Assembly (NCBI RefSeq): GCF_032930845.1
Contig: NZ_CP136758.1
Location: 2,991,001-3,055,000, forward strand
Source of the DNA: Parvularcula sp. LCG005
GTDB lineage: Bacteria > Pseudomonadota > Alphaproteobacteria > Caulobacterales > Parvularculaceae
Direction: 5' to 3'
Length of the DNA: 64,000 nucleotides
Part shown: piece after piece, positions 1-64,000 of the stretch
How positions within the stretch are numbered: position 1 is the stretch's first letter
Layout: the number at the start of each line of letters is the position of its first letter
Notes under the pieces: generated by a model
Databases searched by the model: none
What the model was told of the DNA's origin: nothing
What the model saw: only the letters and a program-made list of their open reading frames with translations
Program-made: the position numbers and the translations under genes

Positions 1-592
1 TTCCGCCACCACCACGGCCACCGTCGTCGATGCCGCGAGCGCGCATCTGAAGACCATGGCCTGGCAACCGGCCCTGCGCATTGCGCCGGCCTTTCACGAT
101 GCGCCGGGCTATATTGCCGGATTGGAGGCGTCGATGAGGGCGCATGTCCCCGCCGATGCCGAGCGGGTCATACTGTCATTCCATGGTATTCCTGAGCGGT
201 ATTTCAAAGCCGGTGATCCCTATCACTGCCACTGCCAGAAGACAGCGCGCCTTCTGCGGGAGCGGATGGGGTGGAGCGAGCAGTTTGCCCCCCTCGCCTT
301 TCAGTCGAAATTTGGCCCGGAAAAGTGGCTGGAGCCATCGACCGAAAGCCTTGTCGTCAAGGCCGCCGAAGAGGGCCTGAAATCGATCGCCATTGCTGCC
401 CCGGCATTTGTTTCGGACTGCATCGAGACGCTCGAAGAAATCGGGATCCAACTGCGCGAGACGTTTGAGGAGCACGGCGGCAAACATCTGACAGCCATCC
501 CCTGTCTGAACACCGATCCGCAATTCGTGGAGTTTCTCGCCAATTTTGTTCAGAATGAGCTGGGCGGCTGGGTCGAGCCCTCCATGGCGTAA
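1..592 (+). CDS. hemH: Ferrochelatase, 3' part (5' end outside window)
   Basis: C-terminal 196 residues of ferrochelatase, which inserts Fe2+ into protoporphyrin IX in the last step of haem synthesis. The frame is open from base 2 and continues upstream of the window, so the gene is cut by the window edge. Visible signatures are SFHGIPERY, carrying the metal-binding His, the following HCHCQKTARLL segment, and FVSDCIETLEEIG, carrying the conserved Glu. hemE and hemJ lie 11-13 kb away, so the late haem pathway is spread around the origin. The next gene starts 13 bp downstream. Confidence 0.95.
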   Translation, partial: SATTTATVVDAASAHLKTMAWQPALRIAPAFHDAPGYIAGLEASMRAHVPADAERVILSFHGIPERYFKAGDPYHCHCQKTARLLRERMGWSEQFAPLAFQSKFGPEKWLEPSTESLVVKAAEEGLKSIAIAAPAFVSDCIETLEEIGIQLRETFEEHGGKHLTAIPCLNTDPQFVEFLANFVQNELGGWVEPSMA

Positions 593-605
593 GGGATCGA
601 TCCAC

Positions 606-1508
606 ATGATCCAGTTCTACGTTTCAGCTGATTTTGACCTCCCCCTGCCCGACGGACACCGTTTTCCCGGGCAGAAATACGGCATGTTGAAACGCTATCT
701 GCTCGAGCACGACATTCTGACACCGGCGCAGGTCCTGACGTCACCGCGTGCAGATCGTGATGTGCTTCTCACGGCACATAGCGTCGACTATGTTGACCGG
801 CTGACCGACGGGACGATTGATCCAAAGATCATGCGACGCATCGGCTTTCCGTGGTCGGAGCAGATTCCCCGGCGGGGTGAGCGAACGGTGGGCGGAGCCC
901 TGGCGGCGGCATGCCTTGCCCTGAAACATGGTCTGTCCGGCCAGATGGCCGGCGGCACTCATCATGCGCATCGCGACGAAGGCGCGGGCTTTTGCATCTA
1001 TAACGACATGGCGGCAGTCTCTCTGACCCTGTTGAATGAAGGCGCCGTTGACCGCGTTGCCATCGTCGATCTTGATGTTCATCAGGGGGACGGAAATGCA
1101 TCGATCCTGGCGGAGGATCCGCGGGTCTTCATTCTTGATCTTCATGGCGCCAAAAATTTCCCCTTCAGGAAAGTCCCCAGTGGCTATGATGTTCCGCTAC
1201 CGGACAATATGTCGGACGGGGATTATCTCAGCGTCCTCGATGAGCATCTGCCCGCCGTCTGGGCCTTCGCACCCGATCTTGTTCTTTATCAGGCGGGTGT
1301 CGACAGCCTGTTCAGTGACCGGCTGGGCCGCCTTGATCTGTCCTTTGACGGATTGATGGAGCGTGACCGGATGGTGCTGGAGGGTTGCCGTCAGCGCGGC
1401 ATCCCCTGTTCCATGGCGATTGGCGGCGGCTACGCAGAACCTATTGAGGACACCGTCCTCGCCTATGCCAACACCTATCGCGTGGCAAAATCGATCTACG
1501 GATTTTAG
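606..1508 (+). CDS. Histone deacetylase family (acetylpolyamine/acetoin-type) hydrolase
   Basis: A 300-residue zinc amidohydrolase of the arginase/deacetylase fold. Seen: GGTHHAHRDEGAGFCIYND with the paired catalytic His, DLDVHQGDGN with two Zn ligands, YQAGVDSL with the third Asp ligand, and GGGYAE with the transition-state Tyr. The active site therefore looks complete. Bacterial members deacetylate small molecules such as acetylpolyamines, or unknown acylated substrates; the substrate here cannot be read. The ATG at 606 is chosen over an upstream in-frame ATG (546) because the earlier start would overlap hemH. It may be co-transcribed with hemH. Confidence 0.9.
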   Translation: MIQFYVSADFDLPLPDGHRFPGQKYGMLKRYLLEHDILTPAQVLTSPRADRDVLLTAHSVDYVDRLTDGTIDPKIMRRIGFPWSEQIPRRGERTVGGALAAACLALKHGLSGQMAGGTHHAHRDEGAGFCIYNDMAAVSLTLLNEGAVDRVAIVDLDVHQGDGNASILAEDPRVFILDLHGAKNFPFRKVPSGYDVPLPDNMSDGDYLSVLDEHLPAVWAFAPDLVLYQAGVDSLFSDRLGRLDLSFDGLMERDRMVLEGCRQRGIPCSMAIGGGYAEPIEDTVLAYANTYRVAKSIYGF

Positions 1509-2554
1509 CGGTTGATATAATCCCGCAGAGCGGCGCTGAACTCAGTCACCTGATCGTCCGTCGTCATATAGCTGGTCACGAAGCGACGGAGTTTGCCTTT
1601 ATAGGGATCGCCAGGCTGGATCCAGTCATAGAAGGTCGCGCCCTGTTCTTTCAGTGTACTGACGAGATCGTCCGGCATTGTCACGAAAACTTCGTTGATC
1701 TCCGTGGGATGGACTAGGGTGCACACCCCTGACGCGGCAAGCGACTTGGACAGACGATCCGCCTGGGTGTTTGAGATCTTCGCGAGGCGCAGCCACAGAT
1801 CGTTCTGCAGAAAGCCAAGCCATTGAGCCGACAGAAAGCGGTATTTGCTGAAGACATGACCGGCGCGGCGTTGGCGAACTGCAAGCTGCTCACCACACTG
1901 TTGATCGAAAAAGATAATCGCCTCGGCAGCGAGGCAGCCATTCTTTGTGCCGCCAAAGGTGAGGACGTCCACCCCGGCGCGGGCGGTCATGGCCGCGGCG
2001 CTGGCCTTACCCCGCGCACAGGCGTTGGAGAACCGTGCCCCATCAAGATGGACTTTAAGGCCGAAGCTTTTCGCGGTGTCGCAGAGAGCACCGATTTCGT
2101 CAGCAGAATAGACGGTGCCGCATTCCGTCCCTTGTGTCAGCGAGAGCACTTTGGGCACGACCCGGTGGGGCTGTTGCGGCGTGAAGAACTTCATCGCATC
2201 GCGCACAATGTCAGGGGTCAGCTTGCCGTGCTGTCCCTCAAGCGGAATGATCTTCGCGCCAGCGGTGTAGAACTCCGTCGCGCCGCACTCATCAACATTT
2301 ATATGACTATTCTTGTGTGCGAGAATGGCGCCCCAGGGCGGGGTCATACAGGCGAGGGCCAGCGCGTTCGCCGCCGTGCCCGTTGCGACGAATCCGACCG
2401 TGATGTCCTGCTCGAAAATATCGCGCAGCAGACCGATGGCCCGCGCCGTCACGTCGTCGGCCCCGTAGGCTGGCGCATTGCCAATATTGGCGGTCATCAT
2501 CGCTTCGAGGACGGTGGGATGAATGCCGGACCAGTTATCGGACGTGAACAGCAT
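1505..2554 (-). CDS. ltaE: Low-specificity L-threonine aldolase
   Basis: A 349-residue fold-type I PLP enzyme that cleaves L-threonine/allo-threonine to glycine and acetaldehyde. Seen: FTSDNWSG at the N terminus, VHLDGARFSNA around the Asp that contacts the PLP ring nitrogen, and TFGGTKNG containing the Schiff-base Lys. The start ATG at 2554 lies 8 bp past the parB stop; a longer frame would overlap parB. It is convergent with the deacetylase-like gene, with a 4-bp overlap of the two ends. Its position behind parB suggests read-through from the mnm-par operon. Confidence 0.88.
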   Translation of the reverse strand: MLFTSDNWSGIHPTVLEAMMTANIGNAPAYGADDVTARAIGLLRDIFEQDITVGFVATGTAANALALACMTPPWGAILAHKNSHINVDECGATEFYTAGAKIIPLEGQHGKLTPDIVRDAMKFFTPQQPHRVVPKVLSLTQGTECGTVYSADEIGALCDTAKSFGLKVHLDGARFSNACARGKASAAAMTARAGVDVLTFGGTKNGCLAAEAIIFFDQQCGEQLAVRQRRAGHVFSKYRFLSAQWLGFLQNDLWLRLAKISNTQADRLSKSLAASGVCTLVHPTEINEVFVTMPDDLVSTLKEQGATFYDWIQPGDPYKGKLRRFVTSYMTTDDQVTEFSAALRDYINR

Positions 2555-2562
2555 CGGCGCCC

Positions 2563-3456
2563 CTAAACCGCGGAGCCCATGAGACGGCGACAAATGTCAT
2601 CGAGCTGGTCGAGGGTGTCATAGGTGAGGGTCACTGTGCCGCCCTTCTTGGTGTGCTCAATCGCGACCGAAAGACCGAGGGCTGCTTCTAGGTCGCGTTC
2701 AAGAGATTTGGTGTCGGCGTCTTTCGCCCCGCCAGAGCTAGGCTTTTTCGCAGGCGTCTCATCGCCTGTCTCTTTTGGTGCGCGCGCGACCGCGCCTGCG
2801 GCCCTCTTCTCCGTCTCGCGGACGGAAAGACCTTTGCCCACGACTTCTTTGGCCAAGGCAACAGGGTCATCCGCCGAAAGCAGTGCCCGACCGTGCCCCA
2901 TGCTCAGCTCACCTGCGCTGACCATCGCCCGAACCTCATCGGGCAGTTGCGTAAGGCGGAGCATATTGGCGATGTGACTGCGGCTTTTGCCAACGGCATC
3001 GGCAATGTCACCGGGCTTGCGGTCGTACTGGTCACGGATGCGCGCATAAGCATCGGCCTCTTCCATCGGGTTGAGGTCTTCGCGCTGAACGTTCTCAATC
3101 AGCGCCAGTTCCGCCGATGCGCCGGGATCAATATTCCGGACGAGCGCGGGCATCTCGTGAATGCCAGCGCGTTGGGATGCCCGCCAGCGGCGTTCGCCCG
3201 CAATGATCAGATGCTTGCCCGTATCACTGCGCGGCCGGACAAGGATCGGCTGCAGGATACCGCGGGCGCGGATGGACGCCGCCAATTCGTCCAGTTGCTC
3301 GTCACGAAACATTTTCCGTGGCTGGTCGGGATCCGGCGCGATATCGCCAATCGGGATCATCTGCACGCCATCACGGCGGCGCTCTGACGTTTCAGGCGCG
3401 GCACCCTGTTCGCCCAGAATAGCATCGAGCCCACGGCCCAGTCCTTTGCGTGCCAT
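2563..3456 (-). CDS. parB: Chromosome partitioning protein ParB
   Basis: A 297-residue CTP-dependent clamp that loads on parS and spreads to form the partition complex. Seen: N-terminal KGLGRGLDAIL, the ParB/CTP-binding box with GERRWRASQRAG near residue 90, then the helix-turn-helix region SRSHIANMLRLTQLP that reads parS, a low-complexity Ala/Lys linker and a C-terminal dimerisation domain. The start ATG at 3456 sits one base after the parA stop, so translation is probably coupled. Its likely binding sites lie in rsmG and mnmG just upstream. Confidence 0.97.
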   Translation of the reverse strand: MARKGLGRGLDAILGEQGAAPETSERRRDGVQMIPIGDIAPDPDQPRKMFRDEQLDELAASIRARGILQPILVRPRSDTGKHLIIAGERRWRASQRAGIHEMPALVRNIDPGASAELALIENVQREDLNPMEEADAYARIRDQYDRKPGDIADAVGKSRSHIANMLRLTQLPDEVRAMVSAGELSMGHGRALLSADDPVALAKEVVGKGLSVRETEKRAAGAVARAPKETGDETPAKKPSSGGAKDADTKSLERDLEAALGLSVAIEHTKKGGTVTLTYDTLDQLDDICRRLMGSAV

Positions 3457-3457
3457 C

Positions 3458-4249
3458 TTATGCGGCCCTTTCGCGCTGAATGACTTCGGTGGCCAACCGG
3501 ACATAGGCCTGGCTGCCAGCGCATTTCAGGTCATAAAGAAGGGCGGGCTTGCCGTGCGAAGGGGCCTCGGAAATTCGCACATTGCGCGGAATGGCAGTCT
3601 TGTAGACCTTGTCCCCCATATGACTGCGGACGCTGTCTTCCACGTCGCGGGACAGATTGTTCCGGCCATCATACATGGTGAGAATAATCCCCTGAAGCTC
3701 CAGCTGTGGGTTCAGGCGGTCCCGAACCTGGTCGATCGTCCGCATGATCTGCGCCAGCCCTTCCAGCGCGAAGAATTCACATTGCAGCGGGATGAGAACA
3801 GCGTGGGATGCGGCCATGGCGTTGACGGTCAACAAGCCGAGCGATGGGGGGCAGTCGATCAGAACATAGGTCAGATCGGGGACCTGCGCGGCGTACTCCG
3901 CAATCGCATCGCGAAGCCGATAGTGCCGGTTGGCGACGTCCAAAAGTTCGATTTCCGCGCCTGCCAGATCCATTCCCGATGGCGCAATCGTCAGGCGGGG
4001 CACCGGCGTTGCCTTTTCTGTATCAATAAGAGCCGCTTCACGACGCAGAACATCATATGTCGTGTACTCCCGCTCGCTGCTGGGCACGCCAAGACCAGTG
4101 GAGGCGTTGCCCTGCGGATCCAGATCGACAATCAGCACGCGCTCGCCCACAGCGGCCAGTGCCGTCCCGAGATTGATTGTCGTCGTGGTCTTGCCCACGC
4201 CACCCTTCTGGTTGGCGACAGCGAGTGTACGATATTGGGGTGTGTTCAC
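3458..4249 (-). CDS. parA: Chromosome partitioning ATPase ParA
   Basis: A 263-residue ParA/Soj ATPase that, with ParB, moves the origin region to the cell pole. Seen: deviant Walker A KGGVGKTTTTINLG, Walker A' LIVDLDPQGNAS and Walker B YVLIDCPPSLGLLT. The start is set at GTG 4249, whose GTGA overlaps the rsmG stop codon. A longer frame reaches an ATG at 4333 but would overlap rsmG by 88 bp and add a 28-residue leader absent from typical chromosomal ParA. It is tightly coupled with parB. Confidence 0.95.
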   Translation of the reverse strand: MNTPQYRTLAVANQKGGVGKTTTTINLGTALAAVGERVLIVDLDPQGNASTGLGVPSSEREYTTYDVLRREAALIDTEKATPVPRLTIAPSGMDLAGAEIELLDVANRHYRLRDAIAEYAAQVPDLTYVLIDCPPSLGLLTVNAMAASHAVLIPLQCEFFALEGLAQIMRTIDQVRDRLNPQLELQGIILTMYDGRNNLSRDVEDSVRSHMGDKVYKTAIPRNVRISEAPSHGKPALLYDLKCAGSQAYVRLATEVIQRERAA

Positions 4250-4896
4250 GAGCGGCGTTCCGGTTTCCTGATCATCAGGATCTGAGCGCCCGAATGGGTC
4301 AGACTGGGGCGCGTTTCGAGGTCGAATGTCCACGTCGCAGCGGCTTTGGTCAATTCCTCTTGGGCCCTTTCACCCTTGGGAAATATCAACAATCCGTCAT
4401 CCGACATGAGGGGAACTGCCAAATCGAGCAGTTTGTCGAGTGCCGTAACTGCCCTTGCCGTTACCACATCATAGGGTGGGTGTTTCACGTGGAACACTTC
4501 GGCTCGTTGCGACGAGCTGTGACAGTTGCCCAGTGGCAATTCGCTAATGACAGTCTGCAGAAAGCGCGCTTTCTTCCCAACACTATCCACCAGCTGCAGG
4601 CGAAGCTGTGGCAACCGCTGCTCCGCCATGATTGCGAGGACAATACCCGGAAATCCTGCGCCGGAGCCTATATCGATCAACCTCTGTGAAGTAGCCGGTA
4701 GAAGATCGAAAAGCTGCGCGGAGTCGGCATAATGCCGCTCCCACCGATCGCCCAAGGACGCGCGCGCTATCAGATTGGTGTGCTGCGCGGTTTCGACCAG
4801 CAGCTCGTCGAAAGCCGCAAGTTTTTGCGCCTCTTCAGCTGAGAGCTGGAAAGCACGCTGTATGTGACCCAAGTCAGTCCATGAGGCAGTTGTCAT
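4246..4896 (-). CDS. rsmG: 16S rRNA (guanine(527)-N7)-methyltransferase RsmG
   Basis: A 216-residue SAM-dependent methyltransferase (GidB) that modifies G527 of 16S rRNA. Seen: the SAM-binding loop [16 protein letters not shown] and [13 protein letters not shown] of the Rossmann fold. The start ATG at 4896 overlaps the mnmG stop as ATGA, and its stop overlaps parA. Odd feature: the peptide VFHVKH in the middle of the protein is encoded by a full parS-like palindrome (4481-4496), so this gene carries a segregation site within its coding sequence. Confidence 0.95.
4481..4496. other. parS: parS site inside rsmG
   Basis: The 16-bp sequence TGTTTCACGTGGAACA differs by a single base from the perfect palindrome TGTTTCACGTGAAACA recognised by chromosomal ParB proteins. 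It lies in rsmG, 230 bp from parA and about 9 kb from the candidate origin. That is where alphaproteobacterial parS clusters are normally found. Confidence 0.9.
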
Positions 4897-6770
4897 GACG
4901 CCATCTTGCTCGCACCCGCCTTTTTCACGTGAAGCAGCAGGATCGCGAGCGCCGCGGGTGTTGCTCCCTCCACCCTCGAGGCCTGTCCGATCGTTTCAGG
5001 TCGTGCGGCGGCCCATTTTGCGGCCACCTCTTTGGAAAGGCCGCCCACCGCCGCGTAATCAAACGCTTCTGGAATACGTACCGATTCCTCGCGTTTGAAT
5101 GCGGAAATATCGGCTTCCTGCCGGTCCAGATACCCTGCGTAAAGGGCATCCGCCTCAATACCAGCGCGTATATCGGGCCCAATGGTCGCCAAGGTGGGTT
5201 CGATCTCTTCCAGCTTGGCAAAGTCCACGTTGGGCAGAGAGAGGAGGTCGATCAGATTTCGACGGCGCCCGTCCTGATTAACCTGAATACCATAATCGGC
5301 TGCCTCTGGTGGAGTCAGGCTTCGCTGGGTCATAAGCGCCGTTGCAGATGTCTGACGATCGTGTTTCACGTGGAACACTTTTTCTCGAAACGCTCCGACG
5401 CAGCCCCAGTCAATACCAATAGCCGTCAATCGGCTGTCGGCATTGTCAGCCCGCAAGCTGAGCCGGTATTCGGCTCGTGAGGTAAACATACGATAGGGCT
5501 CGGACACGCCGCGTGTCACCAAGTCGTCAATCATGACTCCGATATAGGCCTGCGAGCGATCCAGAATAAGCGGCTCGGTCGCACCATTGGCCTGGCGCGC
5601 CGCGTTAAGACCCGCCATCAGCCCTTGGGCTCCAGCCTCTTCATAGCCCGTCGTGCCGTTGATCTGACCCGCTAGGAACAGACCCGCCATCGCCCGCAGT
5701 TCCAAGGTCGGGCGGAGCGCGCGTGGATCCACGTAATCATATTCGATCGCGTAGCCGAACTGCATGATTTCGACCTTCTCCAATCCCACAATTGTCCGGA
5801 TTAGTGCCTCCTGCACGTCCGACGGCAACGATGTGGAGATTCCATTCGGATAAATGGTGGGGTCGTCCAGCCCTTCCGGCTCAAGGAAGATCTGATGGGA
5901 TCCCTTTTCCGCAAACCGAACAATCTTGTCCTCGATAGATGGGCAATAGCGCGGCCCCTTGCCCGCAATGGCACCGGAATAGACAGCAGATTTGGTCAGG
6001 TTCTGGCTGATGATTTCATGGGTACGGGCATTGGTATGGGTAATTCCGCACGCAATTTGCGGGACATCGATCCGATCGTTGAGGAACGAGAACGGGACCG
6101 GCTCGGCGTCCGCCTCCTGCATCTCCAGTTTGTCCCAGGCAATCGTACGCCCATCCAGCCGCGCCGGCGTCCCGGTTTTCAGGCGTCCGAGCGGCAAATT
6201 GAGTTGTTCAAGACGCTCGCCCAATGCCTGTGCAGGTTTGTCGCCGACACGCCCTGCCGGAATGCGCTCTTCACCGCGATGGATGAGGCCGCGCAGAAAG
6301 GTGCCGGTTGTCAGGACGACCGCCCCGGCCGTTATCCGCTGTCCGTCCTCCGTCACCACGCCCGCGCATTGGCCGTCACCATCAACAATCAGATCGCCAA
6401 CCGCGGCCTCAATAACGGTGAGATTTTCATACGCCGCCAGAAGAGACTGGATGGCCGATCGATAAAGCGCCCTGTCCGCCTGGGTCCGAGGCCCACGGAC
6501 AGCAGGACCCTTTGAGCGGTTCAGCAGCCTGAACTGGATCCCCGCCTTATCCGCCGCCCGACCCATCAGGCCGTCCAGCGCATCAATCTCTCTGACAAGA
6601 TGTCCCTTCCCCAATCCTCCGATGGCAGGATTGCAGGACATCTCTCCAATTGTTTCACGACGGTGTGTGACGAGGGCCGTCTTGGCGCCCATGCGCGCAG
6701 CCGCCGCGGCAGCTTCCGTACCGGCATGTCCACCACCGACAACGACGACATCAAAATGAAGATCAGCCAT
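4893..6770 (-). CDS. mnmG: tRNA uridine-5-carboxymethylaminomethyl modification enzyme MnmG
   Basis: A 625-residue FAD protein (GidA) that with MnmE installs the cmnm5 group on U34 of several tRNAs. Seen: FAD-binding [20 protein letters not shown] at residues 8-27, [13 protein letters not shown] near residue 47, [14 protein letters not shown], and the C-terminal helical domain that contacts MnmE. Length is normal for the family. The gene carries a parS-like 16-mer at 5362-5377, encoding VFHVKH, and a weaker copy at 4921-4936, encoding LHVKK. Its stop overlaps rsmG, and it lies 41 bp downstream of mnmE. Confidence 0.97.
4921..4936. other. Degenerate parS-like site near mnmG 3' end
   Basis: TTTTTCACGTGAAGCA keeps the central TTTCACGTGAA core of parS but differs from the 16-bp consensus at two positions, 2 and 14. 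It lies in the mnmG coding sequence in the same reading frame as the two better sites. It could be a weak ParB site or a decayed one. Confidence 0.5.
5362..5377. other. parS: parS site inside mnmG
   Basis: TGTTTCACGTGGAACA, identical over all 16 bases to the copy in rsmG 881 bp away. Exact repetition of a 16-mer in two unrelated genes supports a ParB-binding role rather than chance. Confidence 0.9.
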
Positions 6771-6811
6771 GAATTACCCGGTCACCCTGAGGCGGCCGAC
6801 AGAAGGCCGCG

Positions 6812-8116
6812 TTATTTCCCGATGCAGAAAGACGAAAATATTGTTCCCAATACATCTTCTGTCGTGGACTGGCCAACAAGATCATCCAGCGCGCGAATGC
6901 AAGCCCGCAAATCTTCCGACAGAAGTTCAGGCTCCAGATGGGGAGACTGGAGCATATGCTCAATCCTTCCAGCGGCGTTTCGAACCAGCATCTGTTGACG
7001 TTCCCGCGGAAAGAATGACGGGCTGGCCTGGGCGCGAACAGCTGCTTCGAGCTGTGTCATCAACTGATCCCACCCTTCGCCATTCGCGAGCGAAATCGCC
7101 AGTTCATCGGTCTGGTCAAAGCCCTTGTCGCTCTTGTTTGCGACGCGAATAACCAAGCCCGATGTCGTCGGCCATTCATTGACTTGAGGCGCCGTCCCAT
7201 CGCGCAGCGCGATCACGATGTCCGCCATCTGCGCTGTCGCCGCCGCGCGGGTCATACCTTCCCGCTCAATGGGGTCTTCGCTACCTTCCCGAAGGCCCGC
7301 CGTGTCGAGCACATTCACCAACCGGCCCGCAATATCAATCCGTATAGAAACTATATCACGCGTCGTTCCTGCAATATCAGAGACGATGGCGCGCTCTTCA
7401 CCAGCCAACTTGTTGAGAAGGCTCGATTTTCCGGCGTTTGGTGGACCAATGATCGCAAGGTTGATCCCCTCTTTCAGACGCTGGGCCCCGTCACTTGCGG
7501 CTAATGCTGTCTGCATTTCTTCCCGTATGGAATACAGTATGGGGAACGCCCGGGCCGCGATATCCGCCGGTATGTCTTCTTCATCGGGAAAATCGACGGC
7601 CGCCTCGAGAACCGCCAAGGCGCTGATCAAGGATCGTCGCCATGACGCAATACGCTCGCGCACGCCGCCCCCGGCCACGACCATCGCCTGCTGTCGCTGT
7701 GCCTCGGTCTCCGCGTCCAGCAGATCACCCAGTCCTTCAATGGCCAACAGATCCATGCGGCCATTCAGAAACGCCCGCTGAGTAAATTCACCAGCGGCCG
7801 CCGCACGTAGTCCAAGAGATGTGAGTTCTTCGGCGAAGCGATGGGACACGGCGGGCGATCCGTGCAGATGAAATTCCGCCAGATCTTCACCCGTCGCGGA
7901 ATGGGGACCGGGAAAATAAAGCACGATACCATCATCAAGCTGCTCACCCGACGCGGTGAAGACTTGTCGATAAGCGGCTCGGCGCGGCGGCGGTACCTTC
8001 CCCGCCAGGGTTTCAACCGCGCGGCAGGCCATGGGTCCAGAGACGCGCCATACCGCGATACCGGCCCGACCCTGACCAGAGGATCGGGCGAAAATCGTAT
8101 CGCTCCCCGTGGACAT
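6812..8116 (-). CDS. mnmE: tRNA modification GTPase MnmE
   Basis: A 434-residue GTPase partner of MnmG in U34 modification. Seen: an N-terminal formyl-THF-binding domain starting DTIFARSSGQGRAGIAVWR, a helical domain, an inserted G domain near residues 215-360 with IIGPPNAGKSSLLNK and SDIAGTTRD, and the C-terminal CIGK whose Cys is essential in the family. The start ATG at 8116 overlaps the end of the DUF6489 gene by one base. It heads the mnmE-mnmG-rsmG-parAB minus-strand array. Confidence 0.97.
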   Translation of the reverse strand: MSTGSDTIFARSSGQGRAGIAVWRVSGPMACRAVETLAGKVPPPRRAAYRQVFTASGEQLDDGIVLYFPGPHSATGEDLAEFHLHGSPAVSHRFAEELTSLGLRAAAAGEFTQRAFLNGRMDLLAIEGLGDLLDAETEAQRQQAMVVAGGGVRERIASWRRSLISALAVLEAAVDFPDEEDIPADIAARAFPILYSIREEMQTALAASDGAQRLKEGINLAIIGPPNAGKSSLLNKLAGEERAIVSDIAGTTRDIVSIRIDIAGRLVNVLDTAGLREGSEDPIEREGMTRAAATAQMADIVIALRDGTAPQVNEWPTTSGLVIRVANKSDKGFDQTDELAISLANGEGWDQLMTQLEAAVRAQASPSFFPRERQQMLVRNAAGRIEHMLQSPHLEPELLSEDLRACIRALDDLVGQSTTEDVLGTIFSSFCIGK

Positions 8117-8367
8117 TACTTCTTCTTGGCCGGGTCCTGTTGCTTCATCATCGTATTGAACATGGTGGACATCGCATCCATGCCCTGACCACTGGCCGCC
8201 ATGGCCTTTTCCCAGAAGATCTTGGGATCGCTCAACGTATCGATATTCTCCCTCGTTCGCTCCTTCATGGCGGACACAATCATGTCGTTTACCGGCGCGA
8301 CGTCAGGCAGGCCAAAAAAGGCGCGCGCCTCCTCCGGCGTACAGTCGACATTCACTGAGATTTTCAT
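8116..8367 (-). CDS. DUF6489 family small protein
   Basis: An 83-residue protein starting MKISVNVDCTPEEARAFF and ending in a Met- and Lys-rich tail. The text matches my memory of the DUF6489 family, small alphaproteobacterial proteins of unknown function that share the CTPEEARAFFGLPDV opening. Two consecutive ATG codons (8370 and 8367) follow an AGAAAGG ribosome site; 8367 has the better spacing and fits the family start. It is probably the first gene of the transcript that includes mnmE. No signal peptide or membrane segment is seen. Confidence 0.8.
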   Translation of the reverse strand: MKISVNVDCTPEEARAFFGLPDVAPVNDMIVSAMKERTRENIDTLSDPKIFWEKAMAASGQGMDAMSTMFNTMMKQQDPAKKK

Positions 8368-8431
8368 CATAGACCTTTCTGCCGGGCGGGCCCGGTCCTT
8401 TGGTATGACCCTGGCGCGATTGGAGACCGCA

Positions 8432-9376
8432 ATGTTGCGAACCCCGCTTCTTGTCACCTGTTCCCTGGCGCTTCTCGCCTGTGGGCAGCAAACCGCGGCG
8501 CCGACGGGCAGTTCACCGCTCATACCAGTTTTCGAGCCGACATCAGCAGATTTGGCAGATTTTTTTGACTGCATGGACGCGGCAGGAAAGACCCTGATCG
8601 CAGCCCATCGCGGTGGGCCCGCGCCGGGCTATCCCGAAAACGCCCTTGAAACATTCGAACGGACGGTCAGCACGTCGACACCAATCCTGGAAATCGACGT
8701 CGCTACGAGCGCCGATGGCGTTCTGTTTCTCCTGCATGATGACACGCTTGACCGCACGACTTCTGGGACCGGTCCATTCACGACTCAGGATTGGGCATCC
8801 CTGAAGAAGCTGTCCTTGAAGGATGAGCGCGGGCAACTCACGGCCTATGGCCTGCCGCGGTTCGACGACGTGCTGACATGGTCCGAAGGACGCGCCATCC
8901 TCGAAGTCGATATCAAGCGCTCCACCGATTACGACGATATTGCGAGCGTCATTGAACGGACCGGCGCCCAAGAACGCGTGATCCTCATTGCCTATTCCGA
9001 CGGACAGGCTCTTGCCCTCGCATCACGCCTGCCTGACAGCATGATCTCCGTCCCGGTGAATGGCAAAGAACATCTGGAAGAACTGATCAGCCGCGGTATC
9101 AAGCGCGAGAACATTCTCGCCTGGACCGGCATCGAAGCGCCGCAACCCGACTTCTACGCCATGCTGGACGATGAAACTGTCGAAGTCCTTTTTGGCACGC
9201 TCGGTGGGCGGAATTCCATAGACAACCAGATCGAAGCGTCCGGCGATGAAGATGCTTATGTGCGTCTTGCGCAGCAGGGTGTCGACCTGATTGCCACCGA
9301 TCGACCCGATGAAGCGCTTGCCGCTCTCACTGCCGCCAATCGCCATCTCGGTCCGGGTGAGTGCACCGGCCTCTGA
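8432..9376 (+). CDS. Glycerophosphodiester phosphodiesterase, lipoprotein
   Basis: A 314-residue GDPD-family hydrolase that releases glycerol-3-phosphate from glycerophosphodiesters. Seen: signal sequence with lipobox LLAC near residue 16, catalytic AHRGG, PENALETFE, the acid pair in LEIDVATSADG, and LLHDDTLDRTTSGTG. The mature protein should be anchored in the membrane facing the periplasm. ATG 8432 follows GGAG with 6-nt spacing; an in-frame ATG at 8405 would add nine residues and has no clear ribosome site. It is divergent from the DUF6489 gene, so the gap of about 65 bp should hold both promoters. Confidence 0.93.
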   Translation: MLRTPLLVTCSLALLACGQQTAAPTGSSPLIPVFEPTSADLADFFDCMDAAGKTLIAAHRGGPAPGYPENALETFERTVSTSTPILEIDVATSADGVLFLLHDDTLDRTTSGTGPFTTQDWASLKKLSLKDERGQLTAYGLPRFDDVLTWSEGRAILEVDIKRSTDYDDIASVIERTGAQERVILIAYSDGQALALASRLPDSMISVPVNGKEHLEELISRGIKRENILAWTGIEAPQPDFYAMLDDETVEVLFGTLGGRNSIDNQIEASGDEDAYVRLAQQGVDLIATDRPDEALAALTAANRHLGPGECTGL

Positions 9377-9414
9377 TCGTTGCGACCCTCAACCGGTTGT
9401 GATATTCAACCATC

Positions 9415-9855
9415 ATGGACCACGATGGTGAGCTTTCTTTAGGTCAGGCCTTCCGCCGATTCTCGCGTCTTTATGCGAAGGCGCAACGTGATCTCTCAGA
9501 CGAGGCAATCGGACTGCCCTATTCCGAAGGCATGATCCTCACCGAACTTCTGCTCGGTCCTCGCACACAACAGGAACTCGCACTTATTCTGGGTGCGGAC
9601 AAAACTTGGATCAGCCGTTCGGTGCGAAAGCTGGTCGACCTTGGCGCGATCACGCGCATGGCTCACCACAAGGACGGACGGGCCGTTGTTCTGGACCTCA
9701 CCCCAAAGGGGTTTGAGATCGCAGAGAAACTCGATCAGGCCCTTGCTCAACTGGACGACATGCTCACCGCCCAGCTGACCGACCGTGATCGTGAGACGCT
9801 GCATCAACTTCTTCCCGCCATGACAGACACTCTCGCCACCAACGTCGGTCCATAA
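9415..9855 (+). CDS. MarR-family transcriptional regulator
   Basis: A 146-residue winged-helix regulator. Seen: an N-terminal dimerisation helix, then the wHTH with TQQELALILGADKTWISRS as recognition region, the wing containing HHKDGRAVVLDLTPKG, and a C-terminal helix. MarR proteins usually repress neighbouring genes in response to small ligands; the neighbour here is the GDPD lipoprotein gene 38 bp upstream, but no operator was recognised. Its stop codon overlaps the U-tract of the rho terminator on the opposite strand. Confidence 0.9.
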   Translation: MDHDGELSLGQAFRRFSRLYAKAQRDLSDEAIGLPYSEGMILTELLLGPRTQQELALILGADKTWISRSVRKLVDLGAITRMAHHKDGRAVVLDLTPKGFEIAEKLDQALAQLDDMLTAQLTDRDRETLHQLLPAMTDTLATNVGP

Positions 9856-9882
9856 AAAAGGGGCAGTGCTAGAGCCTGCCCC
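9854..9882 (-). terminator. Intrinsic terminator of rho
   Basis: On the minus strand GGGGCAG and CTGCCCC form a perfect 7-bp stem around a 9-nt loop, followed by six T residues. It lies 25 bp beyond the rho stop codon. Confidence 0.9.
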
Positions 9883-9907
9883 TGATTCAACCGATATGAT
9901 GACGCGA

Positions 9908-11179
9908 CTAGGTGTTCATCGAGTCAAAGAAGTCCTTGTTCGTCTTCACCTGCCGCAGCTTGTCGAGCAGGAATTCGATCGAGTCCATGGAGTTCATCGG
10001 CGACAGGATGCGGCGCAGAAGGAAGATCTTGGACAGCTCGGCCTTCTGAACCAACAAGTCTTCTTTCCGTGTACCGGATTTGGCAATGTCGATCGCCGGG
10101 AAGGTCCGCTTGTCCGCCACCTTCCGATCGAGAACGATCTCGGAGTTACCCGTACCCTTGAATTCTTCGAAGACAACTTCGTCCATCCGCGAGCCCGTAT
10201 CGATCAACGCCGTCGCGATGATGGTCAGCGAGCCGCCCTCTTCGATATTCCGTGCGGCACCGAAGAAGCGCTTCGGGCGTTGCAGGGCGTTCGCGTCAAC
10301 ACCACCGGTCAGGACCTTACCGGAACTTGGCACGACGGTGTTGTAAGCACGACCGAGACGGGTGATGGAGTCGAGCAGAATGACCACATCGCGGCCATGT
10401 TCGACGAGACGCTTGGCTTTTTCGATCACCATTTCCGACACAGCCACGTGGCGGGACGCAGGCTCGTCAAAGGTTGAGGAGACGACTTCCCCATTTACCG
10501 ACCGCTGCATGTCCGTCACCTCTTCGGGACGCTCATCGATCAACAGCACGATGAGATAGCATTCAGGGTGATTGGTCGTAATCGCATGAGCGATATTCTG
10601 CAGCAGGACGGTCTTACCAGTCCGTGGCGGCGCAACGATCAGGGCCCGCTGGCCTTTCCCCAATGGCGCGACGATGTCGATCACCCGCGAGGACAGGTCC
10701 TTGCCTTCCTTCAGGTCTATTTCCATCTTCAGCCGCTCATCAGGATAAAGCGGTGTCAGATTGTCGAAGTGCACCTTGTGGCGCGCTTTTTCCGGCGATT
10801 CGAAATTGACCGTGTTGACCTTGGTCAGGGCGAAGTAGCGCTCGCCATCTTTCGGGCTGCGAATATCGCCTGAAACGGTATCGCCGGTCTTCAGCGTGAA
10901 TTTGCGGATCTGCTGCGGAGAACAATAGATGTCATCAGGGCCCGCAAGATAGTTCGCGTCGGCAGAGCGCAGGAAGCCGAACCCGTCGGGCAGGATTTCC
11001 AGAACCCCGGAACCGATGATCTCGATATCCTCTTCCGCTAGTTCCTTGAGGATGGCGAAGAGAAGGTCCTGTTTCCGCAGGGCAGAAGCGTTATCGACGC
11101 CCACTTCCTCAGCGAAGGACACGAGGTCTTGCGGGGTCTTTTCCTTGATCTCGTCAAGGGTAATCGTCTTGGGCAGCAT
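9908..11179 (-). CDS. rho: Transcription termination factor Rho
   Basis: A 423-residue hexameric RNA helicase. Seen: the N-terminal Rho_N helix domain with [15 protein letters not shown], the cold-shock RNA-binding domain with [16 protein letters not shown], the Walker A region [16 protein letters not shown], Walker [16 protein letters not shown], and the Q/R-loop region with [13 protein letters not shown] 11179 is chosen because it gives the usual family N terminus; a longer frame to 11257 adds 26 atypical residues. There is no strong Shine-Dalgarno. It follows hemJ after a 650-bp gap that holds an opposite-strand gene. Confidence 0.97.
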
Positions 11180-11326
11180 GGGGATATAAACTGTCAGCTG
11201 GGTGCCGATGGGCACTCGTGAGGGCAGAACGCCAAAAGGGAAGGACTGGAAGAACATCCAGCGCCGACCGATCTATGACGAAAAGGTGTTTTCGTCAATG
11301 TTGCACCCATCAACAGCATTCGCCGG

Positions 11327-11827
11327 ATGCAGCGGCATTGGGAGCACAGGATAGTGAAGCTGACCGAACTGGCCCTGAAGACTTGGGAAAACCTACCCCC
11401 TGACAGCCAGGATAGTCCTCAACGTCGAATCGCTGACTTCCTGACGTGGCAGGAAGATGCTGTGCCAACGCTCCCGCCACTTAACATCACTCGTACATCC
11501 TCACCATTGAAGTTCTGGCAGCGGACATTCCGGGTTTCGCATATGACCAGACAGGAAAAACCAACTGACATCGCTCGCCGGGCAGCCAACGGCCTATCCG
11601 TGGTCTTTCCTACAAATAGCCATCTAGACATTCTCCTGGATCATTTCGCAACCAACTACAGCCTGGTACAACCAGAAAACGTGGATCCGACTGACCCCTT
11701 CGGCGACGTCGCCAAGTGGACGGCCGTGCAGGAATTCATTGTCACCACAGCATCCCATCCAACCAACAACTTCGTTGTCTTTGGACACGACGCCGATCCC
11801 ATTTTTATCCTGTCAAAAATGGAATGA
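11327..11827 (+). CDS. Unrecognised protein between rho and hemJ
   Basis: A possible 166-residue protein that I do not recognise. It has no signal peptide, no clear membrane segment and no nucleotide-binding motif; the middle is polar and the C terminus has alternating hydrophobics (NNFVVFGHDADPIFIL). Base composition is visibly more AT-rich than the neighbours. It lies opposite to rho and hemJ, in a gap with no long competing frame. A GTG at 11354 preceded by CAGG is an alternative start that would give a 157-residue product. It may be a recently acquired or lineage-restricted gene, or a spurious frame. Confidence 0.5.
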   Translation: MQRHWEHRIVKLTELALKTWENLPPDSQDSPQRRIADFLTWQEDAVPTLPPLNITRTSSPLKFWQRTFRVSHMTRQEKPTDIARRAANGLSVVFPTNSHLDILLDHFATNYSLVQPENVDPTDPFGDVAKWTAVQEFIVTTASHPTNNFVVFGHDADPIFILSKME

Positions 11828-11831
11828 CCGC

Positions 11832-12272
11832 TCACCCGAACGGCTTCACGATCACCATGATGACGATGAGGATCAGCAGCAGGAACGGTACCTCGTTCAT
11901 GATGCGCCAGAACTTTTCCGTGCGGGGACGCTCACCCTTGGCGAACTTCTTGTAACTGGCTGAATAAAACCCGTGCACGCCGGACATACTGATCACGGCC
12001 AGGAACTTGATGATGAACCAGGGCTGGCTGCCATAGGCGGGGATGGCGGCGATCATCAACAGGCCGAATATCCATGTGGCGATCATGGCCGGGTTCATGA
12101 TGCCTTTCAGAAGGCGACGCTCCATCTGGACATACAAGCCTTCAGCCTCACCACCTGGTTTGGACTGATGGTGATAAACATAAAGCCGGGGCAGATACAT
12201 CATGCCGGCCATCCAAGCGATGACGGCCAGAATGTGGACAACCTTGATCCACGGATAGAGCGAGACAAGCAT
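11832..12272 (-). CDS. hemJ: Protoporphyrinogen oxidase HemJ
   Basis: A 146-residue integral membrane protein that oxidises protoporphyrinogen IX to protoporphyrin IX in bacteria lacking HemG/HemY. Seen: four hydrophobic segments (about residues 8-28, 60-80, 86-104, 125-143), the N-terminal WIKVVHILAVIAWMAG with the conserved His, and the RRLLKGIMNPAM loop. It starts 3 bp after hemE, so the two are co-transcribed. Confidence 0.93.
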   Translation of the reverse strand: MLVSLYPWIKVVHILAVIAWMAGMMYLPRLYVYHHQSKPGGEAEGLYVQMERRLLKGIMNPAMIATWIFGLLMIAAIPAYGSQPWFIIKFLAVISMSGVHGFYSASYKKFAKGERPRTEKFWRIMNEVPFLLLILIVIMVIVKPFG

Positions 12273-12275
12273 CGG

Positions 12276-13313
12276 TCAGCCTTTATGATCACGGATGAGG
12301 GACACCAGCTCGGCGACGTTTTCCGGCGGTGTATGGGGCACAAAACCGTGTCCCAGGTTGAAGATGAACGGTTTCCCGGCAAAAGCTTTCAGCAGCCCCC
12401 TCGCCGCTTCTCGCATGGGCTCTCCGCCCTGCACGACCAGCAGGGGATCAAGCCCCCCTTGTACGGCGCCGTGGGGTGACAAATGCTTTGCCGCCCAGGC
12501 CCAAGGCAGGCCCGTGTCGATTGATACACCCGCGAACAGGGGCTCAGCGGCCACATCCTCATAAAGCGGCCCACAGGCGCGCGGAAACGCGATGACGGGC
12601 ACATCCACGACCACCTTCACCATCTCGGCAATACGACGGACAGGCTCCAGGCAATACCGGCGGAAAAACGGCTCGGGCAGGCCGCTGGCCCAGCTGTCGA
12701 AGATCTGCACAGCGTTGGCGCCGGCCTGCACCTGGCGGATCAGATAGGCGGCCGTTGTCGTCACGAGCATATCGATCAGGTCGTTGAACGCGTCTTCGTG
12801 CTCATAGGCGAAGGCGCGCAGTGCAGAGGGATCCTTACTGCCCCTGCCCGCGATCATGTAAGTAGCGACGGTCCATGGCGCGCCAGCGAAGCCGATCAGT
12901 GCTTTTTCGGGGACCAGTTCACTGCGCACCCGCTCAACGGTTTCGTAGATGGGTGACAGACGGTCATGAATATTCGCCGGATCAAGACGGTCGAGGACCT
13001 CCGGCGCAAAAACGGGCTCAAGCCTTGGCCCTTCTCCCTGCGCAAACCAGACGTCGAGACCGAGGGCGTCGGGGATCAACAGGATGTCAGCAAACAGGAT
13101 GGCAGCGTCCAGGTCATACCGCCTGATCGGCTGCATGGTGACTTCGCAAGCGAGCTCCGGATTGTAGCACAGGTCCAGAAACGATCCTGCTTCCTTCCGC
13201 ACGGCCCTGTATTCCGGAAGATAGCGCCCTGCCTGGCGCATGAACCAGATGGGCGGTGGAGAAAGGACCTCCCCTGACAGGGTCCTGAGAAACGCGTGGG
13301 GATGGCCAGTCAT
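12276..13313 (-). CDS. hemE: Uroporphyrinogen decarboxylase
   Basis: A 345-residue TIM-barrel enzyme that decarboxylates uroporphyrinogen III to coproporphyrinogen III. Seen: the N-terminal substrate motif WFMRQAGRYLPEYR, GFAGAPWTVATYMI with the hydrophobic core of the active site, QIFDSWASGLP, and near the C terminus FNLGHGFVPHTPPENV. Length is standard. It is the first gene leftward from the candidate origin, as in Caulobacter, and is followed at 3 bp by hemJ. Its promoter must lie in the origin gap. Confidence 0.97.
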   Translation of the reverse strand: MTGHPHAFLRTLSGEVLSPPPIWFMRQAGRYLPEYRAVRKEAGSFLDLCYNPELACEVTMQPIRRYDLDAAILFADILLIPDALGLDVWFAQGEGPRLEPVFAPEVLDRLDPANIHDRLSPIYETVERVRSELVPEKALIGFAGAPWTVATYMIAGRGSKDPSALRAFAYEHEDAFNDLIDMLVTTTAAYLIRQVQAGANAVQIFDSWASGLPEPFFRRYCLEPVRRIAEMVKVVVDVPVIAFPRACGPLYEDVAAEPLFAGVSIDTGLPWAWAAKHLSPHGAVQGGLDPLLVVQGGEPMREAARGLLKAFAGKPFIFNLGHGFVPHTPPENVAELVSLIRDHKG

Positions 13314-13358
13314 ACCGAAAAGTCTCTTGGTTGAATTAGGTAGTCCGAGTCATATGCC

Positions 13359-13376
13359 TGTTGATAATGTGGATAA
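13359..13376 (-). promoter_or_regulatory. Tandem DnaA boxes in oriC
   Basis: Two 9-mers lie head to tail without a spacer: TGTTGATAA (13359-13367) and TGTGGATAA (13368-13376). The second is the exact complement of the consensus TTATCCACA; the first has one mismatch. Confidence 0.85.
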
Positions 13377-13392
13377 GGGCGCACACCATGCG

Positions 13393-13401
13393 TTATCCCC
13401 A
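13393..13401 (+). promoter_or_regulatory. DnaA box variant in oriC
   Basis: TTATCCCCA differs from TTATCCACA at one position and lies on the opposite strand to the tandem pair, 16 bp away. Confidence 0.65.
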
Positions 13402-13410
13402 GAACACACA

Positions 13411-13419
13411 TTTTCCACA
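13411..13419 (+). promoter_or_regulatory. DnaA box variant in oriC
   Basis: TTTTCCACA differs from TTATCCACA at one position. It follows the previous box at 9-bp spacing on the same strand. Confidence 0.6.
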
Positions 13420-13630
13420 GTCGGGTTACGAACCAATTTTGAGTCCGGAACAGCACCCGGTATGGCCGGAGCATTTCGACGGCGCAACCAGTTCGCAGCA
13501 GGCTTTTCCGCGACACTTTAGGGGAAAACGATTTCCCGGTAGGACTAGGGGATGGCCACGGGATAAATGTATAACTTCTCCCAAAGCCCCCTCTTCCGGT
13601 CTGGCCGGAGTGAAGGATGAAGGAAGCACG

Positions 13631-14497
13631 ATGAGCATGACCGTACCCGATACGAACGTCCGGGCCGCCACGTGGTTTCACGTTCATCTGATCTCCGACT
13701 CTACAGGCGAAACCCTGTCAAACCTCTTAAAAGCGACGGCAGCGCGGTTCGAAACCGCAAAACCGCTGGAACACGTGGCCTCCCTCGTCCGCAGCCACGT
13801 CCAGCTGGACAAGGTTCTTGCACGGATTGAACAGGCGCCGGGCCTTGTCATGTACACTATCGTGGATCCCGGACTTCGGCGACGGCTGGAAGTGAAATGT
13901 GCAGAATTACAGGTCCCCGCCATCTCCGTGCTGGACCCCCTCCTCAACGCTTTTGCCGACTATCTGGGACTTGAGCAGACCTTACGTGCCGGCGCCCAGT
14001 ACGATCTTGATGAAGACTATTTCCGCAGGATCGCGGCGGTGGATTACACCCTCGCCCATGATGACGGGCAGCTGACCTGGGATCTTGAGGCGGCAGAGGT
14101 GGTGCTGGTCGGCGTCAGCCGCACGTCGAAGACCCCTACCTGCATGTATCTTGCTCACCGTGGCATCAAGGCGGCCAACGTGCCCCTTGTCCCGACCAGC
14201 CCGCATCCGCCGGAGCTTGAGACGTTGCGCAATCCCCTCGTCGTCGGTCTGACGGCCAGCCCACTCCGCCTCTCGCAGATCCGGCAGTCCCGCCTCACCA
14301 ACCTCGCGGCTGAACAGGATGTGTCGAGCTATTCCGATGAAACGGCCGTTCGGGAAGAAATCATGAAGGCCAAACGCCTCTTTGCGAAGCACGGTTGGCC
14401 GGTTATTGACGTGACGAAGCGGTCTGTCGAAGAAACTGCGGCCAAAATCCTGACGCTGCTTTCAGCTCGTCGGGGCGGAGACATCAACCAAGCATGA
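13631..14497 (+). CDS. PPDK/PEP-synthase regulatory kinase-pyrophosphorylase (DUF299)
   Basis: A 288-residue bifunctional Ser/Thr kinase and Pi-dependent phosphorylase that switches pyruvate,phosphate dikinase or PEP synthase off and on. Seen: the N-terminal VHLISDSTGETLSNLLKA, the P-loop-like GVSRTSKTPTCMYLA, and PLVVGLTASPLRLSQIR with the C-terminal helix. ATG 13631 follows GAAGGAAG. It is the first gene rightward from the candidate origin, corresponding in position to the first gene of the Caulobacter chromosome, and its stop overlaps maf as ATGA. Which of the two targets it acts on is not visible in this window. Confidence 0.93.
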   Translation: MSMTVPDTNVRAATWFHVHLISDSTGETLSNLLKATAARFETAKPLEHVASLVRSHVQLDKVLARIEQAPGLVMYTIVDPGLRRRLEVKCAELQVPAISVLDPLLNAFADYLGLEQTLRAGAQYDLDEDYFRRIAAVDYTLAHDDGQLTWDLEAAEVVLVGVSRTSKTPTCMYLAHRGIKAANVPLVPTSPHPPELETLRNPLVVGLTASPLRLSQIRQSRLTNLAAEQDVSSYSDETAVREEIMKAKRLFAKHGWPVIDVTKRSVEETAAKILTLLSARRGGDINQA

Positions 14498-15087
14498 CAA
14501 AGATCGTTTTGGCATCGAAAAGTCTTTCGAGACAGGCCCTTCTGTCTGGCACCGGCCTGACATTTGATGCGCGCGCCAGTGACGTCGACGAATCGGTCAT
14601 CAAGGCCGCTGAACTGGCCAAGGGGACATCGCCGGCGGACATCGCGCTTCTGCTGGCCGAGGCCAAGGCGCTGGCGTGTAATGTCGCACCCGATGACATT
14701 GTGATCGGCGGCGATCAGGTCATGGAATTTGACGGTCGTCTCTATGACAAGCCTCTGGATATAGCAGAGGCGAAAACACGGCTGCACGACATGGCGGGCA
14801 GGGAACATCACCTGCGGTCGGGCCTTGTCCTGGCCCAGGGCGGCGAGATTATCTGGCGGCATCAGGACACGGCGACCCTGTGGATGCGACCGGTCACGCA
14901 TGCAGAACTCGATGGATATTTCGACGTCGTGGGCGACCGCGTGCTGGCCACGGTCGGCGCCTATGAACTCGAGGGTCCCGGTGTCCGGCTGTTTGAGCGG
15001 ATCGAGGGCGACTATTTCACCATCCTCGGGCTATCGGTCATGCCGCTCATGGCGGCACTGCGGGCGCGCGGGCTGATCCCATGGTGA
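14494..15087 (+). CDS. maf: Maf-like nucleotide pyrophosphatase
   Basis: A 197-residue Maf/YceF/YhdE-type housekeeping pyrophosphatase that hydrolyses non-canonical or modified NTPs. Seen: LASKSLSRQALL at the N terminus (family SxxR pattern), ARASDVDES, the metal-binding region VIGGDQVMEFDG, and FDVVGDRVLATVGAYELEG. The usual ADT triplet of the middle motif reads GDQ here, as in the YceF-like branch. It is translationally coupled to both neighbours, overlapping the kinase stop by 4 bp and aroE by 7 bp. Confidence 0.92.
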   Translation: MTKIVLASKSLSRQALLSGTGLTFDARASDVDESVIKAAELAKGTSPADIALLLAEAKALACNVAPDDIVIGGDQVMEFDGRLYDKPLDIAEAKTRLHDMAGREHHLRSGLVLAQGGEIIWRHQDTATLWMRPVTHAELDGYFDVVGDRVLATVGAYELEGPGVRLFERIEGDYFTILGLSVMPLMAALRARGLIPW

Positions 15088-15911
15088 GCCGGGTAGGGGT
15101 CATAGGTCACCCGATCAGCCAGACCTTGTCGCCGTTTCTGCATGGCCGCTGGCTCGACCGGTTTGGCATTGATGCAACCTATGCCGCAGTGGATGGTCTT
15201 GGTGCAGAGCAGTTCGAAAGCGTTGTTCGCGGGCGCGTAGAGGAGGGGTGGCTGGGCCTCAATGTCACCATCCCGTTCAAGGGGCAGGCGGTGGCCATCG
15301 CTGATGAGGTCAGTCCGTTAGCGGATAAATTGGGCGCCGCCAATTTCCTGCATTTCCGTGAAGGACGCATCATTGCAGACAATTACGATGCGCCGGGATT
15401 TGCCGCCGCAGTCGAAGGCTCCGGATGGACAGGTCCGAGGCAGACCGCCCGGGTTCTGGGGGCAGGGGGCGCAGCCCCCGCGGTTATCGCCGCTCTCCAG
15501 ACCCTCGGCTTTGACCGCATTGAGGTGACCAACAGAAGCGCCGAAAAGGTAGCCCATCTGGCGACGCGGCTCCCGGGTATCGACGCCTTGCCATGGGACG
15601 AGCGCGGCTCCGACCTCCGCAACGTCGACCTTCTCGTCAATACAACGAGCCTGGGCATGAAAGGCCAACCAGCGCTGGAGATCGAGATAGACCGGCTTCC
15701 CGATCATGCTGGCGTCGTCGATATCATCACCACGCCCCTTGAGACCCCACTGCTGGCCGCTGCGCGCGCCAACGGTCTTTTCGCTATGAACGGCCTGCCC
15801 ATGCTGGTGCATCAGGCGATACCGGCCTTTGCGCGATGGTTTGGGCCAACCCCGGATGACCCAGACGCCGCGATTGCCTTTCTTGATGAGACCTTGCGGG
15901 GACGGTCATGA
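15081..15911 (+). CDS. aroE: Shikimate dehydrogenase (NADP+)
   Basis: A 276-residue enzyme reducing 3-dehydroshikimate to shikimate in aromatic amino-acid synthesis. Seen: the shikimate-binding VIGHPISQTLSPFLH, the catalytic Lys in LNVTIPFKGQA, the catalytic Asp in NYDAPGFAAA, the dinucleotide-binding loop VLGAGGAAPAVIAAL, and the NADP-selecting VTNRSAEK. Complete and of normal length. It starts within the end of maf and its stop overlaps coaE as ATGA. Confidence 0.96.
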   Translation: MVSRVGVIGHPISQTLSPFLHGRWLDRFGIDATYAAVDGLGAEQFESVVRGRVEEGWLGLNVTIPFKGQAVAIADEVSPLADKLGAANFLHFREGRIIADNYDAPGFAAAVEGSGWTGPRQTARVLGAGGAAPAVIAALQTLGFDRIEVTNRSAEKVAHLATRLPGIDALPWDERGSDLRNVDLLVNTTSLGMKGQPALEIEIDRLPDHAGVVDIITTPLETPLLAAARANGLFAMNGLPMLVHQAIPAFARWFGPTPDDPDAAIAFLDETLRGRS

Positions 15912-16519
15912 TCGTCATCGGCCTGACCGGCGGTGTCGGCATGGGGAAATCGACGACCACCAAACTGTTTGCGGAGGAGGGCGTGCCGGTCTGGGATGCG
16001 GACGCCGCGGTTCATCGCCTCTACCAACCCGGTGGCGACGCCGTTTTGCCGGTCGTCGAAGCGTTTCCCGGGACAGGCAGTAAAGGCGCGGGTATCGACC
16101 GGGCCGCCCTTGGCGAAGCTGTTCTCGGAGACGCCAAGGCATTGCAAAAGCTGGAATCCATCGTCCATCCCATGGTACGGACGGATCGGCTTCGCTTCAT
16201 CAAGGACTGCGCCGCACGGGGCGAGAAGCTGGTCATCTGCGATATTCCGCTTCTGTTGGAAGGCGAGGGACGGGACATGTTCGATACCCTCGTGGTCGTC
16301 TCAGCACCTGAGGAGGTGCGGCGTGAGCGGGTCATGGCGCGATCCGGCATGACGGAAGAAAAATACGCCGCCATTGTAGGGCGCCAGATGCCCGATGCGG
16401 AAAAAAGAGCGTTGGCGGATTACATCATCATGACGGATAGTGGCGTCGACAGCGCGCGGTCACAGGTTCGCGCCATCATCGCCGAACTGCTCGGCACGTC
16501 CCAGATCGAACCAGAGTAA
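15908..16519 (+). CDS. coaE: Dephospho-CoA kinase
   Basis: A 203-residue kinase for the final step of coenzyme A synthesis. Seen: Walker A GLTGGVGMGKSTTT at residues 5-18, VWDADAAVHRLY with the substrate-contact Asp, the HPMVR motif in the middle, ICDIPLLLEG, and the LID region around RVMARSGMTEEKYAAI. It overlaps aroE by 4 bp and precedes dnaQ by 7 bp. Confidence 0.96.
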   Translation: MIVIGLTGGVGMGKSTTTKLFAEEGVPVWDADAAVHRLYQPGGDAVLPVVEAFPGTGSKGAGIDRAALGEAVLGDAKALQKLESIVHPMVRTDRLRFIKDCAARGEKLVICDIPLLLEGEGRDMFDTLVVVSAPEEVRRERVMARSGMTEEKYAAIVGRQMPDAEKRALADYIIMTDSGVDSARSQVRAIIAELLGTSQIEPE

Positions 16520-16526
16520 GCATCGC

Positions 16527-17225
16527 ATGCGTCACGTCATTTTCGATACCGAAACAACTGGTTTTGAACCGCGCGAGGGCCATCGCCTGGTGGAAATCGG
16601 GGCGGTGGAAATGAAACATGGCGGCCTGACGGGCCGGACCTTTCACGTCTACGTCAATCCTGAGCGGGACATGCCTGACGGTGCCTATCAGGTGCACAAG
16701 CTGTCGGCCGAGTTCCTGAGTGACAAGCCGGTCTTTGCCGACCCGTCGGTGGGGCAGGCATTTGTCGAGTTTGTGGATGATGCGGTGCTGATCGCGCACA
16801 ACGCATCGTTCGATATGAACTTCATCCAGTTCGAGCTGGAAAAGGCGGGTCTGCCGAAACTCGACAATGAAGTCGTCGATACACTGAAAATCGCCAAACG
16901 CCGCTTTCCCGGCTCACCCGCCTCTCTTGACGCATTGTGCAACCGGTTCGGCATTGATCTGACCGCGCGGGAAAAGGATGGCCACGGGGCGCTGCTCGAC
17001 TCGCGCCTGCTGGCCGAAGTCTACATCGAACTGACCGGCGGTGCGCAGGCCGGCCTTGCCTTTGAGGGGGCAAATGCGGCCTTTGGGGGACAGCGGATTA
17101 TCGTGCCGCCGAACCCCGTCCGGGCGGCGCCGAGAAAGGCGCTGCTGACCGACGCCGAGAAGAAGGCCCATGAGACCTTCATTGCCGAGATGGAAAACCC
17201 GCTCTGGCGCCGCGTTCTTAATTGA
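16527..17225 (+). CDS. dnaQ: DNA polymerase III epsilon subunit (proofreading 3'-5' exonuclease)
   Basis: A 232-residue DEDDh exonuclease. Seen: ExoI motif FDTETTGFEP with the catalytic Asp-Glu, HNASFDMNFIQFEL (ExoII), and KDGHGALLDSRLLAEVY (ExoIII, with His and Asp). The C-terminal tail after residue 190 would bind the alpha subunit. ATG 16527 is 7 bp after coaE; an upstream in-frame start would lie inside coaE. Last gene of the five-gene rightward operon from the origin; its end overlaps the convergent ATPase gene by 8 bp. Confidence 0.95.
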   Translation: MRHVIFDTETTGFEPREGHRLVEIGAVEMKHGGLTGRTFHVYVNPERDMPDGAYQVHKLSAEFLSDKPVFADPSVGQAFVEFVDDAVLIAHNASFDMNFIQFELEKAGLPKLDNEVVDTLKIAKRRFPGSPASLDALCNRFGIDLTAREKDGHGALLDSRLLAEVYIELTGGAQAGLAFEGANAAFGGQRIIVPPNPVRAAPRKALLTDAEKKAHETFIAEMENPLWRRVLN

Positions 17226-18039
17226 TTTCCAGAAGACCGTGATTCTGGCGGTCAGACATGACTTTCGAGATCGTGTCGGCTGTTACCTGCGCCTCGCCCT
17301 GGGCATAGGCATAAACGAATGCCGTGTCGCAAAGGATATTGATCCGCCGCGGCACACCATCGGTGCGGGAGTAGATCAGATCCAGCGCCTCGGCGGTGAT
17401 CAGCTCCGGGTGCCCGCCCGCCTTCTCGATCCGGCTCAACACATAGTCAATTGTCTCCTCAGGGGCGAAGGCCTTGAGGTGATAGTGCGAGACGATGCGC
17501 TGGCGGAACTGGAGCAGGTGCGGCTGGTTGAGAATTCGGGCCAGCTCTGGCTGACCAAGGAGGACGAGTTGCAGCACGGGCGTGCCGTTGATTTGCATAT
17601 CGGCCAGCAGGCGAAGCTCTTCGATCGCGGCCTCGGGCAGAAGCTGTGCTTCATCAATGAACAGGACGGCCTTGCGCCGACGCTCATAGGCTTTCTTCAG
17701 AAAGTCGCGCAGCCGGCTGACGTTCTCGGTGCGGCTGCCGTCACTGGCATCCATGCCGAAACCGAACAGGACCCAGGCCGCAACATCATCGGACAGGCCA
17801 ACTGCGCCATTCAGACGACCCAGGATGTGGCCGCTCTGATCCTGGCTCATGATGTGATTGAGGAGGGTCGTCTTGCCGCTCCCGATCTCACCGGTGATAA
17901 CGACGATGCCGTTGGTCGCGGTCAGACCGTAGACGAGCATGGTCCGGGCCATCTTGTGGCCTTCGCCCCAAAACATCATTTCGGGTTCGGGATAGGCCGC
18001 GAAAGGCTTCCGGGTCAGCTGGAAATGTTCTTCGTACAT
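17218..18039 (-). CDS. XrtA/PEP-CTERM-associated ExeA-like ATPase
   Basis: A 273-residue AAA ATPase of the ExeA/GspA type. Seen: the family N terminus MYEEHFQLTRKPF, Walker A VITGEIGSGKTTLLNHI near residue 50, Walker B AVLFIDEAQLLP, LVLLGQPELA (sensor region), and an arginine-finger region FRQRIVSHYHLKA. The opening and Walker region match the ATPase that accompanies exosortase XrtA in PEP-CTERM/exopolysaccharide loci. ATG 18039 follows GAGGAA. A hairpin separates it from the upstream TPR gene, so it may have its own promoter or be partly attenuated. Confidence 0.85.
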   Translation of the reverse strand: MYEEHFQLTRKPFAAYPEPEMMFWGEGHKMARTMLVYGLTATNGIVVITGEIGSGKTTLLNHIMSQDQSGHILGRLNGAVGLSDDVAAWVLFGFGMDASDGSRTENVSRLRDFLKKAYERRRKAVLFIDEAQLLPEAAIEELRLLADMQINGTPVLQLVLLGQPELARILNQPHLLQFRQRIVSHYHLKAFAPEETIDYVLSRIEKAGGHPELITAEALDLIYSRTDGVPRRINILCDTAFVYAYAQGEAQVTADTISKVMSDRQNHGLLEIN

Positions 18040-18081
18040 GAATTCCTCAGCCTCCCTATGCCGGTAATCGAGGCCCGTTGA

Positions 18082-18114
18082 AAAGCCCCATGGGAAAAGT
18101 CCCATGGGGTTTTT
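18082..18114 (-). terminator. Bidirectional hairpin between TPR lipoprotein and ATPase genes
   Basis: CCCCATGGG and CCCATGGGG form a perfect 9-bp stem around a 6-nt loop. The minus-strand transcript continues with CTTTTC and the plus strand with TTTTT, so it could stop transcription from either side. Confidence 0.75.
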
Positions 18115-18129
18115 GATAGGCAGACCGAA

Positions 18130-20526
18130 TTAGAGGCCAGCGAGGGCGTCGTCGATCTGCTTCATCGTTACCTGCGTCTGTTCTGGGTTGAACAGGGATT
18201 TGGCTTTGGAAAGTGAACTCTGGGCCGCTGTTGCATTGCCTGCAGCCTTCTCGATCACGCCATTGTGATACAGCACGTCGAGGTTCTCGGGCAGACCGCG
18301 AAGGGCCGTCCGGCTATAACGTGACGCCTCTTCGGTATTGCCTGCCTTGAAGTGGGCCCATGCGAGCGTGTCCGCGAAGAACGGATTGTCCGTCCCTTCA
18401 AACCGGCGCGCGATCCGCAGGGCTTCCTCATCTGCGCCGCCCTTGTCGAGCAGAAGTGAGGCCAGGTTGTTCGCGGTCAGTGGCGAGAGGTTCTGTTCCG
18501 CCTGCAGACTGCGCAGCACGTCGATGGCCTCATCGATCTTGCCGGTGGTGATCAGTTCATTGGACAACAATGTCCGGATCTGAACGGTTGAATTGGCTTT
18601 CGACATGCCGTCGCGCAGAGCTTTCGTGGCGGCCTGAGTATTCCCGAGACGCTGCTCGGTAATATAGGCCAGAACCCACAACTGTTCCGTCTCAGGAAAT
18701 TTCTCGATACCCTGCTCGGCAATCACTCTGGCGCGTTCATTGTCGCCGGATGAATTCAGCAGGTCACCCATCAGGGAATAATCTGTACCCACCGCGGTAC
18801 CGTTGGCAATCTTGCCTTCGATCTCGTCGATAACTTCCTGGGTCCGGCCAAGCCGCTGGAGAATGCCGGCGCGGAGAATATATGTCCCCTGATCACCTGA
18901 ATCTTCAAGCAGGTCGTTGGCGACAGGCAGGGCGTCCACGTACCGTTCCTGACCAACCAGTGACCGGGCAAGGATGGACCGGCCCTGTTCTTCGAGTTGC
19001 GGGACAGCGAGAAGACGACGGGCGGCTTCTTCTGCATCGGCATAATTCCGCTCGGCCATCGCGCCTTCGGCGGCCTGAACCATCGCGTCTGTATCGTTCG
19101 GATTGGCACGCAGATAGCGCTGCAGCACGTCGACAGACCGGCTGATCTCACCGCGACGCATCAGGAAAGCGCGGTACTGATCAACGATTGGCTTGGTATA
19201 GCCGACCTGGTCGAGGGCACGCGCAAACTGGGCGTCCGCAAAGCGCATCTGGCCGGATGCCTCATAGGCGAGGGCGAGATAGACAAGGCCTTCGGCATTG
19301 TCCGGCGCGCCTTCCAGCGCTTCACGCAGGGACAGGATGGCGTCTTCTGGCTGCTCGCGCGCCAGCTGGATCTGACCTTGTGTGACCAAGGCGGTCGCAT
19401 TGCGCGGATCCTCTTTCAGGATCTCATCCTTGATCGCTTCAGCCGTGTCGATGTCCTGGGTGACGATCGCCACGTCTGCCACACCGTTCAGGGCGCGCAG
19501 GCGCTGATCGGTATCGAGATCCTTGTCATTGGCAAGGTCGCGGAACGCGGTCGAGCAGCGCTCAAAATCCTGTGCCTGACAGTAGAATGCTGGCAGGGCG
19601 AACTGCAGATCGATATCTTCGGGGTACTGATTGACAAATTTGATCAGGCTGGCTTCCGCGGCTTCATCGCCATTTTCCAGCCGGTCGATACCGACAATGC
19701 GGGTCACCACTTCGGTCTTGTTTTCGAGAAGCGGCAGTGCGGCAAGATAGTTCGCACGGGCCTCATCGATCCGGCGGAATTTCAGCAGCTGATAGTCGGC
19801 AAGCCGCTGACGATATGTACCGTTTTCCGGGGCGGCGTCGATCAGGTTGCCAAACGTGCTCAGCACGCCTTCACTGTCGCCCATGCGTTCGTTCAGGACG
19901 AGCTTGACGACCAGAAGCGCCTCGGGATCTTCAACCTTGGTCAGGCCGTCATTGATGGTGGCCAACGCCGCTTCGAAATCTTCATCGCGCACGCTGCGGG
20001 CAGCGAGAAGGTTGAAGAGTTCTGGATTGTTCGGATCCGCCGCCAGGGCACGCTGCAGGACCTCGGAAGCTTCAGGCAGCTTGTTCTCAAGAACGAGGGC
20101 AGCGCCCACCGTGCTGAGCGCCGTGACATTGTCGGCGTCCTGGTCCAGCACGCGCTGGGCATGTTCCTGCGCCCGCTCTGGTTCACCGGCCAGCAGGGAC
20201 AGACGGCCATATTCATTGTTGGCCTCGATATCCTGCGGCACGACGGCCAGAAGGCGTTGCAGCATCAGGGCCTGGCGGCCGAAATTTTCCTGTTCCTTCG
20301 CGATATTCGCGGCACCGCGCAGGGCGACCACATTGGTGGGGTCCTGGAACAGGGCGTTGTTGAATTGCAGGTTCGCGCTGTCGACATCGCCTTCGTCGAG
20401 ATATTCAAGGCCGCTATTGGCGAACTTGATGGCTTTGTCTTCTTTGCTCTCGCAACCGGCCAGCAACGCGACCGATACCAGAAGCGAAGCCCCCACAAGA
20501 CGGTGCTTAAGCGATTTTGCAAACAT
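18130..20526 (-). CDS. PEP-CTERM-system TPR-repeat lipoprotein (PrsT-like)
   Basis: A 798-residue protein with a signal peptide ending in lipobox LLAGC at residues 21-25, then TPR-type helical repeats along almost its whole length (recurrent patterns such as NVVALRGAANIAKEQ and ALAADPNNPELFNLLA). It matches the long TPR lipoproteins found with exosortase XrtA, thought to act in exopolysaccharide export or assembly at the outer membrane. ATG 20526 follows GGAGAGGA; an earlier ATG at 20553 overlaps the glycosyltransferase stop and would spoil the signal peptide. It lies directly downstream of that glycosyltransferase gene. Confidence 0.85.
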   Translation of the reverse strand: MFAKSLKHRLVGASLLVSVALLAGCESKEDKAIKFANSGLEYLDEGDVDSANLQFNNALFQDPTNVVALRGAANIAKEQENFGRQALMLQRLLAVVPQDIEANNEYGRLSLLAGEPERAQEHAQRVLDQDADNVTALSTVGAALVLENKLPEASEVLQRALAADPNNPELFNLLAARSVRDEDFEAALATINDGLTKVEDPEALLVVKLVLNERMGDSEGVLSTFGNLIDAAPENGTYRQRLADYQLLKFRRIDEARANYLAALPLLENKTEVVTRIVGIDRLENGDEAAEASLIKFVNQYPEDIDLQFALPAFYCQAQDFERCSTAFRDLANDKDLDTDQRLRALNGVADVAIVTQDIDTAEAIKDEILKEDPRNATALVTQGQIQLAREQPEDAILSLREALEGAPDNAEGLVYLALAYEASGQMRFADAQFARALDQVGYTKPIVDQYRAFLMRRGEISRSVDVLQRYLRANPNDTDAMVQAAEGAMAERNYADAEEAARRLLAVPQLEEQGRSILARSLVGQERYVDALPVANDLLEDSGDQGTYILRAGILQRLGRTQEVIDEIEGKIANGTAVGTDYSLMGDLLNSSGDNERARVIAEQGIEKFPETEQLWVLAYITEQRLGNTQAATKALRDGMSKANSTVQIRTLLSNELITTGKIDEAIDVLRSLQAEQNLSPLTANNLASLLLDKGGADEEALRIARRFEGTDNPFFADTLAWAHFKAGNTEEASRYSRTALRGLPENLDVLYHNGVIEKAAGNATAAQSSLSKAKSLFNPEQTQVTMKQIDDALAGL

Positions 20527-20549
20527 TGCGTTTCCTCTCCTTCCGCGGC

Positions 20550-21695
20550 TCACGCGGATACTGATGCGCGGTCAGACGTGGGCGCAATCGCTCCACCGTC
20601 GTGCCGGTCTTGGCATGAAGATACCGGTATATGGTTAAAGTCGCAAAGCGCGCGATGGTTTTCTCGATGTGTCGTCACGCGAAGGGTGTGTCCGCGGTCC
20701 GAAAAACGCTGCCCGGCGATCAGCAGGAGCGCGAAAGTCCTCAGGCCCAGTCGAGCTGACGGATCGATAGAAAGACACAGATCCTGTCCCGCGCGTTCGG
20801 TCCGAATGAGCAAATCGATCAGTGCCGGACGGCCGTGATCTTCAATATCGCCCTGCAGGATGATGCTGTCCGCCTCTTCGACCAGCGCGGCGGCACTGGA
20901 CCGCGGCTGATCTTCCAGCCAGCGTTTGGCCTTTATCGCGTGAGACAGCAGGCCGGGCAGAAGCCGGGCATCCTTGGCGTAGCGGCGCCATAATTGCGGG
21001 TCCTGGCCAATGCGCCACGCCCATTCCAGATTGAGGTTTTGGGCTAGGCTCGGCGCCCGTTTGACGCTGCCCGCGGCAAAATCCACCACAGCGCCCAGAT
21101 GGGCCATGGCCTTGACGTTCAGGCGGTCCTTGTTGCGGTCGAGCCAGATCTGACCTTTGGCCGCCCCGAGCGCGACGATCAGCAGATCCGGCTCCGTGGC
21201 GTTGACGGCATCAATCAATGCCGGCGCGCTCAGCTCATCAACCGAGCCAAAACCCGGATTGACCCCGCCAACCGCTTCCAGCCCCGCGCTGTCTGACCGC
21301 AGTGCCGCGACTGCGGCATCAGCCGCATTGGCGCGGCCGCCAAAGAAATAGGTGGTCAGGCGCGGTTCCAGTGGTTTGTGGCGCAGGACCTGGAAGATAT
21401 CGGCACCGGTAACCCGCTCATGCAGGTCAGCGCCCAGTAAATTGGCCAATTTCAGAAGCGGTGAGCCGTCACACGTGACAAGATCGGACCGCAGGATGGA
21501 TCGGTAGAACTCATCATTCTCCAATGCCATCGCCAGCCAGTCGAGATTGACAGTGGACAGGAACAGACGCCGTTTGTCCCGCGCCGCGTCGATCAGTCTG
21601 GTGGCGGCGTCATCCAGAGTGACATTGTCAAAGGGGATGCCGAACACGGCAACAGCGTCGCGGCTATAGGCCGTTTGCGGATCAGACTGGATCAA
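20550..21695 (-). CDS. WecG/TagA-type glycosyltransferase (GT26) with C-terminal STAS-like domain
   Basis: About 381 residues. Residues 15-240 fit the GT26 family (transfer of the second sugar to a lipid-linked intermediate): FGIPFDNVTLDDA, STVNLDWLAMA, TCDGSPLLKLANLLGA, ERVTGADIF, FFGG, and LLIVALGAAKGQIWL. Residues about 275-365 look like a STAS fold (DSIILQGDIEDHGRPAL, then SARLGLRTFALLLIAGQRF), an unusual fusion. TTG 21695 follows AGAGG at 5-nt spacing; TTG 21722 is an alternative with no ribosome site. Its stop is adjacent to the TPR lipoprotein gene, indicating one operon. Confidence 0.82.
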   Translation of the reverse strand: MIQSDPQTAYSRDAVAVFGIPFDNVTLDDAATRLIDAARDKRRLFLSTVNLDWLAMALENDEFYRSILRSDLVTCDGSPLLKLANLLGADLHERVTGADIFQVLRHKPLEPRLTTYFFGGRANAADAAVAALRSDSAGLEAVGGVNPGFGSVDELSAPALIDAVNATEPDLLIVALGAAKGQIWLDRNKDRLNVKAMAHLGAVVDFAAGSVKRAPSLAQNLNLEWAWRIGQDPQLWRRYAKDARLLPGLLSHAIKAKRWLEDQPRSSAAALVEEADSIILQGDIEDHGRPALIDLLIRTERAGQDLCLSIDPSARLGLRTFALLLIAGQRFSDRGHTLRVTTHRENHRALCDFNHIPVSSCQDRHDGGAIAPTSDRASVSA

Positions 21696-21783
21696 GGCAA
21701 CCTCTGCGCTCGGGCGGGGCAAGAAAGGATAGACGCAACGTCCATGTCACCAATTGCTTGAATTAGAGTTGCGATCTGGGAAA

Positions 21784-22029
21784 TCAGCTAAAATCAATGG
21801 CGCGACCGGCTTTTTCCCAATCCCCATAACGGGTGGGGTCCGTCGTTCGGTCGGCACCGCCGACCTCCGCGGGGCGAGTGCCAGCGGCCTCATTGTCACG
21901 CCGGATGCGCGCCTCGCGCAAGGCCTGAATCTGCAGGTCGGTCAATTCCTGGCCATTGACCACGGTCGGAATACCGTCCTCCGTTACGGGAACGACATCG
22001 ACGTCTTCGGCCATCCCTTTTTCCGTCAT
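21784..22029 (-). CDS. DUF1674 / succinate dehydrogenase assembly factor 4-like protein
   Basis: An 81-residue protein ending with EVGGADRTTDPTRYGDWE and then KAGRAIDFS, which matches the DUF1674/SDHAF4 C-terminal signature (PTRYGDWExxGxxxDF). The family binds the flavinated SdhA subunit during complex II assembly. The N-terminal half is less conserved and contains a short amphipathic helix. A second in-frame ATG at 22014 is also possible. It is divergent from htpX with a 74-bp gap, and no sdh genes are in the window. Confidence 0.8.
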   Translation of the reverse strand: MTEKGMAEDVDVVPVTEDGIPTVVNGQELTDLQIQALREARIRRDNEAAGTRPAEVGGADRTTDPTRYGDWEKAGRAIDFS

Positions 22030-22103
22030 GGTGGCAACCCTATCTTGTGTAGTCCGCTACCTGTCGATTTAGTCCCTCTGCCATATAAAGGAAGCCTTGT
22101 GTC

Positions 22104-23009
22104 ATGAACGCCGTTTTTCGCACCGGTATGTTGATCGCCGCCCTGACAGCCCTGTTCGGGGTGATCGGCCTTCTGCTGGGGGGTCCGCGCGGTATGGTGA
22201 TCGCCCTTGGCTTTGCCACGGTGATGAATGTCTTCAGCTACTGGAACGCCGACAAGATCGTGCTGAAAATGTACAATGCGCGGCAGGTCGACTTCGACAC
22301 GGATGACCCGAGGCTGCGGCGCTATGCAGCAGGGGTAATCGGTCTTGCAGATCGTGCCGGCATGCCGCCGCCCAAGATCTATGTCATCGACAACGCGCAG
22401 CCCAATGCCTTTGCCACGGGCCGCAACCCCGAAAACGCGGCTGTGGCGGCGACGACGGGTCTCCTGACCATGTTAAGCGAAGAGGAAGTGATGGGCGTCA
22501 TGGCCCATGAGCTCGCCCATGTCCGCAATCGCGACACGCTGACCATGACCGTCACGGCAACGATTGCCGGCGCCATCACGGCGATCGCCAATTTTGCCAT
22601 GTTCTTTCGCGGCAACCGGGAAGGAGCGGGCGGCATGATTCAGGCCCTCGCCGTCATGATCCTGGCACCCATTGCGGCCAGCCTCGTGCAGATGGCAATC
22701 AGCCGTACGCGTGAGTATGAAGCGGATCGTATCGGAGCCGAAATATGTGGACAGCCGCTCTGGCTCGCCTCGGCTCTGGCCAAGATCTCCAATGGGGCCG
22801 CTCAGATCGTGAACCCCACGGCCGAGCGCTATCCCGCCTCTGGCCAGATGATGATCATCAACCCGCTTTCGGGGCGCGGGGCCGACAATCTGTTCTCGAC
22901 CCACCCCGGGACGCAGAACCGGATCGACCGCCTTGTCGCTATGGCCGAGGAGCAGGGTCAGCAGGTGGCGCCGTCAACCACCAGCGCGCCACGCGGTCCC
23001 TGGGGCTGA
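22104..23009 (+). CDS. htpX: Membrane-bound zinc metalloprotease HtpX
   Basis: A 301-residue M48 protease for quality control of inner-membrane proteins. Seen: two N-terminal membrane segments (about 9-30 and 31-50), [17 protein letters not shown], the zinc motif [13 protein letters not shown] near residue 137, two further hydrophobic segments (about 148-170 and 178-200), and [11 protein letters not shown] with the third zinc ligand. The protein is complete and of typical size. The C-terminal tail is polar and proline-rich. Confidence 0.95.
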
Positions 23010-23022
23010 ACCGGGGTTCCGG

Positions 23023-23496
23023 TCACAGACGGGTATCGTCGTCCTTGTCGTCCGATGGCTTGGTGTCGTCATCTTCTTCCACCTGAAGATCGCGCACCTC
23101 GTCATCGCCTTCAAAGCTGGGTTCGGCCTGCGCGGTCGTCGCGGCGGATGAGGGCGCGACAGGGGGTTCCGGCTTGGGCGCCGGCTTCTCCGGGCTCGGT
23201 GTCGGGGTCAGTCCGGATTCAAAGCCGTCGGGCTCGGCCACCGAATGACGCAGATTGTCATCGATCGACAGGATCGCCAGCACGACTTCTGACGCCAGAC
23301 GCAGCATCAGAAGGCGAATGAGAAAGACGAAGGGGGTGAGGAAAAAGTGTCCGAAATCGCCCGCGAACAGAAACCGGATCAGGTTGAACAGCGTCACCAC
23401 GACGAGGAAGAACAGGGCCACGTAATAGGTGACCTTGACGAGGCCTTTGCCCATCCGTTCTTCAAAGCTCAAAAAGCGACCAATCAGATCATTCAT
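23023..23496 (-). CDS. DUF4282 membrane protein with acidic tail
   Basis: A 157-residue protein. Two hydrophobic segments at about residues 22-45 and 52-75 are followed by LSIDDNLRHSV, which resembles the DUF4282 family of small inner-membrane proteins of unknown role. The rest is a Pro/Ala linker and a strongly acidic C terminus (GDDEVRDLQVEEDDDTKP) probably facing the cytoplasm. It ends 13 bp from the convergent htpX end and is separated from polA by a 107-bp gap rich in short palindromes. Confidence 0.78.
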   Translation of the reverse strand: MNDLIGRFLSFEERMGKGLVKVTYYVALFFLVVVTLFNLIRFLFAGDFGHFFLTPFVFLIRLLMLRLASEVVLAILSIDDNLRHSVAEPDGFESGLTPTPSPEKPAPKPEPPVAPSSAATTAQAEPSFEGDDEVRDLQVEEDDDTKPSDDKDDDTRL

Positions 23497-23603
23497 CGGA
23501 TACCTCGTCTTGGTTGACCAACGGGATGGCGCATGCGCCGACTAGGCCCGGCCTAGCGCCTCTTGCTGCGTTGCGGCAAGGGCGGGCGGCCCTTCCTTGC
23601 GGC

Positions 23604-26414
23604 CTAGTGCGCTTCGCCCCAGTTTTCCCCGAAGCCCGCCTCAACCTCGAGCGGCACGGACAGGGACACGGCAGGTAGCGGCGCATCGCGCATGACCGTC
23701 TTCAGAAGATCGCAGGTGGCTTCGGCCTCTTCCTTCGGACATTCCAGCACCAGCTCATCATGCACCTGCAGCAGCATGCGCGCCTGCAGTCCCGCCTTCG
23801 CCAGGGCGGGTGGCACACGGATCATGGCCCGGCGCACAACATCGGCGGCTGAGCCCTGGATGGGCGCGTTGATGGCCTGGCGTTCGGCAAAGGATCGCAT
23901 GGCGCCATTCTTTGCCGTGATATTCGGGGTGTGCGACCGGCGACCGAACAGGGTTTCCACATAGCCGTCCGCCTTCGCCGCCGCTTTGGTATCTTCCATA
24001 TACTGATGGATACCGGGAAACTTCTCAAAATAGCTCTTGATATAGTCCGACGCTTCGCCCCGCGAAATACCAAGCTGCCGCGCAAGACCGAAGGCAGAGA
24101 TACCGTAGATAATGCCAAAATTGATTGCCTTGGCACTGCGCCGCACTGACGGGTCCATGCCCTCTACAGGAACACCGAAGACTTCCGAGGCCGTCATGGC
24201 GTGAATGTCGATTCCCTCACGGAAGGCATGCTGCAGCGCCTCGATCCCTGCAATGTGGGCGAGAAGACGAAGTTCGATCTGACTGTAGTCGGCAGAAATC
24301 AGCACATTGCCTTTTTCCGCAATGAACGCCGTGCGGATCTTGCGACCATCTTCTGTCCGTATCGGGATGTTCTGCAGATTGGGATCGTTGGAGGACAGGC
24401 GACCGGTCGTCGTATTGGCCAGTGAGAAGCTGGTGTGAACCCGGCCCGTGTCGGGGTGAATGGCGTTGACCAGTGCGTCCGTATAGGTGCCCTTCAGCTT
24501 TGACAGCTGGCGCCAGTTCAGGATTTCCATGGCCACCGGGTGACCTTCAGCGGCAAGCCCATCGAGCACGTCGGCATCGGTCGACCAGGCGCCGGTCTTG
24601 GTCTTCTTCCCGCCAGGCAGGCCCAGCTTGCCGAACAGGATGTCGCCAATCTGTTTGGGACTGCCCAGATTGAAGGCTTCACCGGCGGCGTCATGGGCGG
24701 CGGCTTCGTGCCCTGCCATGCGCTGAGCGAATTCACCGGACAATTGGGACAGGCGCTGGCGATCCACCTTGATCCCCGCTCGTTCCATATCAACGATGAC
24801 AGGGACGAGCGGCCGGTCCATCGTTTCATAGACGCGGGTCAACCGGGCATCCTGCACCGCCGCCTTGGTGATGGCATGAAGGCGCAGCGTAATGTCCGCG
24901 TCCTCCGCCGCATAGGCGGTGGCGTCCTTGATGGGGATCTGGTCAAAGGTCTTCTGTTTCTTGCCGGTACCTGCAATGTCCTTGAATGCAATGCAGGTAT
25001 GGTCGAGATGCAGCTTGGCCAGCTCATCCATGCCATGTCCGTGTACACCGCAGTCCGCCACGTATGACAGCAGCATGGTATCGTCGATCGGGGTGATCTG
25101 TACGTCGTAATGGGACAGGATCATCGCATCATATTTGATGTTCTGACCCACTTTGAGCACCGCCGGATCTTTCAGCACTGGCGCCAGAAGGTCGAGCGCA
25201 ACGTCCAGTTCCATCTGACGCGCCACATCGGCATCGTCGAGGTCGAGCCCCTCCGCGCCATGGGTCAACGGGACATAGGCGCCGTGACCGGGGTGGGTGG
25301 ACAGGCACACGCCTACAAGGCGGGCCCGCATGGCATCAAGCCCCGTTGTCTCGGTATCAACGGCGATGATGCCGGTCTCACGCGCATCGGCGAGAATTTC
25401 TGCCAGGCGCTCAGGTTCGAACACGGTCTCATACTCGGACTTGTCGATCGCTGGGGTGTCCGTTTTTGGCGCTACACTGGTCGGTGCGGCCGGCGCTTCG
25501 ATGCCCTTCGCCTGCCGCACCCTGTTCGTCAGGGTGCTGAATTCCATCGATTCGAGAAATGCGATGAGCTTCTCATGGTCAAAATCGGTGACGCCGAAAT
25601 CCGCCGGATCGTCAGGAACAGGCACATTTCGGTCCAGCCGCACCAGCTCCCGCGACAGGCGCGCATCCGCCGCATGGGTTTCCAGCATTTCACGGCGTTT
25701 TTTCTGTTTGATTTCGTCCGTACGCGACAACAGCTCATCGAGAGTACCAAACTCTTCCAGAAGCTGCGCGGCGGTCTTCGGGCCAATTCCGGGTACGCCG
25801 GGGACATTGTCCGTGGAATCGCCCATCAGCGCCTGCATGTCGATCATCTTTTCCGGCGGGGCGCCGAACTTCTCAATAACGGCGTCGCGGTCGATGATCT
25901 TGTTTTTCATCGGGTCGAACATGACCGTCAGGTCGGTGACGAGCTGCGTCAGGTCCTTGTCGGATGAGACGATCACGGTTTCCGCGCCCGCTTCTTCGGC
26001 GAGCCTAGCATGGGTGGCCATGATATCGTCCGCCTCAAAACCGGACTGCTCGATACAGGGCAGGCCAAAGGCGCGGGTGGCTTCGCGGATCAGGGGGAAT
26101 TGCGGAACCAGGTCCTCGGGCGGCTCGCCTCGATTGGCCTTGTAGGCATCATAAAGTTCGTTGCGGAACGTATCGCCCTTGGCATCGAAAATGACCGCGA
26201 AATGGGTCGGGCTGCCAATATGCTCCTGCGCCGCATCATTGACGTCACTCAGCAGTTTCCAGAGCATGTTGCAGAACCCCGAAACCGCGCCGATCGGGAC
26301 GCCATCGGATTTTCGGGTGAGGGGCGGCAGGGCGTGGAACGCCCGGAAGATATAGGCCGATCCATCGATCAGATAGAGGCGACAATCGGGGCCGAGAGGG
26401 GTGTGCTTGGGCAT
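23604..26414 (-). CDS. polA: DNA polymerase I
   Basis: A 936-residue repair and Okazaki-processing polymerase with all three domains. Seen: 5'-3' exonuclease (YLIDGSAYIFRAFHALPP, AVIFDAKGDTFRNELY, VSSDKDLTQLV, GVPGIGPKTAAQLL), 3'-5' exonuclease with the intact AVDTETTGLD acidic pair, and the polymerase palm/fingers (NTTTGRLSSNDPNLQNIPIR, SADYSQIELRLLAHIAG, RRSAKAINFGIIYG, LLQVHDELVLECP). Proofreading residues are kept, unlike in some Firmicutes. A lone gene with its own promoter in the 57-bp gap shared with the divergent nuclease-like gene. Confidence 0.97.
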   Translation of the reverse strand: MPKHTPLGPDCRLYLIDGSAYIFRAFHALPPLTRKSDGVPIGAVSGFCNMLWKLLSDVNDAAQEHIGSPTHFAVIFDAKGDTFRNELYDAYKANRGEPPEDLVPQFPLIREATRAFGLPCIEQSGFEADDIMATHARLAEEAGAETVIVSSDKDLTQLVTDLTVMFDPMKNKIIDRDAVIEKFGAPPEKMIDMQALMGDSTDNVPGVPGIGPKTAAQLLEEFGTLDELLSRTDEIKQKKRREMLETHAADARLSRELVRLDRNVPVPDDPADFGVTDFDHEKLIAFLESMEFSTLTNRVRQAKGIEAPAAPTSVAPKTDTPAIDKSEYETVFEPERLAEILADARETGIIAVDTETTGLDAMRARLVGVCLSTHPGHGAYVPLTHGAEGLDLDDADVARQMELDVALDLLAPVLKDPAVLKVGQNIKYDAMILSHYDVQITPIDDTMLLSYVADCGVHGHGMDELAKLHLDHTCIAFKDIAGTGKKQKTFDQIPIKDATAYAAEDADITLRLHAITKAAVQDARLTRVYETMDRPLVPVIVDMERAGIKVDRQRLSQLSGEFAQRMAGHEAAAHDAAGEAFNLGSPKQIGDILFGKLGLPGGKKTKTGAWSTDADVLDGLAAEGHPVAMEILNWRQLSKLKGTYTDALVNAIHPDTGRVHTSFSLANTTTGRLSSNDPNLQNIPIRTEDGRKIRTAFIAEKGNVLISADYSQIELRLLAHIAGIEALQHAFREGIDIHAMTASEVFGVPVEGMDPSVRRSAKAINFGIIYGISAFGLARQLGISRGEASDYIKSYFEKFPGIHQYMEDTKAAAKADGYVETLFGRRSHTPNITAKNGAMRSFAERQAINAPIQGSAADVVRRAMIRVPPALAKAGLQARMLLQVHDELVLECPKEEAEATCDLLKTVMRDAPLPAVSLSVPLEVEAGFGENWGEAH

Positions 26415-26471
26415 CTGACTCTGATAGCCGATGTTTGCGTGTCTTAATATAAGGTCGCAACATAATTCGTT

Positions 26472-27674
26472 GTGAAAATTCTAGAGATGCTGAACATACC
26501 AACTGTATTTGAGCCTTGTAATCAGCCGATTGATGGGCCGGCAAACTTCACAGTGAATTCATACGACTATCTGCGGTGTTCAACCCGGATAGAAGCAGTC
26601 GCTATGCGAAGCAAAGTGGAAGAATGGGTTTCCCACCTTCCAGAAGAACATGTTGAGGCTCTGGTCAACCGAATTCGAAGCGGAGACAACGATCAATTTG
26701 ACTCTGCGATTTTCGAATTAGCAGTGCACGAAGCGTTTTCTCAGCAAGGCTGCAAATTGCTTGAGATTGAAGCTGAAGTCAAGAATGGTAGGCGTCCGGA
26801 CTACTTGTTCGAAGACCCACGCGGCAAGAAGTTTTACGTCGAGGCCAAAAACATCTATGGCGTTAGCAAATCTGAACAGGCTCGTGCAAAGCTTAGGAAT
26901 GAAATATTAGATCACATCAACAAAATAACTACTAAAAATATATTCCTTATTGTCCATTTCGACGACCTTCCTGATCACGCAATTCAATACAATCGAATGA
27001 AAAATGAGATTGAAAATTGGCTCAGCCAACTTCAGGAAGATGCATCAAGAGATTTCCATCTGGAAACTGATGCTGAAAAAAAATATATTTTTCGATCTCA
27101 AAAATTCGAAATGACTGTCAAAGCAGTGGAGTCGAGCAACGCGACGACATCAGACCGATCGGTCGGCGCGGTTACAGGCAATGCAGCATGGGTAGCGCCG
27201 CAGATACCGATACGAAATGCCATAAAGAAGAAGTCCAACAAATTTGGTAACTTAGATTATCCTTTAATAATAGCAGTCAACATATTAGATTGGGCTGCCG
27301 ACTTCGAGGACGTTGTATCGGCCTTATTCGGTCAAATGTCCGTGAGTATCAATGTCAATACTCTGGAGTATGAACATTTCAGAAATAGGGACGGTGCATG
27401 GCGGGGAGTAGCAGGTCTGGAAGGATCTAGATGCTCTGCAATATTTTGTGTATTTCATATGGAGATGTCGAATATTGGCAGTCGAAAGGCGTGCCTGATC
27501 CATCATCCACAACCCAGAAACGAAATCAGTACAGAGGTGTTTGAGTTCCCGCAATTCATAGTTGATCGAAATGAATTGAAGGAGTTGCCGGGAAAGGCTC
27601 TCCACGAAATATTAGGTTTGGCAAAAAACTGGCCACAGAACCTCACTCTCTCAATGACTCGGGAGAGTGAATAG
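26472..27674 (+). CDS. PD-(D/E)XK nuclease-like protein, probably acquired
   Basis: A 400-residue protein of clearly AT-rich composition between high-GC housekeeping genes. Residues 78-130 contain FELAVHEAF (Glu82), GRRPDYLF (Asp110) and FYVEAKN (Glu124, Lys126), spaced as in the PD-(D/E)XK nuclease fold. The remainder is not recognised; no helicase or methyltransferase domain is visible and no partner gene is adjacent. GTG 26472, ATG 26487 and ATG 26604 are all possible starts. A 7-bp inverted repeat overlaps the end (27644-27669). It is convergent with phaZ, the two stops lying one base apart. Confidence 0.65.
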   Translation: MKILEMLNIPTVFEPCNQPIDGPANFTVNSYDYLRCSTRIEAVAMRSKVEEWVSHLPEEHVEALVNRIRSGDNDQFDSAIFELAVHEAFSQQGCKLLEIEAEVKNGRRPDYLFEDPRGKKFYVEAKNIYGVSKSEQARAKLRNEILDHINKITTKNIFLIVHFDDLPDHAIQYNRMKNEIENWLSQLQEDASRDFHLETDAEKKYIFRSQKFEMTVKAVESSNATTSDRSVGAVTGNAAWVAPQIPIRNAIKKKSNKFGNLDYPLIIAVNILDWAADFEDVVSALFGQMSVSINVNTLEYEHFRNRDGAWRGVAGLEGSRCSAIFCVFHMEMSNIGSRKACLIHHPQPRNEISTEVFEFPQFIVDRNELKELPGKALHEILGLAKNWPQNLTLSMTRESE

Positions 27675-27675
27675 C

Positions 27676-28971
27676 TTACTCCGCCGCCTGCTGACGGGGT
27701 GCCTCGCGGAAGGCTTTCTCGGCTTTCGCATCGAACCGCTCGGCGATGAAGTCGGCGATCTTGGGCTGGATGATGTTCCGCCAGCGTGAGCCGTTGAACA
27801 CGCCGTAATGGCCGACACCTTCCTGAATATAATCGACCCGCTCGGTCGGTTTCAGGCCCGTGCACAATTCGTGGGCGGCCTGTGTCTGGCCGATGCCGGA
27901 GATGTCGTCGAGCTCGCCCTCGACAGTCAGGAGCGCGCATTTGGTGATTTTTGACGGGTCCACGAACTCACCGCGGTGGGTCATCAGACCGCGTGGCAGC
28001 AGATATTCCTGAAACACGTCGTGAATGGTCTGGAGATAAAACTCCGAGGTCATGTCGCACACGGACAGATATTCGTCGTAGAACCGTTCATGGCGCTCAA
28101 CGGAATCATCGTCGCCCTTCACCAGATTCTCGAAATAGTCCCACATGGCGCTGGAATGGCGCTCGGCATTCATCGACATGAAGCTGAACAGCTGCAGGAA
28201 CCCGGGATAGACCCGGCGCGTCATACCTGCATTCGGGGCGGGCACGGTCTGGATCATGTTCCGCTCGAACCATTCGAAACCGCGCTGTTGGGCCAGAAGA
28301 TTGGTCACGGTCGGGCTCTTCCGGGCATCGATCGGACTGCCCATAATGGTCATGGAACGCGGCACAGTCGGATCATCCCAGGCCGACATCAGCGAAACCG
28401 CGGCCAGCAGCGGCGGTCCGGGCTGGCAGACGGCCATGGTGTGCGCACCGGGACCGATATGGCGAATGAACTCGATCAGGTAGTCGATATAATCGTTGAG
28501 GTCGAAGCGGCCGTTGAACGCTGGCACGGTCCGGGCATCGGCCCAGTCGGTGATATAGACGTCATGGCCGGGCAGCATGGCCTGGACGGTGCCGCGCAGC
28601 AGAGTGGCGTAGTGGCCGGACATGGGCGCAACAATCAGGACCCGGGGCTGAGGACCTTTGACACCGGCATCGGCCAGTGCCTTTTCATCGCGGACAAAAT
28701 GCAGAAGGCTGCCAAACGGCTTTTCAATGACGGTGTCGATCTCCACCGGCACCTGGACGCCATTGACCTCCGTGAAGGGCAGCTCCCATTCGGGCTTGCC
28801 GTAGCGGCGGGTGGCGCTTTCGTAGACTTTCAGCGCGGCGATGTTCGCGCGAGATGCCCAGCTGTCCCGTGCAGGGTTCAGCTGTGAGCCATACAGTTCG
28901 GCCGCCGCTCGGGCAAAAAGCCGGAAAGGCGCAAGCGCCTGATGACCAATTTCATAGGCAGTATAAAGCAT
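27676..28971 (-). CDS. phaZ: Intracellular polyhydroxyalkanoate depolymerase
   Basis: A 431-residue alpha/beta hydrolase that mobilises stored polyhydroxybutyrate. Seen: N-terminal MLYTAYEIGHQALAPFR typical of PhaZ1, LIVAPMSGHYATLLRG, DVYITDWADARTVP, the nucleophile region AVCQPG (Cys182 in place of the usual Ser, as in Ralstonia PhaZ1), VEGELDDISG with the acid, and VGHYGVFNG with the catalytic His. ATG 28971 is preferred to an upstream start four residues earlier. Implies PHB storage granules. Neighbour genes encode redox regulation and sugar phosphorylation. Confidence 0.93.
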   Translation of the reverse strand: MLYTAYEIGHQALAPFRLFARAAAELYGSQLNPARDSWASRANIAALKVYESATRRYGKPEWELPFTEVNGVQVPVEIDTVIEKPFGSLLHFVRDEKALADAGVKGPQPRVLIVAPMSGHYATLLRGTVQAMLPGHDVYITDWADARTVPAFNGRFDLNDYIDYLIEFIRHIGPGAHTMAVCQPGPPLLAAVSLMSAWDDPTVPRSMTIMGSPIDARKSPTVTNLLAQQRGFEWFERNMIQTVPAPNAGMTRRVYPGFLQLFSFMSMNAERHSSAMWDYFENLVKGDDDSVERHERFYDEYLSVCDMTSEFYLQTIHDVFQEYLLPRGLMTHRGEFVDPSKITKCALLTVEGELDDISGIGQTQAAHELCTGLKPTERVDYIQEGVGHYGVFNGSRWRNIIQPKIADFIAERFDAKAEKAFREAPRQQAAE

Positions 28972-29112
28972 GGGCCGTCTCAAATTCTGGAGCGGTGTTC
29001 AGGATGACCCGCCCGTCGATTAAGTGTGCGCTGCAACATAAACGACTTACCGTAAATATTGTGCCCCTGCGAGAGTAAAGTCGGCGTAAAAATGTTCAAT
29101 CGCCGCGATCGA

Positions 29113-29694
29113 TTACAGTTGCTCGCGCAAAAGAGCGACGATCGTATCCGTCGGCGTGGTGTCGGGCAGGGCATAAATCGGGGCGCCCGCCTTATCGGTT
29201 ATGTAGAAAAGGCGTTGATGGTCAACGGTATAGGTCATGGCTGAATTTTCCAGCGGCACTTCCTTGGCATAGACATTCATGGCCTTGCGTCCGGCGGTGA
29301 GGGCCTCATCGGTCCCGGTCAGGCCCAGAATGCGGCCGTCATAGGCCAGATGATCCTTCAACCGATCGGGCGTATCCCGCTTCGGATCGACGGTGATGAA
29401 CAGCGGCTGCACCTTCGCGGCGTCCTTGCCCAAGCCATCCAAGGTCGCCGTCATCGCCCCCAGAGCGGCAGGGCAGACATCAGGGCAGGCGGTAAAGCCA
29501 TAGTAGATAAGCATCGGTTTGCCCTCGAAACGTTCATCCGTCGCGGCATCACCATTGGCGTCGACGAGGTCGAAATCCGCATCGAAGGTTGCGTTGAGCT
29601 CAATCACATCCCGACGCGGCAGGTCGGCCTGCTCGGAACAGGCCGCCAGAACCAATATTGCCACAATGCCGGGGAAGAAACGTACTGCTGCCAT
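29113..29694 (-). CDS. senC: SCO1/SenC (PrrC) family copper/thiol protein
   Basis: A 193-residue lipoprotein (lipobox LAAC at residues 16-19) with a thioredoxin-like fold. Seen: MLIYYGFTACPDVCPAALG with the CxxxC copper-binding pair, FITVDPKRDTPDRL, and YTVDHQRLFYI with the conserved His. SCO proteins deliver copper to the CuA site of cytochrome oxidase or reduce its thiols. It lies divergent from regB; in Rhodobacter the equivalent gene (senC/prrC) is part of the regB/regA locus, which supports this assignment. Confidence 0.92.
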   Translation of the reverse strand: MAAVRFFPGIVAILVLAACSEQADLPRRDVIELNATFDADFDLVDANGDAATDERFEGKPMLIYYGFTACPDVCPAALGAMTATLDGLGKDAAKVQPLFITVDPKRDTPDRLKDHLAYDGRILGLTGTDEALTAGRKAMNVYAKEVPLENSAMTYTVDHQRLFYITDKAGAPIYALPDTTPTDTIVALLREQL

Positions 29695-29725
29695 CTGACA
29701 CCTTTATCATTTGTCTGAACCGTCT

Positions 29726-31066
29726 ATGCGCAAACCCATGACAGTTGAAATGCCCATTACCGTCGCACCGTCGGTATCACGCCGAATGCTGCGGACCCGC
29801 GTCTTTACCCGTTTGCGCTGGTTTGCCGTGACGGGCCAGTTGGCGGTGGTATTTATCGTCCGCTTTGTGCTGGGCTTCCAGCTGCCGCTGATGACGGTCT
29901 TGGGGGTGATCGGCGTCGCGGTTGTGTTCAATCTCTACACGATGGTGCGGATGCGGCCCGCCCGGCCGCTGGGTTCGCGAGCGCTGATCGGCCAGCTCTC
30001 TTTTGACACGGTGCAGATTGCGACGGTTCTGTATCTGACCGGCGGCATCCAGAACCCGTTCGCTGTTTGGCTGATCCTGCCGGCGATGCTGGCCGCGTCA
30101 GCGCTGGAGTTCCGGCAGGCCATCTTTGTTGTCGCGATGATTGTCCTCGCGCTGACCATCGTTGCGTTCAGCCACTGGCCCCTGCCGTGGAGCGATCCCC
30201 TCGGGTACAAACAGCCGGATATTTATGATTTCGGCACCTGGGCGGCGCTTTTGCTGGGGGTCGGGTTCACGTCCCTCTACGCGTTTCAGGTCGCGAGTGA
30301 GCAGTCCAAGCTGTCCTCAGCCCTTGATGCGACCCAGCGCGTTCTGGCCCGGGAGGAGCGATTGACCGCCCTTGGGGGGCTGGCTGCGGTGGCGGCGCAT
30401 GAGCTTGGGACGCCGCTGGCCACGATCCAGGTGACGGCGCGGGAAATGGAACAGGAGCTGCCCGAGGGCACGCTGAAAGAAGATGCGCAATTGCTCATCT
30501 CCCAGACCCAGCGCTGCCAGCGTATTCTTCAACGCCTTTCCAGCGTTGGCGAGGGCGGTGATGATCATCACAACGTCCTGTCGATTGAGGAGCTGTTGCG
30601 TGAATCGGCAAAGCCGTTCCTCAACGAGCCTCATGTCGCGGTGACCTTTGCCTTCGATCCTGAGTGCCATTCCTCGCCTCCTGACCGCCTCCTGCGCAAA
30701 TCCGAGGTGATCTATGCCCTGCGCACGCTGATCGAGAATGCGGTGAAATTCGCCAATCATTCCGTCAGGATCATGTCGTCGTGGAATGAGAACCAGCTGA
30801 CCGTCACGATTGAAGATGACGGCCCGGGCTTTCCCACCGACCTTCTCTCCCGGCTTGGAGAGCCCTATCCCAAGGTCGAAACGCAAAAGCTTTCGATGGC
30901 GAAACAGGGTCTGGGACTTGGTTTCTTCATTGCGACCACGCTGCTGGAGCGTACCGGCGCGCAGGTCGTCGCGGGCAACGCCCTGTCCCTGAAAGGCGCC
31001 TATGTGGCCGTGACCTGGCCCCTCGCCAATCTGAGGGCCGACCCTATATCGAAAATTGGAGCATAA
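29726..31066 (+). CDS. regB: Redox-sensing histidine kinase RegB (PrrB/ActS)
   Basis: About 446 residues. Seen: six hydrophobic segments in residues 30-190, the quinone-site motif GGIQNPF at 106-112, H-box AVAAHELGTPLATI with His225, the redox-active Cys in QTQRCQRIL (Cys264), N-box LRTLIENAVKFA, and G-boxes IEDDGPGFP and KQGLGLGFF. The Cys position is nearly the same as Cys265 of Rhodobacter RegB. ATG 29726 is one of several close starts (TTG 29711, ATG 29738, ATG 29750). With regA it should switch respiratory and energy genes with oxygen/quinone state. Confidence 0.93.
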   Translation: MRKPMTVEMPITVAPSVSRRMLRTRVFTRLRWFAVTGQLAVVFIVRFVLGFQLPLMTVLGVIGVAVVFNLYTMVRMRPARPLGSRALIGQLSFDTVQIATVLYLTGGIQNPFAVWLILPAMLAASALEFRQAIFVVAMIVLALTIVAFSHWPLPWSDPLGYKQPDIYDFGTWAALLLGVGFTSLYAFQVASEQSKLSSALDATQRVLAREERLTALGGLAAVAAHELGTPLATIQVTAREMEQELPEGTLKEDAQLLISQTQRCQRILQRLSSVGEGGDDHHNVLSIEELLRESAKPFLNEPHVAVTFAFDPECHSSPPDRLLRKSEVIYALRTLIENAVKFANHSVRIMSSWNENQLTVTIEDDGPGFPTDLLSRLGEPYPKVETQKLSMAKQGLGLGFFIATTLLERTGAQVVAGNALSLKGAYVAVTWPLANLRADPISKIGA

Positions 31067-31096
31067 TAAGTGATAGAGGACAGACCGGAGCCATCA

Positions 31097-31651
31097 ATGG
31101 ACAATACGTCAAGCCGACCGCTTCCCGCCGACGCCACATGCCTGATCGTCGATGACGATCTGCCATTCCGGACGCGACTGGGCCGGGCGATGGAGAAGCG
31201 CGGCTTCACGCCGATGCTTGCTGAATCGGTTGCAGAAGCCACCCAGATCATTCGTCAGAGCCCGCCCGCATTCGCGGTCGTCGACCTGCGCCTTGATGAT
31301 GGGGACGGCATCGAGATCGTCAACAAACTGCATGAGCAGCGCTCTGACGCGCGCGCCGTCATCCTGACGGGCTATGGCAACATCACAACGGCTGTGGCCG
31401 CTGTGAAAGCCGGTGCGATCGATTATCTCGCGAAACCCGCCGATGCTGACGACGTGGAAAAAGCCCTGCGTGCACCGTCGGGTGAGATGCCAGAGCCGCC
31501 GGAGAACCCGATGTCCGCGGACCGGGTCCGTTGGGAGCATATTCAGCGGGTCTATGAGCTGTGCAATCATAATGTCAGCGAGACGGCGAGACGTCTGGGC
31601 ATGCACCGCCGCACGCTGCAGCGCATTCTGGCGAAGCGGGCACCTGTGTAA
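31097..31651 (+). CDS. regA: Response regulator RegA (PrrA/ActR)
   Basis: A 184-residue two-domain regulator. Seen: receiver domain with the acid pair in LIVDDDLPFRTR, phospho-acceptor VVDLRLDDGDG (Asp63, the same number as in Rhodobacter RegA), the signalling Thr in VILTGYGNITTAV, DYLAKPAD with the conserved Lys, and a Fis-type HTH at the C terminus (NVSETARRLGMHRRTLQRIL). ATG 31097 follows GGAG at 6-nt spacing; GTG 31070 is an alternative. It lies 30 bp downstream of regB and 5 bp before the fructokinase gene, so all three may share a transcript. Confidence 0.94.
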   Translation: MDNTSSRPLPADATCLIVDDDLPFRTRLGRAMEKRGFTPMLAESVAEATQIIRQSPPAFAVVDLRLDDGDGIEIVNKLHEQRSDARAVILTGYGNITTAVAAVKAGAIDYLAKPADADDVEKALRAPSGEMPEPPENPMSADRVRWEHIQRVYELCNHNVSETARRLGMHRRTLQRILAKRAPV

Positions 31652-31656
31652 GCGCA

Positions 31657-32538
31657 ATGCGGATCGGGGGTGTTGAGGCCGGCGGCACGAAATTCGTTCT
31701 GGGTGTCGCTGATCTCGACGGCCAGATCCTTTCGCGAACGCAGCTGCCAACGACCATGCCAGAGGCCACTTTGGCGTTGAGCCGGGAATGGTTGACCGAC
31801 CAGGCCGGGCCAACCGGGCTGGCGGCGATCGGCATCGGGACCTTTGGCCCTGCGGACATCAATCCGGCGTCGTCTACCTATGGCGACATCACCACCACAC
31901 CGAAGCCCGGTTGGCAGGGCGCCCATGTGCGGGCCGCTTTTCTCGACCTCGCACCGGTCGTCACCTTTGACACGGACGTGGCCATGGCAGGCCTCGGCGA
32001 GGCGCAATCGGGCGCGGGGCGGGATGTCGACAGCCTGATCTATGCCACCATCGGAACGGGCATCGGGGCCGCTTTCGTAAAGAACGGCGTTCCCCAATCC
32101 GGCTACACCCACGCTGAAATGGGCCACTTCCCGGTGGCACAGGACAAAGCGGCGGACCCCTATACCGGCTATTGTCCCTATCACGGCAATTGTCTGGAAG
32201 GGCTCGCTGCTGGACCGTCTATCATCGACCGATGGGGGGTACCGTTGAGTGAGTTGCCCGAGGACCATCCCGGTCACCAGATCATCGCAGACTATATTGC
32301 CCAGTTCTGCCGGACGGTAATGCTCGGCTTTGCGCCTGAGCGCATCGTGCTTGGTGGCGGTGTGATGAAGACGCCAGGTCTGATCGAGCGGGTGGTTGAG
32401 ACCACCGAACGGCATATCGCCGGTTATGCGGTGCCGCCCGGGGCGTCGTGGCGCGAATATATCGTGACCCCACAATGCGGAGACGATGCCGGTCTTGTCG
32501 GCGCGCTGGCCCATGCGCGCGGCCAACTGCCGCGCTGA
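31657..32538 (+). CDS. ROK-family fructokinase
   Basis: A 293-residue sugar kinase. Seen: N-terminal ATP motif GGVEAGGTKFVLGVAD, GIGTFGPADINP, the active-site region DTDVAMAGLGEAQSG, the phosphate-binding IGTGIGAAFV, and the zinc-binding stretch HAEMGHF...CPYHGNCLEGLAAGPS characteristic of ROK fructokinases such as Bacillus YdhR. It would phosphorylate fructose (or mannose) to the 6-phosphate. It is 5 bp after regA, suggesting transcriptional coupling to the redox regulators, which is unusual for a fructokinase. Confidence 0.88.
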   Translation: MRIGGVEAGGTKFVLGVADLDGQILSRTQLPTTMPEATLALSREWLTDQAGPTGLAAIGIGTFGPADINPASSTYGDITTTPKPGWQGAHVRAAFLDLAPVVTFDTDVAMAGLGEAQSGAGRDVDSLIYATIGTGIGAAFVKNGVPQSGYTHAEMGHFPVAQDKAADPYTGYCPYHGNCLEGLAAGPSIIDRWGVPLSELPEDHPGHQIIADYIAQFCRTVMLGFAPERIVLGGGVMKTPGLIERVVETTERHIAGYAVPPGASWREYIVTPQCGDDAGLVGALAHARGQLPR

Positions 32539-32777
32539 AGAGTTTTCCCGATCTAAAATCAGCCTGAACAGCGGCATCCATCCACCACCGGGATGGTCTC
32601 AGCTGAAACTGTGCATGTTGCCTCTTGCACTGCAGCGAAAATTGTCATTTCCTGTCATCAAAGGGTCAGAAAATGGACCCGTCGGGCAAAGGGGGAGGCT
32701 GAACAGGCCAATCATGCGGGAGCCACGATGTTGAATATAGGACCCACCCCCCATCGCTTCGGTTGGGTGCGCCAGTA

Positions 32778-33719
32778 ATGGACGCCTTTACCCCCGAAAT
32801 GGTAACGCTGGTCGTGGCCATGCTTGCAGCCGGGGCGGTTGCCGGTATCGCGGCGGGTCTGTTCGGCATTGGCGGCGGCTTTATTGTCGTCCCTGCGCTG
32901 ATAGCCGTCTTCGGCCTTCTGGATTTTGATCCTTCGCTCACTGTTCATATGGCGATCGGGACGTCCCTCGCGACGATCATTCTCACGTCGCTCAGATCCG
33001 TTCACGCCCATGCAAAGCGGGGTGCCGTCGACTTCACAGTGCTGCGCAGCTGGGCGCCGTGGATTATCGTCGGCGTCATCGCCGGCCTGATCTTTGCGGC
33101 CCAGGTGAAGGGCGCAACGTTGGTCACCGTGTTCGGGATCGGGGTCTTCCTGCTGTCGATCCACTTTTTATTCCCGCGTCTCCTGGGCAAATTGCAGATC
33201 AGCGATCATATGCCATCCGGCGTGGCGCTCATCGGACTTGCAGTCATTCTGGGCGGTTTCTCCGCGCTTCTGGGGATTGGTGGCGGCACGATTGCTGTGC
33301 TGACAATGACCTTGTGCGGACGACCGATTCACCAGGCTATTGCGACCGCTGCGGGGTTTGGCGCGATTATCGCCATTCCCGGCGCCATCGGCTTCATCAT
33401 CATGGGCTGGAATGACGCCGCCCTGCCGCCCGGGTCTCTTGGCTATGTCAATCTGATCGGGCTCGTCGCGATTGCCAGCACATCGACGCTGACAGCGCCT
33501 ATCGGTGCAGCGCTGGCGCACCGCTTGCCGCCCATTACGCTCAAACGTGTCTTTGGCGCCTATCTGGTATTTACCTCCCTCCTGATGCTGAAGGATGTCG
33601 CACCGTGGAGCCATCCGGCACCGGATGATGTCCCCCGCATTGCCAAAAGCGACCCCAATACTCCCGCGACGCGTCTGACGGCCGTTCCCGCGTCTTCAAC
33701 AGAAAGATCTGTGCCATGA
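32778..33719 (+). CDS. TauE/SafE-family sulfite/sulfonate exporter-like permease
   Basis: A 313-residue membrane protein with about eight hydrophobic segments and the internal duplication of the family: GLFGIGGGFIVVPALIAVFG in the first half and LLGIGGGTIAVLTMTLCG in the second. TauE/SafE proteins are proposed exporters of sulfite, sulfoacetate or other organic anions; the substrate here is unknown. ATG 32778 is chosen over TTG 32763. A 239-bp leader with potential hairpins precedes it. Its stop overlaps the downstream aminotransferase start by 4 bp, so the two are translationally coupled. Confidence 0.88.
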   Translation: MDAFTPEMVTLVVAMLAAGAVAGIAAGLFGIGGGFIVVPALIAVFGLLDFDPSLTVHMAIGTSLATIILTSLRSVHAHAKRGAVDFTVLRSWAPWIIVGVIAGLIFAAQVKGATLVTVFGIGVFLLSIHFLFPRLLGKLQISDHMPSGVALIGLAVILGGFSALLGIGGGTIAVLTMTLCGRPIHQAIATAAGFGAIIAIPGAIGFIIMGWNDAALPPGSLGYVNLIGLVAIASTSTLTAPIGAALAHRLPPITLKRVFGAYLVFTSLLMLKDVAPWSHPAPDDVPRIAKSDPNTPATRLTAVPASSTERSVP

Positions 33720-34855
33720 CCTTTGATCTGTCCCGCCGACTTCTTCTGGGCGGTGCCCTGTCGGGCGCTTCTCTCGCTGCATCAGGCATTGGCGCCGGTG
33801 CCTTTGCGCGCGAGTTCGAGACGCCGCCGAAGAAGAAATCCGTCTACGGTCCGGATCCAAAAGATGCGCATCTCATTTTCAACGAGAACCCCTATGGTCC
33901 CAGCCCCAAGGCACTGAAAGCCTTGGCGGAGGCCGCCGGTCAGGGCTGCTATTATCAGGGCAAATCAATCGGCTATCTGACCGATATGATCGCAGAGCGT
34001 CACGGCGTTGCGCCAGAGCAGGTCGTTATTGGCAGTGGCTCTTATGAACTGCTGACCGTGATGGGCCTTCTTTACGGCCAGAAGGGTAATATTCTGGGTC
34101 CTGACCTTTATTGGGACACGACCGCGAAATATATCGAGGCTCATGGCCTGACCACGCTGAAGCGGTCGCCCATGACGGCCGCGCTTGAAATCGACCTCGA
34201 CGCGATGCTGCCGTTGGTGACGGACGATGTCAGCCATGTGCAACTGGTGAACCCGAACAACCCGACCGGCCACGTTCTCGATCCGGCAGCTCTGCGCGCC
34301 TTCGTTCTCGCCGCCAGTAAAAAGGCCAATGTCCTCGTGGATGAGGCCTATATCGAAATTGCCGATGACCCTGAGGCGATCAGCATGATGGATCTGGTGC
34401 GCGAGGGCCACGACGTCATCGTCTGCCGAACCTTCTCGAAGATCTACGGCATGGCGGGCTTGCGGATCGGCTATGCGATCGGCCAGCCCGAAGCGATCGC
34501 TGCAATCCAGAACTCCCTGATTACGTCACCCAACGTTGCCGGCATTGCCGCCGCCATCGCCAGCTATGACGACAATGAGTTTCTCGGGTTCTCGAAATCG
34601 AAAATCCAGACCGCACGGGAAATGATCATGGAGGGGACGAAAGCCGCCGGCCTCAAGCCGCTGCCGTCCCAGACATCCTTCGTCTTCGTGGACACCGGTA
34701 TGGACGCCAACGTCTTCCGTGACCGGATGCGGGAAAAGGGCGTCCTGATCCGCGGCAAATACGGGGACTTCCACAACTATTCGCGCGTCAGCTGCGGCTA
34801 TCTGGAAGACGTCAAACGCTATGTTGCGGCGCTGCCTTACGCTTTGGAGGGGTGA
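33716..34855 (+). CDS. HisC-like aminotransferase with Tat-type signal peptide
   Basis: A 379-residue fold-type I PLP aminotransferase resembling histidinol-phosphate aminotransferase. Seen: N-terminal SRRLLLGGALSG followed by a hydrophobic stretch and AFAREF, which looks like a twin-arginine export signal; then FNENPYGPSPKALKAL, VNPNNPTGHVL, VDEAYIEIADD and the PLP-Lys region RTFSKIYGMAGLRIGYA. It appears to be exported folded with its cofactor to the periplasm. It is coupled to the TauE-like permease gene, suggesting a shared substrate. A strong terminator follows. It could alternatively act on other amino acids or aromatic substrates. Confidence 0.85.
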   Translation: MTFDLSRRLLLGGALSGASLAASGIGAGAFAREFETPPKKKSVYGPDPKDAHLIFNENPYGPSPKALKALAEAAGQGCYYQGKSIGYLTDMIAERHGVAPEQVVIGSGSYELLTVMGLLYGQKGNILGPDLYWDTTAKYIEAHGLTTLKRSPMTAALEIDLDAMLPLVTDDVSHVQLVNPNNPTGHVLDPAALRAFVLAASKKANVLVDEAYIEIADDPEAISMMDLVREGHDVIVCRTFSKIYGMAGLRIGYAIGQPEAIAAIQNSLITSPNVAGIAAAIASYDDNEFLGFSKSKIQTAREMIMEGTKAAGLKPLPSQTSFVFVDTGMDANVFRDRMREKGVLIRGKYGDFHNYSRVSCGYLEDVKRYVAALPYALEG

Positions 34856-34895
34856 GAGGACCGGCTCGCCGGGAAGACCTGTTCTGGCTGAGCCT

Positions 34896-34930
34896 GCCCC
34901 GCGGTTGCTGCCCTCAACCGCGGGGCTTTT
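34896..34930 (+). terminator. Intrinsic terminator after the aminotransferase gene
   Basis: A perfect 12-bp stem, GCCCCGCGGTTG with CAACCGCGGGGC, encloses a 7-nt loop and is followed by TTTT. It ends the TauE-aminotransferase transcript. Confidence 0.92.
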
Positions 34931-35031
34931 ATATGATCGAAAGACAATTCTGATCTATAGATTGCAGTGACACCCCGCGACGGCCTGAAGCAGGCTGTCG
35001 GTTGGGTCATGGTGTCCGGGGGCAACGCATC

Positions 35032-35979
35032 TTGATCCGCAATATCGCACTTGATCGGCTGAAACTCATACTGGCGCTGATGGTGGTCGGGATCCACGGT
35101 CAGGTGTTCATTGATGTCTCACCGGTTTCATCATGGTTGACGGTGAACGGCCTGTTTCGCATTGCCGTCCCCATCTTTCTCCTGATCAACGGATATTTTC
35201 TGGCGGCCATCATTGATGACCCCGAGGCCCGACGTCGGTGGTTTGTTCGGATCCTCAGCCTTTATGTGATCTGGATGGCAATCTATGCGCCGATGTGGAT
35301 GTCCCAGGCCGGGTCGATGGGGAAGGCGGTCTATTTCGTTGCCATCGGGTGGTTGCACCTCTGGTATGTGATCGGCCTTTTGTGTGCCGGGCTTCTGCTT
35401 GTGCTGACCAGGCGGTGGGGTTCGCGGTTCGTGGCGGTTTCGGCCCTCTTTCTGTTTCTGGTCGGCGTCGCCATTCAGTATGCTGGCATTTATGACCTGG
35501 TGGGCGGCCTGGCGGGAACGGTGGCCGATAAATTCGGCGCGCACCGTAATTTCCTGTTTCTCGCCTATCCGCTGCTGGCTTGCGGCTATCTCATTCGCCG
35601 ACATGACTGGGACGGGCTCATCAACATGCAGCAGGCGATCTGGCTCACCGCGTGTGGTCTTGTCCTGTTACTCGTGGAAAGCGGGCTAATCTACTGGACG
35701 GCGCCAGAAACCGCCGCTGTCGACAATTACATCAGTGTCGGTCTGGCCGCGCCGGCGATCTTTTTGATGGCGAAACAGATCAAGATTGAGGGGCGCTTCG
35801 GCAAAGAAACCTCGCTGCTCGCCAATGGCATCTATTTCATTCATCCCCTGCTCCTGGTGGGAATGGGGATCAACGATGCCATGACCGCGACCGCGGCAAC
35901 GGTCGTCACGATCGCCCTCAGCACCGTTGTCGCCTGGGGAATGGTGAAGCTTTCCGTGATCCGCAAATGGCTGTTGTAA
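35032..35979 (+). CDS. Acyltransferase-3 family membrane protein
   Basis: About 315 residues with roughly nine to ten hydrophobic segments. The N terminus NIALDRLKLILALMVVGIHG carries the LDxLK...H pattern of the acyltransferase-3 family (OafA/WecH/ExoZ type), which O-acetylates or succinylates surface polysaccharides at the inner membrane. HLWYVIGLL in the middle and IYFIHPLLLVG near the end fit the same family. Starts are uncertain: TTG 35032 begins the conserved region; TTG 35002 and GTG 35012 are further upstream. Surface-glycan genes nearby include the PEP-CTERM set and the GT2 pair at 44.6 kb. Confidence 0.8.
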   Translation: MIRNIALDRLKLILALMVVGIHGQVFIDVSPVSSWLTVNGLFRIAVPIFLLINGYFLAAIIDDPEARRRWFVRILSLYVIWMAIYAPMWMSQAGSMGKAVYFVAIGWLHLWYVIGLLCAGLLLVLTRRWGSRFVAVSALFLFLVGVAIQYAGIYDLVGGLAGTVADKFGAHRNFLFLAYPLLACGYLIRRHDWDGLINMQQAIWLTACGLVLLLVESGLIYWTAPETAAVDNYISVGLAAPAIFLMAKQIKIEGRFGKETSLLANGIYFIHPLLLVGMGINDAMTATAATVVTIALSTVVAWGMVKLSVIRKWLL

Positions 35980-36000
35980 GTCCATCGGTGTCGGTCGCAT

Positions 36001-36029
36001 AAAAAAGTGCGGACCTTCAAGGCCCGCAC
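36001..36029 (-). terminator. Intrinsic terminator downstream of the PEP-CTERM-like remnant
   Basis: The minus strand reads GTGCGGGCC, a short loop, GGTCCGCAC (one G-U pair) and then six T residues. It terminates leftward transcription, fitting the headless reading frame that ends at 36058. Confidence 0.85.
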
Positions 36030-36057
36030 CGTATCAAGCGTCTTCAACCATAATGCG

Positions 36058-36180
36058 TTACGAAGATTTCTTCTTCCGGCGAAGTGCGCCGGCACCGACC
36101 AATGCGCTACCGAACAGATAGGCTGCGGCAGGAGTTGAGATCGACGTGCCGCTGATGATCCTGCGAAGATGAAGAATAAA
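36058..36180 (-). pseudogene. Headless C-terminal end of a PEP-CTERM-like protein gene
   Basis: Minus-strand translation ends TPAAAYLFGSALVGAGAL followed by RRKKKSS and a stop codon. This is the layout of a PEP-CTERM-type sorting tail: a Pro-containing motif, a hydrophobic helix and a basic end; the closest variant I know is VPxPAAAWLFGSALLG. Upstream the frame has no ATG and runs into the tRNA-Thr gene, where it meets a stop codon. Only the last 30 or so codons of a gene therefore seem to remain, followed by an intact terminator. The first Pro of the usual VPxP is replaced (ISTP), so the assignment is by pattern. Confidence 0.55.
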
Positions 36181-36181
36181 A

Positions 36182-36257
36182 TGGTGCCGCTTAGGTGACT
36201 CGAACACCTGACCCCATCATTACGAATGATGTGCTCTACCAACTGAGCTAAAGCGGC
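36182..36257 (-). tRNA. tRNA-Thr (anticodon CGU)
   Basis: A 76-nt cloverleaf with encoded CCA. The acceptor stem pairs GCCGCTT with AAGCGGC, the D arm contains AGCTCAGTTGGTAGAGC, the anticodon arm is CATCA-TTCGTAA-TGATG with anticodon CGT at 36222-36224, and the T arm contains GGTGTTCGAGTCACC. It reads ACG codons. It is the only tRNA seen in the window; the truncated PEP-CTERM-like frame abuts its 3' end. Confidence 0.97.
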
Positions 36258-36349
36258 CCTGACCTGTCGTGGACAGACGGCGCCCATAGCGGATGAGCGC
36301 CGGACTGGCAATATGCTGCCGTCGCCAATTTGGATACGGCCTCTGACGT

Positions 36350-36823
36350 CTACTGCGCGCGGCGCAGCTCCTGCTGCCGCATCGGCATGGCATCGACCAG
36401 CTCGAAAATGTCTTCGGTGCTGATCACGTCGGTCCAGCGTCCCTTTTCAGTCCCGTCGAGGCCGATCAGAACGATCACGAAATCAGCATCCGCCGTGCCG
36501 AGGAGGTCGAGGACCTGCGAGCGCTCGGTCGGCGTCAGGCGACGATGCGGCGTCTTGGGGTCAGCATAGTCCGTCAATTCGTCATCGGTGCCGTGGACCA
36601 TGACGGTCACGATATCGCGTTCGGCAAAGCCGCTGCGATGGATCTGTGTGTCTTGCCGCAGGAGTTTCTCAAGCGGCTCAATGGCGTCGCTGGTCGTACC
36701 GTAGACCACCAGACGGCGTTCCCATTCAAACGTTTCGAGACCGTCCCAAGCCATGGCAGCATTCCAAGAAAAAAGCGCAGTTGCCGAAACAACTGCGCCC
36801 CATCTTTTTCGTTCCGTACGCAC
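36350..36823 (-). CDS. DUF4174 family exported protein
   Basis: A 157-residue protein with an N-terminal signal peptide (basic start, hydrophobic core, cleavage near AMAWDG at about residue 25). The body, LVVYGTTSDAIEPLEKLL, FAERDIVTVMVHG, VIVLIGLDGTEKGRW and VDAMPMRQQELRR, follows the DUF4174 pattern, a thioredoxin-like-fold family of unknown function in alphaproteobacteria. No CxxC is present, so a redox role is unlikely. It lies immediately downstream of infB with a 5-bp gap and may be read from the rimP-nusA-infB transcript. Confidence 0.82.
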   Translation of the reverse strand: MRTERKRWGAVVSATALFSWNAAMAWDGLETFEWERRLVVYGTTSDAIEPLEKLLRQDTQIHRSGFAERDIVTVMVHGTDDELTDYADPKTPHRRLTPTERSQVLDLLGTADADFVIVLIGLDGTEKGRWTDVISTEDIFELVDAMPMRQQELRRAQ

Positions 36824-36828
36824 GGCGA

Positions 36829-39486
36829 TTAGGCCACGCTATCCAGCGACCGCTGGACGCGTTCGACATCGAAACATTCGATCACATCGCCGGCTTTCAG
36901 GTCGTCATAGTTCGCGAAGCTCATGCCGCATTCCTGACCCGCAGGCACTTCAGAGACATCGTCCTTGAAGCGCTTGAGCTGGCTCAGCTCGCCCTCGTGG
37001 ATCACGACGTTGTCGCGCAGCAGGCGGACCTTGGAGCCGCGTTTGACCTGGCCCTCGGAAACGCGACAGCCTGCAACCTTGCCGAATTTGGAGATGTTGA
37101 AGACCTCCAGAATTTCGGCATTGCCGAGGAATGTTTCGCGCAGTTCCGGATCCAGCATCCCTGTCAGCGTGCCGCGAATGTCGTCGATCAGATCGTAGAT
37201 GACCGAGTAATAGCGGATTTCAACGCCGGACCGATCGCCTTCATCCCGCGCGCCCTTGTTGGCCCGCACGTTGAAACCGATGACCGGGGCCTTGCTGGCC
37301 TCGGCAAGGATGACATCGCTCTCGGAAATCGCGCCAACGCCTGTGTGCAGGACGCGAACGCGCACTTCGCTGTTCGACATCTTGTTGAGGGCGCCAACGA
37401 TCGCCTCGACGGAGCCCTGAACGTCGGCCTTGATGACCAGTGGCAGGTCCTTGATCTCGGCATCCTGCAGCTGCGCCATCATCTGCTCGAGCGATGTGCC
37501 CGACGTGGCCGCATTGGCTTTCTCGCGCTTCATCCGCTGGCGGTATTCCGCGACTTCACGAGCGCGGGCCTCATGCTCAACGACCGCAAACTGGTCACCG
37601 GGCTCAGGCACACCGTTCAGACCCAACACTTCAACCGGTTGGGCTGGCAGCGCCGTCTGGGTCTGTTGACCCTTGTCGTCGATCAGGGCGCGAACCTTGC
37701 CCCACTCACCACCAGCAACGAGGATGTCACCGCGTTTCAGCGTACCGCCCTGGATCAGGACAGTGGCGACCGTGCCGCGACCCTTGTCGAGCTTGGCTTC
37801 GACGACCGTACCGTAAGGCTGGCGGTCTTCGTTCCCTTTGAGCTCAAGGAGTTCAGCCTGAAGCGCGATAGCTTCGAGAAGACCATCAAGATTGATCTTC
37901 TTCAGCGCAGAGACTTCAACGTCCTGCACTTCGCCGCCCATGCTTTCGACCTGGATCTCATATTGCAGGAGCTCGGCCTTGACCTTCTGCGGGTCGACGC
38001 CTGGCTTATCGATCTTGTTGACCGCCACGATGATTGGCACACCGGCCGCACGAGCGTGGTTGATGGACTCGATCGTCTGCGGCATCACACCGTCATCTGC
38101 GGCCACCACGATCACGACAATATCCGTGACGGTGGCACCGCGCGCCCGCATGGCTGTGAAGGCAGCGTGGCCTGGCGTATCGAGGAAGGTGATCTTGTTC
38201 CCGTCCGGGGCCACGATCTGATAGGCGCCAATATGCTGGGTGATCCCGCCCGCTTCACCAGAGACCACATTGGCCTCCCGCAATGCGTCCAGAAGTGATG
38301 TCTTGCCGTGGTCCACGTGACCCATAATGGTCACGACAGGGGGCCGCGGCTGCATTTTTGCGTCCGGGGCATCGGGCATGATCAGCCCTTCCACCACGTC
38401 GGATTCAGACACCCGCTTGACGGTATGGCCCAGATCTTCTGCCACCAATTGTGCCGTGTCGGCATCGAGCGAGGCATTGGCGGTGACCATATTGCCTTGC
38501 TTCATGAGCGCGCGGATCAGGTCGGTTGAGCGCACGGCCATCCGTTGAGCCAATTCCTGCACTGTGATGACGTCAGGAATGGTGACTTCGCGGCGCTGTT
38601 GGCCGGTGTCAGACTGACGTTTCGAGCGCGCAGCCTTTTCCTTCTCGCGAGCCCGGCGAACCGAGGCGAGGGAGCGCTGACGGTCATCGTCTTCCAGTGC
38701 TTTCGCAATGGTCAGGCGGCCAGTGCGGCGCTTGGGCGCCTCTTTGCTCTTGGCGTCTTCCTTGCCGGCAACGGAGCGCTTCTGCTTGATCCGGCCCCCG
38801 AGGGCGGACAGCGGATTGTCGTCATCCTTGTCGAACTTGCGATCTTCGCGACCAGCGCGGCGACTGTCTTCTTCGACCGGCAGGTCGGGCTCATCAGTCT
38901 TGCCGCGAGCGGCCTGGCGCTGCTTGCGTTCGCTGGCTTCTTTTTCCAGCGTTGCGCGAGCGGCTTCTTCCGCCTGCTGGCGGGCCTCAGCTTCGCGAGC
39001 GCGTTTTTCTTCTTCTTCCTGCTGAGCCTTGCGGGAAGCCTCCAGCTTGGCGCGTTCTTCGGCTTCGCGCTGCTCGCGCTCTGCCTTCTCGGACGCTTCG
39101 CGTTTGGCGCGCTCTTCAGCGTCTTTCTTGTGCTTGGCGAGCACGGCCACGCGGGCCTTTTGCTCCGCCGCAGACAGCTGGCGAAGAACCTTGGGTCGAC
39201 CACGGCCAGCGGCTGCGCGGTCAGGCGCGGCGCGTTCCTGTGGCTTACGCTCGTTCGTTGCCGATTTGGTCGGTTTTGCTTCTGCCTTGGCGGCAGCGGG
39301 CTTTTCAGCCGCTGGCGCCGATGCCGGTGCGGCTTCGCCCGGCGCGCGGACACGACGCTTCTTCTCCACCACCACCGTTTTCGTCCGGCCGTGAGGGAAG
39401 CTCTGTTTGACCGCGCCCTTCTCCGTTTTGCGGAGGGTCAGCGGACGTCGCTCGCCCGAGTTGTTTTCCTGCGTATCGTCGCTCAT
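36829..39486 (-). CDS. infB: Translation initiation factor IF-2
   Basis: An 885-residue GTPase that brings fMet-tRNA to the 30S subunit. Seen: a long Ala/Lys/Glu/Arg-rich N-terminal region (about residues 1-300), the IF2_N helix [17 protein letters not shown]1 [16 protein letters not shown] near residue 390, G3 [15 protein letters not shown]4 VAVNKID, and the C-terminal fMet-tRNA-binding domain with [14 protein letters not shown]. The N-terminal repeats of charged residues are species-variable. It follows ylxR by 165 bp in the usual nusA-ylxR-infB order. Confidence 0.97.
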
Positions 39487-39651
39487 ATTTCTCCAACGGA
39501 CTGACGGTTCAGCCCAAAATTCTATCTCTGCACCAGCCCGTCAGGGACGGGTTCGGCGGGTGCACATCCATATGATCTACCACATCCAGCCGAGGCGAGG
39601 ATGGTCCCATACCGTCCAAGGCCCCCAAGGTCCACGGGGGCGAAGGGCTTT

Positions 39652-40278
39652 TTACGAGGGATGATGCCGATTAGGCGCTATGGCGGCTATATAGGCCATC
39701 CAACGCTGCGCTTCAAACAGGGCGGCATTGGCCGCTTTGCCTGGCAATAGCCCGACATGAACGACACCAAATTCGCCCAATGCCTGACTAAGGGTCCCAC
39801 TATTCGTACCAAGTTCGATATGGGGCACGGGGCGGTCGGGCTCAAGGCGTTGTTTGACTTTCCTCATGCCATCAGGTGCTGCATCGGCCGGTGTGATATA
39901 GGCGATGAGTTTGGACCGCTTCTGAATCACAGTGTCATAGCCGGACACCACCTGCCCGGCGCCACGGGCCAGGCCGAGCGCATTCAGCACCCGGGTCAGC
40001 AGCCTGTCACCCAGGTCGATGCTGAATGATTTCGGATCCGTATCGTCAGGCAGCGGGGTCGCTGCCTTGAAGGCGCGAGAGAACTGACCGCGCGCAATGG
40101 CCTTTTCCAGCAACGCGGCATCGGCAGACAGCCATGCCCCGCGACCGGGTAATTTTTCGGACAGGTCGGCCATCAGATGCCCGTCAGGCGTCCGCACAAA
40201 GCGGATCGCATGGGCACCGGGGGCCAGCGCCTCGCCACTGGCGATGCATTTTCGATCGTTATGGCGAGGCTTGGGCAT
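39652..40278 (-). CDS. ylxR: YlxR-family RNA-binding protein with L7Ae-like domain
   Basis: A 208-residue fusion typical of alphaproteobacteria. Residues 1-75 form the YlxR/DUF448 domain (DRKCIASGEA, FVRTPDGHLMADLSEKLPGR, GAWLSA). Residues about 85-180 resemble an L7Ae/L30e RNA-binding domain (LTRVLNALGLARGAGQVVSG, KRSKLIAYITPADAA). The protein is thought to bind RNA in connection with NusA and ribosome assembly. The 20-bp gap after nusA and position before infB match the standard operon. Confidence 0.9.
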   Translation of the reverse strand: MPKPRHNDRKCIASGEALAPGAHAIRFVRTPDGHLMADLSEKLPGRGAWLSADAALLEKAIARGQFSRAFKAATPLPDDTDPKSFSIDLGDRLLTRVLNALGLARGAGQVVSGYDTVIQKRSKLIAYITPADAAPDGMRKVKQRLEPDRPVPHIELGTNSGTLSQALGEFGVVHVGLLPGKAANAALFEAQRWMAYIAAIAPNRHHPS

Positions 40279-40298
40279 GTTGACAGCAGGGGAGGCTT

Positions 40299-41870
40299 TT
40301 ACGCCTCCACGCCTTCTTCTTCCTCATCGGTGTCCCAGCCGACATTGCGGCGGGCCTGGGCGATGATGTGCTCGGCGGTGTCAGGCTTGATGCGGAATTT
40401 CTCCAGCATGCCCTCATAGTGCTTCTTCTCGCCGTCAACGCGCTCGGTCCAGCCGGTCATGTCGTCCGCCACGCAGCCTGCAAGGTCTTCCATGTTCAGG
40501 ATGCCTTCCTTGGCCAGGGCCACGATCATTTTCAGATCAAGGCCTTCGACTTCCAGAAGATCGTCAGAGACGCCCATCTCAACGCGCTGCTTGTCGAGGT
40601 CCGCCCGCTCACGCTCGAGCCAATCCAAGGCGCGGGCCTGCAGTTCTTCGGCCGTTTCCTCATCGAACCCTTCGATCTCGGCGATTTCTTCAAGGTCCAC
40701 ATAGGCGATCTCTTCAACCCGGGCGAAGCCTTCGGAGACAAGGAGGTTGGCGATCATGTCGTCGACATCGAGCACCTTCATGAACAGGCCGGAACGCTCG
40801 GCATATTCTTTTTGGCGTTTCGCGCTCTCTTCTTCCTCGGTCATGATGTCGATCTCATAGCCGCTGAGCTGGCTGGCGAGACGGACATTCTGGCCGCGGC
40901 GACCAATGGCGAGGGACAGCTGGTCATCGGGAACGACGACTTCAATGCGCTCAAGCTCTTCGTCGAGGACGACCTTGGCGACTTCGGCCGGGGCAAGGGC
41001 GTTGACGACAAAGGTCGCGGTGTCTTCCGACCACGGCACGATGTCGATCTTCTCCCCGCCAAGCTCCCCGACGACGGCCTGAACGCGGCTGCCGCGCATA
41101 CCGACGCAGGCGCCGACAGGGTCGATCGAGCTGTCATTGGAATAGACGCCGATCTTGGCGCGACTGCCCGGGTCGCGGGCAACGGCCTTGATCTCGATCA
41201 CGCCGTCATAGACTTCCGGGACTTCCTGTTCGAACAGGCGGGCCATGAATTGCGGATGGGTACGGGAAAGGAAAATCTGCGGGCCACGGGGCTCACGGCG
41301 TACTTCAGCAATATAGGCGCGGACACGTTCGCCCTGGCGCAGGGGCTCGCGCGGGATCTGCTGGTCGCGGCGGATGACCGCTTCACCCTTGCCCAGGTCG
41401 ACAATGACGTGGCCATATTCGATGCGCTTGATGAGGCCGGAGATGATTTCCTTCTCACGATCCTTGAACTCGTTGTACTGATTTTCCCGCTCGGCATCGC
41501 GCACTTTCTGCGTGATGACCTGTTTGGCGGCGAGGGCGGCAACGCGGCCAAAATCAACCGGCGGCAGCGGATCGGACAGGAACGCGCCGATCTCGGCTTC
41601 CGGGTTCTGCTTGAGAGCGTCTTTCAGCGCGATTTCCGAGGCTTCGTTCTCGACGACCTCAACCACTTCCATCAAGCGCCACAGACGGGTTTCGCCAGTG
41701 CGCGGATCGATCTCGGCACGGACATTCGTCTCAGCACCGTAGCGTGAGCGGGCGGCGCGAGACAGCGCGTCTTCCATCGCCTCGATGACGACCATCTTGT
41801 CGATCGACTTTTCACGGGCGACCGCGTCCGCGATCTGCATCAGTTCAATCTTGTTGGCGGTAACGGCCAT
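40299..41870 (-). CDS. nusA: Transcription termination/antitermination protein NusA
   Basis: A 523-residue RNA-polymerase-binding factor. Seen: N-terminal RNAP-binding domain ([20 protein letters not shown]), S1 domain around residues 130-200 ([20 protein letters not shown]), two KH domains ([20 protein letters not shown] and [20 protein letters not shown]), and C-terminal acidic helix-hairpin-helix repeats ([20 protein letters not shown]). Length fits the alphaproteobacterial form with AR-type repeats. Unusually, three small genes separate it from rimP. Confidence 0.96.
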
Positions 41871-41934
41871 TTTATCACTCCCGTTTCACTGGTGTGGGTT
41901 GGGGCGAATGCCCCCATGTTTCAATTCGGTTCGA

Positions 41935-42327
41935 TCAATCCGATTCCGGATCGTCGATCATCCGGCAGGTGCCGGTATACTGGTAGCTGCGGACAGGCCC
42001 CGGTTTGTGATGAATGCTGCGAATGGCATGCATCGGCTTGGACGTGTCATTGTTCTCGGCAAAGATCGTCCAGAACATGGGGTACTTTGCCTCTTCATAG
42101 GGCGTGACGAAGGTGATCTGATCTTCCCCGACCATGACGATGAGCGGAAGGTTGCCCTTCTGCTCGTCGATTTTCTCGGCACGGGCCGTCTCAATCCACA
42201 GGCGGAAGGTTTCTTTGCTCTCATCCGGGTAGAACGGCTCAAAATTGCCTTCAGGGGCCGTACCGGCCACGCCGATCGGAAAACTGCAGGACAACAGAAC
42301 ACTCGATAGCATGTTGAGTGAGATCAT
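41935..42327 (-). CDS. Small exported protein of unknown function (rimP-nusA insert, gene 3)
   Basis: A 130-residue protein not recognised. The N terminus MISLNMLSSVLLSCSFPIG is hydrophobic with a possible LLSC lipobox, although short for a signal peptide; an internal ATG at 42312 would shorten it further. The body is polar with two aromatic-rich stretches (EGNFEPFYPD and YPMFWTIFAEN). It is more AT-rich than nusA and rimP. It lies between the cupin gene (42-bp gap) and nusA (64-bp gap) on the same strand, so it should be read with the operon. Confidence 0.6.
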   Translation of the reverse strand: MISLNMLSSVLLSCSFPIGVAGTAPEGNFEPFYPDESKETFRLWIETARAEKIDEQKGNLPLIVMVGEDQITFVTPYEEAKYPMFWTIFAENNDTSKPMHAIRSIHHKPGPVRSYQYTGTCRMIDDPESD

Positions 42328-42369
42328 CTGACGCTCAATGTGGTTGCAGTGCGCATGGTCATGGTTCGA

Positions 42370-42687
42370 CTAGACGGACCCTTCGCGCTCGATCACGAGA
42401 ATACGCGCAGGGCCAATGGGGTGGGCGACATGCTCATCGCCATTATCGGCAACAAACATGTCCGTGGTATTGAGAACGACGCTCCTGGTCTCGCCATTCT
42501 CCTTGTACTTCATTTCAACCTTGCCATCGAGGACGACAAAGACTTCGCATCCGTCATTGATGTGCCATTTATAGGGCTGGTCGGTCCAGTGAAGGCGGAC
42601 GCTGGTGCCGTTCAAGCGCGCGATGTCGCGGGCGCCCCACGGACGGTCGGCAACGAAATCGCGCACATCAGAAATCACACTCGGCAT
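42370..42687 (-). CDS. Small cupin-domain protein (rimP-nusA insert, gene 2)
   Basis: A 105-residue single-domain cupin. Seen: the two cupin motifs in WHINDGCEVFVVLDGKVEM (His and Glu near residues 42-48) and MFVADNGDEHVAHPIG (His near residue 85), the metal site of the barrel. The function is not readable; close relatives include metal-dependent isomerases, dioxygenases and sensory barrels. It lies 2 bp after the small lipoprotein gene, so the two are probably translated from one message. Confidence 0.85.
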   Translation of the reverse strand: MPSVISDVRDFVADRPWGARDIARLNGTSVRLHWTDQPYKWHINDGCEVFVVLDGKVEMKYKENGETRSVVLNTTDMFVADNGDEHVAHPIGPARILVIEREGSV

Positions 42688-42689
42688 TG

Positions 42690-42989
42690 CTACCTTCCCA
42701 GGCCCCCGGCCCGATTTTCAAAAGGCGCCGGCCCGCTTTTTGTCTTCATTTCGTCAGTAGTGGTTCCTGAGATACACCAATTGTCCCACGCTATTTGATT
42801 TGGTGTTTTGACATCAGCGTATTCTCCACGCTGCGTATACGTACAATAACAACGTTTCTCAGACTCGACCCAAGCGCCGCCATCATCGAGGCAGGAGTCA
42901 ATTTCTCCGCAGCCCACCATCAAGAAGCTTGAAACTGACGCGAATATGACAGAGGACTTTTGCTGCCCAAATACATCAGAAGCCCTCAT
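42690..42989 (-). CDS. Small Cys-rich lipoprotein (rimP-nusA insert, gene 1)
   Basis: A 99-residue lipoprotein: the signal sequence ends with lipobox FLMVGC at residues 22-27, followed by SCLDDGGAWVESEKRC and a second Cys cluster (CYCTYTQRG), then a Trp/Cys region (AWDNWCISG). The spacing of CLDxGGxW...C recalls small proteobacterial outer-membrane lipoproteins of unknown role. ATG 42989 overlaps the rimP stop as ATGA, so it has been fitted into the operon with translational coupling despite AT-rich composition. Confidence 0.7.
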   Translation of the reverse strand: MRASDVFGQQKSSVIFASVSSFLMVGCGEIDSCLDDGGAWVESEKRCYCTYTQRGEYADVKTPNQIAWDNWCISGTTTDEMKTKSGPAPFENRAGGLGR

Positions 42990-43558
42990 GACGGTTTGTT
43001 CCCGCCTTTGGGACCGTCTGCATTCTCGCTCCACTGTGCATCACCTTCCTTCAGGCCCGCTTTGGCGCGGCGAAGGCTTTCCGTGATCAGATCATCGGTC
43101 AGCACAAGCTTGGCTGCCTTGATCATGGAGAACGGGACCAGCGCGGTTTCTTCCTCGCCATCAAGATCGATCAGGACGTCGTTTTCTTCTATGCCCGCAA
43201 GGACACCCTTGAACCGTTTCTGGCCTTCGACCTCCTGGTTCAGTTCCAGTTTGGCAGCGAAACCATCCCAGCGCTCAAAATCCTTCAGCCGGGTCAGGGG
43301 CCGATCGATACCGGGGGAGGAGACCTCCAGCGTATAGCGGTCAGAGATCGGGTCGGCATCGTCCATCACCACGCTGATCGCCTTGGACAGCTTGGCGCAA
43401 TCCTCCGCTGTCATGGTGCCGTCCGCTGTCTCGGCCATGATCTGCAGGGTTTGGTCGCGGGAGCCGGTAATGCGCAGGCGGATCAGCTCATACCCGGTCG
43501 TCTCCACGACAGGTTCAAGCAGGTCACGCAATTGTTCTTCAATCGGAGTCATGGTCAC
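42986..43558 (-). CDS. rimP: Ribosome maturation factor RimP
   Basis: A 190-residue 30S assembly factor. Seen: N-terminal alpha/beta domain with LLEPVVETTGYELIRLRIT, DCAKLSKAISVVMDD, LEVSSPGIDRPLTRLKDFERW (the RimP signature), and a C-terminal SH3-like domain followed by a Lys/Gly-rich tail. It heads the minus-strand operon that continues through the three inserted genes to nusA, ylxR and infB. A terminator for the preceding gene lies 20 bp upstream, so the rimP promoter must be very close to its start. Confidence 0.95.
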   Translation of the reverse strand: MTMTPIEEQLRDLLEPVVETTGYELIRLRITGSRDQTLQIMAETADGTMTAEDCAKLSKAISVVMDDADPISDRYTLEVSSPGIDRPLTRLKDFERWDGFAAKLELNQEVEGQKRFKGVLAGIEENDVLIDLDGEEETALVPFSMIKAAKLVLTDDLITESLRRAKAGLKEGDAQWSENADGPKGGNKPS

Positions 43559-43577
43559 CCAACAGGTTCGGGCTACG

Positions 43578-43606
43578 AAAAAAGCGGCCCTGGTGGGGGC
43601 CGCTTT
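43578..43606 (-). terminator. Intrinsic terminator of the BON-LysM gene
   Basis: AAAGCGGCCC pairs with GGGCCGCTTT over 10 bp around a 6-nt loop; the minus-strand transcript ends in six T residues. It isolates rimP from the gene upstream. Confidence 0.88.
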
Positions 43607-43679
43607 CGATCCGAACCGAAATGCTATGCTTTATCCTTAGACCAGCGAGAAGGGCTTGTCAGCCCCTCTTTTCGTAAGG

Positions 43680-44117
43680 TTAGCCAAGGGGTGGAATACG
43701 CAGGACCTGCCCAGGATAGATCTTGTCGGGGTCCTCCAGCATTGGCTGGTTCGCTTCGAAGATGACGAGATATTTCGACGCATTGCCGTAATGGTCCTCG
43801 GCAATCTTGGACAGGGTGTCGCCGGATTTGACCTCATAAAAGGTCGAGGCGTCAGCCTGGTCGTCCTCGACCTCCAGCTGGCTTTCCACCTCCGACACGC
43901 CCTTGTGGTTGCCCGCGGCGATGACGATCTTCTCTTCCGCTTCGCGGTCCTTGACCTTGCCTTTGAGGATGACACGGTCGCCGTTCTTCTCGGCAGTGAC
44001 ATTCCCGGTGTCGGGCTTCTTTTCGCGCGCCTTCTCGAAGGTCGGGAAGAGACTGTCCGGCGTCATGGCGTCGGCTACTCGGGCACCCGCTTCTTTTACA
44101 AAATTGAACAGGCCCAT
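43680..44117 (-). CDS. BON-LysM domain protein (Kbp/YgaU-like)
   Basis: A 145-residue protein: N-terminal MGLFNFVKEAGARV, a BON domain at about residues 40-88 (VILKGKVKDREAEEKIVIAA, HKGVSEVESQLEV), and a LysM domain at about 95-143 (FYEVKSGDTLSKIAEDHYGN, IYPGQVLRIPPLG). The order and length match E. coli YgaU (Kbp), a cytoplasmic K+-binding protein, which likewise has no signal peptide. ATG 44117 is chosen because it gives the family N terminus. Monocistronic, with its own terminator. Confidence 0.88.
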   Translation of the reverse strand: MGLFNFVKEAGARVADAMTPDSLFPTFEKAREKKPDTGNVTAEKNGDRVILKGKVKDREAEEKIVIAAGNHKGVSEVESQLEVEDDQADASTFYEVKSGDTLSKIAEDHYGNASKYLVIFEANQPMLEDPDKIYPGQVLRIPPLG

Positions 44118-44256
44118 GGTCGATCTCCGATCTTTTGATGATGATGGAAAGAAAACCGCCCGCTGCGACATTCGTTCCCGTGACAGGGCGGAACAGCCCT
44201 TGCCCGATCCGGGTTCCTGGCAAGGCAATTTCGCCGACAGCAGATGGACCTAAACC

Positions 44257-44523
44257 ATGGCCAACACCGATCACGGCCCGTCAATCAAAGACACCGAGAC
44301 CTATGAAGCTCTGCGCGAGGATGGCACGAGCAAGGAAAAGGCGGCGCGCATCGCCAATGCCCAGGCGAGCAAGGACATGCATCCCTCCGAAAAGGGCGGC
44401 CACGCCCAAGCCTATGAGGACTGGACGAAAGACGACCTCTACGATCGCGCTCAGGAGCTCGACATTGAAGGCCGGTCGTCAATGACCAAAGAGGAATTGA
44501 TCAAAGCTTTGCGTAATCATTAG
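44257..44523 (+). CDS. Small Rho_N/SAP-like domain protein
   Basis: An 88-residue basic/acidic mixed protein. The first half (TYEALREDGTSKEKAARIAN) and the second half (WTKDDLYDRAQELDIEGRSS followed by MTKEELIKAL) match small proteins with a C-terminal Rho-N/SAP-like helix-extended-loop-helix, a nucleic-acid-binding fold; I recall these as a DUF7218-type family. No catalytic residues are expected. It is divergent from the BON-LysM gene and 110 bp before the glycosyltransferase gene. Possibly stress-related, but nothing in the sequence shows this. Confidence 0.75.
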   Translation: MANTDHGPSIKDTETYEALREDGTSKEKAARIANAQASKDMHPSEKGGHAQAYEDWTKDDLYDRAQELDIEGRSSMTKEELIKALRNH

Positions 44524-44633
44524 GGGTTAGGCTTCGCACCTGAAGGATGTGGCGCGGCAAGGCTGTAGGGTGATTGCGCCTGTCATCCCGGCCGTCTACC
44601 GACACATCCAGTATCGAAACGCGAAGACCGACC

Positions 44634-45575
44634 ATGACCATTGCTGCCATCATTGTGAATTACGGCACGGGCAAGCTGATCCTGGATCATCTGATCCAGA
44701 TCCGTGAGGAGCTGGCCACAGTGCCCGGCAGCCATCTCTACATTGTCGATAACCTGTCACCGAATGGTGACGCGGCTCTCCTGACCGAAGGCACCACGGG
44801 AATGGATGACGTCACGGTCATCGGCGCTCCGCGCAATGGTGGCTTCTCTTACGGCAATAATCGCGGTTTTGACCAAGCCATCGCCGACGGCGGCTACGAC
44901 CATTATTATCTCCTCAATCCTGACGCCTATCCGCGGCCCGGCTGTCTCAAGGCCCTGCTCGCCTTCATGGCGGAGCATCCCAAAGCAGGCCTTGTCGGCT
45001 CACGACTGGAAGGGCTCGATGGACATATCCAAAGCTCGGCCTTCCGGTTCATGTCGCTGGAAAGTGAGTTCGCCAGCGCCGCAAAGCTGGGGATTTTCAA
45101 CCGTCTTTTCGCCTCCAAAAGGGTCGCGCGTCCGCCGCAGGACGAGGCGCACAAAACCGATTGGGTCTGCGGTGCGTCCATGCTGCTGACGGCTGAGGCG
45201 CTGGAGAAGGTTGGACTGATGGACGAGAAATACTTCCTCTATTTTGAAGAAGTGGATTTCCAGCGCGCCATCATCAAAGCCGGGTTTGAGATCTGGTACG
45301 TCCCCTCGGCCCACGCGATCCATCTGGTCGGTCAGTCCACGGACATGAAGGATGGCAAACAGAGCGCTGGCACGGCCCCGGACTATTGGTACGACAGTCG
45401 CCGCTATTATTTCGAGAAGAACCACGGCGCCGCCTTTGCCGACAAGGCGGATCGCGCCTGGGCCTGGGGCAAGCGGGCCGGGGGCCTGAAATCCCTCCTT
45501 AAAGGACAGGGCCTGTCTTCGGTCGACCGTGATATTGCGGGTCTCGAGGCGGCCAGAAAGCGCGCGGCGTCATGA
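44634..45575 (+). CDS. Family 2 glycosyltransferase (rhamnosyltransferase-like)
   Basis: A 313-residue GT-A enzyme. Seen: N-terminal AAIIVNYGTGKLILDHL, the nucleotide-binding APRNGGFSYGNNRGFDQAI, YYLLNPDAYPRPGCLKAL with the metal-binding acid, WVCGASMLLTAEALEKVG, and FLYFEEVDFQRAIIKAG. This is the layout of WcaA/RfbN-like enzymes that build surface polysaccharides from dTDP- or UDP-sugars at the cytoplasmic face. ATG 44634 is used; an in-frame start 60 bp earlier adds an unconserved leader. Its stop overlaps the acyltransferase gene by 4 bp. Confidence 0.9.
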   Translation: MTIAAIIVNYGTGKLILDHLIQIREELATVPGSHLYIVDNLSPNGDAALLTEGTTGMDDVTVIGAPRNGGFSYGNNRGFDQAIADGGYDHYYLLNPDAYPRPGCLKALLAFMAEHPKAGLVGSRLEGLDGHIQSSAFRFMSLESEFASAAKLGIFNRLFASKRVARPPQDEAHKTDWVCGASMLLTAEALEKVGLMDEKYFLYFEEVDFQRAIIKAGFEIWYVPSAHAIHLVGQSTDMKDGKQSAGTAPDYWYDSRRYYFEKNHGAAFADKADRAWAWGKRAGGLKSLLKGQGLSSVDRDIAGLEAARKRAAS

Positions 45576-46141
45576 GCGAACCGAACGAGAATCTGCCCGC
45601 GCCTGCGATGGGGTCAACCAACGCAAACCCGCCCGGCATCAAGTTCTGGGACCTCGTCAAGGAAGATGCCCGCACTCAGGAGCTGGGCATCAGGAGCCAG
45701 GGATTCTGGGCGCTTTACACCCATCGCTTTGGCAATTGGCGTATGGGTCTGCCCAAGGGCTTCCGTATTCTTGGAACCCTTTTCTACCGCTTCATGGCCA
45801 AATGGACGCAAGTGACCTGCGGCATCGATCTTCCCTATACGGTGAAAGTCGGCCGTCGCGTACGCCTTGAACATTTCGGCGGCATGATCCTGATCGCGGA
45901 AAGCATTGGCGACGATGTCACCATCCGTCAGAACACGACCTTTGGCATCAAGAAGGTGGACGGCGAACACCTGCGCCCGAAGATCGGCAATCTTGTCGAC
46001 ATAGGCGTCGGCGCTGTCATCATCGGCGGCGTCACTGTGGGTGAGGGCGCGACGATCGGGGCAAACGCGGTGGTGATCAAGGATGTGCCCGTTGGCGCGA
46101 CGGCCGTCGGCGTTCCAGCACGTATTCTGGTCCGGGCATAA
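45572..46141 (+). CDS. Hexapeptide-repeat acyltransferase (serine-acetyltransferase-like)
   Basis: A 189-residue protein with a left-handed beta-helix. The N-terminal third (KFWDLVKEDARTQELGIRSQ, LYTHRFGNWRMGL) and the hexapeptide coils (IGDDVTIRQNTTFGI, IGNLVDIGVGAVIIGGVTVG, EGATIGANAVVIKDVP) resemble serine O-acetyltransferase CysE and the related polysaccharide acetyltransferases found in exopolysaccharide clusters. Coupled to the GT2 gene, so acetylation of a surface glycan is more likely than cysteine synthesis. It is convergent with trmB, 3 bp apart. Confidence 0.85.
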   Translation: MSEPNENLPAPAMGSTNANPPGIKFWDLVKEDARTQELGIRSQGFWALYTHRFGNWRMGLPKGFRILGTLFYRFMAKWTQVTCGIDLPYTVKVGRRVRLEHFGGMILIAESIGDDVTIRQNTTFGIKKVDGEHLRPKIGNLVDIGVGAVIIGGVTVGEGATIGANAVVIKDVPVGATAVGVPARILVRA

Positions 46142-46144
46142 TGC

Positions 46145-46837
46145 TCAGCCACAACGGGCAAATTTGAGATAGGCCGGGGGCCGCCCCTCACGAATGGCCT
46201 TTTTTTCATAGCGGGTCTGGGGCCAGTCTTCGGGCCGATTGGTCCAGTCCGCTTTGCGGTTGGCCGTCCACTGAAAATCCTTGTTCCATCTGTTGTGAAT
46301 CTGCACACGCATCAGCGTCCATCGCACATAATCGGGAATATCCGACGCCACGCGCAATTCACTGCCGGTCTGTAGCAATCGCGCAGCATGGGCAAGGAAA
46401 GGCGCGGAAATCATCCGCCGTTTGAAATGCCGCGATTTGGGCCAGGGGTCCGGGTGCAGCACGAACATCCGGGACAGGCGCCGGTCGGGAATGGCCGCCA
46501 TCAAGGGGCGCACATCGCCATGGCAGACCCGGACATTCTTGAGATCGTACTCATCAATCAGCGCAAGGAGCTTTGCCACGCCATTGATGAAGGGCTCAGC
46601 GCCTATCATCAGCACGTCGGGGTTCTGGGCGGCATGCCAGGCGAGGTGTTCCCCGCCGCCAAAGCCGACCTCCAGCCAAACATCGCCCTGATGGGCGGCG
46701 ACAATGCTCTTAACCGTGTCAGGGGTAACGGCGACCTGCGGCAGCAGATCGCTCATTAGATTGGAATGACGCGTCCGAAGCGGTTTGTCCTGGCGACGGC
46801 CATAAACGCGGTCATCGGTCCATTCGGGCGACGTCAT
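46145..46837 (-). CDS. trmB: tRNA (guanine(46)-N7)-methyltransferase
   Basis: A 230-residue SAM-dependent enzyme. Seen: SAM-binding WLEVGFGGGEHLAWHA, NVRVCHGDVRPLM, the signature MFVLHPDPWPKSRHFKRRM, and the C-terminal DWPQTRYEKKAIREGRP that closes the active site. ATG 46837 follows GAGG at 5-nt spacing, 7 bp after the metK stop. The pair metK-trmB means the SAM producer and a SAM user share a transcript. Confidence 0.95.
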   Translation of the reverse strand: MTSPEWTDDRVYGRRQDKPLRTRHSNLMSDLLPQVAVTPDTVKSIVAAHQGDVWLEVGFGGGEHLAWHAAQNPDVLMIGAEPFINGVAKLLALIDEYDLKNVRVCHGDVRPLMAAIPDRRLSRMFVLHPDPWPKSRHFKRRMISAPFLAHAARLLQTGSELRVASDIPDYVRWTLMRVQIHNRWNKDFQWTANRKADWTNRPEDWPQTRYEKKAIREGRPPAYLKFARCG

Positions 46838-46844
46838 AAGGGCC

Positions 46845-48011
46845 TCAGGCAAATGCGCTTTTCAGCTGGTCTGCAAGGTCCGTTTTCTCCCAAGGGAAGC
46901 TGCCATCGGCACCCGGTTCGCGACCGAAATGACCATAGGCGGCTGTCTGCTGGTAGATTGGGCGGTTCAGACCAAGATGTGTCCGGATGCCCCTCGGCGT
47001 CAGATCCATGACCTCACGCAGCACGTTTTCCAGCTTGGCCGGATCCACTTCACTGTCGGTCAGGTCCACATAGACGGACAGCGGCTTGGAGATCCCGATC
47101 GCGTAGGACACCTGGATCAGGCATTTGCGCGCCAGACCGGCAGCCACAACGTTCTTGGCCAGATAGCGGCAGGCATAGGCCGCGGACCGGTCGACTTTTG
47201 TCGGATCCTTGCCTGAGAACGCTCCGCCGCCATGGGGCGCTGCGCCGCCATAGGTGTCGACAATGATCTTCCGACCCGTCAGGCCGGCATCGCCATCTGG
47301 TCCACCGATGACGAACGCACCTGTGGGGTTCACGTAAAGTTCGTCTTCAGCCGGCATCCACCCTTCGGGCAGGATATCCTCAACAAACGGACGAACGAGG
47401 GCGCGAACATCGTCTTGGCTCAGGCCCGCTTTGTGCTGGGTCGAGACAACGACCGAGGTGGCCGCCACAGGGCGACCATTGTCATAGCGCAATGTAACCT
47501 GGCTCTTGGCGTCGGGCTGGAACTCAGGACGTGTCCCGGCATGGCGGGCATCGGCCAGTGCCTTCACGATCCGGTGAGAATAGGCGATTGGCGCCGGCAT
47601 CAGCTCAGGCGTCTCATCGGTAGCAAAACCGAACATCAGGCCCTGATCGCCGGCACCTTCGTCCTTGTTACCGCTGGCGTCGACACCTTGGGCGATTTCA
47701 GCGGACTGGCCATGGACGTAACAGTCAATATCGGCGTTTTTCCAATGGAAGCCTTCCTGCTCGTAACCGATCTGGCGAATCACCTTGCGCGCTGTCTCGA
47801 TCATTTCTTCGTGCGAGACGGTTTCTGCGCAGCGTGTTTCGCCCGCCAACACAACCTTGTTGGTCGTCGTCAGCGTTTCCACAGCAACGCGCGCCTGCGG
47901 GTCACGGCTCAGGAAGAGATCGACGATTGCATCGGAAATCTGATCCGAGACCTTGTCAGGATGGCCTTCGGATACCGATTCAGATGTAAACAGATAGGAA
48001 TTGGCCGACAT
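46845..48011 (-). CDS. metK: S-adenosylmethionine synthetase
   Basis: A 388-residue enzyme making SAM from Met and ATP. Seen: [20 protein letters not shown] at the N terminus, the ATP motif [16 protein letters not shown], the P-loop [18 protein letters not shown], and the C-terminal [18 protein letters not shown] 48011 gives the standard N terminus. The 68-bp gap to the XRE regulator contains a strong stem-loop directly in front of the ribosome site that may be a small SAM-responsive pseudoknot. Confidence 0.97.
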
Positions 48012-48060
48012 GGGTGCCCTCTCAGAACATATAAGGAAAGCTTTATGTCCTGCGCTTGGA
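48012..48060 (-). promoter_or_regulatory. Stem-loop leader of metK, possible SAM-sensing pseudoknot
   Basis: The transcript can form an 8-bp stem, AGGACAUA (48051-48044) with UAUGUUCU (48031-48024), around the 12-nt loop AAGCUUUCCUUA, immediately followed by GAGAGGGC containing the ribosome site. Loop bases CUUUC can pair with GAGAG (one G-U pair), giving an H-type pseudoknot that would mask the ribosome site. The architecture recalls the SAM/SAH riboswitch in front of alphaproteobacterial metK, but the sequence does not match that consensus closely. Confidence 0.4.
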
Positions 48061-48079
48061 CCCAATACAAGTGGTCGAA

Positions 48080-48526
48080 CTAGTTTTCTTCGTTATCAAG
48101 TCCGTCGGAAAGCGTCCGCACCAGATCGAGCACCCGGCGCCGCACCTGAGGGTCTTCAATTCGGCTGAATGCACGACATAGCTGCATGCCTTCGGGGGTC
48201 GCGAGCATGGCAAGGAAGTCGGCACGTTCGTCCTGATATTCAGGCGCACCCTTCTCGGCCAAGCCAATCATGTTTGTCGCGGAATCGCCGAAATCGTCGT
48301 AGAAAAACTGCACCGGCACGTCGAGAATACGAGCGATGTCGAACAGGCGGCTCGCGCCAATACGGTTGACGCCTTTCTCATATTTCTGGACCTGTTGAAA
48401 TGTCAGGCCAAGTTCTTCGCCCAGCTTGTCCTGACTGATCCCCTTCATCATGCGGCGCAGCCGGACGCGACTTCCCACATGGATGTCCATGGGGTGTGGT
48501 GCCCGTTTATTGAGCTTTTCAGCCAT
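48080..48526 (-). CDS. XRE-family transcriptional regulator
   Basis: A 148-residue protein with a Cro/C1 helix-turn-helix at about residues 15-70 ([39 protein letters not shown]) and a C-terminal helical part with [20 protein letters not shown]. This type is widespread in alphaproteobacteria; a ligand domain is not recognised. It lies 38 bp downstream of lnt and 68 bp upstream of metK on the same strand, so it could regulate metK, but no operator was identified. Confidence 0.9.
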
Positions 48527-48563
48527 TCAAAACCTCAAATCACTGCATCGCAAAAACTTGGGT

Positions 48564-50168
48564 TTAGTAGATGCGATTTTCACTGCGGCGCAAGCCGGTA
48601 AACCAACATAATAATACAACCAGGGCGAGAAGGCCAATATAGGGTATGCTGCCCAACCGGTCATAGGGTGTCCTGCTGATTGAACGAGGCAAAGTTTTTG
48701 TGATTGCCCCAGCTTCGTATAGCGGGAGTGACTCAACAATCCGGCCATAAGGGTCGATCAGCGCGGAAATACCGGTATTGGCCGACCGCGCCATCGGCAG
48801 GCCGCTCTCAATCGCGCGAAGGCGAGAAATATCAAGATGTTGGCGAGGCCCGGCATTGTCTCCAAACCATGCGTCATTGGTCATCACCACCAGCCATTCG
48901 GGACGCTGGTCCGATGGATAGAGCTGGCGCGGAAACACATCTTCATAACAGATGAGCGGCGCGAAGGGGTGAGGACCGATCGACAGCGTCCGAGGCCCAA
49001 TTCCTGGCGTGAAACCATCGTCTACCGGGGCAAGCTGCGACAACCCAAGGGCTGTCAGAAGGCCCTTCAGGGGCAAGTATTCGCCGAACGGAACCAGATG
49101 ATGCTTATCATATATGGCGAGCAGCGGCTTTTCACCCTCCACCGTCTCTCCGAACACCACGGCACTGTTGCCATACCGGATCGTCTCAGTCTCATCGCGA
49201 TAATATCGGAATGTCCCCGCAATCAGGGTCGTACCGGTTGGTAGTGCCGAGCCAAAATATCTTGATGCGTCAATAGCTTGCGCCAGATAAGGCTCTGCAT
49301 TCTCCGGCCATACCGCATAGGTTGTACGCTCCAGGCTGGCAGCATCTTGGGTCAGGCGGACGGTGCGCTGGAAGATGGCATCGCGCTTGTCCGGATCAAA
49401 TTTGTCGATCTGCGGCACGTTGGGCTGAACGATGACGACGTCGACATCCGTCAGCTCATTGGCGGCCGTCGCCAGCCTGATGGCGCCGAAACCCAGGAGG
49501 GCGATGACGCCACCAACCGCACCGGCCAACGGTTTCAGGTTTACATGGGCGCGGCTGAACGCGACGGCTGGCAGACTTGCAATGATCAGGACCACGAGGC
49601 TGAGGCCGTAAGGCCCGATCCAAGCGGCCAATTGCGCCGTCAGGGCGGTCCCGGCAAAGCTTTGGCCGATCAGATTCCAAGGAAATCCCGTCAGAATGTG
49701 ACCGCGAGCGTATTCAAACAGACTGATGGTGAGCGGCAGCAGAAACACCCGTGACAGGTTGAAACGCCATAACGGCGACGCTGCCAAGAGGGCCAGACCG
49801 AAGAAGAGGCCTAGAAAGGCCGTCAGCAACGGGATGGCGATTGGGATCATCCAGCCAAACGCGTCGGCCTGCACCAGAAATGCATTCGCGAGCCAACGCA
49901 GGCTGAACAGGAAATATCCAAACCCGAACGCCGTGCCGGTGACAAAGGCGGCCCAGTGGGGCCGTCGTCCTGACCGCGTACTGTCCATCAGCCAGATCAG
50001 GCACGACATGCCCACAAAGAGGGCCGGCAAGATGTAGAGCGGTGCCAGCGCCGTTGCCGTCAGCGCGCCAAAACCGAAAGCCGTCAGATAGCGCTGCCAA
50101 CTTTGCAGCTGCCCGATATGCCGGGCAGAACGGTTGATCAGAGACAGAGGTCCCCGATCACTCGTCAC
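48564..50168 (-). CDS. lnt: Apolipoprotein N-acyltransferase
   Basis: About 534 residues. Six to eight N-terminal membrane segments are followed by a nitrilase-like periplasmic domain with the catalytic triad: Glu in VWPENAEPYL, Lys in IYDKHHLVPFGEYLP, Cys in LICYEDVFP. It adds the third acyl chain to lipoproteins in the inner membrane; several predicted lipoproteins in this window are likely clients. GTG 50168 overlaps the corC-like gene by 11 bp; a longer frame to 50210 overlaps it by 53 bp. A final hydrophobic segment closes the protein. Confidence 0.95.
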   Translation of the reverse strand: MTSDRGPLSLINRSARHIGQLQSWQRYLTAFGFGALTATALAPLYILPALFVGMSCLIWLMDSTRSGRRPHWAAFVTGTAFGFGYFLFSLRWLANAFLVQADAFGWMIPIAIPLLTAFLGLFFGLALLAASPLWRFNLSRVFLLPLTISLFEYARGHILTGFPWNLIGQSFAGTALTAQLAAWIGPYGLSLVVLIIASLPAVAFSRAHVNLKPLAGAVGGVIALLGFGAIRLATAANELTDVDVVIVQPNVPQIDKFDPDKRDAIFQRTVRLTQDAASLERTTYAVWPENAEPYLAQAIDASRYFGSALPTGTTLIAGTFRYYRDETETIRYGNSAVVFGETVEGEKPLLAIYDKHHLVPFGEYLPLKGLLTALGLSQLAPVDDGFTPGIGPRTLSIGPHPFAPLICYEDVFPRQLYPSDQRPEWLVVMTNDAWFGDNAGPRQHLDISRLRAIESGLPMARSANTGISALIDPYGRIVESLPLYEAGAITKTLPRSISRTPYDRLGSIPYIGLLALVVLLCWFTGLRRSENRIY

Positions 50169-51102
50169 GGGGATCCGCAGGGACGGGTTCAGCCGGGGCG
50201 GCGTCGCCAATGCTGGCCAGACGGATCAGAATGCGCCGGATGCGTCGGGGATCGGCATCCCGAACCTCGAAATCATGTCCATCCGGATGCGAAATGACCT
50301 CGCCTCGCAAAGGCACACGGCCTGCCAGAGAGGCCACAAGGCCGCCGAGCGTCTCGGCATCATGGTCTTCAAGTCGCAGGTCGATACCAATTTCACCAGC
50401 CAGATCTTCCAGCGGGGTTCGGGCATCGGCATCCCAGCGCTGGTCGCCCATCTGCTTGAGGTCGTAGCTGTCGCCCATATCGTGCTCATCACGGATATCG
50501 CCGACGATCAGTTCGATCAGGTCCTCGATTGTAACCAGGCCATCCGTGCCGCCATATTCGTCAATGACGAGCGCCATGTGGACGCGGCTGACCTGCATGC
50601 GCAACAAAAGGTCTGTCACCGGCATGGACGGCGGCACATAGAGGATCTGACGGATCAGGCCTTCGAGAACGGGCCGTCCCTCTCGCGCCGCCTGCGCCTC
50701 AGGGTCAGCGAGGACGCCCACCACATCCTTGATGTGCACCATGCCGACGGGATCATCGAGATCACCGCGATAGACGGGCAGGCGGGAATGGTTGGCTTCA
50801 GAAAAACATTTGAGAAGATCGTTGAGGGCAACGTCGAAGTCCACGCCGATAATATCGGCTCGCGGAATGGCCACGTCGTCCACGCGTTTTTTGTCGAACG
50901 CGATAATGCGATCGATCATGTCTCGCTCGGGCAGCGACAGGGTGCCGCCGTTTCCGGTCGTTGCGTGTTGCATCATGGTGTCGTGGTTGTCGCTTCGCTG
51001 ACGTCTGCGCGCCAACAGGGCGAGCAGCCCTCGTTTTGTGTCTGGTGTCTGAGTCTGCCCCGCGGGTGCGGGGCTGATAGACGGCGCGGCGCCGTCGGGC
51101 AT
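50158..51102 (-). CDS. CorC/HlyC-family CBS-domain protein
   Basis: A 314-residue cytoplasmic protein. Seen: [20 protein letters not shown] followed by PRADIIGVD (first CBS), [20 protein letters not shown], second CBS with [20 protein letters not shown] followed by [12 protein letters not shown], and the C-terminal CorC/HlyC domain from residue 225 on. Such proteins act in Mg2+/Co2+ efflux or copper tolerance. ATG 51102 follows AGGAG at ideal spacing; GTG 51120 overlapping ybeY is an alternative. Position between ybeY and lnt is the conserved order phoH-ybeY-corC-lnt. Confidence 0.92.
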
Positions 51103-51116
51103 TGCCTTCTCCTCTG

Positions 51117-51593
51117 TCACGCCGACCCGTCTGAATAGGGGTCGGCGATGTCCAATTGCGAAAGGAGGCGGATTTCGAGTGTTTCCATCTCCTCCGCCTC
51201 TTCCTCGTCTATGTGATCATAGCCGAGTAAATGTAAAACACCATGCAGGACAAGATGCGTTAAATGGTGGGCAAAGGGGATGTTTTTTTCCGCCGCTTCC
51301 CGTGCGCAGGTCTCATAGGCCAGCGCCAGATCGCCCAGTGGCGGCGTCTCTCCTTCGCCGACAGGAAAATCATCGGCGGGAAAAGACAGGACATTCGTGG
51401 GCTTGTCCTTGCCGCGCCATTCCAGATTCAGGCCGTGCACTTCGCTGTCATTGGTGAACAGCGCGGAGACGTCACCATAAGAGGCTTCAACGGACAGGGC
51501 ACCAGAAAGGATGCGCGCCACATTGGCCGTCACCTCCTCCACCGGACATGATGCCCACCGCTCATCGGCAATTTCGATATCGAAACAGATCAT
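51117..51593 (-). CDS. ybeY: Endoribonuclease YbeY
   Basis: A 158-residue zinc endoribonuclease in 16S rRNA 3'-end maturation and ribosome quality control. Seen: the metal motif HLVLHGVLHLLGYDH with three His, preceded by FTNDSEVHGLNLEWRGKDKP and TNVLSFPAD. Its start overlaps the phoH-like gene by 4 bp, and its stop lies 14 bp before the preferred corC-like start. Confidence 0.95.
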   Translation of the reverse strand: MICFDIEIADERWASCPVEEVTANVARILSGALSVEASYGDVSALFTNDSEVHGLNLEWRGKDKPTNVLSFPADDFPVGEGETPPLGDLALAYETCAREAAEKNIPFAHHLTHLVLHGVLHLLGYDHIDEEEAEEMETLEIRLLSQLDIADPYSDGSA

Positions 51594-52567
51594 GCCTGGC
51601 GCGGGGCTGCCCGTCTGGCGGCGCGATCATCATAGGCCTTGACGATATCACGCACCAGACGATGGCGCACCACATCATCCCCGGTGAACCGGGTAACGGC
51701 CACGCCCTCAATGTTGGTCAGAAGGCCCAGCGCATCGGCAAGGCCGGATTCGGACGGATTGGGCAGGTCGGTCTGGCTGGGGTCGCCGGTGATGACCATG
51801 CGTGATCCTTCGCCAAGACGGGTCAGGAACATCTTCATCTGGGCGATCGACGCATTCTGCGCTTCATCGAGGATCACATAGGCTCGCGCGAGCGTCCGGC
51901 CGCGCATGAAGGCGAGCGGGGCGATCTCGATCTCGTTCTTCTCGATCCGCTTGTCCACCAGGTCGGCATGCACAACGTCATAAAGGGCGTCGTAGAGCGG
52001 GCGCAGATAGGGGTCGACCTTCTCCTTCATGTCGCCGGGCAGGAAGCCAATCCGCTCACCTGCTTCGACGGCCGGGCGGGAGAGGATCAGCCGCTCGACT
52101 TCACCACGCAACAGCATGGATATGCCGTGCGCGACCGCCAGATAGGTTTTCCCCGTCCCTGCAGGGCCAACACCGAAGACCAGCTCGTTCTCGCGCAGGG
52201 CATTCATGTAATGGGCTTGGGCCGGGGTGCGCGGCGTAATCGACCGGCGCGGCAGCGTCAGGGTCAGGTCTTTGGGCGCGGGTTTGCCGGTCTCTGCATC
52301 CGCTTCTCCCTCGCCCAGCAGGCGCAGCGCCGCCTCAACGTCAGGCAGGCTGAGCTCCAGTCCCTTCTGAAGGCGCTGATAGAGCGCAGTCAGGGCGGCG
52401 CGGGCTTCCTCGCGCGCGCCCTCCGGACCTTTCAGGGTAATGGTGTTGCCGCGGGGCAGGAGCTCAACACCAAGGCGTTGCTCCAGCAGCATCAGATGGG
52501 TGTCATGAGGACCGCACAGCTCGACAAAGCGGGCATTGTCCTCAAAGGTCAGTGTTTCGGTCGTCAA
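51590..52567 (-). CDS. PhoH-family ATPase (YbeZ-like)
   Basis: A 325-residue protein with an N-terminal KH-like segment (about residues 10-75, [20 protein letters not shown]) and a PhoH ATPase domain: Walker [37 protein letters not shown], Walker [13 protein letters not shown], and [13 protein letters not shown]. PhoH-like proteins work with YbeY in RNA metabolism. Overlaps with miaB (4 bp) and ybeY (4 bp) show a coupled operon. Confidence 0.94.
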
Positions 52568-53925
52568 GCTGCATCCCTTGCCAGCGAACCCGCCAGGCTG
52601 TTCGTCATTGTGCCGTCAATGCGCACATCGACGATCTGCCCCAACAGGGCCGGGTCACCGACCGCGAAGACAGACTGCAGATATGGTGACCGGCCGATCA
52701 GCTGGCCAGCCTGCCGACCATGTTTTTCAAACAGGACGGGCAGGGTCCGGCCCACTTGTGCGGCGTTGAATGCCTGTTTCTGGTCTTCGAGCAGGGCCTG
52801 CAGGCGCTGCAGGCGCTCATTCTTGACGTCCTCTGCCACCTGCTTGGCCATGGTCGCGCCTGGCGTCCCCGGACGGCGGGAATATTTGAACGAGAAGCAG
52901 CTGGCGTAATTGATCTCCCGCACCAGGGCCATGGTGTCCTCGAACGCCGCATCATCCTCACCGGGGAAGCCGACAATCATGTCGCCTGAGATGGCAATGT
53001 CCGGCCGTGCGGCGCGGATTATCTCGATCGTGCGAATATAGCTTTCTGCCGTGTGGCCGCGGTTCATGGCCTTCAGGATGCGATCTGACCCGGCCTGCAC
53101 GGGGAGGTGCAGATAGGGCATCAGCTTTTCTTCCTCACCAAAGGCAGCGATCAGCTCATCGTCCATGTCCCGCGGGTGGGAGGTGGTGAAGCGGATCCGG
53201 TCGATGCCGTCGACGCGCGCCAGGTGGCGGCAGAGTTGGCCAAGGCCCCATGCGTCGCCGCTGGTGCCCGCGGGGGCTGGTGACTGCCACGCATTGACGT
53301 TCTGGCCGAGCAGCGTGATCTCACGCACCCCTTGCGCGGCCAGCTGGCGCACTTCGGCGGTGATCATGTCCACATGTCGGGAAACTTCCGCGCCGCGGGT
53401 GTAAGGGACGACACAGAAGGTGCAGAACTTGTCGCATCCCTCCTGCACCGTCACGAACGCCGTGTAGCCATCGGCTTCGCGGTGCGCCGCCAGCGCGTCG
53501 AACTTCTCTTCAACGTCAAAATGGGTTTCCAGCACCTCGCCCTTGTCGCGGGCGGCGCGGGCGATCATTTCGGGCAGCTTGTGATAGCTCTGGGGCCCAA
53601 ACACGATATCCACCTGCGGCGCACGGGCGGTGATCTCCGCGCCCTCGGCCTGCGCAACACAGCCAGCCACGGCGATCTGCATGCCGCGCTCTTCTTTCAG
53701 GGGTTTGAGGCGCCCGAGCTCAGAATAGACTTTCTCCGCCGCTTTCTCGCGAATGTGGCAGGTGTTCAGAATGACCAGATCGGCGTCATCGACCACGTCC
53801 GTCGGCGCATAGCCGAGCGGCTTCAAAAGCCCGGTCATGCGCTCTGAATCGTAGACGTTCATCTGACAGCCCCAAGTCTTGACGAAGACCCGTTTGACCG
53901 CGGTGGTGGTTGTGTTTTCTGACAT
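52564..53925 (-). CDS. miaB: tRNA-2-methylthio-N6-dimethylallyladenosine synthase MiaB
   Basis: A 453-residue radical-SAM methylthiotransferase modifying A37 of tRNAs that read UNN codons. Seen: N-terminal auxiliary cluster Cys in [27 protein letters not shown] and [10 protein letters not shown]; the radical-SAM CxxxCxxC in [16 protein letters not shown]; and a C-terminal TRAM domain. Start ATG 53925. It heads the miaB-phoH-ybeY-corC-lnt series, in which the first three junctions overlap by 4 bp or nearly so. Confidence 0.96.
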
Positions 53926-53989
53926 TGTTCTGGGGCCTTAGACGAACAAAGCGGTTCTTGTCATCGGCCGATTGAAGATCGCCAGCCCG

Positions 53990-54508
53990 CTATGCCGAGC
54001 GGGTTCGTTGGCGAACCAGCGGCGCCAGCGTGCGCAGAAAAACTGCGACCTCGTCCACCAGTGCCCGAATGGCTTCACCACGCCGTTCTGGCGCATACCG
54101 TACGGTATGGTTTAGTGCTTCCTCGAGCGTCGTGGCCCTTGTTTCCTCGGCCGGGGAGAGGGAAAGCTTCCGTGCCTCGCGCAGCAGGACCAGCTGGGCA
54201 TGCACGGCGCGGACATCCGCAAAGGCGCGCATCATGGGCGTCAGGAGGGCGGAATCCTCCTGCCAGCTCCTGCCCTCAAACAGCTCCTGAATGACCCGTT
54301 GTCCGGCGCCATCGCACTGATAATCAACGCAGCCTGAACACCCTTTCGACGTCAAAACGTCATGGATGCTACAGCGGTGGTGGTCCAGATGCTGGCAGGG
54401 CGTGCCGGCGGCCTTGTCGAAGGAAAACTTCTGTCCCTTGTCGATGGCCAGCGCCACGCAGCATAGGGCCGCGCATTGGTCACAGTCGGGGGTCAGGGAA
54501 TGGGACAA
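53990..54508 (-). CDS. Cysteine-cluster protein of unknown function
   Basis: A 172-residue protein whose first 75 residues contain nine Cys: DCDQCAALCCVALAI, AAGTPCQHLDHHRCSIHDVL, and KGCSGCVDYQCDGAGQRVI. This resembles N-terminal zinc or iron-sulfur clusters seen in YkgJ-like and related proteins, where the ligand is usually undefined. The C-terminal half is helical without Cys. TTG 54508 follows GGAG at 6-nt spacing; a longer frame to 54610 would overlap the divergent mscS-like gene and add an unconserved Arg-rich leader. Confidence 0.75.
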   Translation of the reverse strand: MSHSLTPDCDQCAALCCVALAIDKGQKFSFDKAAGTPCQHLDHHRCSIHDVLTSKGCSGCVDYQCDGAGQRVIQELFEGRSWQEDSALLTPMMRAFADVRAVHAQLVLLREARKLSLSPAEETRATTLEEALNHTVRYAPERRGEAIRALVDEVAVFLRTLAPLVRQRTRSA

Positions 54509-54599
54509 GGCTTTCTCCGGGGGCGGGTCGCGATGGCGCGGACGTCTTCTTTTGCCCTCTGCGCAAATTCCCTTATGTGACAAATGCCGCGACCGATAA

Positions 54600-56180
54600 A
54601 TGAGCCTCATGCAAAATCAGCCCGCCTCTACCGACACCGTCCGTATCGAAGCCAATGGAACGGTGATCGAAGTGCCGCGCGATGCAGCGGAGCGGGCATT
54701 GGGCCAGCAGGCGGCGGTCCAGCAGGCCCCGATGGAAGAGGCGCAGCCGATCGACCAGTCCCTCGACGGCGCGACGCCGCCCGATGCACCGGCTGATGTA
54801 CCGCCGGTCGTCGGGGAGGACTCACCGTCCGGCCTGGCCGACATCTTTGCCATGGACAGCCTGAAGCAGCGCGGTCTCGATATCTGGCTGTGGATTCAGG
54901 AGCACGTCCTGACCGTCAATATGGGCATCCAGCTCGCCCTGATCGTCGCCGCCTTTGTGCCCGCGCTGATCTTCGGGCCAAAGCTGAAGCGCCTGATCAA
55001 CCGCCACCTGCGGCAGCGGATGCCGCCTGGCATTTTGCGCCGTGCTTCGGATGCGTTTGCGACGGTGGCCACACTGATCGCGCTATGGCTCACCCTGTCG
55101 CTGTTCTCTGGCATCCTGGCCGGGATGGGGCAGTCCAATGCCGTCATCTCCGCGGTGCAGAGCCTGCTGACGGCTGCCATTGTCATCCGGCTCGTCACCC
55201 TCGTCATCCGCTCGCCGTTCTGGTCCAAGGTTGCGTTTTACGTGGCGTGGCCAATCGCGGCGCTCGATGCCTTCGGCGTCCTTGATGACGTCGCTGCCAG
55301 CCTGAAGGCCGCGTCCATTCCGCTGGGAGAAAATGCGGCCGGCGATGCCGTGACGCTTTCTGCGCTGGATGTCGTCCGCGCGGCGATCATCTTTGCCATC
55401 TTCTTCTGGATCGCGTCATTGGCTGCAGGGATCATCAACCGGCAGATCCAGAACGTTGATGAGCTGAACCCCTCCTTCAAGGCGCTGCTGGCAAAGGTGC
55501 TGAACTTCGTGATGCCCGTCATCGCGCTGGTGTTCGCGCTGAACATGATCGGCTTCAACCTTGCCAGCCTCGCGGTCTTTTCCGGCGCCGTCGGCCTCGG
55601 GATCGGTCTGGGTCTCCAGAAAATCATCTCGAACTTCCTCGCCGGCTTCACCCTGCTGGCCGACAAATCCATCAAGCCGGGCGACACGGTTGAGGTGGAC
55701 GGCGTCTATGGCTGGATTACGGAAATGAAGAGCCGCTATGTGGCGATCCGCACGCGCGATGGCACCGCGCATCTGGTACCAAACTCGGTCTTCATCGACG
55801 AAGGCGTGGTCAACTGGTCGCATGACGACCGGGCGGTGCGGGTGAAGGCTGATTTCGGCGTCACCTACAATCAGCGGGATCTGGAACTGGTCCAGAAACT
55901 CGCGGTGGAGGCAGCCGAGGGGGTTGAGCGCGTGCTCGAGAAGCCCGGACCGGTCTGCAACCTTGTCGGCTTTGGCGACAGCTCGGTCGATTTCAGCCTG
56001 CGGTTCTGGATCAACGATCCGCCCAATGGCATCGCCAATGTGAAGTCCCAGGTCATGATGCGTCTGTGGCATGCCCTGCATGATCACAACATCGAAATTC
56101 CGTTCCCGCAGCGCGATCTGCACATCCGGTCATCGGATGTGGATTTCAGGCGGCTGTCATCAGCATCGGCTGAGGATTGA
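54600..56180 (+). CDS. MscS-family mechanosensitive channel
   Basis: A 526-residue channel protein. Residues 1-80 are a polar Pro/Ala region, then about five to six hydrophobic segments, the pore helix GAVGLGIGLGLQKIISNFLA, the beta domain (KPGDTVEVDGVYGWITEMKS, TRDGTAHLVPNSVFID), and a cytoplasmic alpha/beta domain ending near residue 510. It releases solutes on hypo-osmotic shock. The extra N-terminal region makes it a larger relative of E. coli MscS. Its end overlaps the phosphatase gene start. Confidence 0.93.
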   Translation: MSLMQNQPASTDTVRIEANGTVIEVPRDAAERALGQQAAVQQAPMEEAQPIDQSLDGATPPDAPADVPPVVGEDSPSGLADIFAMDSLKQRGLDIWLWIQEHVLTVNMGIQLALIVAAFVPALIFGPKLKRLINRHLRQRMPPGILRRASDAFATVATLIALWLTLSLFSGILAGMGQSNAVISAVQSLLTAAIVIRLVTLVIRSPFWSKVAFYVAWPIAALDAFGVLDDVAASLKAASIPLGENAAGDAVTLSALDVVRAAIIFAIFFWIASLAAGIINRQIQNVDELNPSFKALLAKVLNFVMPVIALVFALNMIGFNLASLAVFSGAVGLGIGLGLQKIISNFLAGFTLLADKSIKPGDTVEVDGVYGWITEMKSRYVAIRTRDGTAHLVPNSVFIDEGVVNWSHDDRAVRVKADFGVTYNQRDLELVQKLAVEAAEGVERVLEKPGPVCNLVGFGDSSVDFSLRFWINDPPNGIANVKSQVMMRLWHALHDHNIEIPFPQRDLHIRSSDVDFRRLSSASAED

Positions 56181-56809
56181 TGGCGGAGAAGACAATCTAC
56201 CTCGTCCGCCACGGCCGGACCGAATGGAACACCGAAAAGCGCATGCAGGGGCAGATGGACAGCCCCCTGACCGAGGAAGGTCACCTGCACGCTGAGCAGT
56301 CCGGGCAGTTCCTTGCCGAGCAGGGGATTGAGCACATCTTTGCTTCTCCTCTGGGGCGGGTGCAGCAGACGCTCGATCATGTGCGCCGTCACGTAGACGC
56401 CCCGGTCACCGTGGATGACCGCCTGATGGAATGGCACTGCGGTGACTGGTCAGGCACGCTTTACGACGATTTAAGCACGCATTGGCCGGACGAATGGATG
56501 GCGTGGGAGAAGGACCGCTACGGCTACCGCCCGCCGGCGGCTGAGAATTACGATGACATGATTGACCGCTGTGCGCCGGCGCTGGAGGCCATTCTGGCCG
56601 CAGAGGCATCGACGATTGCGGTGCTCTCCCACGGTCTTTTGAACCGGGCATTGGCGCTGCAGCTGCTCGGGCTGAGCGCGTCCGAAGTGCTCCGGGTGCG
56701 CCAGCATAATGACGTGATTTTCCGCATTCAGGTGGGCGAGACCTGCTCGGCCGAGCATTTTGTCGCTGGAGAGGGGCCTTATCCGGGCCTGCCCATGGCC
56801 AGCCGCTAG
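56180..56809 (+). CDS. Histidine phosphatase family protein
   Basis: A 209-residue phosphoglycerate-mutase-like phosphatase. Seen: catalytic LVRHGRTEWN near residue 8, second Arg region FASPLGRVQQTLDH, MEWHCGDWSG with the acid, and VLSHGLLNRALALQLL with the second His. The substrate is not readable; relatives include alpha-ribazole phosphatase and broad phosphatases. The start at 56180 (ATGG) is the second of two overlapping ATGs; it shares its first base with the mscS-like stop codon. Confidence 0.88.
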   Translation: MAEKTIYLVRHGRTEWNTEKRMQGQMDSPLTEEGHLHAEQSGQFLAEQGIEHIFASPLGRVQQTLDHVRRHVDAPVTVDDRLMEWHCGDWSGTLYDDLSTHWPDEWMAWEKDRYGYRPPAAENYDDMIDRCAPALEAILAAEASTIAVLSHGLLNRALALQLLGLSASEVLRVRQHNDVIFRIQVGETCSAEHFVAGEGPYPGLPMASR

Positions 56810-57402
56810 TGGGGCGACGCCGAGCGGACCCGGCCTGAATCCACGAAGACGATGAGCGCCATGATGAGATAGCTGGCGCAGACGATGGCCGGCACATAAA
56901 GCTGTTGCTGCTCCGGCCACAGATACCAGGCAAGATAGACGCAGATCGCCCGGATCACTGCATAGGCACAGAACAGCAGCGATCGGCCATAGGACCAGCC
57001 GATCACCGGGAAATGCAGGCTCAGCCCGATCGCGAGGATCAACAGAACCATGCTGTTGGCCCCGGTGTGGATGGCGCCCAGCAGCATGGGCCAGAACAGC
57101 AGCATCGCGACGAAAGCCGGGAAGAGCACACTGCCGACCGGCGACCGGTCCTTCATGAAATTGATCCCGGATATCTTAGCGAAGCCGAGCGCCATGGGAA
57201 AAATCGCGCCTGTGCCAAACAGGGTGAGGAAATAGGCCCACCCCTCCTCCATGAGGCCGGACCGGACAGCCCAGAACATACCGCCCACTGCCGCCCAGTA
57301 GACAGCGCCCCCGAGAAGGACCGGAAAACCGCCGCGCAGGCGGCCATATTGTGCCAGTTGAGCCTGTCGCAATGCCTGTTGCAGGGTAGTGATCGATTCC
57401 AT
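56806..57402 (-). CDS. Multi-pass membrane protein of unknown function
   Basis: A 198-residue protein with a polar N terminus (ITTLQQALRQAQLAQYGRLR) and about six hydrophobic segments. The arrangement resembles DUF7010-type membrane proteins, but I could not confirm a family motif. There are no conserved charged residues in the membrane parts that would suggest a transporter. It is convergent with the phosphatase gene (4-bp overlap) and divergent from the DUF2853 gene with a 142-bp gap. Confidence 0.7.
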   Translation of the reverse strand: MESITTLQQALRQAQLAQYGRLRGGFPVLLGGAVYWAAVGGMFWAVRSGLMEEGWAYFLTLFGTGAIFPMALGFAKISGINFMKDRSPVGSVLFPAFVAMLLFWPMLLGAIHTGANSMVLLILAIGLSLHFPVIGWSYGRSLLFCAYAVIRAICVYLAWYLWPEQQQLYVPAIVCASYLIMALIVFVDSGRVRSASPH

Positions 57403-57544
57403 TCCTAATTCCCCAATAGGTTTGAACTACAAACCATCAAGTCGAATGGATGTCAATGTCGGGACAAGGTCGTGGCCGGAAGGTTTTGCCCTGAGCGGCA
57501 AACAGCGGTTAGATATGCTAATTCGACAGGAAAAGGAGAGATCC

Positions 57545-57886
57545 ATGGCCGAGGACAAACACGCAGAATATCTTGCCAAGGTCCAAAAATACGACGCCGA
57601 CGCAAATGCTGACACGGTGCGGAAGATTGCCAACAAGCTGGGCATCGCGCTGCAAAACCGCGACAGCTCTCTGGTCTCATGCTCTGACACATCAGAGCTT
57701 GAACGCATTCGTGACGGCTTTGCCAAGAAGACGCTCGGCCTCGATGCCGGTCATTCCGATGATCAAATCATGGCCGCGATCAACGAGGTCTGCGTGATGA
57801 TGGCTGGCGACGGCAGCAACAAGCACCGCGTGCCATTCTATTATCTGCTGGCCAAATCAACCAATACGCTTGGCAAGATCGGCTGA
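57545..57886 (+). CDS. DUF2853 family protein
   Basis: A 113-residue soluble helical protein: EYLAKVQKYDADANADTVRK, SLVSCSDTSELERIRDGFAK, and KHRVPFYYLLAKSTNTLGKI near the C terminus, matching the DUF2853 pattern, a small helical-bundle family of unknown function. ATG 57545 follows AAAGGAGAG, a strong ribosome site; an upstream in-frame start is unsupported. It stands alone before nth, 20 bp apart. Confidence 0.88.
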   Translation: MAEDKHAEYLAKVQKYDADANADTVRKIANKLGIALQNRDSSLVSCSDTSELERIRDGFAKKTLGLDAGHSDDQIMAAINEVCVMMAGDGSNKHRVPFYYLLAKSTNTLGKIG

Positions 57887-57906
57887 ACGCCATAGGCGCG
57901 GGGCCC

Positions 57907-58560
57907 ATGCCCAGACCCATGACCCGCGCCAATATTGCTGAGCTCTATCGCCGTTTCCATGAGGCGATGCCTGAGCCGGAGACAGAGCTCAACTACAGCT
58001 CCCCTTTCACGCTACTCGTGGCGGTGGCGCTGTCTGCGCAGGCGACCGATGTTTCCGTGAACAAGGCGACGGGCCCGCTTTTCGCCGTGGCCAATACACC
58101 CGCCCAGTTCGTTGCCCTGGGGGAGGCCGGTGTCGCCGACTACATCAGGACCATCGGCCTGTGGCGCAACAAGGCCAAGAACGTGGTCGCGCTGTCCCAG
58201 AAACTGATCGACGACTTCGGTGGCGAGGTGCCAGCCGATCGCGACGCGCTGCAGACCCTGCCCGGCGTCGGGCGCAAGACAGCGGATGTCGTGTGCAATG
58301 TGGCCTTCGGTCAGTGCACCATCGCCGTCGACACCCATATCTTTCGGGTCTCCAACCGGACGGGTCTCGCTATCGGCAAGACGCCAGAGGCGGTGTCTGA
58401 CCGTCTCGCCAAGGTGACACCGCCTGAGTATCTGCGCGACGCCCATCACTGGCTGATCCTGCACGGGCGCTATGTGTGCAAGGCGCGCAAGCCGGAATGC
58501 TGGCGATGTGAGGTCAGCGACCTTTGCGGCTTCAAGGACAAAACGCTGTCGCCCGCCTGA
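57907..58560 (+). CDS. nth: Endonuclease III
   Basis: A 217-residue bifunctional glycosylase/AP-lyase removing oxidised pyrimidines. Seen: helix-hairpin-helix LPGVGRKTADVVCN with the catalytic Lys, VDTHIFRVSNRTG with the catalytic Asp, and the [4Fe-4S] ligands at the C terminus in CKARKPECWRCEVSDLC. The protein is complete. It is followed 35 bp later by pyrF. Confidence 0.96.
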   Translation: MPRPMTRANIAELYRRFHEAMPEPETELNYSSPFTLLVAVALSAQATDVSVNKATGPLFAVANTPAQFVALGEAGVADYIRTIGLWRNKAKNVVALSQKLIDDFGGEVPADRDALQTLPGVGRKTADVVCNVAFGQCTIAVDTHIFRVSNRTGLAIGKTPEAVSDRLAKVTPPEYLRDAHHWLILHGRYVCKARKPECWRCEVSDLCGFKDKTLSPA

Positions 58561-58595
58561 TGACGGCTGGATGAAACCGGGCTATCGGGGCTGTC

Positions 58596-59276
58596 ATGAC
58601 CCCATCAGATCGCCTTATCATCGCTCTCGACGTCCCATCCATTGATGAGGCGGCGTCCATCGTGGACCGGATCGGCGAGGCGGGCCATTTCTACAAGATC
58701 GGCTATCAGCTCTTCCCCTTGGGCGGCTACGATCTGGCGCGCTCACTCGTGGCGGCCGGGCGCAAGGTCTTCATCGATGCCAAGCTGCTGGATATCGGTG
58801 CGACCGTCGAACGCGGTGTCAAAAGCCTCACATCGATCGGCGCCACTGTCCTGACGGTTCATTCCGATCCCGATACGATCAAGGGTGCTGTTGCCGGTCG
58901 GGGGGATAGTGGATTGGGCATCTTCGCCGTCACCGTCCTGACCAGCTGGGATCAGGCCACGGTGGCGCGACATGGCCTTCCCTTTGATGTTCTCGACCTG
59001 GTGCTGCATCGGGCTGAGATTGCAGCGGAGGCGGGCGCGGATGGCGTCATCGCTTCTGCGGCAGAGGCACAGGCCATCAAGGCGCGGTTCGGCGAGCAAC
59101 TGAAAATCATCACGCCAGGCATCCGCCCATCGGGCGCAGCCGTCGACGACCAGAAACGGGTCATCACCCCGCGAGACGCCGTAGCGGCCGGGGCGGATCA
59201 CCTGGTTGTGGGGCGTCCGATCATTCGGGCCGAAGACCCCGCAGCGGCAGCACGCGCCATTCTGGCAGATTTGTAA
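58596..59276 (+). CDS. pyrF: Orotidine-5'-phosphate decarboxylase
   Basis: A 226-residue TIM-barrel enzyme for the last step of UMP synthesis. Seen: LIIALDVPSIDEA at the N terminus, the catalytic DAKLLDIGATVERG with the Lys-Asp pair, GADGVIASAAEAQAI, and TPGIRPSGAAVDDQKRV with phosphate contacts and VGRPI near the end. It is of class I length. It stands alone after nth; no other pyr genes are nearby. Confidence 0.95.
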   Translation: MTPSDRLIIALDVPSIDEAASIVDRIGEAGHFYKIGYQLFPLGGYDLARSLVAAGRKVFIDAKLLDIGATVERGVKSLTSIGATVLTVHSDPDTIKGAVAGRGDSGLGIFAVTVLTSWDQATVARHGLPFDVLDLVLHRAEIAAEAGADGVIASAAEAQAIKARFGEQLKIITPGIRPSGAAVDDQKRVITPRDAVAAGADHLVVGRPIIRAEDPAAAARAILADL

Positions 59277-59375
59277 TCTAGCGCTCCCCTTGCTCCGGAG
59301 AGGTACCCGTGCGACGACTGTCGCATAAGAGCGACGCAAGACGCGTTGCTCCTGTGGGGAAGGTCTGGAGGGACA

Positions 59376-59753
59376 ATGTCAGCACCAACGGAAGCCGAGT
59401 TGCGGCTGCTCAAAATTCTGTGGTCGCATGACCGGTTGAGCGCCCGTGAGCTCCAGGATCTGGTCGAGCCGCAAACGGGCTGGTCCTTCTCCACCACGCG
59501 CAAACTGCTTGACCGGATGGTGGAGAAGTCGCTGGTGTCGGTGGTGCCTGTGCATGGTGTACGGACATTTGAGGCGGCCCAGTCCCGCCTGCGCACAATG
59601 GCCGGGTTGATCCGAAGTTTCAGTCGACAGGTCCTCGACGTTGAGGGGCCTCTACCGGTCGCCAGTTTTGTCAGTAGTCGCCTGATCGACGAGGATGAAG
59701 TCGAGGAACTTGAAGCCCTCCTCAACGAACTCGACGAGGGAGAGCCGACATGA
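59376..59753 (+). CDS. BlaI/MecI-family winged-helix repressor
   Basis: A 125-residue repressor of the BlaI/MecI/CopY type. Seen: EAELRLLKILWSHDRLSARE and WSFSTTRKLLDRMVEKSLVS forming the winged helix, then a C-terminal dimerisation/cleavage region ending in acidic residues. In bla/mec systems a membrane protease cleaves BlaI and so derepresses target genes. ATG 59376 follows GGAGGG. Its stop overlaps the M56-M23 protease gene by 4 bp, the classical blaI-blaR1 arrangement. Confidence 0.9.
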   Translation: MSAPTEAELRLLKILWSHDRLSARELQDLVEPQTGWSFSTTRKLLDRMVEKSLVSVVPVHGVRTFEAAQSRLRTMAGLIRSFSRQVLDVEGPLPVASFVSSRLIDEDEVEELEALLNELDEGEPT

Positions 59754-61102
59754 CGCTGACTCCTCTTGATGCTGCCATGGCGGCCCTCATCGGCCTTCCG
59801 CTCATCGCCAGCGCCATGGTGCGGGCGGGGAGAGGACCGGATGAGGGGATGGGAAGCGAGGCGGCCGAATGGCGGGCCCTTGCGCTCATGATCCTCCCCG
59901 TCTTCCTTGGTCTTATATTCCTGGGGCTGAATACTTTTCTGCCGACCCCCTTGGCGGCCCTGCCGGATCTAGACCTGTTCGTTGGTGAAGCGACAGGCAC
60001 CGCCGCGCAGGCGGGCGCGGTAGACGTGACAAAGCCATTCCATCTCCCTTTCGGGGCAATGGCGGCGACAGTCTACGGCCTGGGGTTTGTTGCATGGGCT
60101 GGTCGGCTCGCACACTGCCATCTCTATCTGCACGACGTCGCCGGGGCATCACAACCGATGCAAGTCGATGGACGATCCGTTCTGGTTACGGAACGAGTGC
60201 TGTCACCGTTCGTGTACGCCCGTCATATCGTCCTGCCGCAATGGGCCTTTCAGGCGCTTGACGGACAAGCCCTCAATCTGATCGTGGATCATGAACAGGC
60301 GCATATTCGCCGCCGTGACCAGCACCGCTTCATCCTGCTGGCGTGGATCGATGCGCTGTTCTGGTTCAATCCTTTTGTCCGTCATCAGACGAAGCGGTGC
60401 CGGCTGGCCGCCGAACTGAATGTCGATGCAGCGGTGATCGCCGCTGCCCCCAAGATGCGCAAGGTCTATGCCCAAAGTCTGGTGCTTGTCCTGAAGCATA
60501 CCGCCGGTCACGCCCTGCACGGCGCGCCGGCGGTCCTCTCACCCCGCTATCAAGGAGAAGCAAAGATGAGAATGAAAGCGATTATGGGGCTCCCATCCCC
60601 GCGCGGCAAGCGCCGGCTCTGGACAACCCTCTCTGCGCTGGGCGCATTGGTCCCGCTCACCGTCGGGCAGTGGGCGCTTGCCGGGGCGACGGCCGCTAAT
60701 GGCGTCCTGTCAGTCGTGCCTGTGGAAGGTGAAGTGTCCGCTCGCTACGACATCGTGTACGACCCATTAGGAGACGGCCCGCGTCGTCACAGCGGCATCG
60801 ACTTCAAGGCACCGCTGGGTACGCCCATCAAGGCGGCGGGGAGTGGTCGCGTCACTGTTGCTCGGGATATGGGGGCCTATGGCATCACGGTCGTCATCGA
60901 TCATGGTGATGGCCTGCAGACGTTCTACGCTCACATGAACAATGCCGATGTCCGCTACGGCCAGACAGTGACAGCGGGCCAGACGATCGGCGCGGTTGGC
61001 AGCACCGGCCGATCCACCGGGCCTCACCTGCATCTTGAAGTGCGACAAAATGGCCTGAAAATCGATCCTGCCAGTGTCATTGAGGCGCTGGCAACGCCCT
61101 GA
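59750..61102 (+). CDS. M56 (BlaR1-type) membrane protease fused to an M23 peptidoglycan endopeptidase domain
   Basis: A 450-residue protein. The N-terminal half has about four hydrophobic segments and the BlaR1-like M56 zinc motif HEQAH at residues 181-185 with RLAAELNVDAAV further on. After a hydrophobic segment near residue 300, an M23/LytM domain at about 330-445 carries HSGID (His347, Asp351), FYAHMN (His395) and HLHLE (His426, His428), the complete zinc and catalytic set. The penicillin-sensor domain of BlaR1 is replaced by the M23 domain. Coupled to the BlaI-type repressor gene, it probably forms a sensor-protease system for the cell wall. Confidence 0.88.
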   Translation: MTLTPLDAAMAALIGLPLIASAMVRAGRGPDEGMGSEAAEWRALALMILPVFLGLIFLGLNTFLPTPLAALPDLDLFVGEATGTAAQAGAVDVTKPFHLPFGAMAATVYGLGFVAWAGRLAHCHLYLHDVAGASQPMQVDGRSVLVTERVLSPFVYARHIVLPQWAFQALDGQALNLIVDHEQAHIRRRDQHRFILLAWIDALFWFNPFVRHQTKRCRLAAELNVDAAVIAAAPKMRKVYAQSLVLVLKHTAGHALHGAPAVLSPRYQGEAKMRMKAIMGLPSPRGKRRLWTTLSALGALVPLTVGQWALAGATAANGVLSVVPVEGEVSARYDIVYDPLGDGPRRHSGIDFKAPLGTPIKAAGSGRVTVARDMGAYGITVVIDHGDGLQTFYAHMNNADVRYGQTVTAGQTIGAVGSTGRSTGPHLHLEVRQNGLKIDPASVIEALATP

Positions 61103-61325
61103 CGACGGCTATCGCCGCGACGGTCAACGCCCCGCCAGCGGGCCGGGAGAGGCACAATCGGCCTTGCGTTAGGATCGCCTTGACCTTCCTCCCCTAGACC
61201 CCGTTCCGGCCGCTTTACAAAGGGTCGCCAGAGCGGGGTTGAGGCGTGTTCAGTCTTTCCCCCCTTTTCAGACGAGCCGTTTTGTCTAGTTTGGTCTCGC
61301 GAGTAACAGTTATGATAGGATATCG

Positions 61326-63818
61326 ATGATGCGCCTTCGGAGTTGGGTTGGGACCGCGGTTTGTGCCTCGGCATTGATTACAGGGGCCACGGCCCAGACA
61401 TTTACGGGCACAGGCTCAGGCGCAAAAGCCTTCGAGCAGCTCGACGACAAGCTTCCCACTCCGAACGTCTACAGGGCGGCAACCGGCGAACCCGGTCCAG
61501 CCTATTGGCAGCAGCAGGCCGACTACGTCATCGATGTGACGCTGGACGAGACCGGCAAGCGCATCACGGCGACTGAACAGATCACCTATACCAACAACTC
61601 GCCGCATGAGCTTCGCTATCTGTGGGTCCAGCTGGACCAGAACCGGTTCGCTGAAGGCTCACTGGCCCGCATGTCCGAAACGGCATCCACGTCCGGCACA
61701 CGGCGCCAGGCCAATGGCTCAGGCGACAGCCTCAGCTTCGGCGCGCTGGCCCGCCAGATGGCGCTCAAAGAGGGCGATCACGGCTTCAAGATCACATCCG
61801 TCAAGGATCGCCGCGGTCAGGAGCTGAGCTACACGATTGTCGACACGCATATGCGCATCGACCTGCCGACCCCGATCCGTTCGGGCGGCTCTTTTGAATT
61901 CTCGATCGATTTCAACTTCAACATCATCAACGAGCCGATCGTTGGCGGTCGCGGCGGGTATGAGGGTTTCCCTACCGATCAGGCCGAATACACCAACGAC
62001 TACATCTACTTCCTCGCGCAGTGGTTCCCGCGCATGACGGCCTTCTCCGACTATGAAGGCTGGCACAACAAGGCGTTTCTCGGCCGCGGTGAATTCACGC
62101 TCGAATTTGGCGATTACGACGTCTCCATCACTGTTCCTGCGGACCATGTCGTCACATCGACCGGTGAGTTGCAGAACCCTGAACAGGTGCTGACCGCGAC
62201 CCAGCGCGACCGCCTGCGCCAGGCCCGCAATTCAGAAGATCCTGTGTTCATCGTCACGCCTGAAGAGGCCGCCGAGAACGAGAAGGAAGGCAGCAGCGAA
62301 ACCCAGACCTGGCACTTCAAAGCCGAGAACGTTCGCGATTTTGCGTGGGCGTCCTCCCGCAAGTTCATCTGGGATGCGCAGGGCTTCCGTCAGGAATCCG
62401 ACAACAACCCGCTCGTCATGGCGATGTCGTTCTATCCGAACGAGGCCGAGCCGATCTGGTCGCAATATTCGACCGAAGCGGTCATCCACACCATGGATGT
62501 CTACAATCGCATGTCATTCCCCTATCCCTATCCGACGGCCCAGTCCGTCAACACCTGGGAACGGGGCGGCATGGAATATCCCATGATCACCTTCAATGGT
62601 TATCGTCCGAACAAGGATGATGCCAAGGATGGCTCGGTTACCTATTCGCGCGGCATCAAATATTCCCTGATCGGCGTGATCATCCATGAAATCGGCCACA
62701 TCTATTTCCCGATGACGGTCAACTCCGATGAGCGTCAGTGGACATGGATGGACGAAGGTCTGAACACGTTCCTCGAATATGTGGCGGAGATCGAGTGGGA
62801 AGAAAACTATCCCGCGTTCCGCAATGAAACGAACGTTCTGGACTATATCACCGATTACATGAGCAGCACGGAACAGGTGCCGATCATGACCCAGTCGGAT
62901 TCAATCCTGCAGTTCGGTCCGAACGCCTATTCTAAACCAGCCGCTGCTCTCGTCGTGTTGCGCGAAACGGTTCTTGGTCGCGATCTGTTCGACACGGCCT
63001 TCCGCGAATATTCACGCCGCTGGAAATTCAAACGTCCGACCCCGTCTGATTTCTTCCGCACGATGGAAGAAGTGTCGGGCAAGGATCTCGACTGGTTCTT
63101 CCGGGGCTGGTTCTACACGACCGACCACGTGGACCTCGCCATCGCCGCGGTGCGCGAATATCAGATCTCGTCTCAGGATCCTGATGTGGAGGAAGATTTC
63201 CGCCGCCAGCAGGATGCCGAAATGTCGCCTGAGCCGCTGATCCAGAGCCGCAACCGCGAAGAAGGAATGCAGACGCGTCTTCAGCGCCGCGATCGCCTGA
63301 GTGATTTCTATAATGAGAATGACCGCTTCGTGACGAACAACACGGACCGGAACAACTTCCAGAAATTCCTGAAGGGCCTCTCTGCTGTCGAACGTCAGAC
63401 CTATGACAAGGCAATGGAAACCGAACCGTTCGTGTACTTCATCGATTTCGAGAATAAGGGTGGCCTCGTCATGCCGATCCCGCTCGAAATCACCTATGAA
63501 GATGGCAGCGTTGAGGAAATGATGATCCCTGCCGAAATCTGGCGCCGGGATGCGGAGAAAGTGACGAAGCTTTTCATCACTGATCGTCCGATCACCTCCA
63601 TTTTGATCGACAAAAACCATGAGATTGCCGACGCGGACCGTTCGAACAACGGCTTCCCGTCATCGATCAACCGGTCACGGTTCGAGCTCTTCAAATCCAG
63701 CAGCTCGTCCAACAACCAGATGGCTGATGCCCTCGCCGACCTTGCCGCCGAAGAAGGCAAGACCGATGAGCAGGGCGGCGAAGAAGTGCCGCTGCAATCA
63801 CCGTCCAACAGCAACTAA
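61326..63818 (+). CDS. M1-family metallopeptidase, exported
   Basis: An 830-residue peptidase with an N-terminal signal peptide (cleavage near ATAQTFTG). Seen: beta-sandwich N-terminal domain with KRITATEQITYTNNSPHELR, ERGGMEYPMITF (GxMEN-like substrate site), the gluzincin motif VIIHEIGHIYFP, and the third ligand in WMDEGLNTFLEYVAE 19 residues later. Aminopeptidase activity in the periplasm is likely; the C-terminal half after residue 610 is not a standard ERAP-type domain and is rich in Glu/Asn/Arg. A strong terminator follows. Confidence 0.92.
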   Translation: MMRLRSWVGTAVCASALITGATAQTFTGTGSGAKAFEQLDDKLPTPNVYRAATGEPGPAYWQQQADYVIDVTLDETGKRITATEQITYTNNSPHELRYLWVQLDQNRFAEGSLARMSETASTSGTRRQANGSGDSLSFGALARQMALKEGDHGFKITSVKDRRGQELSYTIVDTHMRIDLPTPIRSGGSFEFSIDFNFNIINEPIVGGRGGYEGFPTDQAEYTNDYIYFLAQWFPRMTAFSDYEGWHNKAFLGRGEFTLEFGDYDVSITVPADHVVTSTGELQNPEQVLTATQRDRLRQARNSEDPVFIVTPEEAAENEKEGSSETQTWHFKAENVRDFAWASSRKFIWDAQGFRQESDNNPLVMAMSFYPNEAEPIWSQYSTEAVIHTMDVYNRMSFPYPYPTAQSVNTWERGGMEYPMITFNGYRPNKDDAKDGSVTYSRGIKYSLIGVIIHEIGHIYFPMTVNSDERQWTWMDEGLNTFLEYVAEIEWEENYPAFRNETNVLDYITDYMSSTEQVPIMTQSDSILQFGPNAYSKPAAALVVLRETVLGRDLFDTAFREYSRRWKFKRPTPSDFFRTMEEVSGKDLDWFFRGWFYTTDHVDLAIAAVREYQISSQDPDVEEDFRRQQDAEMSPEPLIQSRNREEGMQTRLQRRDRLSDFYNENDRFVTNNTDRNNFQKFLKGLSAVERQTYDKAMETEPFVYFIDFENKGGLVMPIPLEITYEDGSVEEMMIPAEIWRRDAEKVTKLFITDRPITSILIDKNHEIADADRSNNGFPSSINRSRFELFKSSSSSNNQMADALADLAAEEGKTDEQGGEEVPLQSPSNSN

Positions 63819-63825
63819 GTGTCAG

Positions 63826-63847
63826 GGGCGGCTTCGGCCGCCCTTTT
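63826..63847 (+). terminator. Intrinsic terminator after the M1 peptidase gene
   Basis: A perfect 7-bp stem GGGCGGC/GCCGCCC with the stable TTCG tetraloop, followed by TTTT, begins 8 bp past the stop codon. Confidence 0.92.
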
Positions 63848-63863
63848 CCATTCAGGACCTGAA

Positions 63864-64000
63864 ATGAAACGACTGCTCAGCCTTGTTTGCGCACTCCTGA
63901 TGATCGCGACCCCGGCGCTCGCGCACCGCCAGCCCGAAGTGATGACGACGATCAATTACACCGGTGAGGGCAAGAAAGCGGCGACCCAGATCACCCATCG
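63864..64000 (+). CDS. DUF6702-like exported protein, 5' part (runs off window)
   Basis: The first 45 codons are visible. MKRLLSLVCALLMIATPALA is a clear signal peptide with cleavage before HRQPEV, followed by TTINYTGEGKKAATQITHR. The leader with AHR and the paired beta strands recall DUF6702 proteins, which I associate with neighbouring M1 peptidases, but too little is visible to be sure. The terminator in front allows only partial read-through from the peptidase gene, so a separate promoter may exist. Confidence 0.7.
   Translation, partial: MKRLLSLVCALLMIATPALAHRQPEVMTTINYTGEGKKAATQITH

Follow-up and report, generated by a model that had tools for sequence, protein, structure and literature searches.

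The window analysed here is a stretch of 64,000 nucleotides, bases 2,991,001–3,055,000 of the single-contig genome of Parvularcula sp. LCG005 (3,084,878 bp, 99.99% complete). In this window, hemE and a PF03618 (DUF299) gene diverge from a gap of 317 bp (Table 1). HemE begins with an ATG at 13313 (minus strand), and the PF03618 gene begins at about 13631 (plus strand). PF03618 is taken by us to be the same family as COG1806. The start positions and the Pfam matches of both genes confirmed the gap as it had been described in the first-pass annotation. The PF03618 reading frame stays open upstream to 13361, and therefore the gene-free status of the gap is homology-based. Within the 288-aa reading, the Pfam match starts at residue 18, and tblastn matches to the protein in 29 family relatives start at residues 1–15. 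Since the open frame from 13361 fills the gap, a crude ORF set (at least 100 aa, without gene calling) misses it and contains no gap above 250 bp anywhere. The PF03618 gene is followed by maf, aroE, coaE and then a dnaQ-like exonuclease gene, so that family matches within the window also bore out the gene order claimed earlier. A 166-aa frame between rho and UPF0093 (hemJ-like), at 11327–11827, matched no Pfam family at E 0.001. The region 17218–21722 codes for an ATPase and a long TPR protein and has a glycosyltransferase-like gene, presumably resembling an exopolysaccharide/exosortase type of cluster. The G+C content of the gap is 52%, against about 60% in the bases of this genome that were fetched. 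An AT content above that of the genome, which the available portions of PMC1914354 list as a mark of origins, is thus seen in the gap as a modest excess.

Table 1. Features in and around the hemE/PF03618 gap (window coordinates).
Feature	Position	Strand	Basis
Candidate oriC, intergenic hemE/PF03618	13314..13630		Box cluster, skew minimum, conserved gene pair, footprint
hemE, uroporphyrinogen decarboxylase, flank	12276..13313	-	PF01208, 366.4 bits
PF03618 (DUF299) kinase/pyrophosphorylase gene, flank	13631..14497	+	PF03618, 303.1 bits
Probable unwinding edge beside hemE	13314..13358		AT content; putative role
Conserved GANTC (GAGTC), CcrM methylase target type	13347..13351		GANTC early in genus/family gaps
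DnaA box TTATCAACA, 1 mismatch, abuts next box	13359..13367	-	Position kept in 16 species
DnaA box TTATCCACA, perfect	13368..13376	-	Strongest footprint in 16 species
DnaA box TTATCCCCA, 1 mismatch, contains TCCCCA	13393..13401	+	Position kept, 10 window-genus species
DnaA box TTTTCCACA, 1 mismatch	13411..13419	+	Position not among kept ones
Second GANTC (GAGTC) of gap	13441..13445		Sequence
Three parS-like sites	4481-4496, 4921-4936, 5362-5377		About 8-9 kb from origin

DnaA boxes were scored at one mismatch or less against the consensus TTATCCACA. The box scan reproduced the earlier observation of one perfect and three single-mismatch boxes within 61 bp, the first two abutting each other. 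The number of boxes is ordinary, but their clustering in the gap is unusual. The whole window holds 10 boxes at this threshold, while the shuffle mean is 6.32 and 9 of 100 shuffles reach 10. Perfect boxes are not enriched genome-wide either (10, compared with 13 in the reversed control). On the other hand, when the gap was dinucleotide-shuffled 20,000 times, no shuffle reached four boxes and the maximum was two. The gap is the sole cluster of at least three boxes per 110 bp in 707,878 bases of this genome (22.9% of it). A pattern of two perfect abutting boxes with up to three mismatches has two matches in the whole genome, one in the gap with one mismatch and one at 448,240 with three. Several DnaA boxes beyond chance, a further mark of an origin, are therefore found here.

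The arrangement of the locus is conserved. The PF03618 gene is present in all 61 genomes including this one; those of G023 and G057 each carry one in-frame TGA inside the match. Fifty loci of the 61 were examined (30 given as loci and 20 fetched) and 11 were left out. In 49 of the 50, this one included, hemE and the PF03618 gene diverge from an intervening gap. The gap was found in 30/30 family loci (313–494 bp) and in 19/20 order loci (314–541 bp), the exception being L079, which has no hemE inside the fetched stretch. The position between hemE and COG1806/PF03618 is itself used to recognise origins in the available portions of PMC1914354. The positions of the boxes were compared by footprinting in 16 species, 10 of the window genus and 6 of the genus g7, with the last GANTC within the first 70 bp of the gap as the anchor. 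The genus g8 and 13 other family gaps were left out because the anchor is unusable there. Mean box mismatches were 3.44 at offset 12 and 2.0 at offset 21, which are two abutting positions, against 5.44 at the next best offset and a mean over offsets of 6.76 (sd 0.84). For the 10 window-genus species, the value at the position of the 13393 box was 3.4, where the mean was 6.86. Position is thus kept among near relatives by three of the four boxes, the exception being the box at 13411. Most relatives have weak box forms at the kept positions, some with the W-box core TCCCCA. Apart from the gap studied here, 48 gaps have zero to two boxes at one mismatch or less, except two with four and five. With at least three such boxes in 3/49 gaps, the present gap is unusual yet not alone. 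The footprint in near relatives suggests an old age for the DnaA pair and one opposed box, but not for their strength.

The GC skew was computed on samples, namely 20 evenly placed 20-kb stretches, and in 5-kb bins around the window that leave out 2986001–2991000, just ahead of it. The skew is positive in 11/11 sampled stretches of 1–1,560,000 and negative in 9/9 from 1,694,001 to 2,946,000. The cumulative G–C minimum (–662, 5-kb bins) is in the bin 3001001–3006000, which contains the gap, and a second, shallower dip (–596) is in bin 3051001. A whole-chromosome skew minimum had been proposed in the first-pass annotation as a check on an origin here; run by sampling, the check placed the minimum in the 5-kb bin with the gap and none at dnaA. 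Within the window, the GC-skew minimum (14305) and the keto (MK) minimum (14501) lie about 1 kb from the gap, the former being too coarse to decide the exact opening site. The RY (purine) disparity minimum is at 44136, away from the gap. An AT skew of –0.07 to –0.16 extends across about 12 kb of the window (32001–44000). KOPS words numbered 37 forward and 6 reverse over the stretches of 1–1,560,000, and 3 and 29 over those of 1,694,001–2,946,000. The reversed control gave 20/19 and 9/18, respectively. The KOPS balance was lowest (–14) in the gap bin and the preceding bin. The opposite skew turn at about 1,560,000 divides the chromosome into one arm of about 1.64 Mb and another of about 1.44 Mb. 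The terminus is placed by this turn because no dif was found: of two patterns tried, the first had no match and the second had 17 against 20 in the control. Three parS-like sites were found in the window at three mismatches or less to the parS consensus used (0.16 expected; 0/100 shuffles reach three). They are within or beside rsmG/mnmG, near parA/parB-like genes named by reading their translations.

The box cluster, the skew minimum and the conserved hemE/PF03618 pair support the earlier proposal that the gap is oriC. It is very likely the chromosomal origin, predicted to be of the hemE type of Alphaproteobacteria. Boxes in such a place could also belong to a DnaA-regulated divergent promoter between the two genes, with the origin elsewhere. 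DnaA of Caulobacter is described in the available portions of PMC4468827 as regulating promoters too, and nine other places in the present genome carry perfect boxes. However, the skew minimum lies at the gap, the gene pair is a known origin address, and no second cluster appeared in the portion of the genome examined. A mere promoter is therefore very unlikely. The skew also shows no turn at dnaA, which is located at 579,696 (579.7 kb), at a distance of 660 kb from the gap. Skew is positive in the stretches at 462 kb and at 616 kb, and the 20 kb around dnaA contain three boxes at one mismatch or less, unclustered. Although the origin lies beside dnaA in many bacteria, this common arrangement is extremely improbable here.

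Alternatively, the origin might occupy a different intergenic stretch not more than about 60 kb away, such as one closer to the contig end. The second skew dip would agree with this, as would the two perfect boxes at 3,075,659 and 3,082,045, both in the final 15 kb. Since the minimum at the gap is deeper, and the two boxes, separated by 6.4 kb with a single one-mismatch box in between, form no cluster, there is only a slight chance of such a location. The two boxes, less than 80 kb from the predicted origin, are possible DnaA-titrating or regulatory sites. With the hemE/PF03618 gap as the origin of a Parvularcula-like chromosome, the polarity of the remaining genome is fixed as well. A literature search on the Parvularcula replication origin returned no paper on the subject by title.

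For the working of the predicted hemE/PF03618 origin, we propose that DnaA loads on two sets of boxes, the abutting minus-strand pair (13359–13376) and the opposed plus-strand boxes at 13393 and 13411. The AT-richer edge toward hemE would then open, and two forks would start at the gap, proceed bidirectionally and meet near 1.56 Mb. The AT content is 57–60% in 40-bp windows at 13314–13373 against 38–53% elsewhere in the gap, which is a modest difference. In the 30 family gaps, the hemE-side edge is on average the AT-richest part. The replication start had been placed near 13,472 in the earlier reading, and this was not supported, as 13,472 is the midpoint of the gap. Since 13314–13419 accommodates the boxes as well as the conserved block and the AT-richest stretch, opening is more likely near 13314–13358, beside hemE. 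A DnaA-trio was searched in the gap by the published pattern and was absent. With respect to the BUS arrangement (a box pair with at least three NAN trios within 16 bp on the opposite strand), the pair is present and the trios are absent. The trio pattern occurs in 1/10 window-genus and 4/6 g7 gaps, so it is no shared feature. As for an IHF site, looked for as a mark of Cori-type control, the best match in the gap has three mismatches to the consensus used.

The opening edge contains the conserved GANTC site. GANTC is rare in the genome, with 875 sites in 705,878 unambiguous bases, or 1.24 per kb against 3.60 expected from base frequencies. Its density in the window-genus gaps is 9.8 per kb. 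A GANTC is located within the first 70 bp in 10/10 gaps of the window genus, 6/6 of g7 and 0/1 of g8 (2.24, 1.52 and 0.24 expected), and in 9/13 other family and 7/19 order gaps (3.24 and 4.41 expected). For the family, this amounts to 25 of 30 gaps. The available portions of PMC3973325 report a general intergenic GANTC excess, and GANTC motifs already known from the Caulobacter origin; the excess in the present gaps may partly be of this general kind. A GANTC-N-GANTC doublet is found in 6/10 window-genus gaps, and two doublets are present in the fetched bases of this genome. The doublet was looked for in the gap itself and is absent. At the loci L030, L032, L034, L035, L036 and L039, the doublet (GAGTCCGAGTC or GACTCCGAGTC) is in the first 35 bp, directly ahead of the DnaA pair. 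The genome encodes a protein of 383 aa (frame length) with a RAMA domain (62.6 bits), and among 14 controls only Caulobacter gave such a signal. By this domain, the protein is termed CcrM-like. Through its methylation, the conserved GANTC edge may contribute to the timing of initiation.

CtrA, identified by its model score (426.3 bits against a cut-off of 350), is also encoded in the genome. In the gap, there are no CtrA boxes (TTAA-N7-TTAA) at two mismatches or less and no TTAACCAT half-sites at one mismatch or less. The gap is therefore not classed as a Cori-type, CtrA-controlled origin. Exact CtrA boxes were found in 1/10 gaps of the window genus, 0/6 of g7 and 0/1 of g8 (0.07, 0.08 and 0.02 expected). 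They were found in 8/13 gaps of other family genera and 14/19 order gaps (0.33 and 0.50 expected). Together, 22/32 gaps of the more distant relatives have an exact box against 1/17 for the window genus and the two near genera. In several other genera, the CtrA box sits within the AT-rich edge of the gap. The genome as a whole shows no enrichment of exact CtrA boxes (19 against 26 in the reversed control). On a HemE tree, the exact box has to be gained or lost 10 times, where shuffles gave 16.5; supported branches force eight of the 10 changes. A full loss of CtrA boxes in the window genus would be too strong a statement, because 6/10 of its gaps have a box at one mismatch or less (1.04 expected), at scattered positions. 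The idea that more DnaA boxes offset the loss of the CtrA box found no support, since the number of DnaA boxes is no different between 23 gaps with and 26 gaps without an exact CtrA box (Mann-Whitney p 0.41). The canonical CtrA box thus appears to come and go in the hemE gap across the order, and it is missing here. Any influence of CtrA on the origin of this species would not depend on a canonical TTAA-N7-TTAA box. As a speculative extension, the window genus may have an origin largely freed of the canonical CtrA boxes found in most other origins of the order and equipped with strong DnaA boxes, in which methylation of the CcrM-marked opening edge, and not CtrA, gates initiation. We consider this rather improbable.

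As such, the origin is ordinary and sits at a known alphaproteobacterial address, as judged from the available portions of PMC1914354 and PMC4741004. According to the former, the origins of Caulobacter and Rickettsia lie between hemE and COG1806, and the origin of Rickettsia prowazekii has the same flanks as the present gap. The oriC predicted for Sphingopyxis, which lies next to hemE and includes conserved DnaA boxes as well as an unwinding element (accessible part of PMC4741004), is similar by description. The Bacillus-type BUS shares the tandem boxes with the better one upstream, which is the order in 57% of predicted cases in the accessible part of PMC8287927. It differs in its DnaA-trio, the pattern of which is missed by the present gap and is seen in 5/16 gaps of near relatives, the present gap being counted among the 16. 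A further comparison is with Cori of Caulobacter crescentus. Both have the same flanking genes, a divergent gap and DnaA boxes (PMC1914354), the W-box consensus TCCCCA as the core of a box (PMC4285127) and GANTC motifs (PMC3973325), as far as the available text of these papers goes. In contrast, the available portions of PMC1914354, PMC4468827 and PMC4285127 describe five CtrA sites in Cori, whereas the present gap has none at two mismatches or less. They also describe G-boxes, TGATCCACA, with reduced DnaA affinity, whereas the present gap has one perfect E. coli-type box. In the accessible part of PMC4468827, CtrA sites are unseen in origins outside Caulobacter and possibly Rickettsia, and the accessible part of PMC7200025 reports that CtrA binds adjacent to the origin in Hyphomonas. 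What the present result adds is comparative: from one member of the order to another, the presence of the canonical CtrA box in this gap seems to vary, and this species lacks it. The family is a testable place to ask how origins gain or shed a master regulator.
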